From the NCBI GenBank assembly GCA_027037055.1, contig JALWBR010000044.1, positions 1-53,953 of the forward strand: a DNA stretch of 53,953 bases, given 5' to 3'. The position numbers and the translations under genes were made by a program. This document shows positions 1 through 53,953 of the stretch, in pieces. Numbering within the stretch: position 1 is the stretch's first letter; every line of letters begins with the position of its first letter. The notes beneath the pieces are model-generated. The model was not told the DNA's origin, made no database searches, and saw only the letters and a list, made by a program, of their open reading frames with translations. The DNA is from Aquificales bacterium. Lineage in GTDB: Bacteria; Aquificota; Aquificia; Aquificales; Aquificaceae.

Positions 1-260
1 GGAGACACCTTATTAACAAGCGGTTTCCACCTGTATCCTTCTGCAACTTCCAGGACATCCCTAAACACAACCGGTTCTCCTACCCTGAAGACCATCTCTC
101 TGTCTCTATCTACTATTGCTACGTTTCCATAGGCTGATATGTTGAAGGCTTCTATACCATTAGCCAACTTTAGACAGTCTTTTTCTTTTCTGAAGAGGTC
201 GGGAAAAGTATTTACCAGTAATTTCTCCGCCAAGAAGTGGTTTACTTCCCAGTTTGCCAT
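1..260 (-). CDS. Hypothetical protein, C-terminus cut by window edge
   Basis: An uninterrupted reading frame starts at the ATG complementary to 258-260 and runs 86 codons off the left edge. The visible protein begins MANWEVNHFLAEKLLVNTF and continues with alternating hydrophobic and charged stretches. It has no signal peptide, membrane segment or motif I can place. The upstream stretch, 261-335, is AT-rich and could hold its promoter. It is divided from the neighbouring leftward gene, which ends at 336, by about 75 bases. The function is unknown, and I rely only on frame openness and codon use like that of its neighbours. Confidence 0.6.
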   Translation of the reverse strand, partial: MANWEVNHFLAEKLLVNTFPDLFRKEKDCLKLANGIEAFNISAYGNVAIVDRDREMVFRVGEPVVFRDVLEVAEGYRWKPLVNKVS

Positions 261-335
261 ACTTAAACCATTATATAAAACCACAACTTACGAGGATGGA
301 ATGGAGTATGTATAGTTAAAGTCCCGGCACCCCGA

Positions 336-1010
336 TTAAAACCCTACATAAAAATCTATTCCGCCGTATATACTTTTACCTGCGGAGCTGTCTTTATAGC
401 CTGCTCTAAGCAGGATGGAATAGTTTGATTTTGCGAACTCAACGGTAGGAGCGAACTGAAAAGCCCTGTAATCGTAGTTGCCTTGACCTATGAATTCCGT
501 ACCGAATCGTAAATTATTGAAGTATATACCCTTTGAAACTCTCAGCCTTCCCCACAAATAGGATGTGCTTGTGCTGTAGCTTCCTGCCAATGTAACAAGA
601 AAATTCCTCGGAAGGGGTATATATGCATCTCCCGTGACTGCAAAACCTTCATAAAGCCCTTTTATTTTAACACCTGGTACATCGGGATTAACTGTGGTAT
701 TCCTTGCTTCCCATCCGGGTATGAGGGAAAAAACACCTACAGGGGACATCCACTTTATTCCTATTCCTCCCTGAAAGGAAGGGGCTTCCGCCTTTACTTT
801 TGTAGATTCACTCCGAAAGGAATAAGCGAGATAATCCCCGAAGAGTCTTATCGCTATTTTTAAATCCTTTTTAATATCAAAGTCTTTTATGATGCCCGCA
901 TAAAAGAACATCTGCTGGGAAGAATCTAACTCACCTCCTCCTATCACATGGAATGAAGCCCCCCACAGGAGGGAGGGCACGGATGCGAGAACGAGTACGG
1001 TTCTTTTCAT
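336..1010 (-). CDS. Secreted outer-membrane barrel-like protein downstream of GT2 synthase
   Basis: The 224-aa product begins with a clear signal peptide (MKRTVLVLASVPSLLWGASF), with likely cleavage after WGA. The mature part alternates polar and aromatic or hydrophobic residues, with many Gly and Tyr, and ends in aromatic FYVGF, a pattern typical of small outer-membrane beta-barrels. The ATG overlaps the stop of the upstream cellulose-synthase-like gene as ATGA, so the two are translationally coupled. By context it may help export or anchor the polymer made by that enzyme, but no BcsB- or BcsC-type domain is recognisable. The barrel call comes from residue pattern only. Confidence 0.6.
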   Translation of the reverse strand: MKRTVLVLASVPSLLWGASFHVIGGGELDSSQQMFFYAGIIKDFDIKKDLKIAIRLFGDYLAYSFRSESTKVKAEAPSFQGGIGIKWMSPVGVFSLIPGWEARNTTVNPDVPGVKIKGLYEGFAVTGDAYIPLPRNFLVTLAGSYSTSTSYLWGRLRVSKGIYFNNLRFGTEFIGQGNYDYRAFQFAPTVEFAKSNYSILLRAGYKDSSAGKSIYGGIDFYVGF

Positions 1011-3175
1011 AACATGCTCCTGACCGCGGTTACGAGTTTATCCTTTTCCATACTTGTTACAAGAACACCTTCATATTTCAAGCCGTATCTGTAAACTTTC
1101 ATACCGTAAAAGTCCAGTTCTTCTTCCCATACAACGGTTGCACTTCTCGGATACTCCCTCTTATTTATCATAAAGCTTACCTTTCTGAGGTTTTCGGGTA
1201 GCTTGGTGTGTGTTACTATTTTCATGCCTCCTTCGCTCATATCCTCGGTGGCGAAGGGTATGAATTTGCCATCAAGCAGGATGATACCGGGTATCTTTAT
1301 CCTGTATCTGTCCTTTTTCCTCCTGAACAGTCTTCCTTTAAGCAGGTCATATACCACGGATAGGGGGGTGGGGAAGGGTGTGTTTGCATCACGCATAAGT
1401 TTTAGAACTGCAAATCTGAAGTTGAAGGCGGTTATTTTATCTTTAAGTTCCGTGGATAGGTTTTCAAACATCAATCCTACCCTGTACATACCCGTATCTT
1501 CTTCCTTTTGTACTCTTAACACTTTACCCTCAACGGTTATCCTTTCCGCTTTGTAAATAAGCCTGAGATTAACCTTTTCTCCGGGAGATATGTATCTTGA
1601 GGATATAACGGATGCTCCTCCGGTACTCAGGTCATTTACAACAACCGCGGTAGGATTGCCGTTAACGAGGACCGCGGGGAAGTTTACCGGGAATCTGAAC
1701 TCCTTCCTTCTTTGGATTTTCTTGAAGGACCAGATGATAAATCCCAGTATAAAGGAACTGTTGACGACAGCCCAAAATATATTTGCTATATAAAGATCTT
1801 TGTAAGGTAAATTCTTAAAGTTAAGCAATGCTACTGCAACACCTAATATACTTAGAACGACTACTACTATCTGGGGTATAAGTTCCGAGGGATTTGTCCT
1901 TCCCGTGTTTGATTTATCTGTAACCTTGAAGGGTATCCTATTCAGTTTAAGGGCTGATATTATATACTTTGCCAGTAATACAAACTTGACCGCATTGTAC
2001 TGTTCAAAGAAGGATAGTTTTCCGTAACCCCTTGACATCTCAATAACCGCCCATATGGAAAATACAAAATGAGGTATAAAGTATGTAAGGAATTCGTATA
2101 TGCTCTTTCCGTAGATGGGATATATATGCATTGTTAAAACTATTATGGGTGCTATGTAATATATAAATTTTTGGAGACCATCAAAGAAATGTACTATGGA
2201 GAAGAAATAACTTATTCTCTGATTAAGTGTAAGACCTTTCTTTATAAGAGGATTATCTTTACTGAAGAAAAGCTGTATTGCCCCAACACCCCACCTTTCC
2301 CTCTGGGTGAAGAAGGGCTTATAGGTGGACGGAGATAGTCCGTAAGCCAAGGGTTCGTTGTGATAAACGGATTTCCATCCCTTGGCATGTAATCTGAGGG
2401 ATGTATGTATATCTTCGGTAACCGTTCCTGTTGCAAAACCGCCTATATCCTCTAATGCCTTTCTTCTAAGCACCGCACAACTTCCGCAGAAGAATGCCGC
2501 ATTAAATCTATCCTTACCCGGCAATATAACCCTGAAGAACAAATTGGGTTCCGCCCATACCTTTCCGTTCTTTTCCTTATGTTGGAAGGAATCAATGTTA
2601 TAAAAATCTTGCGGAGTTTGAACGAAGGCTACCTTTTCGTCGGTAAAGTATCCGAGGGTTTTATCAAGAAAATCCGGCTCAGGCACATGATCCGCGTCAA
2701 ATACTGCTATAAAATCACCGTCTGTGTATTTGAGGGCATTATTGAGATTACCAGCCTTTGCGTGTTTATTATCCTTTCTTGAAATGTAACCTATACCAAG
2801 CTCTTCCGCCAGCTTTTTTACCTCTTCCCTGTTGCCGTCATCAAGAACATAAGTTTTATGGGGATATCTTATATTTTTGCACCCTATGAGTGTTTTTCTT
2901 AGTATTTCAATGTCCTCATTTAGAGTGGGTACGAACACATCCACCTTCAAGCCGGGCGGAGGAGGAGGTGCCTTTCTCTTTTTGAGGGTCCATGTGGTAT
3001 AAACAAAATTAAGGGTCATAAGGAAGCCGAACAGCTCCGCACCGTAGAGGGCTATGGAGAACAGAAGGGCTTCCTGATTAAAGGTGTTTAATCTCCATAT
3101 AAGATAGGTGCCTGAGAAAAAGATGAAAAGGAGCGCTACGGTTCTTCTGTAAACTTCAAGTTTTCCGTTTTCCAT
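1007..3175 (-). CDS. Cellulose-synthase-like GT2 glycosyltransferase with two PilZ domains
   Basis: This 722-aa inner-membrane processive glycosyltransferase has two N-terminal membrane helices (about 10-60) and a GT2 domain. The motifs are DDG (112-114), DADH (160-163), TED (253-255) and QRERW (291-295), the D, DxD, TED, QxxRW set of BcsA. Further membrane helices follow (about 325-480), then two PilZ modules. The first has RRKEFR at 489-494 with NDLSTGG at 514-520. The second has RRKKDRYR at 618-625 with EDMSEGG at 644-650. BcsA normally carries one PilZ, so the tandem pair is unusual and implies cyclic-di-GMP control. The start has GGAGG eight bases upstream. The polymer is not certain to be cellulose. 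Confidence 0.88.
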   Translation of the reverse strand: MENGKLEVYRRTVALLFIFFSGTYLIWRLNTFNQEALLFSIALYGAELFGFLMTLNFVYTTWTLKKRKAPPPPPGLKVDVFVPTLNEDIEILRKTLIGCKNIRYPHKTYVLDDGNREEVKKLAEELGIGYISRKDNKHAKAGNLNNALKYTDGDFIAVFDADHVPEPDFLDKTLGYFTDEKVAFVQTPQDFYNIDSFQHKEKNGKVWAEPNLFFRVILPGKDRFNAAFFCGSCAVLRRKALEDIGGFATGTVTEDIHTSLRLHAKGWKSVYHNEPLAYGLSPSTYKPFFTQRERWGVGAIQLFFSKDNPLIKKGLTLNQRISYFFSIVHFFDGLQKFIYYIAPIIVLTMHIYPIYGKSIYEFLTYFIPHFVFSIWAVIEMSRGYGKLSFFEQYNAVKFVLLAKYIISALKLNRIPFKVTDKSNTGRTNPSELIPQIVVVVLSILGVAVALLNFKNLPYKDLYIANIFWAVVNSSFILGFIIWSFKKIQRRKEFRFPVNFPAVLVNGNPTAVVVNDLSTGGASVISSRYISPGEKVNLRLIYKAERITVEGKVLRVQKEEDTGMYRVGLMFENLSTELKDKITAFNFRFAVLKLMRDANTPFPTPLSVVYDLLKGRLFRRKKDRYRIKIPGIILLDGKFIPFATEDMSEGGMKIVTHTKLPENLRKVSFMINKREYPRSATVVWEEELDFYGMKVYRYGLKYEGVLVTSMEKDKLVTAVRSML

Positions 3176-3293
3176 TTCCTAACCCTCCGTTTTCTGTCAA
3201 TTTTTTAATAGCAACAACCGTGCCATTTACAGGATTTATAAGTTATTGATAATACTCAAATATATGTTCTATAAATTTTTATATCGGAAAAAG

Positions 3294-3310
3294 TGTAAAT
3301 ATTTTTTACT
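3294..3310. promoter_or_regulatory. Imperfect third copy of the TGTAAAT palindrome
   Basis: TGTAAATATTTTTTACT has a perfect left half-site (TGTAAAT) and a partly matching right half. It lies 69 bp, centre to centre, from the perfect pair at 3363-3399 and closer to the start of the GT2 synthase gene at 3175. AT-richness makes a chance match possible. Confidence 0.3.
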
Positions 3311-3362
3311 ACGAGATAATTGAAAGGGGATCTTTTTATTGGGACAGTGTATCTTGATGTTA

Positions 3363-3399
3363 TGTAAATTATATTTACAATGTGTAAATCACATTTACA
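3363..3399. promoter_or_regulatory. Two adjacent 17-bp palindromes, candidate operator
   Basis: TGTAAATTATATTTACA (3363-3379) and TGTAAATCACATTTACA (3383-3399) are perfect inverted repeats with 7-bp arms and 3-bp centres. Their centres are exactly 20 bp apart, about two helical turns, as expected for two dimers binding the same DNA face. They sit about 190 bp upstream of the leftward GT2 synthase and touch the stop codon of the FlhB-like gene. They lack the GC-rich stem and T-run of a terminator. The regulator is unknown. Confidence 0.5.
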
Positions 3400-3658
3400 A
3401 TCTGTTTTTTACATGCTTCACAAAAATAAGTATCTGGGCTATTGCCCTGTAAAGCTCGGGAGGTATCTCTTCGTAAACCTCCATGTTTATCATGGCATTT
3501 ACAAGGTCCGTATCTTCAACCACAGGTATGTTATTCTCTTTTGCGAGTTTTATTATCCTTTCCGCAATGGATCCCTCGCCTTTAGCCACTATCCTTGGCG
3601 CCCTGTCCCTCTCCTGGTCGTATCTCAGGGCTATTGCCTTCTTTTTTTTCTCTTCCAT
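3395..3658 (-). CDS. FlhB C-terminal-domain-like protein (YlqH/FhlB type)
   Basis: The 87-aa product (MEEKKKKAIALRYDQERDRAPRI...) matches the cytoplasmic domain of the FlhB/YscU export-switch family. It has the opening AxALRYD, the APRIVAKGEG segment, and the closing EIPPELYRAIAQILIFV. It lacks the membrane part of FlhB, and the autocleavage NPTH is not present (KGEG stands at the equivalent position). Stand-alone proteins of this kind (YlqH of Bacillus) are encoded next to FliK-like genes, and here too the upstream neighbour is FliK-like. It starts two bases after the upstream stop. A role in flagellar-type export is inferred. Confidence 0.85.
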   Translation of the reverse strand: MEEKKKKAIALRYDQERDRAPRIVAKGEGSIAERIIKLAKENNIPVVEDTDLVNAMINMEVYEEIPPELYRAIAQILIFVKHVKNRL

Positions 3659-3660
3659 GC

Positions 3661-4797
3661 CTATACCCTCAGATGAAAGGTTCCCTCTTCAAATTCGCTT
3701 TTAATAAGATTGTCAAAGTTTTCCTTGGATTCTACCTTTACTTCAAATGTGCCGAGGTTAAGATCCGCTTCCCCGAACATTTTTCTGAGTGTGTTTTTCT
3801 CCCTTTCTATCCTTCTTCCGAGTATTTCTATATCCGTAAAGAATTTAAGGTTAATAAGATCGGGTTTGTTTCTTGAAGCCTCCATCAATATGCCAAGGAA
3901 CCCCTCATCATAAATAAAATTAAAGAATATCCTGTAAATATCTTTTAAAGAGACGAAAAGTGAACCCTTAGACCCCTCATAGTTAAAGGGTACCGCAAAT
4001 TTTTTACCCCTTTCAGAAAGCATGAAATGTTGAAGCAGATTTATAAACTTAAGCTCTTCCATGTATTTGCCTATGGTACTTTCCATCCATCTCAAAAGGG
4101 ACGGATTATCAATGTCCATTGAACGCAAATTATCATAAGCTTTTACTATCTGTTCTATATCCTTTTTCTCTATGCCTTCCGCAATTCTGAGTAGTATATT
4201 TTTTATCCCCTTATCTTCTATGTTTTCGGAAAATCTTCTTATAATCTCAGGATCCGTTTTAAGAACAGCTTCAAGTAGCTTATACTTTCTGTCTTGGAGT
4301 ATGTTTTCTAACTTTTCTTTCCCCGTTAGAAACTTTATTAATTTATTTTCATAAAATAATCCGGAATTTTTTATGGATTCCTGGGCTTTATCGGGATGTA
4401 TAAGATTAATTGTGAAGGCAACATCTTCTATAAGGTTTTTTATAAGGGTCTTAATGTCTTTTACACCCCTCTCAACAGATACTATTTGCAAGGTTACCGG
4501 ATTTTCTTCCTCCACCATAAGGGTAAGGATGTCGCCCCTGCTTATACCTATGGATAATCTGTTTTCCGCTTCAATTTGATAGCCGTTTGGAAGACTTAAT
4601 AAAACCTTGTTTTCCGTTGCATTCATAACCGTTGCCCTGAACTGGTTTCCTTTTCTACCGAGGGTTTCAAGAAATATCTCTGGTACTATCGTGAGTATTC
4701 TTATTTGAACCCTCTGGGCTTGCTTGTAAGCCTCAAGGGCTTGTGATCTCTCTAAGGCATGCTGTAGGAAGACGCCTTCAACCCTTCTTCCTTCCAT
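3661..4797 (-). CDS. FliK/YlqG-like hook-length-control-type protein
   Basis: This is a soluble protein of about 378 aa. I place the start at the ATG at 4795-4797 (MEGRRVEGVF) rather than the longer possibility at 4860, because the longer form would overlap the upstream ROK gene by 47 bases. The N-terminal third is helical and Gln-rich. The last 60 residues (LGRRIEREKNTLRKMFGEADL, ending FHLRV) resemble the C-terminal FliK domain, in which helices precede a short strand. Pairing with the FlhB-C-like gene, two bases downstream, supports this by analogy with ylqG-ylqH. Sequence similarity to true FliK is weak, and the assignment is context-assisted. Confidence 0.6.
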   Translation of the reverse strand: MEGRRVEGVFLQHALERSQALEAYKQAQRVQIRILTIVPEIFLETLGRKGNQFRATVMNATENKVLLSLPNGYQIEAENRLSIGISRGDILTLMVEEENPVTLQIVSVERGVKDIKTLIKNLIEDVAFTINLIHPDKAQESIKNSGLFYENKLIKFLTGKEKLENILQDRKYKLLEAVLKTDPEIIRRFSENIEDKGIKNILLRIAEGIEKKDIEQIVKAYDNLRSMDIDNPSLLRWMESTIGKYMEELKFINLLQHFMLSERGKKFAVPFNYEGSKGSLFVSLKDIYRIFFNFIYDEGFLGILMEASRNKPDLINLKFFTDIEILGRRIEREKNTLRKMFGEADLNLGTFEVKVESKENFDNLIKSEFEEGTFHLRV

Positions 4798-4813
4798 CCC
4801 TTTTAATATGGGA

Positions 4814-5668
4814 CTATATTTGTGCCAGTGCCAGCGCTCCCCTCGCTCCCAAAAACTCACCCGCTAAGGAGAAACCTACGGACACGCAGGAAGCGGGTAA
4901 ACCTTCCGCCTGCATTTTAAGTCTGTCTTCAATATCCCCCAAAAATTCCCTTATGTCATCTATCAAACCGCCCCCGAGTATTATTCTGTCTGGATTAAAT
5001 ATGTGAACTATATTAACGAGACCTATTATAAGATATCTCTTGAACTCTTCCACCGTTTCAAGGGCTTCCTTTTCTTCCTGTCTTGCCTTTTCCGCTATCT
5101 CATGGGCGGATACTTTTTGACCCGTCAGTTTTTCATAAATTCTTTCAATTCCGTAGGAGGAGCAGTAAGCTTCCCAGCATCCCTTTCTTCCACAATTACA
5201 CCTCTCTCCGTCCTTTTCTATGATGTGATGTCCGAGTTCTAAGGCGGAACCGCAAGTTCCGTAGAAAGGTTCACCCTTATATACAAAGCCTCCTCCCAGA
5301 CCTGTGCCTACCGCCACGAGTATAAGGTTTTCACTGTCCCTGTTGTCATAGTACCATTCGCCGAAAGCTGCAACGGTAACATCGTTGCCTATGACAAAGT
5401 TTATATTAAGATCTCTCAGTATCTTTCCGAGATCAAGATCATTAAGGGCGGGTATGTTGGGCGAGTGGTATATCCTGCCTTCCTTTGAGGTGAAACCTGC
5501 AACCGCCACCCCCACCTTTTCCGGATTCCCCTCCCTTATTATATTCAGAAGGGTGTCTATAGTCTTTTTCCTGTCTTTATAGGTGTCTTTAACATATATC
5601 TTTTCCCTTCTGCCGTTCTCCCACAGTACCTTTACAAAAGTCCCTCCTATATCAATTCCTTTTTTCAT
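4814..5668 (-). CDS. ROK-family sugar kinase (glucokinase-like)
   Basis: The 284-aa cytoplasmic kinase opens with the phosphate-binding motif GIDIGGTFVKV and has a second ATP-site motif, AVGTGLGGGFV. The ROK signature follows: LELGHH, then the zinc-binding CNCGRKGCWEAYCS (CxCGxxGCxE). The catalytic Asp is expected in FVIGNDVTVAA. Late motifs IILGGGL and GARGAL are also present. Family members phosphorylate glucose, N-acetyl sugars or similar, and the substrate cannot be read here. A good ribosome site (AGGAG, nine bases upstream) supports the start. The gene overlaps the upstream membrane-protein gene by 17 bases. Confidence 0.88.
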   Translation of the reverse strand: MKKGIDIGGTFVKVLWENGRREKIYVKDTYKDRKKTIDTLLNIIREGNPEKVGVAVAGFTSKEGRIYHSPNIPALNDLDLGKILRDLNINFVIGNDVTVAAFGEWYYDNRDSENLILVAVGTGLGGGFVYKGEPFYGTCGSALELGHHIIEKDGERCNCGRKGCWEAYCSSYGIERIYEKLTGQKVSAHEIAEKARQEEKEALETVEEFKRYLIIGLVNIVHIFNPDRIILGGGLIDDIREFLGDIEDRLKMQAEGLPASCVSVGFSLAGEFLGARGALALAQI

Positions 5669-6086
5669 AATAAATTTCTCCTATTAAAGGTTTTTTATCG
5701 TCTGTTTTCCCTTCTATTACAAGTACCTCCCTGTTATTCGCAATAAATTTTACTGCAATGTTATCTTTATCCACCTTGTAGGTTATTTGAATTTCTCTTA
5801 TTCCTTTAAAATCTTCCTTAGACTTCATACACAACTCAATGAGTCTTTCTTTTGTAAATAATTCTTTTAGAATATCAGACAGTATAGATCTTATCTTGAG
5901 AGCATTTTCTTCTGTGCAAGGAAGTTTGCCCAGTAAGAAGTAACCCGATTGTTTAAAAGCTTCTACGGAATCCTCTATCTTTTCTTTATCCTGATACCAT
6001 ATAAGAAGGGATATGAGGAATGGATATAAGAGGGAGAGGATTATGAATACGCCTATAACCGTATCCTCCGATCTCTTTCTCAAAGC
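5652..6086 (-). CDS. Small single-span membrane protein, unknown function
   Basis: A 144-aa protein starts at MALRKRSEDTVIG. The ATG at 6084-6086 overlaps the corA stop (ATGGCTTTGA) and has AAGAAGGG just upstream. A longer in-frame start at 6170 would lie deep in corA and is rejected. One hydrophobic helix (about residues 10-32, VFIILSLLYPFLISLLIW) is followed by a charged domain of about 110 residues with mixed helix and strand character, presumably outside or beneath the membrane. I recognise no family. It lies between corA and the ROK kinase in the same leftward train. Confidence 0.65.
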   Translation of the reverse strand, partial: ALRKRSEDTVIGVFIILSLLYPFLISLLIWYQDKEKIEDSVEAFKQSGYFLLGKLPCTEENALKIRSILSDILKELFTKERLIELCMKSKEDFKGIREIQITYKVDKDNIAVKFIANNREVLVIEGKTDDKKPLIGEIYYEKRN

Positions 6087-7021
6087 CATCCCTTCTTCCT
6101 TACCCAGTAAAGTAAGGCTAAGGTAACCCCTGCCATTAAAAATAGGGAATAGGGATATCCGTACTTCCACGAGAGTTCTGGCATGTATTTGAAATTCATA
6201 CCGAATATGCTTGCTATGAGGGTTGCGGGCAGGAATATGGTTGCAATAACCGTAAATACCTTTACCGCTTCATTCTGCCTTATCGTTATAAGGCCGAGGA
6301 GTGAGTTTTGTATGCTGTCTATCTTTTCCATATAAAAGGATGTATAGTCAAGCAGGGTATGTAGGTCATCCATAACTATCTTAAGTTCCCTTTTTGTCTT
6401 TGCATTAACCTTCGGACTCTTTATGAAGTGGGTTAGTATTCTTATTTTTTCGTTTATTGTTTCTCTTAGGGTTATATTAAGCTCATCATAATAGGCTATA
6501 TCCTTTATGATCTCTTCTGATTGTTCCATAAATATTTCCTTCCTGAGATTTCTTATCCTCCTGCCGAGTATCTCAAGCCTGTCACCTATCCTGTCAACCT
6601 CAAGATTCAGTATCTCTCCGAAGACGGACTCAGCAAACTGGAAATACATCTTCTGGGAATTCGCCCTGCTTAAAAAGAATTTGAGAAGGGGAATATCCAT
6701 ATATCTAAGACTCACTATTATCTTTTTCTTTATAAAAAAAAACACGGGTTCAACTATTATCTCTTCCTTTCTCTGTATAACGAAAGACATATTTGCGGAT
6801 ATAGAATCCTCCGTTTCTATATACTTTGAGCTTATCTCTATATCACCGAGGACCTCCTTTGAGGGCATTATGAAACCTACTGTACTCTTTAGCCACTCTA
6901 TCTCTTCATCGGTGGGATCAAGAACATCCATCCATACTACCGTATCCCTCCCTATCTGACCGAATTCATCTATGGGCTTTTCCTCAAATCCCCTGTTTAT
7001 ATTAACATAAAGGGTTATCAC
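6080..7021 (-). CDS. corA: CorA-family divalent metal transporter
   Basis: This 313-aa protein has the standard CorA plan: a large N-terminal cytoplasmic domain rich in charged helices, then two C-terminal membrane helices. The signature IFGMNFKYMPEL (GMN) sits at the end of the first helix. CorA forms pentameric Mg2+ (or Co2+/Ni2+) channels in the inner membrane. The start is a GTG at 7019-7021, following thiO by 14 bases. The last helix ends in LLYWVRKKGWL. The metal actually carried cannot be read from the sequence. Confidence 0.93.
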   Translation of the reverse strand: MITLYVNINRGFEEKPIDEFGQIGRDTVVWMDVLDPTDEEIEWLKSTVGFIMPSKEVLGDIEISSKYIETEDSISANMSFVIQRKEEIIVEPVFFFIKKKIIVSLRYMDIPLLKFFLSRANSQKMYFQFAESVFGEILNLEVDRIGDRLEILGRRIRNLRKEIFMEQSEEIIKDIAYYDELNITLRETINEKIRILTHFIKSPKVNAKTKRELKIVMDDLHTLLDYTSFYMEKIDSIQNSLLGLITIRQNEAVKVFTVIATIFLPATLIASIFGMNFKYMPELSWKYGYPYSLFLMAGVTLALLYWVRKKGWL

Positions 7022-7035
7022 AAAATACTATCATA

Positions 7036-8100
7036 TCACCTAACGAATCTTTCTGGTGAGAAGGTTTCAAAGTAATCGGATGACTTTTCCTTATCAACCC
7101 AGTCCGCTATTATTTTTGAGGTTACGGGTGTAAGAAGTATGCCGTTTCTGTAATGACCAGTTGATATTATGTAGTTTTCGCCTATTTCAAATACGGGTTT
7201 TTCATCGGGTGTGGCGGGTCTGAAACCCACAAGCACATTGACAAATTGACTTTCCTTTAATTTGGGAACTGTTCTGCAAGCCATGGTTGAAAGCTGATCA
7301 ACACCGCCGAGGGTGGGTCTTGTATCAAAACCCGCCTCTTCCGAAGTTGCGCCTATGAGTATGTGATTCTCCTTCGGAATTATATAAACGCTGTCTGAGA
7401 AGTATATCCTTTCAAGATGTACACCCTTTATTTTAAGCAGTTGACCCTTTACGGGATATACGGGAAGATGAGGGATTATTTCGTTCCACGCCCCTGTTGT
7501 TATTATGTAAACATCAAATTCATAATTCTTCTTAAGACCCTCCAAACCCTTTATGTACTTCCCATCCTTATCTATGTGCTTTATCTCATCCAATATGAGC
7601 CTTATACCGAGCTTTTCTGTTGAAAACAAGAGGGCATCCATCAACCTTTCCGTATCAACTCCCCCTTCATCCTTAAACAATACCCCTCCTTTTATTTCTT
7701 CCGATAGAAGGGGTTCTTCCCTTTTTATGTCATTTCCTTTATAAATCTCAAGGTTTACACCCCTCTCTTTATATATCTCCGCATACCTGAATATGCGTGA
7801 TATCTCTTCCTCATCCCTTCCTATCCTCATAATGCCCTTTCTTCTGTAATCTATATTAAAGCCTGCTATCTTTTCCACCTTGTTTGCGAAATCGTCAAAC
7901 ATCCGTAGGCTTTCTTCACAGAAATCAAGCATATCTCCTTCAAGCCCTTCTGAGTAGGGAGCGAGCATACCTCCGGATGTCCACGATGCCCCCTCTTCAT
8001 AATTTCTTGTTATTACGGTTACATCAAATCCCCTAAGCTTAAGCTCAAGGGCTGTTGATAGCCCTATTACTCCGCTTCCTACAATGCCTACCCTTTTCAT
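7036..8100 (-). CDS. thiO: Glycine oxidase ThiO-like FAD enzyme
   Basis: A 354-aa cytoplasmic flavoprotein of the D-amino-acid oxidase family. The N-terminal Rossmann motif GIVGSGVIGLSTALEL binds FAD, followed by ASWTSGGMLAP, typical of ThiO. The C-terminal part has VGFRPATPDEKP and TGHYRNGILLTP, the conserved FAD and substrate-closing segments of glycine and sarcosine oxidases. ThiO oxidises glycine to iminoglycine for the thiazole of thiamin. No other thiamin gene is adjacent, so the pathway assignment depends on the family. The ATG overlaps the coaX stop (ATGA). Confidence 0.85.
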   Translation of the reverse strand: MKRVGIVGSGVIGLSTALELKLRGFDVTVITRNYEEGASWTSGGMLAPYSEGLEGDMLDFCEESLRMFDDFANKVEKIAGFNIDYRRKGIMRIGRDEEEISRIFRYAEIYKERGVNLEIYKGNDIKREEPLLSEEIKGGVLFKDEGGVDTERLMDALLFSTEKLGIRLILDEIKHIDKDGKYIKGLEGLKKNYEFDVYIITTGAWNEIIPHLPVYPVKGQLLKIKGVHLERIYFSDSVYIIPKENHILIGATSEEAGFDTRPTLGGVDQLSTMACRTVPKLKESQFVNVLVGFRPATPDEKPVFEIGENYIISTGHYRNGILLTPVTSKIIADWVDKEKSSDYFETFSPERFVR

Positions 8101-8786
8101 CCTTCCTTAAATGCCTCCGCCATTGCCCTGTGTATTATAAAAGGATCATACAATCCCATATCTTTAAAAAGATAGCCATCGCCACCAGTTATGAAAACAC
8201 AGAGGTATTTACCGTATAAATTTTCAAATCTTTCCTTAACACCTTTTATAAAATACAGGGATTCAAGGAATATGCCTCCCTTGATTGCGGAGAGTGTATC
8301 AACACCTATGGTTTCCTTGAACATTTCCGGTTCTACCAACGGTAGAAGTTCCGCCCTTTCATGAAGTGCTCGTGCCTTTGTCCTAAGACCGCATGTTATA
8401 AAACCGCCCTTAAACACTCCTTCAATCAGAAGATCTATAACGAGGGCTGTTCCCACGCTTACAAGCAGGGCTGTGTCGGAATAGAACTTTTTCACCCCGT
8501 ATGCAAAAAGGACCCTGTCAATACCTACGCTTTCCTTTGATTTGTACTCCACTTTAATATTAATGTTATCAGGGTTTATGAAACTTATCCTGTTTCCCAA
8601 TATCTTTATAAATTCCTCACGAAGGGAAGGTCTTACGGAAGAGGCAATGATTCTCTCTCTTCTTTCAAGTATGTTCAACGCATCATCAACCCTTTCAAAC
8701 TTACCTATGAATCTTATATTTTCCCCTTCATGTTCGCATATATCTATGGATGTGTTTCCTATATCAACCGTTATCAACTTGTCCAT
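8097..8786 (-). CDS. coaX: Type III pantothenate kinase
   Basis: The 229-aa enzyme of the acetate/sugar-kinase/Hsp70 fold phosphorylates pantothenate as the first step of CoA synthesis. It has DIGNTSIDI at the N-terminus (phosphate motif), GIDRVLFAYG, SVGTALVID and FKGGFITCGL (the GTA-D and GG blocks of CoaX), and late ITGGDG. The length is close to the family norm of about 250. Its ATG overlaps the end of tatC by 23 bases and its stop overlaps thiO, so it lies within one leftward train. Confidence 0.9.
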   Translation of the reverse strand: MDKLITVDIGNTSIDICEHEGENIRFIGKFERVDDALNILERRERIIASSVRPSLREEFIKILGNRISFINPDNINIKVEYKSKESVGIDRVLFAYGVKKFYSDTALLVSVGTALVIDLLIEGVFKGGFITCGLRTKARALHERAELLPLVEPEMFKETIGVDTLSAIKGGIFLESLYFIKGVKERFENLYGKYLCVFITGGDGYLFKDMGLYDPFIIHRAMAEAFKEG

Positions 8787-9516
8787 CCTTCTTTACAGCC
8801 ATCTTTCCCAAGATTATGGATATCTCGTATAGGATTATTAGGGGTATTGCCATAAGTATTTGGGTTGCCACATCCGGGGCTATAAGGGCACCTATTACGA
8901 AGGCTATTACTATAAAGTATCTTCTGAACTTTTTAAGTTGCTGTTCGGTTACAATTCCCGCCCTTTGAAGCATGTATATGATTATGGGCATTTCAAAGGC
9001 GATACCAAAACCGAGTATCATCTTTAATACAAATCCTACATACATGCCTACGGATAGGAAAGGGGTTGCATTGAGCTGGGAAAAGCCTATTCCTATAAGG
9101 AATTTTAAAGCTACGGGGAGAACCGCAAAGTAGGCAAAACATGCCCCTGATATAAAAAGTATTATTGAGAAGGTGAGAAGGGGGATAAAAAGCCTCTTCT
9201 CATGGGCATAAAGACCCGGTTCTACGAACCTCCATATCTGATAAAGTATCACCGGGGAAGATAATATGAGACCTGCTATAAAGGTTATCTTCAGAAGAAT
9301 AAACAAGGGTTCTGTGGGGGAGAGGGTTATAAGCTCTACTTGGGGATAAGATTTATTGACGGGGAGTTTTAGAATCTCAAATATTTTATCTGAAAAGTAG
9401 AAGGATATGCCCGCACCGAAAAGAAGGGCTACAATGGATTTAATTATCCTCGCCCTTAATTCCCTCAGATGTTCTGTTAGAGGCATTGCCTCCAGTTCTT
9501 GATCTGTCCCTTTCAT
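8764..9516 (-). CDS. tatC: Twin-arginine translocase subunit TatC
   Basis: The 250-aa protein has six hydrophobic segments and the TatC N-terminal signature EHLRELRARI. Later blocks include FVEPGLYAHEKR (family F.aPGL..hE+) and the conserved FGIAFEMPIIIY. It is the receptor for twin-arginine signal peptides in the inner membrane. Two starts are possible: 9516, used here, and the ATG at 9486 (MPLTEHLREL), which matches the usual N-terminus better. Either way the gene overlaps the 3-prime end of the upstream tatB-like gene (47 or 77 bases). Confidence 0.94.
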   Translation of the reverse strand: MKGTDQELEAMPLTEHLRELRARIIKSIVALLFGAGISFYFSDKIFEILKLPVNKSYPQVELITLSPTEPLFILLKITFIAGLILSSPVILYQIWRFVEPGLYAHEKRLFIPLLTFSIILFISGACFAYFAVLPVALKFLIGIGFSQLNATPFLSVGMYVGFVLKMILGFGIAFEMPIIIYMLQRAGIVTEQQLKKFRRYFIVIAFVIGALIAPDVATQILMAIPLIILYEISIILGKMAVKKDGQVDNG

Positions 9517-9754
9517 CTTCCTCCTCTTCCTTTATTTCCTCTTCAAGCTCCTTCATTTCCTTTTCAATTTCCCTTGTTTCCTCTTCAATGGCTTTCCTGT
9601 TGGTGCTTTCAATGTACGCCTGCATTTTAAGATCATCCCACATAAGTCTGAGCTTCCTCATCAGCTTACCTATCTCAACCGCCATATCCATCATCCTTTC
9701 GGGTCCCAGGATTATGAAAGCTATAAGCAGTATGAGTAGTATTTGAAGTTCCAT
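9440..9754 (-). CDS. tatB: Sec-independent translocase TatA/TatB-type protein
   Basis: A 104-aa protein with an N-terminal membrane helix (MELQILLILLIAFIILGPE) followed by an amphipathic helix (DMAVEIGKLMRKLRLMW) and a very acidic coiled-coil tail. The LGPE turn with no preceding FG is more TatB-like than TatA-like. The last 25 codons overlap tatC in another frame, and this part is low in complexity, as expected for a double-coding tail. It forms the Tat complex with the downstream TatC. Whether it acts as TatA, TatB or both is not decidable here. Confidence 0.85.
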   Translation of the reverse strand: MELQILLILLIAFIILGPERMMDMAVEIGKLMRKLRLMWDDLKMQAYIESTNRKAIEEETREIEKEMKELEEEIKEEEEDERDRSRTGGNASNRTSEGIKGEDN

Positions 9755-9768
9755 AAGCCCGTATAACT

Positions 9769-9774
9769 ATTATA
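9769..9774 (-). promoter_or_regulatory. Candidate -10 box for the tatB-coaX-thiO train
   Basis: A perfect TATAAT on the minus strand lies 14 bases from the tatB ATG in the 73-base divergent gap. No good -35 element is visible, and no ribosome site precedes tatB. If real, the transcript would have a very short leader. Confidence 0.25.
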
Positions 9775-9827
9775 AGCTTTACATGTTAAAATTTAAATGT
9801 ACCTAAATCAACTTAAGGAGGGATGTC

Positions 9828-10283
9828 ATGAAAAAGGGCATCATTGCTTTAGCTGTGGGAGCATTGATTGTGGGGGCTGGGACAACCTTTGCCCTCAATA
9901 AGAGTAACACGGGCTGTGGACTCGGCTATGTGCTTTTGAAGGATCAGGAAGGGATCCTTTTTGAGGCTTTCGCGGTTACAACAAACGGGACATCCGCCAA
10001 CCAAACCTTCGGTATAACCTCGGGTACTTCCGAGTGCAAACAGCCTGCCAGCTTTGTGAAGAACGAGAGATTGGAGAAGTTCGTTTATAACAACATGGAT
10101 GAACTTGCGGAAGATATAGCCCGCGGAGAGGGTAAATATCTGGAAACCCTTGCGGATCTTATGAATGTTCCTTCTTCCGAAAAGGAGAAGTTTTATACGA
10201 AACTCAAGAATAACTTTGATAACATCTTTTATTCTGAGGATGTAACCCCCAACGAAGTTATAAACAGAATTGCTTCTCTTTAA
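9828..10283 (+). CDS. DUF3015-like secreted protein
   Basis: The 151-aa product has a signal peptide (MKKGIIALAVGALIVGAGTTFA) and a mature region opening with NKSNTGCGLGYVLLKD. It goes on to AFAVTTNGTSANQTFGITSGTSECKQP, the pattern of DUF3015 proteins: a CGLG start, a TTNGTSxNQTFGITSGTxGC core and two conserved Cys that probably pair. It is periplasmic by inference, function unknown. AAGGAGGG lies five bases before the ATG. It overlaps the next gene by 14 bases, and DUF3015 and DUF4105 genes are adjacent in other genomes as far as I recall. Confidence 0.85.
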   Translation: MKKGIIALAVGALIVGAGTTFALNKSNTGCGLGYVLLKDQEGILFEAFAVTTNGTSANQTFGITSGTSECKQPASFVKNERLEKFVYNNMDELAEDIARGEGKYLETLADLMNVPSSEKEKFYTKLKNNFDNIFYSEDVTPNEVINRIASL

Positions 10284-12024
10284 ACTACTTGTATTCCTGC
10301 TTCTTACGGGGACTTCCCTTTTCGGGAGTCCCCCATTTACGGATATAGCGGAAAGGAGGAAACTTTACAATCATCCCTTATGGCTTTTACTTCTTGAGTA
10401 TGAGGGCGGGGAAAGTAAGATAGACGATCTGGAATTCTTTGTAAGTCCGCGGGGTAAAAGGGATCCGAAGGATGAACTTCTTACCTTTATAAAAGTATTG
10501 CAAAAGAATCCCTTGATTGCATGTAAGTATCCTGCACGGGCTTACTTTCTTAAAAAGTATCTTTCCTTGGATGTAAATGTAAGATGTAAGGAGGTGGAGG
10601 AGTTCCTTGAGGAGGTTAAGGGTAATAATTTAAGTATAGTTTTTGCGGATTCACACATAAACAGTCCCGCCTCAATGTTCGGACACACTTTCCTAAGGAT
10701 TTACGGCAGGGAAAGGGATGTAACCTCATATATAGTAAACTATGCAGCCTTTACCGGGGAGACCTTCGGTCCCCTTTACGCTTTTAAGGGGATCTTTGGC
10801 TTTTACAAAGGTTACTATACGATAGCACCCTATTATATGAAGATAAGGGAGTATTCCGCCATAGAGGGCAGGGATCTGTGGGAGTATGACATAGATATAT
10901 CGGAGGAAAACCTCCGCATGCTAAAACTTCACCTCTTTGAACTTAAGGATACTTATGCCTATTACTACTTCTTTCAGGAGAACTGTTCAACCAATGTCTT
11001 TTATCTGCTTAATTTTGCTGATCCCGACAACAGGTTGGAGGTTAAAACCTTCTGGGTTATTCCCGTTGATACATTAAAGGTTATTGTAAATAGGGGTTTG
11101 GTAAAAGGTATAAGATATGAACCCTCCCTCCTCAGAAGGCTTAATGCCATGGCGAAAGATATGGATGAGGATGATATTGGAATAATAAAAAGGTGGGCAA
11201 AAGATAAAGTTGATCTGCCCGAGGGCAAGGACGCGGTATTTTACGAATTTGCATCTCTTTATATAAGGTTTCTTTATTACAGGGGATCTGTGAAGAGAAA
11301 AGACTACAGAAGGAAATTTCTTGAGGCTTTGAGAAAGAGGAGCAAGGAGAAGGCAAAGACTTCGGTAAATATAGAAGATGCGGTACCTCCCCACCTTTCC
11401 CATGACTCACAGCGTATATCCGTATCCTACGGATATAAAGGGGGCGGATACTATCAATTTTCCTACAGACCCGCTTACCACGATCTTCTTGACCCCATCG
11501 GAGGTTACAGAAAAAACTCGGAGATCGTATTTTCAGAATTTGTGTTCAGATATGAGGAGACTTCGCGGAGGTTATGGCTACAGAGGTGGAAAGGTATAAG
11601 GATAGTTTCCCTTGAGCCTGTAAGTAAGGTTGTAAAGCCTGTTTCTTGGAAGGTTGATTTCGGTGTTGAGAGAAGGGGTGTAAAATACGGTCCCTATATT
11701 AATACGGGAGGAGGTTACACCCTTGATGTGTGGGGTGTTTCTTTCTTTTTACTTCCCGAAATATATGTATCCGCGGTTGATCCTTCCCTTTCCGCTGGCG
11801 GTTACGGAGGAATACTTAAACAAGGAAACTTGGCATCTTTCTTACTTTCCCTCAGGGGAGGTACGGAATTTAACGGTAAAGGATCTTCCGGATATGGTAA
11901 TATGGAAATTGCCTTGAATATATCCCTATCAAGGAATCTCGGGGTGAGGGCTTACGGAAATTATGGTATTAAAGGAGATAGTGAGAGTTGGGAAGTTAAT
12001 TTGGGGACTCTTGTTTATTTTTAA
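10270..12024 (+). CDS. DUF4105-family envelope protein
   Basis: The 584-aa secreted or outer-membrane protein starts at a TTG (10270) inside the end of the preceding gene. The N-terminus (MLLFKLLVFLLLTGTSLFG) is a signal peptide. The core has DSHINSPASMFGHTFLRIYG and YFFQENCSTNVFYLL, the conserved His- and Asn-Cys-containing blocks of DUF4105, a papain-like/NlpC-type fold. The C-terminal 200 residues alternate Tyr/Gly-rich strands and end in LGTLVYF, like a beta-barrel. DUF4105 includes enzymes acting on lipoproteins, but the activity here is not established. Confidence 0.8.
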   Translation: MLLFKLLVFLLLTGTSLFGSPPFTDIAERRKLYNHPLWLLLLEYEGGESKIDDLEFFVSPRGKRDPKDELLTFIKVLQKNPLIACKYPARAYFLKKYLSLDVNVRCKEVEEFLEEVKGNNLSIVFADSHINSPASMFGHTFLRIYGRERDVTSYIVNYAAFTGETFGPLYAFKGIFGFYKGYYTIAPYYMKIREYSAIEGRDLWEYDIDISEENLRMLKLHLFELKDTYAYYYFFQENCSTNVFYLLNFADPDNRLEVKTFWVIPVDTLKVIVNRGLVKGIRYEPSLLRRLNAMAKDMDEDDIGIIKRWAKDKVDLPEGKDAVFYEFASLYIRFLYYRGSVKRKDYRRKFLEALRKRSKEKAKTSVNIEDAVPPHLSHDSQRISVSYGYKGGGYYQFSYRPAYHDLLDPIGGYRKNSEIVFSEFVFRYEETSRRLWLQRWKGIRIVSLEPVSKVVKPVSWKVDFGVERRGVKYGPYINTGGGYTLDVWGVSFFLLPEIYVSAVDPSLSAGGYGGILKQGNLASFLLSLRGGTEFNGKGSSGYGNMEIALNISLSRNLGVRAYGNYGIKGDSESWEVNLGTLVYF

Positions 12025-12811
12025 CCTTATTTCATGCTCTTCCCTTTTCTTCTATCCTGATAAGAGGTATTATCCTAACCCACTTATAGATGTTATTGAG
12101 AAGAAAGATGTTTATTTTGAAAGTAAAGACGGGATCAGACTTCACGGATGGTACATTTTTTCAAAAAGGGAAAAGCCCAAAGGAGTTGTTGTTCATTTCC
12201 ACGGCAATGCGGAAAATATAAGCACTTACATAGGTTATGTTTATTGGTTGTTGGAAGACGGTTACGATGTGTTCATGTTTGACTACAGGGGATACGGTAA
12301 ATCGGAGGGTAAGCCCAGCTTCAAAGGTATCCATGAGGACGGACTTTCTGCCATAGAAAAGGCTTATGAGATAGGTAGAAGTAAAAATCTCATACTGTTT
12401 GGTCAGAGTTTGGGGGGAGCTGTTTCCATATACTGCACTGCAAACAGTGAATATAAGGATAGTATAAAAGCCCTTATTGTGGACAGCCCTTTTGCGGACT
12501 ACAGGCTGATAGTAAGGGACAGGCTTAGATCCTTCTTCCTTCTGTACCCCTTTTCCCTCTTTGTACCCTGGTTTTTTGATAACTACTACAGTCCCCTCAA
12601 GTGGGTAGAGGAGGTAAAACCCGTTCCCATAATATTTATCCACGGAAAGGAAGACAGCGTAATACCTTATACCCATACCCTTTTACTCTCGGAGAAGGTG
12701 GACTGGAAAAAATATGTGTTCATAACCGATGCGGAACACATAGAATCCTTAGCGGATCCCCTTTTGAGAAAGGAGATTTTAAGAATTCTTGATGATCTTA
12801 CATCAGGTTGA
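11963..12811 (+). CDS. Lipoprotein alpha/beta hydrolase
   Basis: An alpha/beta-hydrolase of up to 282 aa with a lipobox (FNLISCSS), so probably membrane-anchored in the envelope. The oxyanion block is VVHFHGNAEN. The nucleophile elbow is GQSLGG, the acid is in HGKEDSVIP, and the catalytic His is in DAEHIESL. The set resembles ABHD13/BEM46-type serine hydrolases. Two starts are possible: ATG at 11963 (used here) or GTG at 11981, which has AAAGGAG close upstream and gives a more usual lipoprotein signal. It overlaps the DUF4105 gene, and its 3-prime end overlaps convergent radC by 14 bases. Confidence 0.82.
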   Translation: MVLKEIVRVGKLIWGLLFIFNLISCSSLFFYPDKRYYPNPLIDVIEKKDVYFESKDGIRLHGWYIFSKREKPKGVVVHFHGNAENISTYIGYVYWLLEDGYDVFMFDYRGYGKSEGKPSFKGIHEDGLSAIEKAYEIGRSKNLILFGQSLGGAVSIYCTANSEYKDSIKALIVDSPFADYRLIVRDRLRSFFLLYPFSLFVPWFFDNYYSPLKWVEEVKPVPIIFIHGKEDSVIPYTHTLLLSEKVDWKKYVFITDAEHIESLADPLLRKEILRILDDLTSG

Positions 12812-13475
12812 GACTTTTCATAGATATAAAATGTTTTTCGTTGAAAATAATATGATCAACAAGTTCAAAACCGAGTAGGGCGCAGGCTTCTTTCATTCTT
12901 GAGGTAAACTTTATATCTTCTTTTGATGGCTTCAGATCCTCCGCTTGAGGATGATTGTGAGCCATTATAATACCGTAGGATCCCGTTGATACCGCCTTAT
13001 AGAGTATATCCTTAGGTTGGGAGAAGACCCTGTTCATACTCCCTACCGCTATAACTTCTCTATCCATAAGCCTGTAGTTTATATCCAGGTATAGGGCTAC
13101 GAGCACCTCCTTTCTGCTATCGTAATAATCCCTGACCGCCTTGTAGGCTTCATCGGGAGACCTTATATATGTATCTCCGAAAGGGTTGTTTATCCTTTCC
13201 GCAAGTTCTATAAGGGCTTTTATCTGGGATGCCTTAACCTTCCCTATTCCCTTTATGGATGCAAGTTCTTTAAGGCTAATATCTTTTAAGGTTTGCCATC
13301 CCATCTTGCTTATCTTTCTTGAAAGGGATATTACATCTTCCCCTTTGGTTCCCGAACCGAGTAGGATGGCAATAAGTTCCACATCGGAAAGATTAGAAGG
13401 TCCGTACTTCCACATCTTTTCCCTGGGTCTTAAATCTTCCGGGATCTCTTTAATGGATCTGTACTCGTATTTCAT
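12798..13475 (-). CDS. radC: RadC/JAB-domain protein
   Basis: The 225-aa protein has an N-terminal helix-hairpin-helix region (ELASIKGIGKVKASQIKAL) and a C-terminal JAMM/MPN domain. Its metal-binding pattern is MAHNHPQAEDLKPSKEDI (HxH followed by S..D), as in RadC/YeeS proteins. Despite the historical name, a DNA repair role is not proven for this family. The ATG overlaps the upstream CNNM gene stop (ATGA). It is convergent with the hydrolase gene. Confidence 0.9.
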   Translation of the reverse strand: MKYEYRSIKEIPEDLRPREKMWKYGPSNLSDVELIAILLGSGTKGEDVISLSRKISKMGWQTLKDISLKELASIKGIGKVKASQIKALIELAERINNPFGDTYIRSPDEAYKAVRDYYDSRKEVLVALYLDINYRLMDREVIAVGSMNRVFSQPKDILYKAVSTGSYGIIMAHNHPQAEDLKPSKEDIKFTSRMKEACALLGFELVDHIIFNEKHFISMKSLNLM

Positions 13476-14695
13476 AACTTTTCAACTATTACCTTTTTCA
13501 CCTTCCTCCCGTCGCTATCAAGCACCTTAAACCTGTAATTTTTATAGTTTACCTCCTCTCCCCTTCTGGGTATCCTTCCAAGCATGTAGGCAATAAAGCC
13601 TCCCACCGTACTGTAACTACCTTCGGGTATTTTAATACCCGTTGTTCTCACAAGCTCATTTATTTCAAGCCTTCCCTCCACCTTCCATTTGTTAGGTCCT
13701 ATCTCCTTTATAGGAATATCTTCCCTCGTCTTTTCATCAAGTATGTTACCTATGATCTCCTTAAGTATATCTTCTAATGTAACTATACCGAGTATTACAC
13801 CCCTCTCATCAACCACCACCGCTATATGTTCCCTTCTTTCCTTAAAGAGTTTTATAACCTCCGGAAGGGGTGTAAATTCGGAGATAAAAAGTATGGGTCT
13901 TAACACCTTTTTTATGGGTTCATTCTTGTCCCTGCCTATTAAATCATAGGCGCTTACATATCCTACTATATCGTCAACCCTTACCCTGTAAACGGGTATT
14001 CTTGAGTATCCGCTCTTTTTTATCTTCTCTATCGCCTGTTTTACATTTGCATTCTCCGCAATCATGACTATCTCATAAAGGGGCTTAACTATTTCCCCAA
14101 CCCTTCTCGTCTTGAAAGAGATTATATTGGACACCAGCATGGATTCATACTCTTTAAGGGTTGACTCTTCCCTCAGGAGATCAAGTATATCCTCCCTTCT
14201 TATTGAGTAGGAAGATTCCTTAAAAAGCCTTCTTGATATTATTCTGCTTATCAGCTTTGCAAGGTATAGCAGGGGTTTAACCGGTATTCGCAGTTTGCTG
14301 AGGATAAAAAGGCTTGGGACTATTATCTTGTCTGCGTAATGATGGAATACGCTTTTGGGAATTATCTCTCCGAATATTATGGTGAATATAACGAGGCTTT
14401 CAGCCAAGAGGGTTTCAAATCCCTTCAGAGTCGGAAAGTAGTAAGCTAATCTTATAAGGGCGAGTGTGTAAAGGGTGGCTGCGAATACTATGCTTATCGT
14501 ATATCCGAGCATGGTGAGGGTTATATACTCCTCTGGATGATCAAGAAAGCTTTTTACATAAGAGGATTTATTCTTCTTTACTATAGCCTTCAATCTGTTT
14601 TTGTCCGCGGAAAGCAGGGCTATCTCCGACCCTGCAAAGAAGCCTTCAAGGATTATAAAGAAGATTATTCCCGTTATAAAACCTATTATTTCCAT
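13472..14695 (-). CDS. CNNM/CorC-family membrane protein with CBS pair
   Basis: The 407-aa protein has a DUF21 membrane domain in the first 150 residues (GFFAGSEIALLSADKNRLK is the family signature). A pair of CBS domains follows (about 200-320, with RIPVYRVRVDDIVGYVSAYD and VVVDERGVILGIVTLEDI). It ends with a CorC/HlyC C-terminal domain (YSTVGGFIAYMLGRIPRRGE). Members bind adenine nucleotide and Mg2+ through the CBS pair and are linked to Mg2+/Na+ transport. The start overlaps the end of prmC by 10 bases. The ion is not determinable. Confidence 0.9.
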   Translation of the reverse strand: MEIIGFITGIIFFIILEGFFAGSEIALLSADKNRLKAIVKKNKSSYVKSFLDHPEEYITLTMLGYTISIVFAATLYTLALIRLAYYFPTLKGFETLLAESLVIFTIIFGEIIPKSVFHHYADKIIVPSLFILSKLRIPVKPLLYLAKLISRIISRRLFKESSYSIRREDILDLLREESTLKEYESMLVSNIISFKTRRVGEIVKPLYEIVMIAENANVKQAIEKIKKSGYSRIPVYRVRVDDIVGYVSAYDLIGRDKNEPIKKVLRPILFISEFTPLPEVIKLFKERREHIAVVVDERGVILGIVTLEDILKEIIGNILDEKTREDIPIKEIGPNKWKVEGRLEINELVRTTGIKIPEGSYSTVGGFIAYMLGRIPRRGEEVNYKNYRFKVLDSDGRKVKKVIVEKL

Positions 14696-15513
14696 CCTAT
14701 AACCACTCTATCTTGATTATTAAAATCCCTGAATATTTTTACCTTAAATCCTTCCCTTTCCAGAATGTCCTTTACCCTAATTCCCTGATCATGTCCTATC
14801 TCAAGGGCTATGAATCCGTTATCATCAAGCACATCAACAACCTCCTTTGCCAATCTTTTATAGAATTCCGTTCCCTCCCTTCCACCTATGAGAGAAAGGA
14901 ATCCTTCCCTTTTTACCCTTTCATCTAAGTAATGCCATCTTCTATAAGGAATATAGGGCGGATTTGATACTACAAAGTCAAATTTCATATCTTTGAAAGG
15001 TCCGAGCATATCCCCCTTTGCTGGGAAAAATCTTTCCGAAACCCCGTTTATTTTACCGTTTATCTTCATAAGCTCAACAGCCTTCTCATTTACATCCGTT
15101 GAATACATAACAAGATTTTCCCTCTCTTTAAGCAATGCTATGCTTATACATCCGGTACCCCCTCCTATATCAAGACCTTTACCTTCAAAATCCACCGGAA
15201 GGATCTCTAAGATCTTTTCAACTAAAAGTTCTGTTTCGGGTCTTGGTATAAAAACACCTTCTTCCGTCTTTAATTTTACATTCATAAAATGAACTTCACC
15301 CGTGATGTACTGAAGGGGTACACCTTTTTCTAATAAGGATATTCCTTCCAGGAAGGTCCTTTCCACCTCTTTACTTATTTCCTTTTCTTTCAGGAGTAGT
15401 AGTTGGTGGGGGTGTGTTTTCAGCAGGTGAGCCAGCAGGAGCTCCGCTTCCTTCTCCCTGCCCGCCAGTATTGATTTGCCTTTGTTCAACAGACTGCTGA
15501 TTTTCATTTTCAA
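14686..15513 (-). CDS. prmC: Release-factor glutamine methyltransferase PrmC
   Basis: A 275-aa SAM-dependent enzyme that methylates the GGQ glutamine of peptide release factors. The N-terminal helical domain (KEAELLLAHLLKTHPHQLLL) is present. IPRPETELLVEKIL follows, then the SAM motif DIGGGTGCISIALL and the catalytic SNPPYIPY. The conserved N-terminal domain shows that the start at 15513 (or the ATG at 15507) is real, although it lies 143 bases inside secG. This is therefore a true out-of-frame overlap, not a wrong start. Confidence 0.92.
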   Translation of the reverse strand: MKMKISSLLNKGKSILAGREKEAELLLAHLLKTHPHQLLLLKEKEISKEVERTFLEGISLLEKGVPLQYITGEVHFMNVKLKTEEGVFIPRPETELLVEKILEILPVDFEGKGLDIGGGTGCISIALLKERENLVMYSTDVNEKAVELMKINGKINGVSERFFPAKGDMLGPFKDMKFDFVVSNPPYIPYRRWHYLDERVKREGFLSLIGGREGTEFYKRLAKEVVDVLDDNGFIALEIGHDQGIRVKDILEREGFKVKIFRDFNNQDRVVIGWK

Positions 15514-15757
15514 GTATAGAACCCTTTCTTGAAGGGTGAATTATTGTTAATAATATAGCCAATCCGAGGAAGATTGCACCCAACCAATAAGTGGCTTTTG
15601 TAAATATAGTATCAACGCCACCCGCTCCAAAGATAGACTGACCCATACCTCCACCAAAAGCCGCTCCAACATCGCTACCCCTTCCCCTCTGCATAAGCAC
15701 TATGATTATTAGCAAAACAGACACTATAACAAAGGCGATAAGTAGAAGCGTGTACAT
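15371..15757 (-). CDS. secG: Preprotein translocase subunit SecG
   Basis: The 128-aa protein has two membrane helices (residues 2-22 and about 52-72), separated by the SecG block QRGRGSDVGAAFGGGMGQSIFG, and then FTKATYWLGAIF. The C-terminal 50 residues are disordered and rich in Gln, Gly, Pro and Thr. They are encoded over the first 47 codons of prmC. It joins SecYE in the inner membrane. It reads leftward from a 51-base gap shared with rightward carB. Confidence 0.92.
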   Translation of the reverse strand: MYTLLLIAFVIVSVLLIIIVLMQRGRGSDVGAAFGGGMGQSIFGAGGVDTIFTKATYWLGAIFLGLAILLTIIHPSRKGSILENENQQSVEQRQINTGGQGEGSGAPAGSPAENTPPPTTTPERKGNK

Positions 15758-15791
15758 CCTTACGCTTATTTTAGCACATGTTTTTTGATGG

Positions 15792-15797
15792 TAAAAT
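15792..15797 (+). promoter_or_regulatory. Candidate -10 box before carB
   Basis: TAAAAT lies 11 bases before the carB ATG in the 51-base divergent secG-carB gap, and no ribosome site precedes the ATG. A mirror-image TAAAAT lies before secG on the other strand. The -35 match is poor, so this is only suggestive. Confidence 0.25.
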
Positions 15798-15808
15798 AGT
15801 TAAACAGA

Positions 15809-17482
15809 ATGCCCAAACGCACTGACATAAAAAAGATAATGATAATAGGCTCAGGACCCATACTCATAGGGCAGGCTGCAGAATTTGATTACTCAGGAAC
15901 GCAAGCGTGTAAGGCTTTAAAACAAGAAGGCTATGAGGTTGTCCTTGTTAACTCAAATCCTGCAACAATTATGACGGATCCAGAATTTGCAGACAGAACC
16001 TATATAGAACCCATAACCGTTGAAACGGTGGAAAAGATTATAAAGAAGGAAAGACCCGACGCCTTGCTTTCAACCCTCGGCGGTCAAACCGCTCTGAATG
16101 TTTCTAAGGAGCTTTATGAACTCGGCATCCTTGACAAATACGGCGTTGAACTCCTGGGTGCCAACTATGAGGCTATAAAGAAGGGAGAGGACAGGGATCT
16201 ATTCAGAAAGTCAATGGAGAAGATAGGGCTTAAGGTTCCAGAGAGTGCGGTCGTCTCTTCCCTTGAAGAGGGCTTTGAGGCTATTGAAAGGATAGATTTC
16301 CCGGTTATCTTAAGGCCCGCCTTTACTTTGGGAGGTACGGGTGGATCAATAGCTTACAACAGAGAAGAGTTTGAGTATAAGTTAAAAGTTGCCCTTGAAA
16401 CATCACCTATACATCAGGTGTTGATAGATAAATCCCTAATAGGATGGAAGGAATATGAATTTGAGGTTGTGAGGGACAAGAAGGATAATGTGATAATAGT
16501 TTGCTCCATTGAAAACTTTGATCCGATGGGTGTTCATACGGGAGATTCCATAACCGTAGCCCCCGCCCAGACCCTTACGGACAGGGAATATCAGACATTA
16601 AGGGATGCATGCATAGCCATAATGAGGGAGATAGGTATAGACACGGGTGGATCAAACATTCAGTTTGCGGTAAATCCTGAAGACGGATCCTTTTATGTGA
16701 TAGAGATGAATCCCCGTGTTTCAAGATCTTCCGCCCTTGCTTCAAAGGCGACCGGTTTCCCCATAGCAAAGATAGCGGCTAAGCTTGCGGTAGGTTATAC
16801 CCTTGATGAGCTTAAGAATGATATAACGAGATTTACACCCGCTTCTTTTGAACCCACCATTGATTATGTTGTGGTTAAAATACCGCGATTTGACTTTAAA
16901 AAGTTCCCAGACACGGACAAAACACTCACAACAATGATGAAATCCGTGGGAGAGGTAATGGCTATAGGCAGGACATTTAAAGAAGCCTTACTTAAGGCGG
17001 CAAGAAGTCTTGAAATTGACAGATACGGTTTTTCTTTTCCCTCCTACGCTCATGTATCCGATGAGGAGCTTGTAAGAAATCTCAGGGTACCCAATGAAGA
17101 AAGATTGTGGTACATTGCGGAGGCATTCAGAAGGGGTTTAACCTTGGAGGATGTCTATGAATATACAAAGATAGATCAGTGGTTTCTTTACAACATAAAG
17201 CAGATTGTTGATTTTGAAAATGAGATAAAAAGTAAGGAGCTGACGGCAGATCTTCTGAGGGAGGCGAAGGAGATGGGATTTTCCGACAAAGAAATAGCCC
17301 TTTTAAAGGGCATCACGGAGGATGAGGTAAGAGAAAAAAGGGAAGAGTTTAACATTGTTCCCACCTTCAAGGGTGTTGACACCTGTGGTGGTGAATTTGT
17401 AGCTTATACACCTTACTACTATTCGTCCTACGAAACCCCTTACTATACGATAGAAGGGGAGGTTATATATGATAATGACTAA
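15809..17482 (+). CDS. carB: Carbamoyl-phosphate synthase large chain, N-terminal section
   Basis: The 557-aa product equals only the first half of the usual 1,070-residue CarB: the carboxyphosphate ATP-grasp domain plus the oligomerisation domain. Visible blocks include [17 protein letters not shown] and [14 protein letters not shown]-grasp segments [14 protein letters not shown] and [20 protein letters not shown] follow. It ends after [20 protein letters not shown], exactly the junction to the second half. A stop, then another gene, follows, so the C-terminal half must be elsewhere. Aquifex encodes CarB as two separate genes, so this is a natural split rather than a truncation. Confidence 0.95.
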
Positions 17483-17501
17483 AAGATAGAGGAGGTTGAA
17501 G

Positions 17502-17753
17502 ATGAGGGAGTTTATTTTACTTTTATCGTTATTCCTCGGTATGTCTTATGCCTATGAAAGGTGTTATCCTTCCCTTCCCATGGAGGAAGCTGTTGTTATA
17601 GCCAAGGAATATACGGGGGAGGTGTATTATGCAAAACTGTCTTATAGGAAACGGTGTGACTGTTGTGTTTACAGGATTAAAGGTATGAGGGGTGTGGTAG
17701 AGGTGGATGCGGATACGGGTAAAGTGGTCAGGTTTACCCGATATAGAAGATGA
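17502..17753 (+). CDS. Small secreted PepSY-like protein
   Basis: An 83-aa product starting at ATG 17502, with GGAGG six bases upstream. An in-frame TTG at 17496 lies within the ribosome site and is not preferred. The signal peptide is MREFILLLSLFLGMSYA. The mature part has CYPSLPMEEAVVIAKEYTGE and ends with VVEVDADTGKVVRF, the strand-turn pattern of a PepSY domain. A CDCC cluster in the middle could bind metal or form disulfides. Function unknown. It follows carB by 19 bases. Confidence 0.7.
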   Translation: MREFILLLSLFLGMSYAYERCYPSLPMEEAVVIAKEYTGEVYYAKLSYRKRCDCCVYRIKGMRGVVEVDADTGKVVRFTRYRR

Positions 17754-17759
17754 TATAAT
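17731..17759 (+). promoter_or_regulatory. Promoter for tRNA-Val
   Basis: A consensus TATAAT (17754-17759) lies 12 bases before the tRNA, with a weak TTTACC 15 bases upstream as a possible -35. The element overlaps the end of the PepSY-like gene. The spacing suits transcription starting just upstream of the tRNA. Confidence 0.45.
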
Positions 17760-17771
17760 AAAAAATTCCCA

Positions 17772-17847
17772 AGGCGGGTAGCTCAGTCGGGAGAGCGCCG
17801 CCCTTACAAGGCGGAGGTCACGGGTTCAAGTCCCGTCCCGCCTACCA
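17772..17847 (+). tRNA. tRNA-Val (anticodon UAC)
   Basis: A 76-base cloverleaf. The acceptor AGGCGGG pairs with CCCGCCT, followed by discriminator A and an encoded CCA (17845-17847). The D arm begins GCTC. The anticodon stem CCGCC/GGCGG encloses the loop CTTACAA with anticodon TAC (valine). The T arm is ACGGG-TTCAAGT-CCCGT. All stems pair. An accessory-looking gene unit begins 111 bases downstream, but I see no repeated copy of the tRNA 3-prime end that would mark an integration site. Confidence 0.97.
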
Positions 17848-17958
17848 TTTGTTCAAAGGAAAAATCGTTAAAAAACCATAAAGGGATTATGATATTAATA
17901 AAAGGAAGGGTGTACTTTGCTTTTGTATTTGAGAGGTTGAGGGTGTAGGAGGTTTAAA

Positions 17959-18735
17959 ATGCATAAATTATCCAAACAGCCTTTAATAGAGGTGGTTTTT
18001 GAACTTCATTGGGGCAATAAAAATAGTTTCCCATTTGACCCTAACTACAGATTAATAGTTGGTGCTGTATATGAACATATAAGAAATGGATTTCCTGAAT
18101 TTGAAACTTTACCTACTATAAATATTCCTGAGGAGGCATTACCTCCAAACAGTAAGGTAATTCAGTATAGATTTTGGGCAAAAAACAGGAGATGGCCAAT
18201 TGTCCAAATGGGTCCAGGAATATTGACGGTAAATATGAATAAGGACTATGAAAAATGGGAGAGTTTTAAACCTATTATTAGTGATGTTGTGAGGAAATTT
18301 TTAACAGCTTATCCGGATCGTGAGAACTTATTTATACATAAACTGGTTCTCAAATACTTGGATGCATTTCCCTTTGATTTCTTAAACAATAGCATTCTTG
18401 ATTTCCTTGAGAGTAAGCTTCATGTTTCCATAAATATTGATTTTGAGAATGATGAAAGAATAGAAAGGTTTTCCCAGAATCCTTTAAATCTTGATTTCAA
18501 ATTGGAATATTCTTTAAATGAGCCCGAAGGGCTCCTCGGCGTGAGATTTTTAAAAGCTATTATAGAGAACAGAGAAGAGAGCCTCGTAATGGAAAGTTAT
18601 GTAATATCTTCCGAAAGACCACCTGTTGAGCCGGACACGGAAAGCATAATGGATTGGCTTGATAAAGCACACGACATGACAGACTTTGTATTTTCAAATC
18701 TAATAAGGGGTGAACTGGAGAGGGAGTTAAGATGA
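17959..18735 (+). CDS. TIGR04255-family protein
   Basis: The 258-aa soluble protein opens with LSKQPLIEVVFELHWG, the hallmark N-terminus of TIGR04255 proteins. It continues with a long alpha/beta region containing YRFWAKNRRWPIVQMGPGILTVN, also typical. Family function is unproven. Members are scattered and often lie in accessory or defence-rich neighbourhoods. AGGAGG sits six bases before the ATG. Its stop overlaps the next ATG as ATGA, and three genes form one tight unit downstream of tRNA-Val. Confidence 0.8.
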   Translation: MHKLSKQPLIEVVFELHWGNKNSFPFDPNYRLIVGAVYEHIRNGFPEFETLPTINIPEEALPPNSKVIQYRFWAKNRRWPIVQMGPGILTVNMNKDYEKWESFKPIISDVVRKFLTAYPDRENLFIHKLVLKYLDAFPFDFLNNSILDFLESKLHVSINIDFENDERIERFSQNPLNLDFKLEYSLNEPEGLLGVRFLKAIIENREESLVMESYVISSERPPVEPDTESIMDWLDKAHDMTDFVFSNLIRGELERELR

Positions 18736-19226
18736 ACACTTTAACTTTTGAGGGTTTAAGGGACCTCGCCTCTGCTGTCCTGCTGGCTAAATTTTTTGAA
18801 AAAAACTTTAAGGCAAAATACGCTTCGGAAGGATATATAGAGTTAGCAACGAGGACTACTACCGTCTTAGAAGAGAGTAGTATTACTGCTAAGGAGGAAC
18901 TTTTAAAGCTTTTGAAAAACAGAAATATCATTATCAAAAATGAGCACCTCTTTTACCATCTTTTAAAGAAACTTTATCAGGATGAAATACAACTTATCCT
19001 TCATATAGTAAGGAAGCTTCTTAATGAGGATCGCCTTTTTCATATTGAGGTTTACGAAACTGAAGGGGATTTGGAAGACCTATACTTCGTCATCCACTAT
19101 GGGTGCGGTATTTCTGATGAGTACATAGAGGAGGATATCTTTAATCTTAATGAATACATTAGAGAAATTGGTAAAGATAAGACTCTTTGGTTCCTTAACT
19201 TTGCAAGTGAAATAGGGGATGTTTGA
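18732..19226 (+). CDS. Unrecognised protein between TIGR04255 and HEPN-like genes
   Basis: A 164-aa soluble protein, mostly helical, with no signal peptide. The middle is Lys/Glu-rich (SSITAKEELLKLLKNRNIII), followed by a predicted strand region (DRLFHIEVYETEGDLEDLYFVIHYG) and an acidic C-terminus. I recognise no family. ATGA overlap with the upstream TIGR04255 gene and an 8-base overlap with the downstream HEPN-like gene suggest the three products work together. Confidence 0.65.
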   Translation: MNTLTFEGLRDLASAVLLAKFFEKNFKAKYASEGYIELATRTTTVLEESSITAKEELLKLLKNRNIIIKNEHLFYHLLKKLYQDEIQLILHIVRKLLNEDRLFHIEVYETEGDLEDLYFVIHYGCGISDEYIEEDIFNLNEYIREIGKDKTLWFLNFASEIGDV

Positions 19227-19635
19227 TTGGGGAGATTTTATAGCTTTTGCTAAGGAATTAATTTCCAGTTATAAGACAAATTATAGTGAAGCGCTTTACA
19301 GAACAGTTATAAGCAGATGCTACTATGGCATTTTTAAGCAGGTTGAAGACTGTTTGGATAATCTTAATATATCTTTACCTGAAGAAGACAGTAGGGGAAG
19401 AAGGTTAGGTTCTCACGAGAAAAGAATTTACTTTTTACAAACTCATGACAATTCCAATGTAAGGAGATTCGGATATAAACTGAATGAACTCAAGCGCCAA
19501 AGAAAAAAGGCGGATTATATGGCGGAAGAAGGGGTAAGCCGTTTTGAAGCAAATAGGGCTTTAAATACTGCCTCTGACCTTTCCAATATGTGGATGAGAG
19601 CTGTTAGAACCTATTTAACTAAATCTATGCCCTAA
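19219..19635 (+). CDS. HEPN-like domain protein
   Basis: A 138-aa all-helical protein. ALYRTVISRCYYGIFKQVED fits the first conserved helices of HEPN proteins (A.YR..ISR.YY..F). LNELKRQRKKADYMAEEGVS fits the second block, where the RNase subclass has RxxxxH and many other HEPN proteins have R..ADY. Here the histidine position is Tyr, so RNase activity is doubtful. Such proteins act as toxins, nucleotidyltransferase partners or adaptors. As last gene of the unit it may be the effector. Confidence 0.65.
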   Translation: MFDWGDFIAFAKELISSYKTNYSEALYRTVISRCYYGIFKQVEDCLDNLNISLPEEDSRGRRLGSHEKRIYFLQTHDNSNVRRFGYKLNELKRQRKKADYMAEEGVSRFEANRALNTASDLSNMWMRAVRTYLTKSMP

Positions 19636-19688
19636 GTCCCCTTCCGTAAGAGAGGAGAGGTTCATTTGGATTTATACCTTGAATTTTT

Positions 19689-20801
19689 TTATATACTCCC
19701 TTTGATATTGTCATCCCGCTCTTTTGATTGGGTCAAATACCAGTCGTAGGTTCTTTTAATACCTTCGGTCAGGCTTATGCGGGGTTTCCATCCCAACTCG
19801 TTGATCTTTGAAATATCAAGGAGCTTTTTGGGTGTGCCGTCGGGTTTTGAAAGGTCATGTTTTACCTTTCCCTTGTAACCCACTATCTCTTTAACGAGGT
19901 AAATCAAATCTCTCAGTTTTATATCCTCTCCCGTACCGACATTAACGAAATAATCGGGATTAAGCTTCTTCATGTCTTCCGCATCCACATTTTCCATTAA
20001 AAAGACACACGCATCCGCCAGATCTTCTACATATAAAAATTCCCTGTAAACATCTCCCGTTCCCCATACAAGTATATGATCCTTTTTTATTCCCGCCTTA
20101 TCAAGGGCGGATTCAATACTGTTCTTATCTTTTAAATCTATTAGCCCGTCTAAACCGAATCCTAAGGGATTATTTTTTATATCGCTTATTATTCCTTCCC
20201 AGTCGCCTTCCATAAGTAATTTGCCCAAGTGGAATTTTCTTATCAGGGCGGGCAGTACATGGGATGTTTCAAGATTAAAGTTATCACCAGGTCCGTATAG
20301 GTTTGTGGGCATGACGGATATGAAGTTGGTTCCGTACTGTTCGTTGTAATACCTGCAAAGTTTTATGGCTGAAATTTTGGCTATGGCATAGGGTTCATTG
20401 GTTGATTCCAGTATTCCCGATAAAAGGTATTCCTCTTTCATGGGTTGGGGGCAATTCCTCGGGTAGATGCATGATGATCCGAGATTCAGAAGCTTTTCCG
20501 TTCCGTGCAGATATGCGGAATTTATTACATTAAGTGCGATGGCAAGATTGTCATAAATGAATTCAGCCTTGTATGTATTATTTGCGAGGATACCCCCCAC
20601 CTTTGCAGCTGACAGAAAAACCCAGTCGGGTTTCTCCTTTTCAAAGAATCTATTTACAGATTCCTGTATTCTCAGGTCAAGTTCGCTTCTTGTTTTATAA
20701 ACAAGGTTAGTGTAGCCCTTTTCTTCAAGCTTTTTCTTTATATGGGATCCTACAAGACCCCTGTGTCCCGCGACGAATATTTTAAGGTTACTTGATCCTT
20801 T
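19689..20801 (-). CDS. fcl: GDP-L-fucose synthase
   Basis: About 370 aa from the ATG at 20799-20801 ([14 protein letters not shown]). A longer start at 20867 lies inside gmd. The enzyme converts GDP-4-keto-6-deoxymannose to GDP-L-fucose. Visible are the NADP motif GHRGLVG, the active-site LGSSCIYP and the catalytic [12 protein letters not shown] (YxxxK). Between HLGKL and [13 protein letters not shown] lies an insert of about 50 residues not in the 321-aa E. coli enzyme. It is coupled to gmd by a 14-base overlap and is the last gene of the polysaccharide cluster. Confidence 0.93.
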
Positions 20802-21936
20802 CATAAAGCGAGTAGTCATGGTTTGTGTATCTAAAGTTTTTCTCCGCGGATATACTGATACCTTCACCTATGGGATCTATACCTATCAGTTTCATATCAT
20901 AGTCCACCATTATCTTTATCAATTCATCAAAGCTCACACGCGGTTCCCATCCGAGCTTGTACCTTGCCTTTGTTATATCCGCCTGAAGGTGATCAACCTC
21001 TGTTGGTCTGAAATACTTCGGATCTATTTCAATAACTATATCTCCCTCCCTTAGGACATCTTTCCATCTGTTTATTACGCTTTTTATAATACCCTTTTCT
21101 TCAGTACCTTCTCCCCTCCATTCAAGCTCTATGCCAGCATACTCAAATGCTTTTGTTACAAACTCTTTTACCGTGTGGCTTTCTCCCGTACCTACAACAT
21201 AGTCTTCCGGTGTTTCCTGCTGGAGCATAAGCCACATAGCTTCAACATATTCGGGTGCAAAGCCCCAATCCCTTTTTGCGTACAGATTTCCGAGGAATAG
21301 CTTCCTTTGATTGCCCGCCAGGAGATTTGCCAAACCCCTTGTTATTTTCCTTGTTACAAATGTTTCGCCCCTGCGGGGTGATTCATGATTGAACAATATA
21401 CCGTTGCATGCAAATATGTTATAAGCTTCCCTGTAGTTTACGGTCATCCAAAAAGCATAGACCTTTGCAACCGCGTAGGGGCTTCTCGGGTAAAAGGGTG
21501 TTTTTTCATTCTGGGGTGGGGGAGAAGCTCCGAACATCTCCGACGAAGAGGCTTGATAAAACTTTGCTTTTATACCGCTCCTCCTCAGTGCTTCCAGCAT
21601 TCTTGTGGTTCCCAGGGCGGTTATATTGGCGGTGTATTCGGGCATATCAAAGGATACCCTTACATGTGATTGGGCGCCGAGGTTGTAAATCTCGTCGGGT
21701 TGGATATTCCATATAAGTTCCGTAAGAAGACCCGCATCGGATAGGTCTCCGTAGTAGAGAAACAGTCTTGCTTCTGGATCATGAGGATCCACATATATAT
21801 GTTCTATCCTATGTGTATTGAAGGTTGAAGCCCTTCTTATAATTCCGTGAACTTCGTATCCCTTAGATAGGAGATATTCCGCCAGATAAGAGCCGTCCTG
21901 ACCCGTTATACCAGTTATTAGTGCCCTCTGCGGCAT
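20788..21936 (-). CDS. gmd: GDP-mannose 4,6-dehydratase
   Basis: The 382-aa SDR enzyme makes GDP-4-keto-6-deoxy-D-mannose, the substrate of the next gene. The N-terminal NADP site is [15 protein letters not shown]. The catalytic segment has [10 protein letters not shown], then [15 protein letters not shown] (YxxxK), and [15 protein letters not shown] follows as in all Gmd. The C-terminal [16 protein letters not shown] is also conserved. AGGGGAGG precedes the ATG. Together with fcl it supplies GDP-fucose (or GDP-rhamnose-type sugars) for the surface polymer. Confidence 0.96.
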
Positions 21937-21969
21937 GCCTCCCCTCCTTCAGATATTCGCGAAATGTCA

Positions 21970-22764
21970 TTATAAATCATCACAAGGTCCTTGCGACTGC
22001 TTTTTGTTTATATCTTTATATCTTCTATTTATATCCCTCATAAGCAGATAAACGAAGTATGTATTCGTGTATGCATATCTCTTCATCAAACGACGGGGTT
22101 CTTGCATTAATCTGAACAGCCATTCAAGAGCCAACTTCTGCATCCACCTTGGAGCGCGCTTCCTGAGACCTGCATAAACAGGGAATGCCGCACCCACTCC
22201 CAACATAACCGCATGAATCTTATCTTTCATTTCCGCCATAAATTTTTCCTGATTCGGGCATCCGAGTGATACAAAAACCATATTTGCCCCAGAATTGTTT
22301 ATCATTGATGCTATCTCCTCCTTCTCCGTATCATTCAACTTCCTGAAGGGTGGTGAAAACATCCCCCCTATCCTAAGGTAGGGATGATCCCTTTTAAGTT
22401 TTTTGCTTATTGCATCAAGTACGGGTTCTGTGGATCCGTAAAAAAAGACGGATAAGGATCTTTCTTCCGCTTCCCTTATAAGATCTGGAAGCAAATCCAT
22501 TCCTGCAACCCTGTCCTGTTTTATTCCGTACAGCATTCTTAGTGCATAAACTATGGGCATACCGTCCGGTGTAACTATGTTTGCGTTGTTAACCCTGCGG
22601 GCAAAATTCTTGTTCCTGTAAGCTTCTACGGTCATGTGGACATTAGCAATACACACGTACGACGACACCTTTTCTTCCGCAAGCGACAGTATGTTCTCTA
22701 TAAATTCCTCGTACTTCCCTATGGATACATCTATGGATATTACCCTTTTCCTTTCAAGCTTCAT
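21970..22764 (-). CDS. WecG/TagA/CpsF-family glycosyltransferase
   Basis: The 264-aa GT26 enzyme has the family blocks TPDGMPIVYALRMLYG, RVAGMDLLPDL, FYGSTEPVLDAI and VSLGCPNQEKFMA. GVGAAFPVYAGLRKRAPRWMQ and LEWLFRLMQEPRRLMKRY follow. These enzymes transfer a sugar such as ManNAcA or ManNAc onto a lipid-linked intermediate, usually early in repeat-unit assembly. It is peripherally membrane-bound through its C-terminus. The ATG overlaps the upstream glycosyltransferase stop (ATGA). Confidence 0.92.
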   Translation of the reverse strand: MKLERKRVISIDVSIGKYEEFIENILSLAEEKVSSYVCIANVHMTVEAYRNKNFARRVNNANIVTPDGMPIVYALRMLYGIKQDRVAGMDLLPDLIREAEERSLSVFFYGSTEPVLDAISKKLKRDHPYLRIGGMFSPPFRKLNDTEKEEIASMINNSGANMVFVSLGCPNQEKFMAEMKDKIHAVMLGVGAAFPVYAGLRKRAPRWMQKLALEWLFRLMQEPRRLMKRYAYTNTYFVYLLMRDINRRYKDINKKQSQGPCDDL

Positions 22765-23924
22765 ACTCTGCTTCTTGCAAGTTTGTATATTTCCATCAAC
22801 ATCTCGTAGTTCTTTTCTGCTGTATATTTATCTTCAAACTCTTTTCTTGCTTCAATACCCATGACTTTCATCCTTTCTGGGTTCTCCCAGCCCCACCTTA
22901 CCTTATCCGCCAGATCTTCAGGATTACCCGCTTCAAACAAAAGCCCCGTTCTCCCATCTTCCACAATCTCCGCCATTGCACCCAGCCTTGAAGCAACAAC
23001 GGGAAGACCAGTGGCAAAAGCTTCTGCTACGGCAAGGGGAAAGCTCTCGTAACACTCCGAAGGAAACACAAGCATAAGGGCGTCTTTCATCAGGCGGAAG
23101 ACCTCTTCCCTCGGTTTCCTTCCTAAGAACTCCAGATTATCAAGCCCTTCCCTCCCTGCAAGGGATTTAATTTCCGACATAAGGGGACCCTCACCCACTA
23201 TTTTTATCGGAATATCCTTTAGATTTTTCCACGCCCTTAGGAGTGTGGGGAGTCCTTTCTCCTGCGATAATCTTCCTACGAAGAGGACATATTTACCGCC
23301 GTGATCACCTTTACCCGGATCGGGATAAACAAAGTTCGGCTTAACAACGATCTTTTCCGCGGGGAGACCGCCTTCAATAAACTTCTTCTTTGCAAACTCC
23401 GTAAGGGCAATATAGATATCCACCTTTTCCTGCCATGTTTTTAAAAGACGGTGAAGGGTGAGCATGGATGTAACGAGTGCGGTACCGATATACGAACCCC
23501 GCCAGCAGGCATTCAAAACTCCCTGCCAAGGTACGGATTTCCCCACACAATCCTCACATGCAGTACCACCCCGCATCAGAAGTGCACCCGGACAGATAAG
23601 ACGGTAATTGTGAAGGGTTTGAACAACGGGAACACCCTCTTCCTTACAGGCATAATAAGCGGAAGGAGAGATCATAAAAAAAGTATTGTGAAAGTGGGCA
23701 ACATCAGGCTTTGTATCCATAATTAGATGTTTAATCTTTCTATATGCGGACCGCGACCATATCATATTAAGAACCTTTAACGGATTTCTCCCATTCAACC
23801 TGGCATTATCCTCAATAAAGGTAATAACCCTATGTCCTTTGGACTCTAACAGGGTTTTTTCTGCATTGAAGGCTGTATCTTCACCTCCGTGTATTCGGTA
23901 GAGATTGTGGGTTAGCAATATCAC
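22761..23924 (-). CDS. GT4-family glycosyltransferase
   Basis: A 387-aa GT-B enzyme with a GTG start overlapping the polymerase gene stop. The acceptor half has NLYRIHGGEDTAF and a Cys cluster (CEDCVGKSVPWQGVLNACW). The donor half has VLFVGRLSQEKGL, IVGEGPLMSEI and the EX7E-type block FPLAVAEAFATGLPVVASRLG. It uses a nucleotide sugar to extend the lipid-linked saccharide on the cytoplasmic face. The sugar specificity cannot be read. Confidence 0.9.
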   Translation of the reverse strand: MILLTHNLYRIHGGEDTAFNAEKTLLESKGHRVITFIEDNARLNGRNPLKVLNMIWSRSAYRKIKHLIMDTKPDVAHFHNTFFMISPSAYYACKEEGVPVVQTLHNYRLICPGALLMRGGTACEDCVGKSVPWQGVLNACWRGSYIGTALVTSMLTLHRLLKTWQEKVDIYIALTEFAKKKFIEGGLPAEKIVVKPNFVYPDPGKGDHGGKYVLFVGRLSQEKGLPTLLRAWKNLKDIPIKIVGEGPLMSEIKSLAGREGLDNLEFLGRKPREEVFRLMKDALMLVFPSECYESFPLAVAEAFATGLPVVASRLGAMAEIVEDGRTGLLFEAGNPEDLADKVRWGWENPERMKVMGIEARKEFEDKYTAEKNYEMLMEIYKLARSRV

Positions 23925-25285
23925 CGCAATTCACCGGTTTTTAATCTTGACCCAATCCATAGGCCTGTTAGAGCGACCCAAACAATTGTGATATATGCAA
24001 AACCCATCGCCGGCTGGCCTAAGCTCGTTATCAATAGTGCAACCTGAAGAGCAAGCACCCAAGTGTTTTTAGTATCCTTTATTACTCCTTTTAAGGATGT
24101 TCTAAAGGCAAGGAACAAAATGCTGAGCCATGGAATAAGACCTACTATACCCATCCTTGCCCATATTTCCAGAAAATCGTTATGTGGTTTGCGGACAAGA
24201 GCCCCAGAACCAACCATAAAACCCTGAAATAAATCTAATCCCAGTCCCAAACCCACAACAGGTCCCAGAGGATTTCTCAAAACTTGCTGGATTACTGATG
24301 CCCATGCAACGAGCCTGTGTTGGAAACTTCCCGCACCGGGACCTTCTTTCCCCAAAAGAGTTGCAAGTTGTTCTATTATCGTATCAAAACCTACACCAAG
24401 CCCAAGCCTCCCTGTAATTGTGTTACCTAATGTTAAGACAAATAATAATATTAAAATTCCAGATATAACCAAGTGTTTCCATCTGTTTATCAGTGCTGGT
24501 CGTATAAGGAATGAAAGGATAATGCTAAGGATGAACGCTATATAAACACCTCTGCTCTGGACCATTAACATAATAATAAGCGTTGCTGATGTACCGAATA
24601 TACCCAAAAATCCTTTACGGTTCAAAAACCAGAAAAAGGCGGGAACACTTAAAAAACCTGCTGTTGTAAATTGAAAAAGGGATACGGGTCGTTGTATTCC
24701 CACAATTGGGCTTACTGATATAATGAACTCCCTAAACGGGTATAATAGGAACCATAAAATTGAGATTATAAATAGGGAACCAATTAGCCTTTCAGCCTTA
24801 TTATAGCCATAGTTGTAGCCAAGTAATATTGCAGGGAAGATCGTCCACAATTCAAATACGAAAAGAGCATCCCTCGGTGCAAGCAAGCCATATTTAGGTG
24901 TATCAACAATTAATCTCAGTAGTACTATTATAGTTAACAAAGTTAACAAGATAAATAAATTCCTTATTAATGGTATTTTTATAAGTTTCCACCAATAAGG
25001 GAGTGAGGCTATAACTGCAAACCATGCTAATGCATCAACCAAAGGTAATGGCCTAATAAGGGTTATATTGTTAAAACCGTATGACCAAACTGCAAGACCG
25101 AATAATGGAATAAGAAGTCCATATTTCCAGATATTCTTATCATAAAGCAATATAGTTGATATAAATAATACGCTTAGTATAAGCGCTGATATTTCCGGCC
25201 TTAATGAGGTAACAGCACCTAACAAAATTGCACCAACAATAATAAGAAACTTTTCGTTGTAAGAAATGCTGAGAATGTTGCTCAT
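23921..25285 (-). CDS. O-antigen polymerase/ligase-like membrane protein
   Basis: A 454-aa protein with about ten to twelve hydrophobic segments and a large loop near residues 270-370. The loop ends in VVGLGLGLDLFQGFMVGSGALVRKPHNDFLEIWARMGIVGLIPW. The PHNDFLEIWARMGIVGLI block is the signature of the Wzy_C/WaaL (O-antigen ligase) superfamily. It could polymerise the repeat units or ligate them to lipid A. Position inside a Wzx/Wzz cluster favours polymerase. The ATG overlaps the upstream stop. Confidence 0.85.
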   Translation of the reverse strand: MSNILSISYNEKFLIIVGAILLGAVTSLRPEISALILSVLFISTILLYDKNIWKYGLLIPLFGLAVWSYGFNNITLIRPLPLVDALAWFAVIASLPYWWKLIKIPLIRNLFILLTLLTIIVLLRLIVDTPKYGLLAPRDALFVFELWTIFPAILLGYNYGYNKAERLIGSLFIISILWFLLYPFREFIISVSPIVGIQRPVSLFQFTTAGFLSVPAFFWFLNRKGFLGIFGTSATLIIMLMVQSRGVYIAFILSIILSFLIRPALINRWKHLVISGILILLFVLTLGNTITGRLGLGVGFDTIIEQLATLLGKEGPGAGSFQHRLVAWASVIQQVLRNPLGPVVGLGLGLDLFQGFMVGSGALVRKPHNDFLEIWARMGIVGLIPWLSILFLAFRTSLKGVIKDTKNTWVLALQVALLITSLGQPAMGFAYITIVWVALTGLWIGSRLKTGELR

Positions 25286-26535
25286 TTAATTAAAACCTGC
25301 CTGAAAATATTCAATATTTGGTCTTTTCTTTTCCCCCAGCTAAAATCTGTAGCGGTTCTTTTTCTTGCATTTTTGCTCATAAGTGTAAATAAGTTTTTAT
25401 CTTCTGCCAATTTTTTCATTGCATTTGCCATATCCTCAACAACCTGCTCAGGAGTAACAGCAGGTATCTTAAATCCTGTCTCTTCGGTAACCTGCAAAGC
25501 TGGACCGCCTATATCAAGACAGATTACCGGTCTTCCCGCCGCCATTGCTTCTACGCAAACCCAACCGCCCGAATCGTGCAAGCTCGGGTGGACAAGAACA
25601 TGACACTCTGCAAGCTTTTTAAGGGCTTCCCATCTCGGTAAAGCCCCCCAGAAGCGAACCTTATCCGCTACGCCCAGTTCCTCAGCCAGCTTTTCAAGAT
25701 TTTTGCGTTCGGGTCCGTTGCCCACTATCCAGTATTCGCTTTCCGGAAATTCTTTTACAAAGCGGGCAAAAGCCATGATACCGAGGTGAAAGCCTTTTAA
25801 ATGAAGAAGATTTCCCGAACTCAGGAATCTGAAGATATTTCCTTCAGGAAAAGAAAATGTGGATAAGTAGCTTATTTCTTCTTCGGGTAATGCAACCTGA
25901 GACAAAATCTGTACTTTTTTAACCCCGAGCTTGCAGAGACGGTCCGCCGTCTCTTTTGTGGTAGCAAGACCGATTGTTGCCCTGCGTGCTGTCATCCTTG
26001 TAAAAGGATCCCTTTCACCGATCCACCGTGCCATATCTCTTATCCTTTCATATAACCTACCCCTGAATGAGAAACTTTTGTAAAACGGTTTAGGGGTTGA
26101 CTCTCCGCCCCCTACCGGACCCCACACAAAAGAAACAGGCAATAAAGATAAGAAACTCGGCATCCAGTAGTTAACAAAAGTAACATGATGTACAATATCA
26201 AACCTTACTTCCTTATGTAACCTGCGGGCAACAAAATATATACATATTTGCCACAAATAATAATATAAATGAACACCTCGCTGACCCTTTTTCCAGAAAC
26301 GAGCCCACTTAGGAAGATCAAAGTAAACCCAGTGAACATTAGGCATAGGTTCTTTTTCTAAAGCTTCTTCGATGGCTTTCTTGTTATTAGACCGTGTTAT
26401 TACCCAAACCTCTTTGGCTATCTTGGAAATTTCCTTTACCCAGTTCCAGCCAACTCCCGGCTCGGAACCTTTGCCAGGTTCGCATGCATAGGCTGATAGA
26501 AGGACTTTCAACTTTTTCTTTTCAGGTTCTACCAA
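25282..26535 (-). CDS. GT4-family glycosyltransferase
   Basis: A 417-aa GT-B enzyme with an apparent TTG start (26535), 14 bases inside the preceding gene; no in-frame ATG lies close. The N-terminus has LLSAYACEPGKGSEPGVGWNW, a donor/acceptor cleft block typical of one GT4 subgroup. The donor half has YWIVGNGPERKNLEKLA, VHPSLHDSGGWVCVEAMAAG and RPVICLDIGGPAL. It acts in repeat-unit assembly, and the sugar is unknown. Confidence 0.88.
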   Translation of the reverse strand: MVEPEKKKLKVLLSAYACEPGKGSEPGVGWNWVKEISKIAKEVWVITRSNNKKAIEEALEKEPMPNVHWVYFDLPKWARFWKKGQRGVHLYYYLWQICIYFVARRLHKEVRFDIVHHVTFVNYWMPSFLSLLPVSFVWGPVGGGESTPKPFYKSFSFRGRLYERIRDMARWIGERDPFTRMTARRATIGLATTKETADRLCKLGVKKVQILSQVALPEEEISYLSTFSFPEGNIFRFLSSGNLLHLKGFHLGIMAFARFVKEFPESEYWIVGNGPERKNLEKLAEELGVADKVRFWGALPRWEALKKLAECHVLVHPSLHDSGGWVCVEAMAAGRPVICLDIGGPALQVTEETGFKIPAVTPEQVVEDMANAMKKLAEDKNLFTLMSKNARKRTATDFSWGKRKDQILNIFRQVLIK

Positions 26536-27625
26536 TTATTATTTCCTTTTCAATATCAAGAAGTTTCTGGGCAATTATTTCCGGCTTATAGTCTTGAATG
26601 CGAACTAAACTTAAAGAACGCAGCCGATCTCTTTCTTTAGGATTATTAATCAGATGAGCTATAGCTTCGGCTAATTTCTCGGGATCATCTGGAGGGACAA
26701 TGTAGCCATACTTACCATTGTCCAATATCTCTTTTGGTCCTCCAGGACATGAAGTGGCTATTACAGGTAGACCAAGAGCCATTGCTTCCACAATGACCAT
26801 TCCGAATCCTTCCCACCTTGAAGCGTGCACAAAAACATCGCTTGAGGCCATATAAGGATATGGATTTGAAACATATCCCAGGAAATTTACCTTATCTGCT
26901 ACTCCAAGAGTCTTTGATAATTCTCTTAGCTCGTTGCGCAACTGACCATCCCCGAGCACAGTTAATTTGAAGTTATTTATACCGTGATTATTAAGAATAT
27001 GAATAGCCTTCAGAATAACATCTACCCCTTTTTGATATATCAATCTGCTTACTGCTACTAAATTGCATGTTTTTGAATTCTTTTTCTCTTGTGATCCAAT
27101 TGTCCTCTTAATTGCTTCTATATTACAAGGATTGGGAAGTACATATATTGACTTTAAACCAATTTCTCTCTTAACCTCATTTGCGACATCTGATGATGTA
27201 GCAACTACTGCTGAACTTAATTTGTATATTGATTTCCGGAATGCTTTAGTCATAACCCTCATAAGTATAGGTAAATACGGTTCGTCATAAGATAAAAAAG
27301 TAGGTTCCCAGGGAATTACGGGAACATTAGAGACACTTCCTGCTATTAGGGTAGGGATAGCAACATGACTCGGTGTAGCTAATACAAATGAAGGCTGATA
27401 TTGCCTCAAGTACATCATTATAGGAAAAACTGCATATCTTGCTCTTGTACCTAAACCTATTTCTCTAATTTTGTCATTTACTTTTTTAATGCCTTTTGGG
27501 TCCTGTAAGAAAATTATGTCAACTCTTCTGTCATACTTTGATAATCCATCTGCAAGCCATCTTATCAACCTGGGAAAAGGTCCTCCAGAACTTCCCCATG
27601 TTATGAGAGAGATTGGTTTATTCAT
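26522..27625 (-). CDS. GT4-family glycosyltransferase
   Basis: A 367-aa GT-B enzyme. The acceptor half begins ITWGSSGGPFPRLIRWLADGL. The donor half has VAVSRLIYQKGVDVILKAI, LTVLGDGQLRNELRELS and VHASRWEGFGMVIVEAMALG, followed by LPVIATSCPGGPKEIL, all GT4 landmarks. It is part of the leftward train and overlaps the downstream transferase. The start has no strong ribosome site but gives the expected domain limits. Confidence 0.9.
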   Translation of the reverse strand: MNKPISLITWGSSGGPFPRLIRWLADGLSKYDRRVDIIFLQDPKGIKKVNDKIREIGLGTRARYAVFPIMMYLRQYQPSFVLATPSHVAIPTLIAGSVSNVPVIPWEPTFLSYDEPYLPILMRVMTKAFRKSIYKLSSAVVATSSDVANEVKREIGLKSIYVLPNPCNIEAIKRTIGSQEKKNSKTCNLVAVSRLIYQKGVDVILKAIHILNNHGINNFKLTVLGDGQLRNELRELSKTLGVADKVNFLGYVSNPYPYMASSDVFVHASRWEGFGMVIVEAMALGLPVIATSCPGGPKEILDNGKYGYIVPPDDPEKLAEAIAHLINNPKERDRLRSLSLVRIQDYKPEIIAQKLLDIEKEIIIGRT

Positions 27626-27632
27626 AATTTTC

Positions 27633-28448
27633 CTATTTAGGAAAAGCTAAAATATGGACTCCATAAGTACTCTGTCCTAATGTTTTCCATTTATATTCAA
27701 GTGATTTTAGTATTATTTCACTTTCTTTTTTGCTAACTTCATCATTAAATTCCAAAATTAAAAAAGGACGAAATTTCTTAAGTGATTCGTAGGCTCCTTC
27801 CAATACTTGAACTTCACCACCTTCAACATCAATCTTAATAAGATCAAGCCTGTCTAATTTTCTTTTATTCACATATTCATCAATAGTTGTCATTCTAACT
27901 TTTACACTTTTGGATCCAATTGGGCGATGAGCGGAACTTGATGTTCCGTAACCCCCTTCTGGATCCTCATGAACCCAAAATTTAACGAAACCTGATTTGT
28001 TTCCGACAGCTAAAGTTTCAACAGTTATATTTGAAAGTCTATTTACTCTTGCAGAATTCAGAATGCGTTCTTTAAGGAAATCTATAGGTTCAAATGCTAT
28101 TACTTTACCTTCTGGACCTGATAACCTACCCAATATGATCGTGTAATATCCAATATACGCTCCTATATCAAAAATGTTCCATCCTATTTGAACAGACCCA
28201 ATTAACCAATCTAATACATGCCTTTCATGATATCGGGTTACAAATAAACGCTCTCCAGGATGATCCATATTGACATATAGGTGAAGCTTCCATGGAAGAT
28301 CGGGGATTTCTAATAACTGAAGGCCCACTTTTTTGTATAATATTTTTCGGAAATTATTAATCCATTTCAATTCCAACAATTTATCTTTTAAGTGAGGTGG
28401 AATAGACCGAGATAAAGTTGCCATGCTTTTAGCAAGTAAGTGTTTCAT
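27633..28448 (-). CDS. FkbM-family methyltransferase
   Basis: A 271-aa product starting at ATG 28446-28448 (MKHLLAKSMATLS). GGAGG lies seven bases upstream, better than the longer possible start at 28532. The SAM-binding block is FDIGAYIGYYTIILGRL and the FkbM block is LDLIKIDVEGGEVQVLEGA, followed by ILEFND. FkbM enzymes usually O-methylate sugars, so a methylated sugar in the polymer is likely. The gene overlaps the 807-aa fusion gene by 20 bases. Confidence 0.88.
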   Translation of the reverse strand: MKHLLAKSMATLSRSIPPHLKDKLLELKWINNFRKILYKKVGLQLLEIPDLPWKLHLYVNMDHPGERLFVTRYHERHVLDWLIGSVQIGWNIFDIGAYIGYYTIILGRLSGPEGKVIAFEPIDFLKERILNSARVNRLSNITVETLAVGNKSGFVKFWVHEDPEGGYGTSSSAHRPIGSKSVKVRMTTIDEYVNKRKLDRLDLIKIDVEGGEVQVLEGAYESLKKFRPFLILEFNDEVSKKESEIILKSLEYKWKTLGQSTYGVHILAFPK

Positions 28449-30852
28449 TATAATTCCTCCGCCTATTAATTTCTTCAAAGGATGAAATTTTAGATGAAAA
28501 TATAGTTGACCAATAAATATAAGACAGATCAAAAGTTTTTTTTATTAATAAGTTTTCCATATTTATTGTTTGCCAATATCTAAAGCAACAAACATCTGTA
28601 AAAATATGTAAAAGTCGTTGATGAGTAATTGTTAAGTTGTGCTTTTCTATAAGTAATAGTTTTTGGAATCTGAAGTGGAATAAGTCATACCCCGCCGGTG
28701 CTTCTTTCATTGCATACTCCCAGTCATATAAATAGAGTTTTCCGTTAACCTGCATTGCATTCCAAGGTGTAAAATCACCGTGTGCAAGGTGTAGGGGGAC
28801 TTTTTCTCCCTTCCATTCTTCTTTTATAGATTCCATAGCTTCAACTATCCTCTCCTGCCAATAAGTATTCTTGATACTCTGAACATAATTGACCATTCGC
28901 TTCCAAAAATCTGTTTCTTCAAGAGGTTTCCATTTAACCCCCAATTCTGCCATTGCATGAACCGCGTTTATGTATTCTGATGTTAAATTACCTGGAGCTG
29001 TGCGTGCACTTGCGGGGGGCGGTCCCTGAATGCAGATTAATTTATCCTCAATCTCACTTAAGTAAATCAATTCAGGAATGTTAAAAGGTAGTTTGTGACT
29101 GGAAAGCAATTTTAATGTTTCCGCTTCATTAATAACAAGTTTCCTTGTTTCCTCGTTCCATCCCACTTTTGCATAGCCAAGAACTTTGCCTTTATCGGTC
29201 AATATCTGCAAGACGGGTTTACGGTGCGGTCCTGGTGTTCCGAGGGAGATTGATATGTGTATATCTCTTTCCGCGAAGACATCCCTTAATAGTTCTTTGA
29301 CTTCTTCAAGATCAATGTTTATTTTTGGCAATAGATGGTTGGCTACACCGCTTGATATTCCGAACCGCAATATTTCTTTTGCAATTTTCGTCTTCCTTTT
29401 CTGGGGTACATACATTGATAAACCTTTGACTGCGGGCTTTTTTGAGTTTGCAGGTAATAAATACCCCCGTCCATCAGGTAGAGCTACATGAAAGAAAGTT
29501 TCACCTTTATCGGTTATTTCCCCACCGAGGGCTTTTTCAAGCCAGTTTAGTTGATGCTTATTAGTTTGCGGGAAATATATGGCTCTCCGTGAAAGATATC
29601 GCTCATTCAGATAATCAAGGATAATATCACGAACCTGTTTTGCAACTTGATCCGGCGGTAGAGAGCCGTTAATTATAAAAGCATTAGGCAATTCAAGGGC
29701 GAGATTGCGATAGGCTTCCCGCTGGCGACTTACCTCTTGAGGTGAAACCTCCTGTTTACGCTTGAGGATCTCTTCTTCCGGAACATCTAAAATAAATACA
29801 AGATCGGGTCTTGGTATTAGCTTCCTTATCCAACGAACCGCCCACATAGGACCCCCGTAACGATAGCGTTTTGGATCAACAAGAATGTCGTCAAAGTAGC
29901 GGTCAAATAGAACAAGGGTTGATTTTACAAGTAATGGACGAATTTTAAACCAGTAACCAAGATTGTAATCTATCAGGTAATAAAGCAATTTTAAGAGGGA
30001 AATAAACAGCGCCCTTGGTGGTTTACCGTGCGGATCCGTAACGGGTCCTGTATTTTTCTTTTTTTTGAGGATACCGGGCATCAGGTGAAAAACTGCACTC
30101 CGCCGAAACGCTCCTTTTAATTCTCTTTCCAGATTCTTAATCAATGTGCTTTTACCTGCGCCATCTGGACCGAGGACAGCAATAAACAGTCCGGTGGGAT
30201 AAAGAATCCGCTTTATAATGCGGGGAATTTCACCAATCCAGTAGCGAATTGGGTTGAAAGGATCCTTTTTAAGCTTTTGTCTCTTCAATGTTTTTTTTAG
30301 CTTGTGGATTTGCCTATGAAAATCATCCCATTCTTCCCTTCTGATCCAATCTATTACCTGCCTTCCCAGTGATTCGCCCAAAAGTTCCATGGCAATTCCG
30401 TTTGCCCGATTTCCAAGATCATCAACCAGCTCTTTTAATCGTTTTGCTGTTTCTTTGGGAACTGAACCTTTAAGAATCTTTTTTACAAGAAGGTATTTAA
30501 ATTCAGCCTCTGGGGATGCAATCCAAAAATCATTCCATTTTCTCCTGCCTTTTAAGAGTTCTTCCGCCGTAAACCATATTCTTCCATCCCTGCGATAATC
30601 CGTCGCTGCATCTATAGGAATGAATCTGACATGATTTCCATTTCTAACAGCCAAAACGAAGTAGTAACATGTGCTTTCGTGTTGTATAAGATTTATTAAA
30701 CGAACATTACTTTCCTCAACTAACACTTTTGTTAATTTAGACAAACTATCTGGAGATATTGCGATATCTATATCAGAGGTTGCATGATTAGGTAGGTTAT
30801 GCCAATCATGTAGAACGCAATATCCTATATTGTCTAATTTTAATTTCCACAT
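28429..30852 (-). CDS. Three-domain fusion: nucleotidyltransferase-like, P-loop kinase, APH-like kinase
   Basis: An 807-aa protein. Residues 1-190 have HATSDIDIAIS (26-33), a nucleotidyltransferase-fold strand. Residues about 220-420 are a thymidylate-kinase-like P-loop domain (VLGPDGAGKSTLIKN at 226-240, LVLFDRYFDD at 313-322, LVFILDVPEEEILKR near 351-365). The last 250 residues contain HLAHGDFTPWNAM and LYLYDWEYAM, the HGDxxxxN and DxE blocks of aminoglycoside-phosphotransferase-like kinases. In this cluster it may phosphorylate a sugar, lipid or polymer end. The substrate is unknown. It overlaps both neighbours. Confidence 0.8.
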   Translation of the reverse strand: MWKLKLDNIGYCVLHDWHNLPNHATSDIDIAISPDSLSKLTKVLVEESNVRLINLIQHESTCYYFVLAVRNGNHVRFIPIDAATDYRRDGRIWFTAEELLKGRRKWNDFWIASPEAEFKYLLVKKILKGSVPKETAKRLKELVDDLGNRANGIAMELLGESLGRQVIDWIRREEWDDFHRQIHKLKKTLKRQKLKKDPFNPIRYWIGEIPRIIKRILYPTGLFIAVLGPDGAGKSTLIKNLERELKGAFRRSAVFHLMPGILKKKKNTGPVTDPHGKPPRALFISLLKLLYYLIDYNLGYWFKIRPLLVKSTLVLFDRYFDDILVDPKRYRYGGPMWAVRWIRKLIPRPDLVFILDVPEEEILKRKQEVSPQEVSRQREAYRNLALELPNAFIINGSLPPDQVAKQVRDIILDYLNERYLSRRAIYFPQTNKHQLNWLEKALGGEITDKGETFFHVALPDGRGYLLPANSKKPAVKGLSMYVPQKRKTKIAKEILRFGISSGVANHLLPKINIDLEEVKELLRDVFAERDIHISISLGTPGPHRKPVLQILTDKGKVLGYAKVGWNEETRKLVINEAETLKLLSSHKLPFNIPELIYLSEIEDKLICIQGPPPASARTAPGNLTSEYINAVHAMAELGVKWKPLEETDFWKRMVNYVQSIKNTYWQERIVEAMESIKEEWKGEKVPLHLAHGDFTPWNAMQVNGKLYLYDWEYAMKEAPAGYDLFHFRFQKLLLIEKHNLTITHQRLLHIFTDVCCFRYWQTINMENLLIKKTFDLSYIYWSTIFSSKISSFEEINRRRNYNETLTC

Positions 30853-31955
30853 ATTTTTTTATAATTTTCTAGAGCTTCAGATGCTATTTTGTTCCATGTT
30901 AGATGTTGAATAGCATAATAATATCCCCTTTCCCCCATTTTGTCCCACTCGTTTCTTCGTTTTATCATCTCTTCAATACCTGAGGCAATAGACTTAGGAT
31001 CAGGTTCAACAGTAATACCACATTCAGCTCTAATTACATGTTCAGCGCTCCCTGCCTGATTTGATACTATTATAGGCCTTTTCGCTAACATAGCTTCCAG
31101 AACAACAAAACCGAACCCATCATACCTGGAAGGAAGTATAAGGCAATCGTGTCTTGCAATTAGTGATATAGATGATTCATCGTAGTTAGAAGGAAGGAAA
31201 TGTACAATGTGATTTACACCTAAATCTTCAGATAACTTTTTTAGTTTATCTTTATCTCCCCAATCCGGACCCTGAATAATTAGTTTAATATTATCCTGAT
31301 TGCTAAGAAGTGATAAGGCTTCTATACAAAGATCAAGTCCTTTGGTGTATGCATCTATACGTCCGAGAAATACCAATGATATATGGTTGTTTCCTTTTTT
31401 TTCTCCTCTGGAAGTCACTTTATACACTACTCCCTTGACTTCTTCTGGATCAAAACCATTAGGTACGACAATTGCAGGTGTGTCAACCCCATACCTCCGG
31501 AGATAAGGAACATGCGACGAGGATAGAACTTGGACAGCTTTTGCTTTTTTAAGAACATATTGCTCAATGGGTTTATAAAGCCGTTTAATAAACCAGTTTT
31601 TTCTAAGTAATTCTGGATGATAGGGACCATGCGGAACTGCGATATATGGAATTCCTTTTTGATTGAGCCACCAGCCTAAAATAGCGATTTCTGGTATGAA
31701 CATTCCATTCAAAACTATAAGGTCAAATTTTTGATTAGACAGAAACCTTAGTAAATCCCATGGTAATGTCCTGGGGATTTTACTTTTTTGAAAGCGATGA
31801 ACAATAAATGTATCTTCACACCATTCGGATTTACTATTTCCCAAGCATAAGACATGAACCTCCTCAGATTTTCCTAAGGACTTAGCAAGTCCCCTAACAG
31901 CCTTTGTAGTACCACCAGGTCGTGGGTAATGTGCTAAGAAAAAACCAATTTTCAC
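30840..31955 (-). CDS. GT4-family glycosyltransferase
   Basis: About 371 aa from the GTG at 31953-31955, which overlaps the upstream FkbM stop as GTGA. A TTG at 31973 would lengthen it by six residues. The acceptor half has FFLAHYPRPGGTTKAVRGLA. The donor half has LVFLGRIDAYTKGLDLCIEAL, LIIQGPDWGDKDKL, LPSRYDGFGFVVLEAMLA and KRPIIVSNQAGSAEHV. It adds one sugar to the repeat unit. The specificity is not known. Confidence 0.9.
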   Translation of the reverse strand: MKIGFFLAHYPRPGGTTKAVRGLAKSLGKSEEVHVLCLGNSKSEWCEDTFIVHRFQKSKIPRTLPWDLLRFLSNQKFDLIVLNGMFIPEIAILGWWLNQKGIPYIAVPHGPYHPELLRKNWFIKRLYKPIEQYVLKKAKAVQVLSSSHVPYLRRYGVDTPAIVVPNGFDPEEVKGVVYKVTSRGEKKGNNHISLVFLGRIDAYTKGLDLCIEALSLLSNQDNIKLIIQGPDWGDKDKLKKLSEDLGVNHIVHFLPSNYDESSISLIARHDCLILPSRYDGFGFVVLEAMLAKRPIIVSNQAGSAEHVIRAECGITVEPDPKSIASGIEEMIKRRNEWDKMGERGYYYAIQHLTWNKIASEALENYKKICGN

Positions 31956-32689
31956 TTTATTTCTCTCTCCCAAATACTTGGATGTTCAGCATAAAGCATA
32001 TTTCTTTCTGGCCACAAGATGGTGCGGAAATTATGATATTTCAATGTAGCATATAAATCAGCGGGATTACCATGATACTCCATAGCAATTCTTTCTACCT
32101 TAGTTATCCACTTCTCTGCACATTCTTTAGTGAATAGTTTGAATTCGCCACCTTCAATATCTATTTTAAGAAGGTTCACTATTGGGATATCTCTAATCAT
32201 TTCGCTTATAGGAATTTTTGGAGTTTTGATAATTTTCTTAATGCCAACTAATTTCCGCTTTACAAGACTACTCATACCGGCATCTGCTGCTATATAAAAA
32301 TCTGCGGTCCCTTCATTGCAAGCAATAGCGCCTTGTAGTAGAGAAACTTTGTCTGTCAATTTGTTAATTGTTAAATTAACTTTAAGAAAGGAAGTTGCTT
32401 CTGGATTTGCTTCAACAACATATACATGGTTCACTAATCGTGCTGCATACACCGTAAATATTCCACAATGACCTCCCAAATCCACAATTACCCAATTATT
32501 ATTAACATCGTTTTTCCAGGGAGTATAAATTTCATCTATCCAAATCTCATTTATTACTTGAACATCGTAAGTACCAGCATATACTAACAAGTCAAAACCT
32601 GATCTAAGTCTATAAACTAAAGGCTGTTTGCTTAGAATGTTGAAGCGATCAAACAACGCTACATGCCAATTTTTATACTCTGAAAACAT
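31952..32689 (-). CDS. FkbM-family methyltransferase
   Basis: A 245-aa enzyme, the second FkbM protein of the cluster and only distantly similar to the one at 27633. The SAM block is VIVDLGGHCGIFTVYAARLV and the FkbM block is VNLLKIDIEGGEFKLFTKE, then IAMEYHGN. It probably methylates a different sugar or position. The gene is followed directly by a GT4 gene through a GTGA overlap. The upstream 190 bases hold only a small zinc-ribbon peptide frame. Confidence 0.88.
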   Translation of the reverse strand: MFSEYKNWHVALFDRFNILSKQPLVYRLRSGFDLLVYAGTYDVQVINEIWIDEIYTPWKNDVNNNWVIVDLGGHCGIFTVYAARLVNHVYVVEANPEATSFLKVNLTINKLTDKVSLLQGAIACNEGTADFYIAADAGMSSLVKRKLVGIKKIIKTPKIPISEMIRDIPIVNLLKIDIEGGEFKLFTKECAEKWITKVERIAMEYHGNPADLYATLKYHNFRTILWPERNMLYAEHPSIWEREIK

Positions 32690-32716
32690 TTTTAATGCTT
32701 TTGATATTTTTGATAA

Positions 32717-32836
32717 TTATTTACGAAATAAGTAATGAACCCCACATGAATTACATTTAAATATTGGCCAATTATTCCAATAACCTTCAGATACGATTGC
32801 ATTATTTTGACATATAACACATATTTGTTTATTCAT
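32717..32836 (-). pseudogene. 39-codon zinc-ribbon peptide, probable remnant
   Basis: A short frame, MNKQICVICQNNAIVSEGYW, continues to FKCNSCGVHYLFRK and a stop. The CxxC...CxxCG pattern is a complete small zinc ribbon. It resembles the N-terminal metal-binding piece found before SAM-methyltransferase domains in polysaccharide clusters, with the catalytic part missing. It sits alone in the 189-base gap between the flippase and FkbM genes. It may be a relic of a deleted methyltransferase or a real small protein. Confidence 0.4.
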
Positions 32837-32878
32837 AATTTCGCGTTTTCAAAAGAAATATAAGTCTAATGTAATCAC

Positions 32879-34141
32879 TCACAATATATTTTTTTTAGCA
32901 ATCACAAATGCTAAAAGGTTATTTAAAATTAGACTCACTAAAGCCCCTAATATATCGTAAGTTAATAAAAGTGGAACTCCGATAATAATCATAGTGGCTG
33001 ATGTGATCACCCAAATACTTGTGACCTTTGCAATTTTCCCCAGAGCTTTTAACGCCACCATCAATATACCTGTAGCCATTGAAATCGTCATGCTTATCCC
33101 AAATAAGGCAACAAGAATCCAATCTAAATTATACTTTCCATCGTAAATGTAGTTTAGAATTGTTCCACTGTTTATTGATAAAAAAAGCGTGTAAAGGGCC
33201 ACAATTAGACTAAATAAAGTGGAAAACCTCATGACCCGAAGACGGTATATATGATTTGACATTCTACTACTGATCCACTTACTGAAAACTGGTAATAATA
33301 CAAGTCCTAGAGATTGAGTCAAAAGACCAACAGGTCTATACAAGTTCCAAATAGCTGCAATAGTTGCACTGGCGGACAACCCCAAAAATATAGGGATCAA
33401 CAGCATAAGTATTTGACCAGAGGCCCAGTACGCAATAACTCCTGTAAGGTTCCATGAACCATACCCCCAGTGATCCACAAGCACCATCCTGGGTGTCGGA
33501 TTACCCGAATATCCGACTACTTGGGGGCGAAGGTGGAAGGAAGTTAACATGAATGATGCAACCCCCGCAGCTACACCGAGTGCTACAATTCCCGTTAGTG
33601 TTGAAAGAGTTCCCACCTTCCATAGCAGGATTATTCCGAGCAATGTTGCAAGAAGATTGATACCGCTGGCTCCTACTGCCCACCCTTGCTTGAAATTGGT
33701 ATAACATGCTCTCCTTGTCAGCCACAAGAGGAGCAAAAAGGGGGACGCTACAGCTAACCCCAAAAGTGCTTCGCCCATAGGAGAACCTCTTTTAATAAAG
33801 AACAGTGCGGAAATCCCGAGGGCAAGGGCTATAAGAGCGGATACAGCCCAGTGACCCCAAAGTAGCATTCCGAGGTACTTTTTAAAGTGTTCCCTATACT
33901 TCCCCGCCCCGAATACCATCATGGGCTCTGTAATAACCGCGGTGTGCAAGCTCGCCAGAAGGTAAAAGATTGACATGGCTACCGCAAAGGCTCCGTATTC
34001 TTCGGGGGGAAGCCACCTTGCAAGGAGTATATTTACAATAAAGTTAGCGCCCGAGAAAAGCGCCTGATCTAAAACTGCAAGGCTTCCCTTTTTGGTCCAT
34101 CTTATTATTCTCGGTATATCAATTTTTTCCGTTTTCTCCAT
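32879..34141 (-). CDS. Wzx-like polysaccharide flippase
   Basis: A 420-aa integral membrane protein with about twelve hydrophobic segments in the MOP/oligosaccharide-flippase pattern. The N-terminal part has GSLAVLDQALFSGANFIVN and LLARWLPPEEYGAFAVAMSI (the family pattern A..L.P.eyG.f). These proteins move lipid-linked repeat units across the inner membrane. The start overlaps the 3-prime end of the Wzz-like gene by 23 bases. It lies next to the chain-length and export genes. Confidence 0.87.
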   Translation of the reverse strand: MEKTEKIDIPRIIRWTKKGSLAVLDQALFSGANFIVNILLARWLPPEEYGAFAVAMSIFYLLASLHTAVITEPMMVFGAGKYREHFKKYLGMLLWGHWAVSALIALALGISALFFIKRGSPMGEALLGLAVASPFLLLLWLTRRACYTNFKQGWAVGASGINLLATLLGIILLWKVGTLSTLTGIVALGVAAGVASFMLTSFHLRPQVVGYSGNPTPRMVLVDHWGYGSWNLTGVIAYWASGQILMLLIPIFLGLSASATIAAIWNLYRPVGLLTQSLGLVLLPVFSKWISSRMSNHIYRLRVMRFSTLFSLIVALYTLFLSINSGTILNYIYDGKYNLDWILVALFGISMTISMATGILMVALKALGKIAKVTSIWVITSATMIIIGVPLLLTYDILGALVSLILNNLLAFVIAKKNIL

Positions 34142-35282
34142 TCTTCAGTTCATTGTATTTTGTTTTTAGACTCGGGAGTTTTTCCATTGCGAGTGCTATT
34201 GATACACTCATGAAGAGTGAAAAGATAAAGGCAATGGCAATGTTTTGCTTTTTTTTGGGCTTTACGGGTTTGTTCGGTAGATAGGGCGGGTCTATGACTT
34301 CAACGAAGATGTTGTCCCTCTGTTCTTCAATTTTGGCTTGTTCATATAGCTTTAAGAGTGATTCATATTTGGTTTGCAAATTTTTTACTTTTACAAATAC
34401 CTTTTGGAACTCAGCCATTTTTTCGGGAGCCTGCTCTAAGCCGGGCAGGGCGGACATACCTTCTCCCTTCCTTTCTATACTTGATAATTGTCTATCTATT
34501 GCCCTTATTTGTTCTTTTATATACTTTATCTGCGGATTTTCCTCCGAGAGAACGCTCCTTAATCTTCTCAGCTCTATCTGTAAAGCTATCTTCTGTGATA
34601 TAAGTTCGGAGTAAAGCTTGAAGGATCCCTTTACCTGTTCTTCGGGAATTATAACCTTTTCCTGTCTTTGAAACTCGGTAAGCTTTGCGAGTGTCCTTTT
34701 TAATTCCTTCTCCGTGTCCTTCAGTTGTTGTTCTAAGAAAACCCTGTTTGCCTTTGCAAGAGTAAAGGATTTTTCATTAAGTATCCTTTGTAGCTCCTCA
34801 ATATAGGCACGGGCTATCTTTTGGGCTATGGCTGGGTCTTTGTACTCCACTCCTATGGTTATTACACCGGTTTTTTTCTTCTGTGATATACTTACCATGT
34901 CTTTTAAAACTCCCGCGGCTACATAAACAGGATCTATGTCCTCGGGTATTTCTTCAAGAAGCTCATCAACGAGATTAAGCTTTTTTATAACCCTTTCTTT
35001 TATAGTTCTGCTTTCTAACACCGCCATTATCTTTGCTGCTGGGTCCTGGGCTGTTAACGATATTCCCGAAAACTGTCCTATCAGTTCCGCTATACCCGGA
35101 ACTGTTTTACCCGAAGCTACCGGTATTATGGATGCTTCCGATCTATATATAGGAGTCAGTAAAAAGCTTACCACTCCCGCTGAAAGGGTTGTACATACAA
35201 CAATTAATATTATTATCTTTCTCCTTTTCAGGAGTATTTTTATTATCTCTTCATAAATCTGTAATTCCTTTTGTTCTTCCAT
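34119..35282 (-). CDS. Wzz-like polysaccharide co-polymerase
   Basis: About 387 aa from the ATG at 35280-35282 (MEEQKELQIYEEII), just after the upstream stop; a start at 35363 would lie inside the export gene. It has an N-terminal membrane helix (KIIILIVVCTTLSAGVVSFLL) followed by TPIYRSEASIIP, the Wzz start block. A long coiled-coil periplasmic part and a C-terminal helix come next, preceded by VIDPPYLPNKPVKPKKK, the Pro-rich Wzz end block. There is no C-terminal tyrosine-kinase domain. It sets polymer length. Confidence 0.9.
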   Translation of the reverse strand: MEEQKELQIYEEIIKILLKRRKIIILIVVCTTLSAGVVSFLLTPIYRSEASIIPVASGKTVPGIAELIGQFSGISLTAQDPAAKIMAVLESRTIKERVIKKLNLVDELLEEIPEDIDPVYVAAGVLKDMVSISQKKKTGVITIGVEYKDPAIAQKIARAYIEELQRILNEKSFTLAKANRVFLEQQLKDTEKELKRTLAKLTEFQRQEKVIIPEEQVKGSFKLYSELISQKIALQIELRRLRSVLSEENPQIKYIKEQIRAIDRQLSSIERKGEGMSALPGLEQAPEKMAEFQKVFVKVKNLQTKYESLLKLYEQAKIEEQRDNIFVEVIDPPYLPNKPVKPKKKQNIAIAFIFSLFMSVSIALAMEKLPSLKTKYNELKNGENGKN

Positions 35283-35284
35283 GT

Positions 35285-37681
35285 TTAAAGTCTCTGGGCA
35301 AGTATTGCTGTTGCCATTGCTTGGAATATAATTTGAACCACATCCTTTATAAGCGGTCTCCACATGGTAGGAACACTAAGTTTTGAAGGCACTACTATGG
35401 TATCACCCTCATCAAGGGTTATATCCATGAAGTCGCGGGCTATAAACAGCTTTCTGTTTTCCCATGAGAAGCCTTTAAACGAATTATGGTTCTTTCTTGA
35501 TACAACTTTACCGTTAGCTTTGATTATATAAATATTATCAAGATCCGCATCTTCTCCCGGTCCCCCCACATCGTTGAGATATTCCCTGACCGTTTTGTCC
35601 TTGATATAAGGGAGGGAAATCTGGTTATAGACATTTCCCAGTATTAACACATAGTTAGGTCTGGGCGGAACATAAATATAATCTCCGTCCTCAAGTTTTA
35701 TATTTGAGTAACTATCTTTTAGCTCCTCAAGGGTATCGGGTATATCAAGGGCTATTCTTCCCAATCCCATCTTAGCTTTCTGCTCTATAAGGTTTAACAG
35801 TTCTCTTTGCCTTTTGAGAGCCAATTGAAGGGCAAGTTTTTCTTCTTCTGAACCGCCCATAAAGGAGATTCCTTCTCTTGTCCGCGACAGGCTTTCCCTT
35901 AGTGTAAGAAGTGTTATTTGAAGGTGTTGTTGTTGAAGTCTTTTGGCGCTTTCCCTTATAAACACCAACCCTTTCGGGTAAGCATCTTCCGTATAACCCC
36001 CTGCTAATTTTAAAGCATCGTAAAGGGTCATTCCTTTTCTCAGTCTGTATATACCCGGTTTCTTTACTTCACCGAGAATTGTTACAGTTTTATCCTTCTC
36101 TGTAGGTTCTTTTAAACCTATCACTATTCTATCACCGGGCTTCAGGGTTATGTTCCCCACACCCTTGTTGAAAAGGTCATAAAGATAGACGGTTGCCATA
36201 ATATTTCCGTTTCTGAATATGTCCGCTTTTAATTCTTTTATCTCATAAAGAAAGGATATACTTCTTAAGGCTTCCATCAGGTCTATACCTTCGTAGTATT
36301 TTATTATTTTGGGATTTTTAATCTCTCCAGTAACCTCAATAGGGGGATAAACCCATTTAGGATAAAATCTTATAACATCAAGATTTTGTAGGTTTATATC
36401 CTCTTCTCCCTTGATAACCTTTATTGGAGAAAATACTATAACCTTAGGTTTATAGTGGGGAGGTTCAAACCTTATAATTTCCGCATAGTTTAGATCGGTG
36501 TCGGGCAGTGTCTTTATTTTGCCGAGTATTTTGCTTACGGTCGGATTTTCTCTGAGGGAGAAGTCTCCTGGATAGGCTACATGTCCCTCTACTTTTATTT
36601 TTTCAACAATTCCTTCTGGAGTAATCTTATTTACTATTACAAGATCCCCGTCCTTTACTTTAAACGCATCTATTTCGTCTATGGAGCTTTCATATACCTT
36701 TATTATGTTCCCCTCATACCTTTTGATCTTGATGGATTCTAAATAAGCGTCGGGGGTGGTTCCCCCCGCAAGATTTATTACATCAGCTATCGTACTTTCC
36801 TCTTTTAATTCGTATATACCGGGCCTTTTAACCGCTCCGGTTATTCCTACGGTTTTACCTACGGGCGGGACATATATAATATCGCCTTCCTTTACTTTGT
36901 AATCAACGGGGATACCGTTAATAAGGAAATCATAGAGATCTATGTGAATCTCGGTAAAGGTGTCTCCCTTTTTTCTTTTAATGATTATATTCCTTAAACT
37001 CCCGTTTTCGGATACTCCTCCCGCTTTTATAAGCACACTGAGTATATTATCTATACCCTGGGCTAAAACGGGTCCTGGTTTGTTAACAAAACCCGCGATA
37101 TAAACGGGAAAGGTTCTCAACTTGCCTATTGAGATGTCAACCCTGAAGTTTTTAAACCTCTTTGATAGCATATTGTTTAAGTCTTCCCTGAATTCACCTA
37201 CCGTTTTGCCCCATACATATATGTTTCCCAGTGACGGTATGAATATTTTTCCTTCCCTGTCAACTTCAACACTGTACATACTCTGTAATCCGAGAACATC
37301 CACAGGATCCCCCCAAAGATATATGATTATTTGATCACCGGGTCCGAGTATGTATTCATCTCCTACGGGTACTGGTGCTGATAACACGGGACGATAAAAT
37401 ATGTCGTAACCGAATTGTTTGATGTCCTTAATATCTTTGTTATTTACCTGTCCTGCCTTATTTACAATTTCCGCATTCTTACCTTCTACAAATACACTTG
37501 GAGGTGGGTATAGCTCTTGACCGGATTGTTTTATATCTCCGAATTCAAAACCCTTCTTATTTATTTGCTTATTTATACTTTCCGCGTTTCTGTTCTGTTT
37601 AAATATGTTGGCGGGTGGGGAAAATTCTTGGCTGAAAGATATATATATGAGAATCTGAAGGAGTAATAGGATTATTATCAT
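35285..37681 (-). CDS. Polysaccharide export protein with multiple SLBB domains
   Basis: A 798-aa secreted protein (signal peptide IIILLLLQILIYISFSQ). After an N-terminal 35-residue segment present twice, it has a poly-export domain (YILGPGDQIIIYLWGDP...), as in Wza. At least five SLBB repeats follow (for example VGITGAVKRPGIYELKEEST, VTILGEVKKPGIYRLRKGMT and VLILGNVYNQISLPYIKDKT). It should form the outer-membrane or periplasmic channel for the polymer. As the first gene of the 18-kb leftward cluster, its upstream region probably carries the main promoter. Confidence 0.9.
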   Translation of the reverse strand: MIIILLLLQILIYISFSQEFSPPANIFKQNRNAESINKQINKKGFEFGDIKQSGQELYPPPSVFVEGKNAEIVNKAGQVNNKDIKDIKQFGYDIFYRPVLSAPVPVGDEYILGPGDQIIIYLWGDPVDVLGLQSMYSVEVDREGKIFIPSLGNIYVWGKTVGEFREDLNNMLSKRFKNFRVDISIGKLRTFPVYIAGFVNKPGPVLAQGIDNILSVLIKAGGVSENGSLRNIIIKRKKGDTFTEIHIDLYDFLINGIPVDYKVKEGDIIYVPPVGKTVGITGAVKRPGIYELKEESTIADVINLAGGTTPDAYLESIKIKRYEGNIIKVYESSIDEIDAFKVKDGDLVIVNKITPEGIVEKIKVEGHVAYPGDFSLRENPTVSKILGKIKTLPDTDLNYAEIIRFEPPHYKPKVIVFSPIKVIKGEEDINLQNLDVIRFYPKWVYPPIEVTGEIKNPKIIKYYEGIDLMEALRSISFLYEIKELKADIFRNGNIMATVYLYDLFNKGVGNITLKPGDRIVIGLKEPTEKDKTVTILGEVKKPGIYRLRKGMTLYDALKLAGGYTEDAYPKGLVFIRESAKRLQQQHLQITLLTLRESLSRTREGISFMGGSEEEKLALQLALKRQRELLNLIEQKAKMGLGRIALDIPDTLEELKDSYSNIKLEDGDYIYVPPRPNYVLILGNVYNQISLPYIKDKTVREYLNDVGGPGEDADLDNIYIIKANGKVVSRKNHNSFKGFSWENRKLFIARDFMDITLDEGDTIVVPSKLSVPTMWRPLIKDVVQIIFQAMATAILAQRL

Positions 37682-37939
37682 AGGGATGAGCCTCCTTTTA
37701 TTTTTTTTTGGCAGAATACTCCCTTCCGATTAATAAATTATAGCAATTAACAAATTTATCTATATTCAAGAATTTAAGTGAAATTACACATTCAAAATCT
37801 ATAAAAGATATACTCAAGTTTTATTTTGTGCTTGTGTTACACTGTGAAGAGGGGATACGGCGGAATTCGTCACCCATTAATAATATGATCAGTAACCTGA
37901 CGGGCGGATTGCTGTAAAATTTTCATAAGAGGGAGGGAA
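37682..37939. promoter_or_regulatory. Divergent intergenic region between EPS cluster and CRISPR operon
   Basis: The 258 AT-rich bases contain no gene. Leftward and rightward promoters are expected here. On the plus strand TAAAAT at 37915-37920 lies 19 bases before the first ATG of the CRISPR operon, with GTAACC at 37892-37897 as an unusual upstream element. GGGAGG precedes the ATG. No strong sigma-70 -35 is visible. I see no palindrome or hairpin. Confidence 0.35.
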
Positions 37940-38455
37940 ATGTTTAAGTTGAGGGACTTTTTAGGGGGGTTTGATTTTGGGGAGTTCGTAGAATTCCCGA
38001 AACTTTCCGTAGGATACTATAATGAAAAGGAAGTATGGAATTATATAGAACCAAAAGGTCCCGCTTGGAATATAAAGAATAAAAGACCCTTTATAGTTAT
38101 TAATACTACGGAAAAGCATGTTTACATGATATTACTTACGACTTTGGATATTAACCCCTTTCCTTGTAAGGGTGATGACAGGTACGGCATAGGTTATAAA
38201 CTTCCGGTCGTATTTTTGAAGGAGTGTGATATTAAAGAGCCTTTATGCGGATGGCTTAATAGGGAATCTCGTGTTTTTAAAAGGAAAGTGGGGGAGAAGG
38301 ATTGCAGGATAGTTATAAGGATTTCAAAGAAAGTTCTTGCAAATAATTCCGTTTTGTGCGGTAGATGTAGCAAAAGGGTATTTGACGAGCATTTAGAGTT
38401 CATTATTGATGAGGAGATTGAGGGTTGGAGGCAAAGGAATTCGGAGAACTTATAG
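37940..38455 (+). CDS. Unrecognised first gene of the CRISPR-sigma operon (possible PemK/MazF-like fold)
   Basis: A 171-aa soluble protein with a strong ribosome site (GGGAGG). The segment KRPFIVINTTEKHVYMILLTT resembles the beta-strand core of PemK/MazF-type proteins (RPvlVi....v.v.plTt), but this is weak. A CGRCSKRVFDEHLEF stretch near the C-terminus could bind metal. The last 31 bases overlap the sigma-factor gene, which starts at a TTG inside it, so the two products are probably made in fixed ratio. It could be a toxin, or an anti-sigma or partner protein. It is not one of the three published Calp proteins by order and size. Confidence 0.7.
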   Translation: MFKLRDFLGGFDFGEFVEFPKLSVGYYNEKEVWNYIEPKGPAWNIKNKRPFIVINTTEKHVYMILLTTLDINPFPCKGDDRYGIGYKLPVVFLKECDIKEPLCGWLNRESRVFKRKVGEKDCRIVIRISKKVLANNSVLCGRCSKRVFDEHLEFIIDEEIEGWRQRNSENL

Positions 38456-39105
38456 GAAGCCTTTTTAAAGGGGATATAGGAAGGGCTGACTATGACAAGC
38501 TATTTTCTTACCTTGCGGGTATATTAAGGAAACAGGGGGGTAATAGACTTTCTCGGAAAGAGATTGCTGAGGTAACGAGGGGATTTATAGTAAAGCTTTT
38601 GTCCGAGAAAGATAAGTTTATGAGTTTAATGGAAAATCCGGCTGGTTTACGGGCTTATATAGGTGTTACAGCAAAAAATTTCTTGTGTGATTATTTTAGA
38701 TCAAAAGAAAGGGATAAGGCGATACCAGAGTCGGAGATGGATCCCGGTCAGGGCAAGCGTCCCGAATATATTAACAGGGTTCCTGATCTTAAGATAATCC
38801 GCAAATATGAACTCTTAGAGCTTGAGGATGTTTTTAACAAAAAGGTAAAGCCAGAAGAGGTTAAATACTTTTGCTATTTATATGACTCAAAGAGGTATAA
38901 ATGTCTGTGGGGGGATAAATCCGACGATGCAATATACAAGGATGTTTCAAGAAAGAAACACATAGTTGAAGAGTTTGGGCAGGAAATAAAGAAACTGAAA
39001 GTGTCGGAGGAGCTTATGGAAGAGTTTATTAAAAATAAGCTGTCAGAAATTTGTGAAAAACTTCGTTCTGAAATATGTAGGGAGGCGGAAGATGACGCCT
39101 CTTGA
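38425..39105 (+). CDS. calpS: CalpS-like ECF-type sigma factor
   Basis: A 226-aa protein starting at TTG 38425 with no nearby ATG. Residues 45-97 (VTRGFIVKLLS..., then LRAYIGVTAKNFLCDYFRSK) match sigma-70 region 2, the core-binding and -10-reading helices (L+aYl...a+N...D..R+). Residues about 130-195 look like a diverged region 4, including DDAIYKDVSRKKHIVEEF. The C-terminus is a long charged helix. In Sulfurihydrogenibium the ECF sigma CalpS is held by CalpT and freed when the CRISPR protease CalpL cuts CalpT. Gene order here (sigma, partner, protease, cas10) supports the same role. Confidence 0.75.
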   Translation: MEAKEFGELIGSLFKGDIGRADYDKLFSYLAGILRKQGGNRLSRKEIAEVTRGFIVKLLSEKDKFMSLMENPAGLRAYIGVTAKNFLCDYFRSKERDKAIPESEMDPGQGKRPEYINRVPDLKIIRKYELLELEDVFNKKVKPEEVKYFCYLYDSKRYKCLWGDKSDDAIYKDVSRKKHIVEEFGQEIKKLKVSEELMEEFIKNKLSEICEKLRSEICREAEDDAS

Positions 39106-39964
39106 AAAAGTTTTGGAGATTTATAAAAAGGCATTGGAGGGAAAGGTAGAGATGGATACGGAGGATACGATGGATATTGAGGTTTTACCTGTAGATTTTT
39201 CAAACATAAAGCCTAAGGAAATAAAGGAGATTTCAAAGGAATCTGAGCTTTCTGAGGGGGATATCATAGAAATCTTTCCGAGTATAGACGGGCTTGAATT
39301 GTATCTCTTAGTATATCGTATATACACTAATGGATTTGTTGAATTGCTTCCCGTATCAAAGTTTTATGAGCTTGCAACTCCTGAGGATGTTCTGATTTAC
39401 ATTGACGGGAATCCATTTATAGTGGAGACAGATCTGGGTTTTGAGGTCCCGGAGGAGAACTTCCCGAAAAGGTTCGGAAACAGGAAGGTGTTTAAGATAG
39501 GCAGGCTTACTCCCGAAGAATTAAAGGAGGTTGAGGATGTATATGGGGGGAGGAAAAAGGGAGCTGGGGGTATGTACGGAGGTCCGAAGGAGGAATTTAA
39601 GTCTCTTGAAAGTAAGAGATACTTTGCCCTCTTTGCAAGCACCGTAATAGAGGAAGAGGAGCTTGCGGAACTGAGTCTTTTCTTTGAAAAGCACAAGGAA
39701 TACGCTTTAGTGGCTGGTGAGGAAGAAAAGACTTGGGGAGAGAAGGAAGGGATAAGGTGGTTTTATGACAGGGAGTCGGAGAGGTTGATACTTATACCTG
39801 CGGAGGAATTAAAAGGAAAAAGGAAGAGGGTTTTATTGAAGATTGAGGGGGACGAGATAGTTATCTTTGAAGGAGAGCTTCCGGAACGGATTGACATTCC
39901 CCTTTCAAAGGAAAGCTACAGCCATTCCGTTTTAATGAAGGCATTGAGGGTTGAGGATGTTTAG
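39092..39964 (+). CDS. calpT: CalpT-like sigma-sequestering substrate of the protease
   Basis: A 290-aa (about 33 kDa) protein from ATG 39092, with GGAGG upstream and a 14-base overlap with the sigma gene. The N-terminal part has LSEGDIIEIFPSIDGLELYL and LVYRIYTNGFVELLPVSKF, a small-barrel pattern compatible with the reported MazF homology of CalpT. A Gly-rich linker (YGGRKKGAGGMYGG, residues 151-164) joins a C-terminal domain of about 120 residues. CalpT is cut into pieces of about 23 and 10 kDa, so size and two-part layout agree. The assignment rests on context, size and layout rather than clear residue identity. Confidence 0.65.
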   Translation: MTPLEKVLEIYKKALEGKVEMDTEDTMDIEVLPVDFSNIKPKEIKEISKESELSEGDIIEIFPSIDGLELYLLVYRIYTNGFVELLPVSKFYELATPEDVLIYIDGNPFIVETDLGFEVPEENFPKRFGNRKVFKIGRLTPEELKEVEDVYGGRKKGAGGMYGGPKEEFKSLESKRYFALFASTVIEEEELAELSLFFEKHKEYALVAGEEEKTWGEKEGIRWFYDRESERLILIPAEELKGKRKRVLLKIEGDEIVIFEGELPERIDIPLSKESYSHSVLMKALRVEDV

Positions 39965-41642
39965 TGTTTTGGATGTAAAGGAAAAAAGAAAACTGCTTGA
40001 AGATTTCCTGAGAAAACCTTCTGGTTTATCCACAAGGGATATAAATGAACTTCTTAATGCCTTTCCCTTTGATAGTATGGAATTGAATTATCTTACTATT
40101 TTAGTTTTAAGAAAGAGAAAGGACATCGTACCTATTTATGAATTTTCTCAGAGGCTCGGTGTAAGTGAGGAAATCGCAGAGGAAGTATTGACAGTGGAGG
40201 AAAGATATGCCCTCTTCCCTGTTGCTTCGGAGAGGGAAGCAAAACTTGTTAAAGCCCTTCTGATACCCGTTAAAGAGCAAAGGATCATATTTGTCGGAAA
40301 TGAGATTCCACAGAGTTTGGAGCTTGTGGGTGAACTTACGGGAAGGGGCTTTTTTATTGTTTTTGACTCGGATTTTGATTTCAACAGAAGCGCTTCCTAC
40401 ATGCTTTCTCTTTACGCTTACCTTACATTGGGAGATCGCTTTAAAGATATAGCATTTACTGGTGTTGTTACACCTGAGGGAAAACTTGAAGAAGTAGATT
40501 TCTTAGATAAGAAAAGGGAGGTTTGCAGGAAAAAAGGAATCCCTCTCGTTTATCCTTCGGAGTGTCTAAAAGATTTGAAGGATTTGGATAAATTTATTAC
40601 ATCCTTGTCTGTACCTTTGGCGGTATTACCTAATACTGACCCTTCGCCATTTCTCGGAATATTTCCCTTTACGGAAGAATATTTGAGGGAAGTTTTTCAC
40701 CTTTCCCATACCCTCGTATATACGGATACCTTTGAGGAAACGGTAGAATCCTTTGAAAAGTTTGCAAAGTGGATAAAAGCGGTAGCTTCTGAGCTTAAAA
40801 CCATAAATGAAAAGCATATCTCTTTGAGGATAGGTATAACGGGCAATGTACTTGTAATGGTCTTTTATGCGGGTGTTGTTCTTTCAAAGACAAGGCTTGC
40901 TGTGGATTTTTATCAATATGAAAAGGGAAAATATAGAAAGGCATTCTCCATAAGCAGTGACAGGCAAATACCGGAGACGGAAGGTGTAGAGGGTATGGTA
41001 AAGGCTCATGAAACAAAGAATTTTAAAGAAATATATATAAGACTTAAAACGGATATAGAAGGGAGGGATAATGCCCTTGAATTGAAATTGCAGAAAGGCA
41101 GGGAGCTTGACGAAAACACTTTGAATATTGCCTATTTTGTGAGTAAGAGAATAAAGTCTGCGGGCGACGGTTGTAAGAAGTTGTTCCTTGAAACTTCAGT
41201 TCCTTTTGCCTTTGCCCTCGGATACTACCTTGAGGATTATATCTGTCTTGAATTGATGCACAAAGGCAAACCTGTTTATATAATTGCGCCCCCACGTCGG
41301 GGAAGTATTTATCTGACAAACGCTTTTTCCCTCAATATGCTTGAAAAGGGAAGGGCTATTGTAAATATTGAAGAGATAAGCATAGATGAAGCGTTAAGAT
41401 TTCTTGAGGAAGGTTACATATCTTACATCTCCCACTCCTCCACCGCCCAGGTTCTGGAAAATATGCTTAACATAAAGGTTGATGTAAGGCGGGAACCCTT
41501 GAGTCTCAAAAGTGGTGATATTGCTATAGTTTTTCAGGTCAAAAAAAGGCCTTCTGAAGGTCAGATTTTCACCCAAGAAGAAGTTAAAAATATAGTAGAG
41601 GAAGGCATGTTTACCTTTTACCTTGTGGAGGTGTATTACTGA
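39957..41642 (+). CDS. calpL: CalpL-like Lon-SAVED protease, cyclic-oligoadenylate activated
   Basis: A 561-aa protein from ATG 39957. Residues about 85-215 are a Lon-type protease domain without an AAA+ part. DFNRSASYMLSLYAYLT places the catalytic Ser at 145 (Lon PSAG position), and VTPEGKLEEVDFLDKKREV places the Lys at 186. The 41-residue gap compares with 43 in E. coli Lon (S679, K722). Residues about 285-561 have the two-half SAVED pattern (HISLRIGITGNVLVMVFYAG and LFLETSVPFAFALGYYLEDY). CalpL is soluble, binds cA4, oligomerises and cuts CalpT. It overlaps the calpT-like gene by 8 bases and cas10 follows at once. Confidence 0.85.
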   Translation: MFSVLDVKEKRKLLEDFLRKPSGLSTRDINELLNAFPFDSMELNYLTILVLRKRKDIVPIYEFSQRLGVSEEIAEEVLTVEERYALFPVASEREAKLVKALLIPVKEQRIIFVGNEIPQSLELVGELTGRGFFIVFDSDFDFNRSASYMLSLYAYLTLGDRFKDIAFTGVVTPEGKLEEVDFLDKKREVCRKKGIPLVYPSECLKDLKDLDKFITSLSVPLAVLPNTDPSPFLGIFPFTEEYLREVFHLSHTLVYTDTFEETVESFEKFAKWIKAVASELKTINEKHISLRIGITGNVLVMVFYAGVVLSKTRLAVDFYQYEKGKYRKAFSISSDRQIPETEGVEGMVKAHETKNFKEIYIRLKTDIEGRDNALELKLQKGRELDENTLNIAYFVSKRIKSAGDGCKKLFLETSVPFAFALGYYLEDYICLELMHKGKPVYIIAPPRRGSIYLTNAFSLNMLEKGRAIVNIEEISIDEALRFLEEGYISYISHSSTAQVLENMLNIKVDVRREPLSLKSGDIAIVFQVKKRPSEGQIFTQEEVKNIVEEGMFTFYLVEVYY

Positions 41643-41643
41643 G

Positions 41644-44535
41644 ATGGGGAAGAATGATATAAGCAACGACAGGATCTACATCGCCCTCGGCGGACTTCTC
41701 CATGATGTGGGGAAGTTTCTTCAGAGGGCTAAGAGGGAGAAATTTTTATTTGAAGATGAGGATTTGAATAAGTATTTGAATGCTTGGAATGAACAGCTTG
41801 AGGATATTTATAAATATGAACATGCATACTTTACATCAGTGTTTATTAAATTCCTTGAAAAGGGAGGCTTAATAGACTCTAAAGAGGCGGAAAAACTCAT
41901 AAATTGGGGGGCAAGACACCACAACCCGACGGATGAACTTGAGAGTGTAGTTTGTCAAATAGCGGATTGGTATTCATCTTCGGAAAGAGAGACAAAAATA
42001 AGAAGCGATATTAATTTACTTCATTCCGTTTTTGAAAGGATATCATTGGAACCTGCTGAACACAAAAAGAGTTTATTTGAGTATGCACCTTCTATGATAG
42101 AAGATTTACATGAAGATCAGAGAAGAAGTTTTGGATTCTACAGTCTCAAAGAACTGAGTACAGCAAAAGAAGTATTCCCTGTTGTTTTTAGTGGTGGCTT
42201 TGTAAGAGAAAATGGCAGCTACATTATTAAGTCTTTAGGTTCTATCCCGAAAGCTGTAAATGACTATGGAACATTATTTGGAAAATTTCTTAAAGAGATC
42301 AAAGCCTTACATAATATTAGGGATAAAAGCGAACAATTTTTAAACGCTATTTACTATATCTTTTACAAATATACATGGTGCGTTCCTGCTGCAACTTATG
42401 ATATAGAAGCTGGTAATAAACATTACCCGGCCATATCCTTGTTTGATCATTCAAGGGTTTTATCTGCTATAGCTCTTTCAATTTATGATTGGGCAATAGA
42501 TAAAGGTGTTGAAGTAAGCAGTATAAAACCAAAAGGCACTCAGTTATTGACTGATGAGGAAGAGATATTCCTTTTAGTTGAAGGAGACATAGGCGGAATC
42601 CAAAAGTTTATATTCAACATACACAAATCAAGTGAGTCGGAACTCTCTATAGCAAAGGCTCTGAGAGGACGATCGTTCTTCCTTACCATGCTTCCAGAAG
42701 TTCTTGCACGGTATATACTTAGCAAACTTGAATATCCCATAACAAACGCTCTCTTTATAGGAGGCGGTAAGTTTCAGCTTTTGATAGGGAATACTGAAAA
42801 AAATCTGAAAAAACTTAAGGAGATAGAAGATAACATCAATAAGTGGTTATTTGAAGCCTTCCACGGTGAACTAAGCATTTCTATTGCTACTGTTAAAATG
42901 AAAGGGGATGTTTTTAGGAATATTAAAAAGGAAGGAAAGGAAACTTTCCTTGACAAGGTTGAACAGCTTCAGCTTAAGCTTGACAGGAAGAAGAAAAGGA
43001 GGTTTAGGGAGCTTATATGGGACGGTAAGTTTTTAAAAGATGCAGTGAAAGCTGAATCAATATGTAATTCATGTAGAAGTTTGCCTGTATTTAAAGAAAA
43101 TCTTTGTGAATGGTGTTACAACTCTCAAAAGTGGGGAGAAATTATTCCAAAGATTAAATACGTTGCTTTTGATTTTGAACACAGGAATATAGATTTAGAT
43201 CCACAGCAAATAATGAATTTAAGAGAATTTGGAAAAGTGTATCTACTTGAAGATGAAGATCTTTCCAAAGTTAAGTATCTACCTGAAATTCTAAATATAG
43301 AAGATACGGAATTAAAAATTGAAACTAATAAAGTAGTAAACGGCTTTAAATTCATAGGGCATTCTGCACCTAAGGTGGTTAAGGAAACTTCAAACGACCT
43401 TTTGAATTTCTTGAATAATAAGCTGGAAAGTAAAAGAGGCAGAAAGCTAAAGGATGATGAAAAACTTGGTAGAAATCACATCTTACCTTTTGATTTGTTG
43501 GTGGAATTTGCAGAAGGAGACAAAAAGCTTGGATTTTTTAGAGCGGATGTTGACTACTTAGGACTTATTCTAAGCGACGGATTAAGATATAACGAGTTCG
43601 GAACTGAAGAGATATACACTATATCGCGTATAGCTACACTAAGCAGGATGTTGGATCTGTTCTTTGCGGGATATTTGAACAAGCTTGCTGAGGAAGTATC
43701 GCTTTACTATGTCAAAAATGCTATTGAAAACTATAAGCAAAGGGCGGAAAAACTCTCGGCCTCAGAAAAAGAAAGGAAAGAGCTTCTGGAGAAAATTTAT
43801 GATGAAAAGGAGAAAAAGAAAAAGCTAAAAGTGTGTTCCCTAATCTATACTGTTTACTCCGGTGGAGATGATCTTTTTATTATAGCACCTTATGATCTTG
43901 CTATAGAATTTGCCCTTAGGCTAAGGGAAGAATTTAGAAAGTTCACCTGTGAAAATCCTGAGTTTGGTATATCGGGAGGCATTTACATAGGCAGACACGA
44001 CACACCTATACATTTAGTTGCTAAATTTACGGAAGCTTTGGAAGGTAAAGCAAAAAGCCAAAGGTTAGCTAAGGATATGGTAGCTCTTTTTGACAAACCT
44101 CTTATGTGGAGTGAAGAGGTGGAATGCTTTGTGGAAAGAAAAGGTGTTATGTCTTGTGTACGGGAAAATAAAGAAGATCCTTGCAGGAAGCAAAATAGGG
44201 TACATTCTTACATTTTTCTTGAAACAGTATATAAGGATATAGTCAGCAAAATGATAAACTGGCTGAGAAAGGAAAACACAGGAGTATCAAGGGGCCTCTA
44301 TTACAAACTCCTTCAACTTTACAAGAATTATGTGGATGGGAACAGAATAGATCCGCACATATATCCCAAAATTTACTACTATGTTGGAAGAAATGTAAAG
44401 GATGAAAATGTCAGAAAAGAGCTAATAGATACGTTATTAAATGGTATGGGAGGTAGTTTAAGGGTAGAAGCTGTCATAAGTAACCTTGATGTCATTTTGT
44501 CTTTAGTTTTAATGAAAACAAGAGGAGGTAGGTAA
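41644..44535 (+). CDS. cas10: Cas10/Csm1, type III-A effector large subunit
   Basis: A 963-aa protein from ATG 41644; a TTG at 41623 lies inside calpL. It has an HD nuclease motif LLHDVGKF (H20, D21), then two Palm domains. A zinc site CNSCRSLPVFKENLCEWC lies near residue 475. The second Palm carries intact GGDD (residues 740-743, in VYSGGDDLFIIAP), needed to make cyclic oligoadenylates from ATP. The C-terminal helical domain is the D4 type. Both HD single-strand DNase and cyclase activities are therefore expected when target RNA is bound. It makes the signal for the CalpL-like and Csx1-like effectors. Confidence 0.97.
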   Translation: MGKNDISNDRIYIALGGLLHDVGKFLQRAKREKFLFEDEDLNKYLNAWNEQLEDIYKYEHAYFTSVFIKFLEKGGLIDSKEAEKLINWGARHHNPTDELESVVCQIADWYSSSERETKIRSDINLLHSVFERISLEPAEHKKSLFEYAPSMIEDLHEDQRRSFGFYSLKELSTAKEVFPVVFSGGFVRENGSYIIKSLGSIPKAVNDYGTLFGKFLKEIKALHNIRDKSEQFLNAIYYIFYKYTWCVPAATYDIEAGNKHYPAISLFDHSRVLSAIALSIYDWAIDKGVEVSSIKPKGTQLLTDEEEIFLLVEGDIGGIQKFIFNIHKSSESELSIAKALRGRSFFLTMLPEVLARYILSKLEYPITNALFIGGGKFQLLIGNTEKNLKKLKEIEDNINKWLFEAFHGELSISIATVKMKGDVFRNIKKEGKETFLDKVEQLQLKLDRKKKRRFRELIWDGKFLKDAVKAESICNSCRSLPVFKENLCEWCYNSQKWGEIIPKIKYVAFDFEHRNIDLDPQQIMNLREFGKVYLLEDEDLSKVKYLPEILNIEDTELKIETNKVVNGFKFIGHSAPKVVKETSNDLLNFLNNKLESKRGRKLKDDEKLGRNHILPFDLLVEFAEGDKKLGFFRADVDYLGLILSDGLRYNEFGTEEIYTISRIATLSRMLDLFFAGYLNKLAEEVSLYYVKNAIENYKQRAEKLSASEKERKELLEKIYDEKEKKKKLKVCSLIYTVYSGGDDLFIIAPYDLAIEFALRLREEFRKFTCENPEFGISGGIYIGRHDTPIHLVAKFTEALEGKAKSQRLAKDMVALFDKPLMWSEEVECFVERKGVMSCVRENKEDPCRKQNRVHSYIFLETVYKDIVSKMINWLRKENTGVSRGLYYKLLQLYKNYVDGNRIDPHIYPKIYYYVGRNVKDENVRKELIDTLLNGMGGSLRVEAVISNLDVILSLVLMKTRGGR

Positions 44536-44536
44536 G

Positions 44537-45112
44537 ATGAGTGAGGTTGGAGTAAATAGCAAGCTTGAGGGCGTTTATCAGAAGGCGAAGCATATAGTAG
44601 AAAATATATATCCACGTATAAAAGAGCTACAAGCTAAGCAAAAGGATATAAGGAATAAGGAGGAATTGCAGAAGATAAGGGATGAAATGAACAGATTGAA
44701 GAGAAAGCACAGGGATGTTTACGAGTCAATTATTGATGGAACTTTAGAATCGTGGAAGGAGGTGAAAATATCCGAAATCCAGAATATAGACGATATGGAC
44801 TTATTTATAAGACCTTCTGGCATTGCAGAAGCCATAGCTTGCTCAATTGATTTTAAAACTACACAGCTTAGAAAGATCTTCCACCAATTAAGGTCATTAC
44901 AGTATGAAGCAAAACAAGGTGGTTTTAAACCCTATAAAGTTAAGAAGGTGATAGCCTTACTTGCTTATTCTGCAGGTAGAAGGTTGATAGATCATAAGTT
45001 TTTTGAGCTATCTAAGGAGCTATTATCAAAAGTAGAAAATGAGAACGACCTAAATGTTGTCGTTGAGCTTTTAGAGGCTATCGTTGCATATAGGAAATAC
45101 TACGAGTCATAA
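44537..45112 (+). CDS. csm2: Csm2 small subunit
   Basis: A 191-aa all-helical protein following cas10 at once, with GGAGG upstream. The C-terminal 120 residues fit Csm2 (TTQLRKIFHQLRSLQYEAK, then KPYKVKKVIALLAYSAGRR). About 60 extra N-terminal residues form a charged coiled coil (YPRIKELQAKQKDIRNKEEL), which makes it longer than the usual 120-145. Csm2 lines the crRNA-target duplex in the effector filament. Confidence 0.88.
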   Translation: MSEVGVNSKLEGVYQKAKHIVENIYPRIKELQAKQKDIRNKEELQKIRDEMNRLKRKHRDVYESIIDGTLESWKEVKISEIQNIDDMDLFIRPSGIAEAIACSIDFKTTQLRKIFHQLRSLQYEAKQGGFKPYKVKKVIALLAYSAGRRLIDHKFFELSKELLSKVENENDLNVVVELLEAIVAYRKYYES

Positions 45113-45126
45113 GGGAGGTGTGAACT

Positions 45127-45978
45127 ATGGGGTTTGATAAGCTACTTGAAGGAGTTTTAAAGCTGAAGGTGATAATTAGAGCTAAAACAGGTCTCCACAT
45201 CGGTGGTGCGAAGGAAAATGTGGAAATTGGAGGAATTGATAACATAGTGGAGAAGCTAAAGGTTTTCTTCACTGCGGAAAAAGTAAATGGCAAAGATAAA
45301 TTCTTAGATGTTCCCTACATTCCTGGATCTTCTTTAAAGGGGAAGATGAGGAGTCTCCTTGAGTGGATAGAGAAGCCTCAATATAGTGACACTAATAACT
45401 TTGATAACACCAAACCCGTAGCTTTGGCTCCTAGGAAAGAGGATAAAAGGGGACAACCTTGTGGTTGTGGCAAATGTAAAATATGTAAACTATTTGGCGC
45501 TCATCAAGCTCAAGGACAAGAACCAGTTAGGTTAAGATTTGATGACTTTTATCCTACATGCGATACCATAAAGCTTTGGGAAAACACTCTTGATAGTGGT
45601 TATGTGGAAATCAAAGTTGAGAATATGATCAATAGAATAAAGGGTGTTGCTGAAAATCCACGACACACAGAGAGAGTAATAGCAGGTTCAGAGTTTGAGG
45701 GTTATATAACCTTAAGAATCTTTGAAGGTGACAACTTAGATCAATTCCTTGAAACCTTAAAAACAGGCTTTGAGATGCTTGAAGATGACTATCTTGGTGG
45801 ATCGGGCTCAAGAGGGTATGGTAGAGTTGAAATAAAATTGGTTGAGTATGAATATAAAAAGATTGATAACGGCAAATATGTAAATGCAAGCGAGGATAGT
45901 GAAATTAAAAAAGCGTTGAAAGGTGTTTTTCCAGAACTTGTTAATGAAGGAGAAGTTCAAAATGCTCAAGCTTTATAG
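45127..45978 (+). CDS. csm3: Csm3, crRNA-binding backbone and target RNase
   Basis: A 283-aa RAMP protein with GGAGG upstream. TGLHIGGAKENVEIGGIDNI contains the conserved GGID, with catalytic Asp at 38, which cuts target RNA at 6-nt steps. YIPGSSLKGKMRSLLEW is the RAMP block. A Cys cluster (CGCGKCKICKLFGAH) and the Gly-rich loop GGSGSRGYGRVEIKL are also present. It is somewhat long for the family. Backbone copies bind the crRNA repeat-spacer. Confidence 0.95.
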   Translation: MGFDKLLEGVLKLKVIIRAKTGLHIGGAKENVEIGGIDNIVEKLKVFFTAEKVNGKDKFLDVPYIPGSSLKGKMRSLLEWIEKPQYSDTNNFDNTKPVALAPRKEDKRGQPCGCGKCKICKLFGAHQAQGQEPVRLRFDDFYPTCDTIKLWENTLDSGYVEIKVENMINRIKGVAENPRHTERVIAGSEFEGYITLRIFEGDNLDQFLETLKTGFEMLEDDYLGGSGSRGYGRVEIKLVEYEYKKIDNGKYVNASEDSEIKKALKGVFPELVNEGEVQNAQAL

Positions 45979-46945
45979 CCTTAAATTCCTTTCAAAAAGC
46001 ACACCCGTAAGAGCATATACGCTCTTCGGGGCAATATGTTGGGTATATAGATTAATAGGTGGGGATCTGGAAAAACTTTTAAATGATTTTAGAAATGGAA
46101 ATCCACCTTTTATAATTTCTTCGCCTTTCCCTATTGTGGAAAGCAATTGCGGTCTTTCCCTTGTTTTCCCTAAGCCTGTTTTGGTTATCTCTGATGAGGT
46201 TAGAAGAGATTATAGTATCTACGAAAAAATAAGGCGCAAACCTATAAAGAAAGCGCGTTATGTTTCTTTTAGTGTTTTCAAAAGAATATTAGAAGGTGAG
46301 GTAAAAGAAGAAAGACTCATTTCTGATCCTGAAAAATTTGAGGAAACGGAAAAGGTTATAGTGCAAAGAGGTGATAAGGAATGTTTTAAAGATTTCGGTG
46401 GACTTTCTGTTAGGAATGTACTTAACAGAGTAACTATGAAATCTGAAAATCTTTTTACAGAGGAGTATTACCTATTTTCGGATAAGTGGTTTCTTGTAAA
46501 GTTTTATGACAGCGGGTTTAAACCTATGCTTGAAGAGTGCTTTAAATTAATTGAAGATACAGGGCTCGGCGCGAACAAAAACCTCGGATGGGGTAATGTG
46601 AAGATAGAACCTCTTGAAGGATTTGATAAAGAAACAGAGTATCTTGAAAAAAAGGTAAATAGGTCAGAAAAGTTTATTACACTTTCACCAGTTATACCGA
46701 AGAAGGAGACTCTGGATATAGATAACAGCACCTATGAATATGAAATTTATAAATCTCCAATAGATACTACATTTGGTGAGGCACTTATATGGAAAAGGAA
46801 GGTTCTTTATCTTAATGAAGGTTCGGTTTTAAAAAGAAGGGGAGACGACAAATGGGTGGGATGTGTTAAGGATGTGGGAGCTGAGGATATAGGAATTAAA
46901 GCATATCAATATGGGTATGAGTTTCCTGTAGCGGTGGGAGGTTAG
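45962..46945 (+). CDS. csm4: Csm4, crRNA 5-prime-end-binding RAMP
   Basis: About 327 aa from ATG 45962 (MLKLYSLKFLS), with AGGAG nine bases upstream and a 17-base overlap with csm3. A start at 45923 would lie deeper in csm3. The N-terminus SKSTPVRAYTLFGAICWVYRLIG is the typical Csm4 opening. The Gly-rich loop is TGLGANKNLGWGNVKIEPL. Csm4 caps the complex and binds Cas10 and the repeat-derived handle of the crRNA. Confidence 0.93.
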   Translation: MLKLYSLKFLSKSTPVRAYTLFGAICWVYRLIGGDLEKLLNDFRNGNPPFIISSPFPIVESNCGLSLVFPKPVLVISDEVRRDYSIYEKIRRKPIKKARYVSFSVFKRILEGEVKEERLISDPEKFEETEKVIVQRGDKECFKDFGGLSVRNVLNRVTMKSENLFTEEYYLFSDKWFLVKFYDSGFKPMLEECFKLIEDTGLGANKNLGWGNVKIEPLEGFDKETEYLEKKVNRSEKFITLSPVIPKKETLDIDNSTYEYEIYKSPIDTTFGEALIWKRKVLYLNEGSVLKRRGDDKWVGCVKDVGAEDIGIKAYQYGYEFPVAVGG

Positions 46946-46947
46946 TG

Positions 46948-48315
46948 ATGGGAAATTCATTTAAAATTGAAACCTTATCGCCTGTTCACATTGGAAGTGG
47001 TAACACTTTCAAACCTATGGATATTGGGGAGTATGAAAGATATATATACATATTTGACTTTGATAAAGTTATTGAAAAGATACCAGAGCATAGCATAGAT
47101 AAGTTTTCTGAATTAATAATTAATTTTGGTGATAAAAATAAAAACAAATATAAAGACATGGGGCAAATGCTTTTGGAAGCATTCGGAATAGGTTATGAAC
47201 AGTGGGAGGAGATAAGCTCATACAAAGTTAAGAGAAAAGATATAGGGCAAATACATGAGATTTATGAAGCATTGAAATATGGTAACAAAGTTTATATACC
47301 TGGAAGCTCTATAAAAGGTGCAATAAGGACTGCGATAGTTTATTCCTTTTTAAAGAGAGAAGGTTACAAATTCTATTTAAAGGAAACTGAAAGGATAAAG
47401 TATCTGTGTATGATTAAACCTAATGACGAAGAGGTTGAGGGAGTCTATAAGGGTAATGTTGATTTGTCCAAGATTGAGGAAGAAATAAAAAAAGACATGC
47501 TTATGGATGATGCTACAAGGGATGTATTTAAGTGTCTAAATATATCTGATTCTTTTCCAATTCCTGCTGAGAATTGCTTGGAAGTTAGGAAAATTTATGT
47601 TGCCAATACAACCTCGTTTGTCAAACAGCGTGGGTCAAAAAAAATTAGTATACACCCTTTATTTGTGGAGTGTATAAGACCAGGTGAAGTTTTCAATGGC
47701 TTAAAGATTAAAGTGAATGATAAAGCAATTGAAGCACTTTCAGAAATTTACAGGAATAGAAAACATACTTTTGATAAAATCACTGAGCTTATAAAAAACT
47801 GGCGATCTTGCCTTATGGAATTCACTAAGGATCTTATAAATGCAGAAAAGAGCTTTTGGCAGAACAATAGTCATGATATAAAGGTGAATATAACATCAGC
47901 ATATGGCAATTCCCCTCACAAGTACATAACAAAAGAATTCAAAATAGAAGATTTGATTAAAAGCTTGGAGGATATTGAACAGAGCGGGCAAGTGTTAATT
48001 AGAATAGGTAAATATTCTGGATATCTAACTCACAGCATAGGTTTATTGATTGCTAAAGGATTGTCAGGAACTTCTTATAATCTTGCAGGTTTTGGGAAGA
48101 TTCTTTCTATATACAATCACGACGAACTCTTTCCCCTCACCCGCCGTTTAACCCTTGACAATCAAACTCTTGGTTGGTGCAAGTTGGTGGAAAGTAATGA
48201 TAGTGAAAACGAGGATTCTGAATATCTAGGAAATAGTGACTCTGAGAATAAGCAGAATCTTAATAGTGGTAATTTAAAAGAAGCTTTTAAATCAAAAGGA
48301 TGGAGAATAAAATGA
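46948..48315 (+). CDS. csm5: Csm5, RAMP at the crRNA 3-prime end
   Basis: A 455-aa RAMP protein from ATG 46948 (a GTG at 46945 is also possible). IETLSPVHIGSGNTFKPMD is the Csm5 start block, and YIPGSSIKGAIRTAIVYSFL the second RAMP motif. LTHSIGLLIAKGLSG... stands near the Gly-rich region. The last 45 residues are Asn/Ser/Asp/Glu-rich and probably disordered. Csm5 forms the end of the backbone and recruits trimming nucleases. Confidence 0.93.
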   Translation: MGNSFKIETLSPVHIGSGNTFKPMDIGEYERYIYIFDFDKVIEKIPEHSIDKFSELIINFGDKNKNKYKDMGQMLLEAFGIGYEQWEEISSYKVKRKDIGQIHEIYEALKYGNKVYIPGSSIKGAIRTAIVYSFLKREGYKFYLKETERIKYLCMIKPNDEEVEGVYKGNVDLSKIEEEIKKDMLMDDATRDVFKCLNISDSFPIPAENCLEVRKIYVANTTSFVKQRGSKKISIHPLFVECIRPGEVFNGLKIKVNDKAIEALSEIYRNRKHTFDKITELIKNWRSCLMEFTKDLINAEKSFWQNNSHDIKVNITSAYGNSPHKYITKEFKIEDLIKSLEDIEQSGQVLIRIGKYSGYLTHSIGLLIAKGLSGTSYNLAGFGKILSIYNHDELFPLTRRLTLDNQTLGWCKLVESNDSENEDSEYLGNSDSENKQNLNSGNLKEAFKSKGWRIK

Positions 48316-49529
48316 AAAAAGTCCTCATCTCCACACTTGGGAGGGGTCAGAAGGAAAATGGTAAGTATGACTATAAGGAGGGTGTTTACCTTCTGCCAGA
48401 TGGAAGGGAGGTTAGAACAAAGCTGGTATCAAAGGCTTTGATAGACTATATCAAACCCGATGAAGTATACATACTGGGGACACGGGAATCTCTCTGGGAT
48501 CTTGCGGATGAGCTTATAGGGAGCTATAGAAAGGTTTTAATACCGTATGGTATAAACAAGGAAGAGTTCTGGGAGATGTTCAAAATAATCCACAAAGAGG
48601 TTGATGTTTCGGGAAAAGATATATACCTTGATATTACTCACGGTTTTAGAACAATACCCCTTCTGGTGTCAACGGTGGTAAACCTGTTCAGCAAGGTGAA
48701 GGGGGCAAGGGTGAAGGGGCTTTTCTACGGAATTTTTGAGGCTAAGGATGAGAAAGGAAGAATCCCAGTGGTTGATCTCCTTCCCATACTTGAGCTTAAT
48801 GAATGGATAGAGGGGTTTACTCTATTCAAAAACTACGGGGACGGAGATTTTCTTGCGGAATTGATAGAGGAAAAATTATCAGGGCTTAAGCCTGAGCTTA
48901 GAAGGGAGGCAGGGGATTTGAAAAAGCTTCCTAAGTTACTCAGGAAGTATTCACAGGCGGTCGGATTTACCGCGGTAAACTTTATACCTGAGTTTACCGG
49001 TCAGGTTGTGCAACTTATTAACAACATTAAAAGTGTACCTGCTGATTTTAATTCTATGGAGCTTTTAAAAGCATCCCTCAATGAAACATACGAGGAGGTC
49101 AAGAAGGAAGATGCGGAAGAATGGAAGAATCAGTATAAGATTGTTAAATGGTTGTTTAACAAGAGAAGATACTCTCAGGCTACTATAGCCCTTGAAGAAT
49201 GTATATTTACTTATGTGCTTGAGAAGTTGGGTATTGATATTCTAAATCAGGATATTAGAAAGAAATTGGGAGGTATTTTTAACAAGGATAAAAATCAGCA
49301 TGAGATCTTTTCGCAGGAGTTAAATGAACTCTTCAGCAAAATTCAGGATCTTAGAAATAAAACGGGGCATGCCTTTATGCAAAAGAATGCCACGGAGGGA
49401 CATATAAAGGATGCAATTGATAAACTAAAAAACTACATAGAGGAAACCTACAAAGGTTTGAACGATAATAACACGGATAATATCAAAAACAAGGAAGAAC
49501 TAAAAAAATACATAGATTTTGGTAAATAA
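48312..49529 (+). CDS. csx1: Csx1/TM1812-type CARF-HEPN ribonuclease
   Basis: About 405 aa from ATG 48312, overlapping the csm5 stop as ATGA. The N-terminal CARF (Rossmann) domain starts VLISTLGRGQ and has YLDITHGFRTIPLLVS (DITHG at 107-111), hallmarks of TIGR02221/TM1812 proteins. The C-terminal HEPN domain has DLRNKTGHAF, an RxxxxH site with R348 and H353. Family members are switched on by cyclic oligoadenylate (usually cA4) and cut single-stranded RNA without sequence specificity. It is the second signal-driven effector of this operon. The ring size used here is not known. Confidence 0.92.
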   Translation: MKKVLISTLGRGQKENGKYDYKEGVYLLPDGREVRTKLVSKALIDYIKPDEVYILGTRESLWDLADELIGSYRKVLIPYGINKEEFWEMFKIIHKEVDVSGKDIYLDITHGFRTIPLLVSTVVNLFSKVKGARVKGLFYGIFEAKDEKGRIPVVDLLPILELNEWIEGFTLFKNYGDGDFLAELIEEKLSGLKPELRREAGDLKKLPKLLRKYSQAVGFTAVNFIPEFTGQVVQLINNIKSVPADFNSMELLKASLNETYEEVKKEDAEEWKNQYKIVKWLFNKRRYSQATIALEECIFTYVLEKLGIDILNQDIRKKLGGIFNKDKNQHEIFSQELNELFSKIQDLRNKTGHAFMQKNATEGHIKDAIDKLKNYIEETYKGLNDNNTDNIKNKEELKKYIDFGK

Positions 49530-49532
49530 AAA

Positions 49533-49555
49533 GGGGAAGCCCTTAAAGGCTCCCC
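49533..49555. terminator. Hairpin terminator between convergent genes
   Basis: GGGGAAGCC, loop CTTAAA, then GGCTCCCC form a stem with one bulged A. An A-run lies to the left and T-rich sequence to the right, so it can work in both directions. It separates the end of csx1 (rightward) from the leftward lipoprotein gene that ends at 49566. Confidence 0.7.
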
Positions 49556-49565
49556 GTCATATTGT

Positions 49566-51092
49566 TTAAAAGACAATGTTTTCATCAACATTGGGTGTAT
49601 TTGTAAGCCTTTGAAGACTGTTTTGTTGGGTAACATCGGTGACGAGCATATCCGCTTGATTATTGTTATAATCATACCCGCTTACCAAGGTATATTTCCC
49701 TATTCCAATTGCAAATAGCATCATATTTTGCGGTACCTGACCGAGGGGTATGGAGTTTCCTGTAGAAGGATCTACAGAGTGTAAAGTACCTCCGCCAGGA
49801 ATCTGCCCTGATGTATCAACATTCCTGACCTCAAGTATTCTATGAATACCCGTTGACCATGTGCCGTGTGTGGACATGGTAAATCCGGCTATATACGCAT
49901 TGTTGGTACATGTGGGCTGCGATGAGCCTTCGGTCCATCTGCATGATTCGGTGGTCATGTATTTATCAAAAAACACTTTGTCTCCTATGGGTATGGTCCA
50001 TCCTGTTCCTGAATCGGATAATGTTACGGCGGATCCATCGTTCTTTCTTATTGCTATTAAGCCACTTGTAGCTGTGGTAGGTCTGGTTAATAGGTAGTTA
50101 TTTGTTGAACTACTAATGTAATCTATATCACCTCCGTTGTAGATAGTTGTCCAGTTGTTTCCGCCGTGATTTAGTTTTCTTATATTACCGTTTGGATCCT
50201 TGGCGTACAGACCGCTTTCATCGGAATAGAAATCCCAATCAGGAAATGAACCGCACTGAATTCCTAAGGAGTTCAGAGATTGACCGTTGAATAGATTAAG
50301 CGTTCCATCTATGCAGAGATAGATATGACCGTTGGCAGGGTTGGTTCCTACATCCTCAATATTATTTGAATATTGTCCTATATTTGTACATTGCATATTT
50401 GTATCACACTTTTGAATATTATTCTGATTATCAAGGGCAATAAAGCCAGAGATTGCAGGATTCTGGAATCCTCCGTCAAATGAAGTCAGTATTTCCTTAC
50501 CTGTTATATCAATAGGGGCTGTTGAATTTGACATAGTGTTGTTTATCAAAAACCACCTATCATCCGCATCGCCACATGTATTGTTTTGCCCCGCTGTTCT
50601 AACCTCAAGGTAAGCCTTTTTGTTCACATAATCATAGTGTGCACCTATAAACCTGCAGGCATTATTAATATTACTTATCTGTCTTTTTTGAGGAGATTGT
50701 GAGCCCTTTACCAGGGGTACAGCATAAACAGGGCTTTTGTTGTTTTCAATAATAAATGTTTCATATCTGTGAAGGTCGGAATAGGTTCTGGTTTGAGGAT
50801 CCCAGCCGTTTACTGCCATCAGACTTAACCAATCAATACCAGCATTTGATACGGTTACCCTGTTGTTTAAATTCTCCGGATCCACCAATATTAGACTACC
50901 CGAGTATGCGAGGTAGGTCTTGGTAACTTGACCTCCACCACCACCGCCACCGTCTCCGCCGTCTCCGCCATCTCCGCCTCCTCCTCCGTTACCACCTCCT
51001 CCGCCTCCTCCACCCCCACCGCAACCAATTAATGATACTCCTACCAATAATGCTGTTAGAAGTAGTAGTTTGGATGTTGAACCGTTTTTCAT
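49566..51092 (-). CDS. Lipoprotein with poly-glycine linker, unknown function
   Basis: A 508-aa secreted lipoprotein. LLVGVSLIGC is the lipobox, and the mature protein begins with about 30 nearly pure Gly residues with interspersed Asp (GGDGGDGGDGG), a flexible tether. The rest is rich in Asn, Thr and Gly with repeated strand-like units such as LVDPENLNNRVTVSNAGIDW, possibly a beta-propeller. Several Cys occur. It is likely surface-exposed. No family is recognised, and no link with the CRISPR genes is evident. Confidence 0.75.
   Translation of the reverse strand: MKNGSTSKLLLLTALLVGVSLIGCGGGGGGGGGGNGGGGGDGGDGGDGGGGGGGQVTKTYLAYSGSLILVDPENLNNRVTVSNAGIDWLSLMAVNGWDPQTRTYSDLHRYETFIIENNKSPVYAVPLVKGSQSPQKRQISNINNACRFIGAHYDYVNKKAYLEVRTAGQNNTCGDADDRWFLINNTMSNSTAPIDITGKEILTSFDGGFQNPAISGFIALDNQNNIQKCDTNMQCTNIGQYSNNIEDVGTNPANGHIYLCIDGTLNLFNGQSLNSLGIQCGSFPDWDFYSDESGLYAKDPNGNIRKLNHGGNNWTTIYNGGDIDYISSSTNNYLLTRPTTATSGLIAIRKNDGSAVTLSDSGTGWTIPIGDKVFFDKYMTTESCRWTEGSSQPTCTNNAYIAGFTMSTHGTWSTGIHRILEVRNVDTSGQIPGGGTLHSVDPSTGNSIPLGQVPQNMMLFAIGIGKYTLVSGYDYNNNQADMLVTDVTQQNSLQRLTNTPNVDENIVF
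50932..51023. repeat. Trinucleotide low-complexity tract coding poly-Gly
   Basis: About 92 bases of (CCN)n on the plus strand encode the Gly-rich linker of the lipoprotein. They include three near-identical 9-base units of CCGTCTCCG type coding GGD. Such tracts change length easily by slippage, in steps of whole codons. Confidence 0.8.
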
Positions 51093-51242
51093 GATACCGC
51101 CCTCCTCAATTTTTTACTCTTAATACTTTATAGTTTACTAATCCTTTATTTGTGTGGCAATATGTGTAATTATTTTTAGTGGATTATCAATTACTTATCA
51201 ATGCAAATTTGCTCACTTTGGCTGTGCATTAAAGCAATATTA

Positions 51243-51683
51243 TTAATTCAATGTAACAGAAGCGCTTTTTGTACTGCAATTCTTATTTTTTTCTTTGCAT
51301 GCTTCAATGACTATGTATCCGTTCTTTTTAGGTAGAGGCACACATTGACCGATGGTTTCACATATAATACTATAACAATTATAAATATCGTTGTATCCCC
51401 AATATGTGCATTCCACTGATACTTCCTTTTTGTTAGTCTCTGCTGTTAGAATATAGTAGTTATTTTTGTCACTCGGCAGTGTTGAGGTTGGTGATAGGTA
51501 TAAGTTTACATAATATGTTTTGTCATAGTTTACTTTCCACGATATTGTGAACTTCTCATAAGGTTGAAGAGAGGAGGGATTTACGCTTAAGGAGACAATA
51601 AAACCACCTGTCCCGCAGGCTACAATAAATAACACAAATACAAAGATACCGATATTAATCCTGTTAAATAAATTTTTAAGCAT
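51243..51683 (-). CDS. Small lipoprotein, unknown function
   Basis: A 146-aa product with signal peptide and lipobox (FVLFIVACGTGG). The mature part VSLSVNPSSLQPYEKFTISW has an Ig-like strand pattern. Five or six Cys in the C-terminal half (for example CTYWGYNDIYNCYSIIC) suggest disulfides, so it is probably exported to an oxidising location. GGAGG precedes the ATG on the minus strand. It and the larger lipoprotein lie in tandem, about 150 bases apart. Function unknown. Confidence 0.7.
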   Translation of the reverse strand: MLKNLFNRINIGIFVFVLFIVACGTGGFIVSLSVNPSSLQPYEKFTISWKVNYDKTYYVNLYLSPTSTLPSDKNNYYILTAETNKKEVSVECTYWGYNDIYNCYSIICETIGQCVPLPKKNGYIVIEACKEKNKNCSTKSASVTLN

Positions 51684-51815
51684 GGTTTAGCCTCCTTCCG
51701 ACCCGATGTGTTAACTTTCTTATTTTTATATTACCAGATTGCGGTAAATGTGAGTAGCGGTGTTATTAATTTTTGGTTCTCCTTATACTCTTTTGTTCTT
51801 CTACACTATTTATCT

Positions 51816-52853
51816 ATGCTTGAGTTCCGACCGGTGTGGTTTGATTCTATGGGGGCGAAGTCTTCTTGTGTAGCCGTCAGGACGGATATAAATATTGTTA
51901 TAGATCCCGGAATTGCAATAATGCACAAAACTTTTCCCGCAAGTGATATAAGGAAGAGGGAATGGTATAAAAGGGGAAAGAGGGAAATAGAAAAATTTCT
52001 TAAAGAAGCTGATGTGGTGATAATTTCCCATTATCATCATGATCATTATCTACCTTTTTCAATAAAACTGTATGAGGGAAAGACAATATTTGTAAAGAAT
52101 CCCAATTTTTATATAAACGATTCTCAGCGTAAAAGGGCTGAAAAATTTTTCTCGGATATTCTAAATTCTTACGGGCTTAGTATGGAAGAATTTGTAAGCG
52201 ACCAGGAAAGATTCATTCCCGTTGATTTCAATAAACTCATACCGGAAGCTCTATTCAAAAAGTTCAACGGATATGAAAGCAGAAGGGAAGAACTTATTAA
52301 AAAAGGTAAAAGCTGGTATGAAAATAGGATTGAGAAATGGCAACAGTTCTATAGAATACCAGAGTTAAAGTTCGGAAATTTAGAAGTAATTTTTGGGGAA
52401 GGGAGACGCTTTGTGATAGGTGAAACTCAGATAAGGTTTACGGATGTTTTATTTCATGGAATAGAATTTTCACGGCTCGGTTGGATATTTTCCACTGTTA
52501 TTGAATTTAGAGGGAAGAAGTTTATCCACTCTTCTGATATGAACGGACCAATTATTGAGGATTACGCTTCATGGATTATTAAGGAGAATCCGGACATCTT
52601 GGTACTTGATGGACCTATGACTTACATGCTCGGATATACACTTAATTTCATTAATTTGAACAGAGCCATAAACAATATGCTGAGAATTATTGAAAACATT
52701 AAGGCTGAAGTAATAATATATGATCACCATCTTACAAGGGATCCTAAGTATCCAGAAAGAACAAAAGAAATATGGGAGAGGGCAAAAAAATTAGGTAAGA
52801 ATGTTATTACAGCCTCAGAATATTTAGGGGAAACACCGGCGGTACTCCGTTAG
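51816..52853 (+). CDS. MBL-fold metallohydrolase (UPF0282-like)
   Basis: A 345-aa product from ATG 51816; a start at 51708 would add a hydrophobic stretch read from the promoter region. SMGAKSSCVAVRTDINIVIDPGIA opens the fold. IISHYHHDHYLPF is the HxHxDH metal site, followed by KFIHSSDMNGP and VIIYDHHLTRD. This arrangement resembles the archaeal UPF0282 group of metallo-beta-lactamase proteins. A hydrolase acting on nucleic acid or nucleotide is possible, but the substrate is unknown. Confidence 0.82.
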   Translation: MLEFRPVWFDSMGAKSSCVAVRTDINIVIDPGIAIMHKTFPASDIRKREWYKRGKREIEKFLKEADVVIISHYHHDHYLPFSIKLYEGKTIFVKNPNFYINDSQRKRAEKFFSDILNSYGLSMEEFVSDQERFIPVDFNKLIPEALFKKFNGYESRREELIKKGKSWYENRIEKWQQFYRIPELKFGNLEVIFGEGRRFVIGETQIRFTDVLFHGIEFSRLGWIFSTVIEFRGKKFIHSSDMNGPIIEDYASWIIKENPDILVLDGPMTYMLGYTLNFINLNRAINNMLRIIENIKAEVIIYDHHLTRDPKYPERTKEIWERAKKLGKNVITASEYLGETPAVLR

Positions 52854-52866
52854 ATAAGCTTTAACT

Positions 52867-52900
52867 GTCCCTTTTACCTATTCCCCTAAGGCATTTCAAT
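52867..52900. repeat. Decayed CRISPR repeat
   Basis: TCCCTTTTACC and CCTAAGGCATTTCAAT, separated by a few extra bases, match the left and right halves of the array repeat (right half CCTTAGGGCATTTCAAC). GGCATTTCAA matches in ten of ten positions. It lies about 570 bases left of the first good repeat, outside any gene. It is probably a remnant of an older, longer array. Confidence 0.5.
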
Positions 52901-53075
52901 TAATTGTTTTTTTCTTCCTGTACTTCAACGCTTAACCATTTTAGGTAAAAAGGTTGATGAATTTTTGTGGAGATAGTAAATTAGGAGTTACGTTATAGAT
53001 TGGGGGAAAACCACTTCATACTTTACAACTAAGGTTATTTACAAACGTAAATATCTCAAGCCTGAGTGGATAGAA

Positions 53076-53252
53076 ATGGCGAGGCAAGGAAGGGAAGTTG
53101 TTAGAGAGGAAATGCAGAAGGACGGAAGGATACGCAGATGGATTTACATAAAAGAGGTGGATAGATATCTTAGGGTTGTATTTATGCAAGACGGTGAGAC
53201 TGTACATAATGCATTTTTTGACAGAAATTTTAAAAAGGAGGTTGGAAAATGA
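53076..53252 (+). CDS. Small partner protein upstream of DUF2283, start uncertain
   Basis: A 58-aa frame from ATG 53076. The open frame extends upstream to 52980 with plausible protein sequence (FTTKVIYKRKYLKPEWIEMA) but no ATG, GTG or TTG. The C-terminal YLRVVFMQDGETVHNAFFDR looks like a conserved family block, and such proteins commonly precede DUF2283 genes. The stop overlaps the next ATG (ATGA). Either the 58-aa form is used, a rare start codon serves, or the gene has lost its beginning. Confidence 0.5.
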   Translation: MARQGREVVREEMQKDGRIRRWIYIKEVDRYLRVVFMQDGETVHNAFFDRNFKKEVGK

Positions 53253-53452
53253 AGATTCAGTATTTTCCTGAGACAGACACACTTTATATAGAGTTTATTG
53301 AGGTATCAAGTGTTGAGTCAGAAGAGGTTATGGAAGGTGTTGTTTTTGATTATGATAAAGAGGGAAATGTAGTGGGTATAGAGATAGAGCATTTCACAGA
53401 AAGGTTCAAAGGCAAACCTGCAGAAATACCCCTTAAGCTCATACCAGCTTAA
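53249..53452 (+). CDS. DUF2283 family protein
   Basis: A 67-aa protein with the complete DUF2283 pattern: YFPETDTLYIEF, then VVFDYDKEGNVVGIEIEH. AAGGAGG precedes the ATG. DUF2283 proteins are small and often paired with a toxin-like partner, here the 58-aa frame overlapped by ATGA. A toxin-antitoxin role is inferred from this pairing only. It ends 20 bases before the CRISPR array. Confidence 0.8.
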   Translation: MKIQYFPETDTLYIEFIEVSSVESEEVMEGVVFDYDKEGNVVGIEIEHFTERFKGKPAEIPLKLIPA

Positions 53453-53472
53453 CCTATAGACTTGCTTAAATA

Positions 53473-53953
53473 GCTACAATCCCTTCACTTTCTTAGGGCA
53501 TTTCAACTGTGGAGATTGATGGATGGGAAATAGGGGTAGAGCTTGAAGGGTCGCAATCCCTTCACTTCCTTAGGGCATTTCAACTGGGAAGCACACGACC
53601 TGATCATTGATGAGGATAGCTTGTCGCAATCCCTTCACTTCCTTAGGGCATTTCAACTTAATTCTGTTTAATCCTCATTACCCGTTTAACCCTATTAAGT
53701 CGCAATCCCTTCACTTCCTTAGGGCATTTCAACCACTAAAAGTAAGGAGGTGTAGCGATGAACGTGGAGGGTCGCAATCCCTTCACTTCCTTAGGGCATT
53801 TCAACCCAGAACAACTCCGCCACCACCCAAAACCCTCCCCTCCAAGTCGCAATCCCTTCACTTCCTTAGGGCATTTCAACCGGAGAGAAGCTTAGCGGTA
53901 TGGAAGAAACTTGGGAGCGTCGCAATCCCTTCACTTCCTTAGGGCATTTCAAC
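53473..53953 (-). CRISPR. CRISPR array, seven repeats, continues past the right edge
   Basis: The 35-base repeats (plus strand GTCGCAATCCC..., ending CTTAGGGCATTTCAAC) start at 53473, 53550, 53623, 53699, 53771, 53846 and 53919. The last six are identical. The first has three changed bases near its left end and one in the middle. Spacers are 42, 38, 41, 37, 40 and 38 bases. Read on the minus strand the repeat starts GTTGAAAT and ends ATTGCGAC, resembling the AUUGAAAC-type crRNA handle. Together with the degenerate left repeat this implies leftward transcription from a leader beyond the window. It probably feeds the nearby type III-A complex. Confidence 0.96.

Follow-up and report, generated by a model that had tools for sequence, protein, structure and literature searches.

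Exopolysaccharide clusters are rich in genes annotated as "hypothetical protein" and "phosphotransferase", and the locus studied here raises the question of whether two such genes can be parts of one module and, if so, what this module does. We analyzed a window of 53,953 nucleotides of an Aquificales bacterium, in which a sequence-only reading had noticed one chain of 807 residues carrying a DIDIA strand, a P-loop kinase and an HGDxxxxN kinase, fused within a glycan cluster. All three elements were located in a single frame (Table 1), with the DIDIA strand at residues 27 to 31, and both the fusion and its setting were borne out by Pfam, profile comparisons and the neighboring genes. The frame and the GT4 gene upstream of it overlap by 13 nt, the ATG falling within the 3' end of the GT4 gene, and in-frame stops occur almost immediately upstream of this ATG.

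Table 1. Features of the three-domain gene and its surroundings in the window (residues are those of the 807-aa protein)
Feature	Position	Strand	Basis
Three-domain ORF, NTase-TMK-APH, 807 aa	28429..30852	(-)	No internal stop, ATG start
NTase domain, residues 1-200, PF14907/NTP_transf_5-like	30253..30852	(-)	hhalign to PF14907 profile; leave-one-out HMM
DID (D27, D29), two putative metal-binding acids	30766..30774	(-)	Invariant in 11/11 sequences
D81, putative third NTase acid	30610..30612	(-)	Invariant in 11/11 sequences
TMK-like P-loop kinase, residues 215-425	29578..30210	(-)	Pfam Thymidylate_kin; subfamily profile vs canonical Tmks
Walker A GPDGAGKS, residues 228-235	30148..30171	(-)	Alignment of relatives
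DR(Y) motif of the TMK fold, D317-R318	29899..29904	(-)	R invariant, D in 90% or more
Extension preceding the APH core, residues 430-540 (PRWLLP...YQP in relatives)	29233..29565	(-)	Alignment; profile
APH-fold kinase core, residues 541-780	28513..29232	(-)	Pfam APH; subfamily profile; nearest solved structure 4r77
HGDFTPWN catalytic loop, residues 691-698	28759..28782	(-)	H, D, F, N invariant in 10/10
DWE metal-binding motif, residues 710-712	28717..28725	(-)	D and E in 90% or more
Exopolysaccharide cluster: SLBB exporter, Wzz, flippase-like, two FkbM methyltransferases, GT4s	19689..37681	(-)	Pfam
Same cluster, further genes: Wzy_C, WecG/TagA, GDP-mannose dehydratase, epimerase		(-)	Pfam

Genomic context

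One gene of the cluster (32879-34141) has no Pfam match and was named flippase-like because it resembles a relative that matches PF01943 weakly. At the cluster edge, a small HEPN-domain protein (19219-19635) stands beside two genes without Pfam match, possibly a toxin-antitoxin pair. The contig carries a second polymer locus (336-3175), in which a BcsS-like gene lies beside a PilZ-containing cellulose-synthase-like glycosyltransferase. It also encodes a type III CRISPR operon (41623-49529) with Csm1/Cas10, a RAMP protein and a CARF-domain protein. Directly upstream of the Csm1/Cas10 gene is a 563-aa protein (39951-41642) with a C-terminal STIV_B116-like domain, the fold of the AcrIII-1/Crn2 ring nucleases. 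Two other readings of the three-domain gene, as a phage gene and as part of a defense system, were considered and rejected: it had no match among phage or viral contigs, and PADLOC gave only weak P-loop matches to defense systems.

Reality of the fusion

The sequence-only reading had itself raised the possibility of two genes joined by a sequencing error. This is ruled out by an independent contig (L026, JALXAE010000161.1), in which the frame continues unbroken from the TMK domain into the APH extension, with DNA that is 95% identical to that of the window, by the NTase-TMK part being a single ORF in seven distinct relatives, and by an independent fusion in Hymenobacter. In L026 the NTase has a gene of its own, accompanied by an FkbM-like gene and by the TMK-APH frame, which is cut off at the contig end, before the APH catalytic core. 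A degenerate TMK at the C-terminus of the L026 NTase gene, suspected from the alignment, was not supported (hhalign E 0.1).

The window and L026 share 94-95% DNA identity over two flanks (34509-33672 and 30173-29237 in the window). The 3.5 kb between the flanks show no similarity in DNA and are only distantly similar at the protein level, and one of the breakpoints falls within the TMK domain. This pattern looks like that of a strain-variable surface-polymer locus, with cassette exchange in the polymer cluster. L026 is a contig of 5.5 kb at low coverage, labelled Syntrophobacterales though parts of it are 94-95% identical to the window cluster; mis-binning or a recent transfer may account for this.

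Identity of the three domains

The Pfam search of the 807-aa protein gave two matches above the curated cut-offs, Thymidylate_kin (PF02223) at residues 228-406 (E 1.7e-10, 41.3 bits for a cut-off of 27) and APH (PF01636) at residues 575-724 (E 2.3e-5, 24.7 bits for a cut-off of 23.2). No Pfam model matched the N-terminal NTase part, which was found by profile comparison only. A profile of 12 sequences of the window-type domain aligned with a profile of 20 PF14907 (NTP_transf_5) proteins at 94-95% probability (hhalign, E ~1e-7), and all three acids lie within the 123 aligned columns. In the comparison with the PF14907 profile, a non-homologous control (the APH profile) gave 0.1%, and the generic NTP_transf_2 profile matched the NTase profile over 24 columns only. 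The PF14907 Pfam model itself had no direct match to the NTase of the window or of L026, and a leave-one-out HMM recovered both (E 4e-31 and E 5e-19, respectively). The same approach did not recover the Legionella and Hymenobacter domains, whose assignment is weakly suggested by motif position and weak profile scores. Hence, the N-terminal domain appears to be a nucleotidyltransferase of the uncharacterized PF14907 kind, with D27, D29 and D81 as the predicted three acids of a Pol-beta-type enzyme. AlphaFold gave pLDDT values of 41 and 36 from alignments of two to three sequences (window and L026 only).

The second domain belongs to the PF02223 superfamily by its score over the gathering cut-off and by its conserved Walker A and DR motifs, and the profile of its subfamily matched a profile of 21 canonical Tmks with 98.8% probability (E 1e-16). 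It shares with dTMP kinase (Tmk, TIGR00041) the fold family and these two motifs, but reaches only 33.7 bits against the equivalog cut-off of 83.25. The substrate motifs also differ: RPxLLP and, after it, a PH motif take the place of the canonical REPGGT loop, and the LFxADR motif, known to contact thymine in Tmk structures, becomes YYxxDY (YYLIDY in the window) with a change from Arg to Tyr, so that the thymine-binding F and R are not found. The genome of the window has a separate canonical tmk on another contig (G000:C3:11343-11894, 185 bits), whose nearest solved structure is 2pbr, an Aquifex protein, and this makes a host from the Aquificota probable. A dTMP kinase role of the window domain is thus ruled out by its score, by its differing substrate motifs and by the presence of a housekeeping gene.

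The third domain is assigned to PF01636 by its score and by the presence of HxDxxxxN and DxE/D. The APH subfamily profile recovers the window core at E 6e-116, a value that reflects a profile of which the window sequence is itself part, and its nearest solved structures are choline kinase 4r77 and aminoglycoside phosphotransferases.

Conservation among relatives

We extracted and aligned the ORFs of relatives from plasmids and from 395 Desulfobacterota genomes, obtaining 11 NTase-TMK chains and 10 APH sequences. The relatives are 18-31% identical, and the invariant columns include D27, D29, D81, the P-loop Gly and the R of the DR motif. That catalytic residues are among the invariant columns at so low an identity shows that the three-domain pattern is not due to chance. 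Judging from these alignments, the core catalytic residues of all three domains are intact; few positions are invariant across the around 12 relatives, and these residues belong to them. The sequence-only reading had named the metal-binding acids of the nucleotidyltransferase as a point to check and the loss of catalytic residues as the finding that would count against it; all three acids are kept, and we found no loss in the core motifs of any of the domains.

Distribution of the module

The genome of the window (1.67 Mb, 99.96% complete) has one copy of the three-domain gene. We found no other three-domain copy among 136 genomes searched in the phylum: the matches cover the TMK stretch only, and those inspected look like ordinary Tmks. 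In Leisingera, Agrobacterium and Legionella, the NTase-TMK chain and the APH kinase are separate genes of the same exopolysaccharide-type cluster. Five genomes have the two genes adjacent (G353, G310, G299, G229 and G420); in G353 they are in the same frame, a stop codon and 3 nt apart. The APH gene of G310 (L056 11346-12862) has an apparent frameshift that divides it into two overlapping ORFs. In the single chain of Hymenobacter the order differs, APH standing at the start and TMK at the end.

Profile scans of the 395 Desulfobacterota genomes found the APH subfamily in eight genomes and NTase-TMK in the same eight (hypergeometric p ~7e-17, or 4e-15 without the near-duplicate G229/G299); the profiles were partly built from these same sequences, which sharpens their own scores. 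Three further genomes match the TMK part only. In the first of these, a ninth genome (G084), the TMK gene overlaps the start of an APH-subfamily gene ended by the contig edge, and this incomplete gene (L060) opens with the same N-terminal extension as the APH part of the window. The second (G181, L134 7803-9541) has a TMK-like gene overlapped by a free-standing NTP_transf_5 gene (PF14907, E 3e-6, just under the cut-off), and in the third (G191, L135 7767-9831) the TMK-like gene adjoins a type I phosphodiesterase gene in a glycan cluster containing Wzy_C. No APH-subfamily gene was found nearby in the glycosyltransferase clusters of G181 and G191. A cluster of Streptomyces has a lone TMK-like gene and, two genes away, a phosphotransferase that matches the APH subfamily over the catalytic core only. 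A candidate for a separate NTase gene there (L112 10591-11406) aligns at the right motifs and was rejected, as its score is no better than that of a shuffled sequence.

The three parts thus occur together in one glycan cluster in the window and in relatives. The comparison of neighbors, which the sequence-only reading had proposed, places the parts of relatives in other phyla in exopolysaccharide or O-antigen-type clusters in every case. Taken together, the profiles and gene orders indicate one conserved module, of varied layout, in at least four phyla.

Proposed function and alternatives

We propose, with a probability of about 0.4, that the three enzymes form a dedicated module serving a Wzx/Wzy-type exopolysaccharide pathway, in which they would carry out phosphate-linked tailoring. 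The APH-fold kinase would place a phosphate onto the hydroxyl of a small alcohol, a sugar or a lipid-linked repeat unit, the TMK-like kinase would add a second phosphate to make a diphosphate, and the PF14907-type nucleotidyltransferase would form the phosphodiester, moving the phosphate-linked group onto the glycan before export. The TMK fold normally adds phosphate to phosphate, which favors an acceptor that already bears one. The maintenance across phyla of folds that phosphorylate hydroxyls, phosphorylate phosphates and make phosphodiesters fits such a phosphate-attaching relay. Since one chain joins enzymes that other bacteria encode separately in polymer clusters, the three parts probably act as one uncharacterized machine that adds a phosphate-linked group to the polymer or its precursor. 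We infer one substrate for all three domains, the order of the steps and the nature of the substituent; no sugar pathway from which the substrate could be deduced is common to the clusters. The sequence-only reading had suggested either a pathway enzyme or a terminal phosphorylation of the polymer. That the parts lie together in Wzx/Wzy-type clusters speaks for a role connected with the polymer and does not distinguish terminal from repeat-unit modification. A bolder version, which we regard as rather improbable, is a self-contained way of making glycan phosphodiesters without CDP- or UDP-activated donors: within one polypeptide, an alcohol would be converted to a monophosphate, then to a diphosphate, and be transferred directly by the PF14907-type domain. 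If true, it would give the PF14907 enzymes of glycan clusters a biochemical role.

The chain could also serve to activate a precursor. The APH domain would then phosphorylate a sugar at its anomeric position, as AmgK and NahK do, the NTase would move an NMP onto the sugar-1-phosphate and the TMK-like domain would recycle the NMP, which would yield an activated sugar for the polymer. In the AmgK-MurU salvage pathway, APH-fold anomeric kinases do pair with nucleotidyltransferases, TMK-fold enzymes use monophosphates, and a three-domain chain could channel intermediates. However, the known nucleotidyltransferases that form NDP-sugars have a different, GT-A-like fold, whereas that of the window is PF14907-like; among solved structures, the APH profile matched choline and aminoglycoside kinases rather than NahK; and several of the clusters already have ordinary NDP-sugar genes. 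We therefore consider this reading unlikely.

Another possibility is that the fusion is a non-functional by-product of cassette recombination, with functional relatives and a decaying copy in the window. The window NTase is shorter than its relatives by around 20 N-terminal residues and Met (HLMPGILK) stands for the conserved Arg of the family motif RPxLLP, two changes that may impair this copy; the recombination breakpoint with respect to L026 lies within the TMK domain. Yet the frame is open over 807 codons with all core catalytic residues retained, and the TMK/APH segment common to L026 keeps its frame at 95% DNA identity, which makes decay a rather poor explanation.

A role in the control of chain length or chain ends appears still less probable. 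The kinase would cap the polymer or a lipid-linked oligosaccharide, as WbdD does in O-antigens, with the help of the neighboring FkbM methyltransferases. This matches the terminal phosphorylation suggested by the sequence-only reading, and kinase and methyltransferase genes adjoin both in the window and in L026 (where FkbM is recognized from its ORF). But WbdD belongs to ABC-transporter systems, whereas Wzz and Wzy_C in the window cluster denote a Wzy-dependent system in which length is set by Wzz. Moreover, FkbM genes do not accompany the module consistently in the annotated plasmid clusters, and the NTase and the TMK-like fold would be left unexplained. Finally, a regulatory protein that senses or phosphorylates nucleotides or proteins to control polymer production would suit the sporadic presence of the gene and the many capsules regulated by kinases, but is very improbable, given that Pfam finds no sensor or DNA-binding domain in the 807-aa protein, that the Agrobacterium cluster has a separately annotated tyrosine autokinase and that HGDFTPWN and DWE are typical of small-molecule kinases.

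Comparison with known systems

Our searches in a library of open-access papers found no description of an NTase-TMK-APH module, in agreement with the sequence-only reading, which knew of no characterized function for this arrangement. The proposed phosphate-linked tailoring can now be approached through a natural three-domain fusion, which is a single protein to express and assay and makes the function of an uncharacterized class, with the PF14907-type nucleotidyltransferases of glycan clusters among its members, testable. From PF14907 (NTP_transf_5) proteins, the window domain differs by its fusion to kinases. A close match in gene content is, for example, the pair of Leisingera sp. NJS204 (WP_164982826.1 and WP_164982827.1), which has a 31% identical NTase-TMK chain and a kinase of the same APH subfamily in one cluster, but as two genes with an EpsG gene between them. 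With the APH and choline kinase (LicA) family, the C-terminal domain shares HGDxxxxN, DxE and the Lys and Glu of the N-lobe; it differs by its partner enzymes and by the conserved N-terminal extension of around 110 residues (PRWLLP, YQP).

In the phosphocholine decoration of the lic system (LicA-LicC-LicD), an APH-fold kinase and an NTase-fold transferase decorate a glycan. The window protein likewise combines an APH-fold kinase and an NTase-fold partner in a glycan context, but it is without a counterpart of LicC and has a TMK-like kinase instead; a single LicD sequence was found in 99 genomes. In the biosynthesis of pseudomycoidin, the phosphate placed by a kinase is extended with hexoses by a nucleotidyltransferase (PMC8498205). 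That system acts on a peptide and has one kinase only. In having a kinase-made phosphate that is then modified by a nucleotidyltransferase, it is the nearest biochemical precedent for the module proposed here.

Follow-up and report, generated by a model that had tools for sequence, protein, structure and literature searches.

The closest described relative of the system presented here is CalpL/CalpT/CalpS of Sulfurihydrogenibium sp. YO3AOP1 (PDB 7qda, 8b0u). Its protease, SsCalpL, ends after the SAVED domain and carries ring-nuclease residues. Ring cleavage is severely impaired in His392 and Lys364 mutants, and CalpT is still cleaved to completion by the His392Ala protein (PMC11417357). Protease activity is also reduced by Lys364Glu and Lys366Glu, and His345 is not essential for ring cleavage. 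These ring-nuclease residues are a reported property of SsCalpL and not a definition of the CalpL/T/S family. Another Lon-SAVED effector is represented by the CCaCalpL SAVED-Lon filament (PDB 9eyi-9eyk), whose entry titles name no Crn2. A fused Crn2 is found in Csx1-Crn2 of Marinitoga piezophila (PMC7293037; PDB 8y6z, 8y7f, 8y7g), where a CARF-HEPN ribonuclease responding to cyclic tetra-adenylate (cA4) bears a C-terminal Crn2 that limits self-activation; this fusion was termed so far unique in 2020 (PMC7293037). AcrIII-1/Crn2 proteins themselves (SIRV1 protein, PDB 2x4i, 6scf) have the DUF1874 fold and are small, stand-alone and mostly viral. A SAVED domain akin to the one in CalpL also occurs as a viral, stand-alone ring nuclease, AcrIII-2 (PDB 9r8s; PMC12751052).

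Results

Four genes at 37940-41642 lie directly upstream of cas10 in a complete type III-A locus of the window (the whole stretch of 53,953 nucleotides that was analysed), and three of them code for homologues of the known CalpS, CalpT and CalpL proteins. The host is a heat-loving bacterium of the Aquificota. The features are listed below; residues of the protease, CalpL::Crn2, are numbered from TTG 39951, and 2 is subtracted for numbering from ATG 39957.

37940..38455, + strand: gene 1, 171 aa
38425..39105, + strand: CalpS homologue (sigma factor) of 226 aa, whose TTG start overlaps gene 1
39092..39964, + strand: CalpT homologue (anti-sigma factor), from ATG 39092, 290 aa, 33.4 kDa, two domains and a linker
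39713..39721, + strand: predicted CalpL cut site in CalpT, Ala208-Gly209-Glu210 (YALVAG/EEE), by alignment to SsCalpT
39957..41642, + strand: CalpL::Crn2 (Lon protease, SAVED, Crn2), 561 aa from ATG, 563 aa from TTG 39951
40395..40397, + strand: Lon catalytic Ser149 (Ser147 from ATG 39957), aligned to CalpL Ser152
40512..40514, + strand: Lon catalytic Lys188 (Lys186 from ATG 39957), aligned to CalpL Lys193
40626..41297, + strand: SAVED domain, about residues 226-449, equivalents of His345, Lys364 and His392 absent
41298..41639, + strand: Crn2 (DUF1874/AcrIII-1) predicted ring nuclease domain, residues 450-563, Pfam PF08960 1e-20
41433..41435, + strand: Crn2 catalytic His495 (His493 from ATG), invariant in 9/9 fusions
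41641..44535, + strand: cas10 (III-A), HD domain and SGGDD
44537..48315, + strand: csm2, csm3, csm4 and csm5 (PADLOC)
48300..49529, + strand: Csx1-type CARF-HEPN ribonuclease, HEPN motif RNKTGH, PADLOC 3.6e-75
53455..53953, + strand: CRISPR array, extending to contig position 54472

The locus is assigned to type III-A by the presence of cas10, csm2-csm5 and an array; cas2/cas1/cas6-like genes stand beyond the array, outside the window. Its Cas10 is the only full Cas10 in the genome, and the SGGDD motif and HD domain agree with the first-pass annotation, which had placed one operon just before a cas10 with an intact GGDD motif. The order of the four genes is repeated in other genomes, and therefore the arrangement is not a product of chance. 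Several Lon-SAVED-Crn2 cassettes elsewhere adjoin cas10, csm, cas6, cas1 or csx1. The Sulfurihydrogenibium locus has the same order CalpS-CalpT-CalpL and a gene 1 counterpart (L053:8293-8838), at about 20% identity between the two Calp systems, but its effector genes are different and Cmr-like. A TAAAAT/TATAAT-like element is located immediately upstream of the first gene in several cassettes. When the cassette upstream regions were compared for a promoter box specific for CalpS, no common -35 was seen, and therefore no CalpS regulon is proposed.

The protease matched the PADLOC profiles SAVED4-SAVED_LON_TM (6e-40) and CRISPR-Lon (4e-33) and CalpL 7qda in phmmer (1.7e-14), and its AlphaFold2 model matched the crystal structure 7qda in Foldseek (E=1e-24), the CCaCalpL filament being the second best match. 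The SAVED domain itself scored 1.5e-7 with NCBIfam SAVED, just below the cut-off of 33 bits, gave Foldseek matches to SAVED structures and keeps an intact fold in the predicted model. The C-terminal part reached 74.1 bits with DUF1874 (PF08960), against a cut-off of 26, and matched PDB 2x4i, 6scf and 8y7f, with a Foldseek match to 6scf. By homology and predicted fold, the protease thus unites three domains, Lon, SAVED and Crn2, and the additional domain after SAVED sets it apart from standard CalpL/T/S members. The Lon Ser/Lys pair is invariant in 59/59 aligned rows, which comprise 50 unfused relatives and 9 fused proteins. A Lon domain with a SAVED-like sensor had been recognised in the first-pass annotation, which named a failure of the 39957 protein to match Lon plus SAVED as evidence against itself; the match to 7qda was found. 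The C-terminal Crn2 domain had been missed, and in the proposed dyad Ser145/Lys186 the lysine was right and the serine two positions off, the residue being Ser147 in the same numbering.

Pfam searches with the CalpS and CalpT of the window alone gave nothing useful, and therefore homology was demonstrated through profiles. The fused-clade profile recovered Sulfurihydrogenibium CalpS at E=5e-24. The Pfam domain Sigma70_r2 was detected in 6/30 CalpS family members (best 2.8e-5) and was not found in the window CalpS; against the PDB, the CalpS profile gave a single weak match to sigma-H (E=0.11). The protein at 38425, announced earlier as a sigma region 2 protein whose lack of such a match would tell against the cascade, belongs to the CalpS sigma family, so that this contrary outcome did not arise; the Pfam region 2 match itself is a property of those six family members. 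For CalpT, the fused-clade HMM matched SsCalpT at E=5e-10 (profile-profile E=5.5e-28) and the window protein matched PADLOC CRISPR-T at 1.5e-4. The classic CalpT profile matches CalpT10 in the PDB, and the fused-clade CalpT profile had no PDB match. The 33-kDa two-part partner described earlier is accordingly the CalpT homologue, with two domains joined by a linker. Its predicted cut region aligns with Ala195/Ser196 of SsCalpT, the point at which the solved chain of CalpT10 (8b0u) starts, and cleavage there would give fragments of about 24 and 9.7 kDa. Ala208 is invariant across 10 fused-clade CalpTs.

The nine Lon-SAVED-Crn2 fusions form one clade (support 100/100). Judged from this grouping, the clade has one origin, and the gain of Crn2 and loss of the histidine count as one event; therefore the two changes may be a single event or a coincidence. 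The equivalents of the SsCalpL ring-nuclease residues differ sharply between unfused and fused proteins in the alignment: His392 is present in 47/50 versus 0/9, His345 in 49/50 versus 0/9 and Lys/Arg364 in 49/50 versus 0/9. Arg361 is retained in 7/9 fusions. All nine lack a histidine in the loop that corresponds to 391-392, and a short hairpin takes the place of the loop and helix bearing His392. Among residues conserved in classic SAVED domains, His345, Ala390, Ser451, Gly465 and Lys364 have been replaced in every fusion or almost every one; the fused proteins have invariant SAVED residues of their own, including His250, His437, Lys313, Tyr328 and Asp337. Three unfused rows are devoid of His392 (L022, L027, L085); in the genome of L085 a Crn2 was sought and not found.

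In the Crn2 domain, Ser460, His495, Gln529, Arg533 and Glu536 are invariant in 9/9 fusions. His495 aligns with the catalytic histidine of AcrIII-1 and the Crn2 histidine of Marinitoga Csx1-Crn2, and the catalytic residues are the same as in AcrIII-1/Crn2. With these residues intact, the domain should be a ring nuclease and is predicted to cut cA4. It is also the best conserved part of the fusion, with a mean identity in the clade of 0.53, against 0.439 for SAVED and 0.434 for Lon. Since SAVED evolves no faster than Lon, it looks constrained. Phages and viral contigs matched the Crn2 domain alone, with no fused protein found, and no relative was found on plasmids.

Gene 1 was located upstream of CalpS in 20/20 classic operons fetched. 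An alignment of 32 family members revealed invariant Arg49-Pro50, [ST] at the 'LLTT' strand, Cys96/Cys103 and Cys140-x2-Cys143. From this conservation and position, gene 1 is a fourth conserved Calp gene of an unnamed family; the earlier three-protein cascade stands as regards the Calp homologues and had overlooked that the gene at 37940 represents a family. This fourth gene, which the best-studied operon also has, is not mentioned in the Calp literature searched. The AF2 model of gene 1 (pLDDT 88.5) had no PDB fold match, nor did its sequence match the PDB. The top fold matches in BFVD were PemK/MazF, but they were weak (probability 0.98, E=0.02) and Pfam PemK matched none of the 32 members, so that a clear PemK/MazF assignment was dropped.

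Discussion

Homology to three published Calp proteins, together with the gene order of the operon and the adjoining cas10, supports a CalpL/T/S-type cascade. The module is probably a signalling device of this kind in type III-A CRISPR, with a protease variant that carries its own dedicated off-switch. This reading draws on homology and gene order, on conserved residues and on predicted folds, from which we infer all activities, namely cA4 binding, CalpT cleavage, CalpS release and ring cleavage in the window system. In the proposed sequence of events, binding of virus RNA by the Csm-crRNA complex would cause Cas10 to make cA4, which would load onto the SAVED domain, stack the proteases and activate the Lon Ser149/Lys188 site. 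Lon would cut the CalpT linker next to Ala208 into pieces of about 24 and 10 kDa. The large piece, with its exposed tail of small residues, would be removed by housekeeping proteases, and the freed CalpS would redirect RNA polymerase. The fused Crn2, through His495, would then cleave cA4 and end the pulse, standing in for the SAVED ring nuclease of ordinary CalpL. Gene 1 would be a conserved fourth partner of the module. The first-pass annotation had expected the cascade in a diverged form, and the fused Crn2, the lost SAVED residues and the fourth conserved gene describe that divergence. As in Sulfurihydrogenibium, the components include the Lon Ser/Lys pair, SAVED, a two-domain CalpT with a small-residue cut site and a sigma-family CalpS. 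The likeness to Csx1-Crn2 lies in a cA4-responsive effector joined to Crn2, but here the effector is a Lon-SAVED protease predicted to act on an anti-sigma factor. Unlike the stand-alone AcrIII-1/Crn2 proteins, the window Crn2 is a domain of a host effector, and unlike AcrIII-2, which retains SAVED ring cleavage, the window protease seems to have had its off-switch relocated from the SAVED sensor to the dedicated Crn2 domain.

Shut-off might also be shared, if the module were an ordinary CalpL/T/S in which SAVED cuts cA4 by other residues and Crn2 adds speed only. The intact SAVED fold, the residues invariant in the fused clade and the retained Arg361 speak for this, and Csx1-Crn2 is a precedent for two competing cA4 sites (PMC7293037); a rearranged ring-nuclease site around His250 and His437 is possible. 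We nevertheless consider shared cleavage rather unlikely, given the loss of all three residue equivalents in every fusion and the hairpin that substitutes for the His392 loop and helix. The same changes at several classic cA4-pocket positions make a different SAVED ligand possible, so that the module would answer another cyclic nucleotide only, Crn2 serving to lower cA4. This is improbable, as cA4 as the signal agrees with the cA4-specific Crn2 family and with the Csx1 of the same locus (PMC7293037, PMC11229360), and it is very rare for one locus to use two different cOA signals (PMC11229360).

The roles of the two domains could, moreover, be reversed, with Crn2 as the sensor and dimer interface that turns Lon on and SAVED as a structural remnant. 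Crn2 proteins are cA4-binding dimers, and no other part of the fusion is as well conserved as Crn2, but its fully retained catalytic residues are expected of an enzyme and not of a sensor, and the apparent constraint on SAVED is at odds with a remnant; we regard this reversal as very improbable. That the genes are homologous while the cascade is non-functional or aimed at another target in this genome is scarcely credible. Two related cassettes (G002, G107) are surrounded by housekeeping genes, and a lack of cas genes in their vicinity, as far as found, would suit such a view; against it, all catalytic and cut-site residues are retained across divergent genomes, and the cassette opens an apparently intact locus with a CRISPR array, cas10 and cas1.

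No CalpL-Crn2 fusion was mentioned in the literature searched, and an earlier mention elsewhere is possible. Summarizing, under the preferred reading of a Calp module with a dedicated off-switch, the sensor would, in one protease clade, have handed signal destruction over to a captured ring nuclease domain of viral type, making sensing and shut-off of the transcriptional response separate and independently tunable. Calp would moreover consist of four parts, with a small cysteine-motif protein at the head of the operon in practically every member of the Aquificota examined; we regard the case for this broader picture as evenly balanced. Why, and for how long, CRISPR responses switch off is a live question, and nine Lon-SAVED-Crn2 proteins without the known ring-nuclease residues, set against about fifty Lon-SAVED proteins nearly all with them, constitute a natural swap experiment. 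The fused clade makes the separability of sensing and signal destruction in SAVED effectors testable, and the suggested fourth Calp protein may bear on what CalpS switches on.

Results

Organization and identity of the Calp operon

A run of ten genes that overlap or are separated by short gaps occupies the + strand from 37940 to 49529. The locus and its surroundings are arranged as follows:

28429-37681, - strand: apparent surface polysaccharide synthesis and export cluster (glycosyltransferase-, flippase-, chain-length- and export-like genes, by eye), stopping just short of the Calp operon
37940-38455, + strand: gene 1 (171 aa)
next, + strand: CalpS-like protein (226 aa)
from ATG 39092, + strand: CalpT-like protein (290 aa)
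next, + strand: protease (561/563 aa)
then to 49529, + strand: cas10, csm2, csm3, csm4, csm5 and a Csx1-type CARF-HEPN ribonuclease
49566-51092 and 51243-51683, - strand, between csx1 and the array: a pair of lipoprotein-like genes, one of which has an extended glycine-rich segment
from 53455, beyond the window end: CRISPR array (about 13 repeats to contig position 54472, broken by an N run at the window end, 53953)
after the array, same contig: cas2-like, cas1 and cas6-like genes (cas2 and cas6 assigned by visual inspection of the sequence)

The genome encodes no full Cas10 besides that of the window. Contig C3 holds a second array, whose repeat is nearly identical. All comparisons were confined to the window's phylum (136 genomes), and the closest relatives of the window genome are Aquificales MAGs. 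The operon of genome G099 served as the Calp reference, because its CalpL is identical to the published Sulfurihydrogenibium CalpL over the aligned part. The window-type CalpS and CalpT profiles each retrieved their counterpart in the reference operon, at 5e-24 and 5e-10 respectively (E-values for a small ORF set), and the two CalpT groups aligned profile to profile at 5.5e-28 over 256 columns. Sigma70_r2 was detected in 6 of the 30 CalpS family members. These matches bear out the sigma factor and CalpT-like partner proposed in the first-pass annotation, and its Lon-SAVED protease was likewise recovered by profile, sequence and fold (model pLDDT 92.7). Ser149/Lys188, counted from TTG 39951, align to Ser152/Lys193 of CalpL, a Lon pair invariant in all 59 rows of the CalpL alignment. 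In the first-pass numbering this pair is Ser147/Lys186, so the lysine then named was right and the serine, given as Ser145, was two residues off.

In the reference CalpT the cut most likely falls after Ala195, since the solved CalpT10 chain (8b0u) starts at Ser196. The aligned position in the window CalpT is VAG/EEE (residues 207-212), inside the linker between the two parts, and Ala208 is invariant in 10/10 window-type CalpTs. The predicted fragments, about 24 and 9.7 kDa, come close to the published sizes of 23 and 10 kDa; the cleaved bond itself is placed only to within one residue.

A Crn2 domain fused to CalpL

The protease carries a further domain, missing from the first-pass account. 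Residues 450-563 hit Pfam DUF1874 (PF08960, 1e-20), and both sequence and fold match them to AcrIII-1 structures and to the Crn2 moiety of Csx1-Crn2 from Marinitoga. The nine full-length fusions that were found all have Ser460, His495, Gln529, Arg533 and Glu536, of which His495 aligns to the known catalytic histidine. Stand-alone Crn2-like genes also occur in Aquificota (L065:1812-2420 in G108, L063:1371-1718 in G005, L064:3553-3879 and L071:9426-9734 in G060); the first two products, about 50% identical to the fused domain, are candidates for its source or a split-off copy.

The order gene 1, CalpS, CalpT, CalpL::Crn2 is shared by G014 (two copies), G010, G002, G063, G059 and G107; in G061 the cassette is divided between contigs, and in G018 it lacks gene 1. 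The cassette is followed by cas10 in the G014, G059 and G061 copies, adjoins cas6 and cas1 in G010 and csx1 in G018, and has csm genes and cas1 nearby in G063. No cas genes were found near the complete cassettes of G002 (L058) and G107 (L054), whose position among non-CRISPR genes suggests that the cassette may be mobile on its own or work in trans. The two G014 copies (L055, L056) are diverged, and a third fragment is present. In G056, a 640-aa open frame (L024:751-2670) seems to join CalpT and CalpL, either as a real fusion or through an assembly error.

Loss of ring-nuclease residues from the fused SAVED domain

The SAVED domain of CalpL itself breaks down cA4, with important residues on its upper face (His392) and its lower face (Arg361, Lys364 and Lys366; PMC11417357). 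Fifty unfused rows from 49 loci were compared with the nine fusions. His345 and Lys/Arg364 are each present in 49/50 unfused rows and in none of the fusions. Arg361 is retained in seven of the nine. His392 is found in 47/50 against 0/9; the alignment around 391-392 is loose, and no histidine occurs anywhere in the equivalent loop of the nine fused proteins. The helix that follows this loop is gone, by sequence and by model. The three unfused rows without His392 include two (L022, L027) from G059 and G061, which are sister species of the window genus and carry CalpL::Crn2 as well; the third (L085, G123) has additionally lost His345 and Lys364, and its genome yielded no Crn2.

A conserved gene heading Calp operons

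Gene 1 is not a random ORF. A family member lies immediately upstream of CalpS in the reference operon and in 20/20 classic operons fetched for this comparison, the weakest members being assigned by position and motif. The family (37940-38455; L120-L139; L053:8293-8838) heads all Calp operons examined, classic or fused, except that of G018, and L123 has two tandem copies. All 32 members aligned have Arg49, Pro50, Cys103 and Cys140, and nearly all have Cys96 and Cys143; the conserved cysteines suggest a metal site. The confident model (pLDDT 88.5) had no match in the PDB, and its top viral-library fold matches, which were weak, were PemK/MazF. The window product falls outside all Pfam and NCBIfam families, and its own family seems unnamed in the databases searched. 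Calp was described as tripartite in a NAR 2024 paper; gene 1 would add a fourth member to the system.

Discussion

Read most simply, the data suggest that shut-off passed from SAVED to a captured Crn2. In the Sulfurihydrogenibium homologue, His392Ala slows ring cleavage and proteolysis goes to completion. The nine fusions form a single, fully supported clade, and therefore the gain of Crn2 and the loss of SAVED residues count as one evolutionary event, not nine. The rate of evolution of the fused SAVED does not exceed that of Lon, and the domain has its own invariant residues; it is therefore under selection, and probably still a ligand binder. It is possible that this ligand is a different one, and also possible that the ring-nuclease site has been rebuilt within the fused SAVED.

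The Calp cascade is already known, as is the principle of effector-ring nuclease fusion, which the window protease shares with Csx1-Crn2. The literature searched yielded no Lon-SAVED-Crn2 protease whose SAVED domain had lost its ring-nuclease residues. To the gene order, homology, residue conservation and predicted folds observed in the window module, homologues add a probable course of events, in which Cas10 would make cA4, SAVED would sense it, Lon would cut CalpT, CalpS would be freed and Crn2 would terminate the signal. Because Csx1 at the same locus would use the same cA4 signal, Crn2 should then restrain the ribonuclease too.
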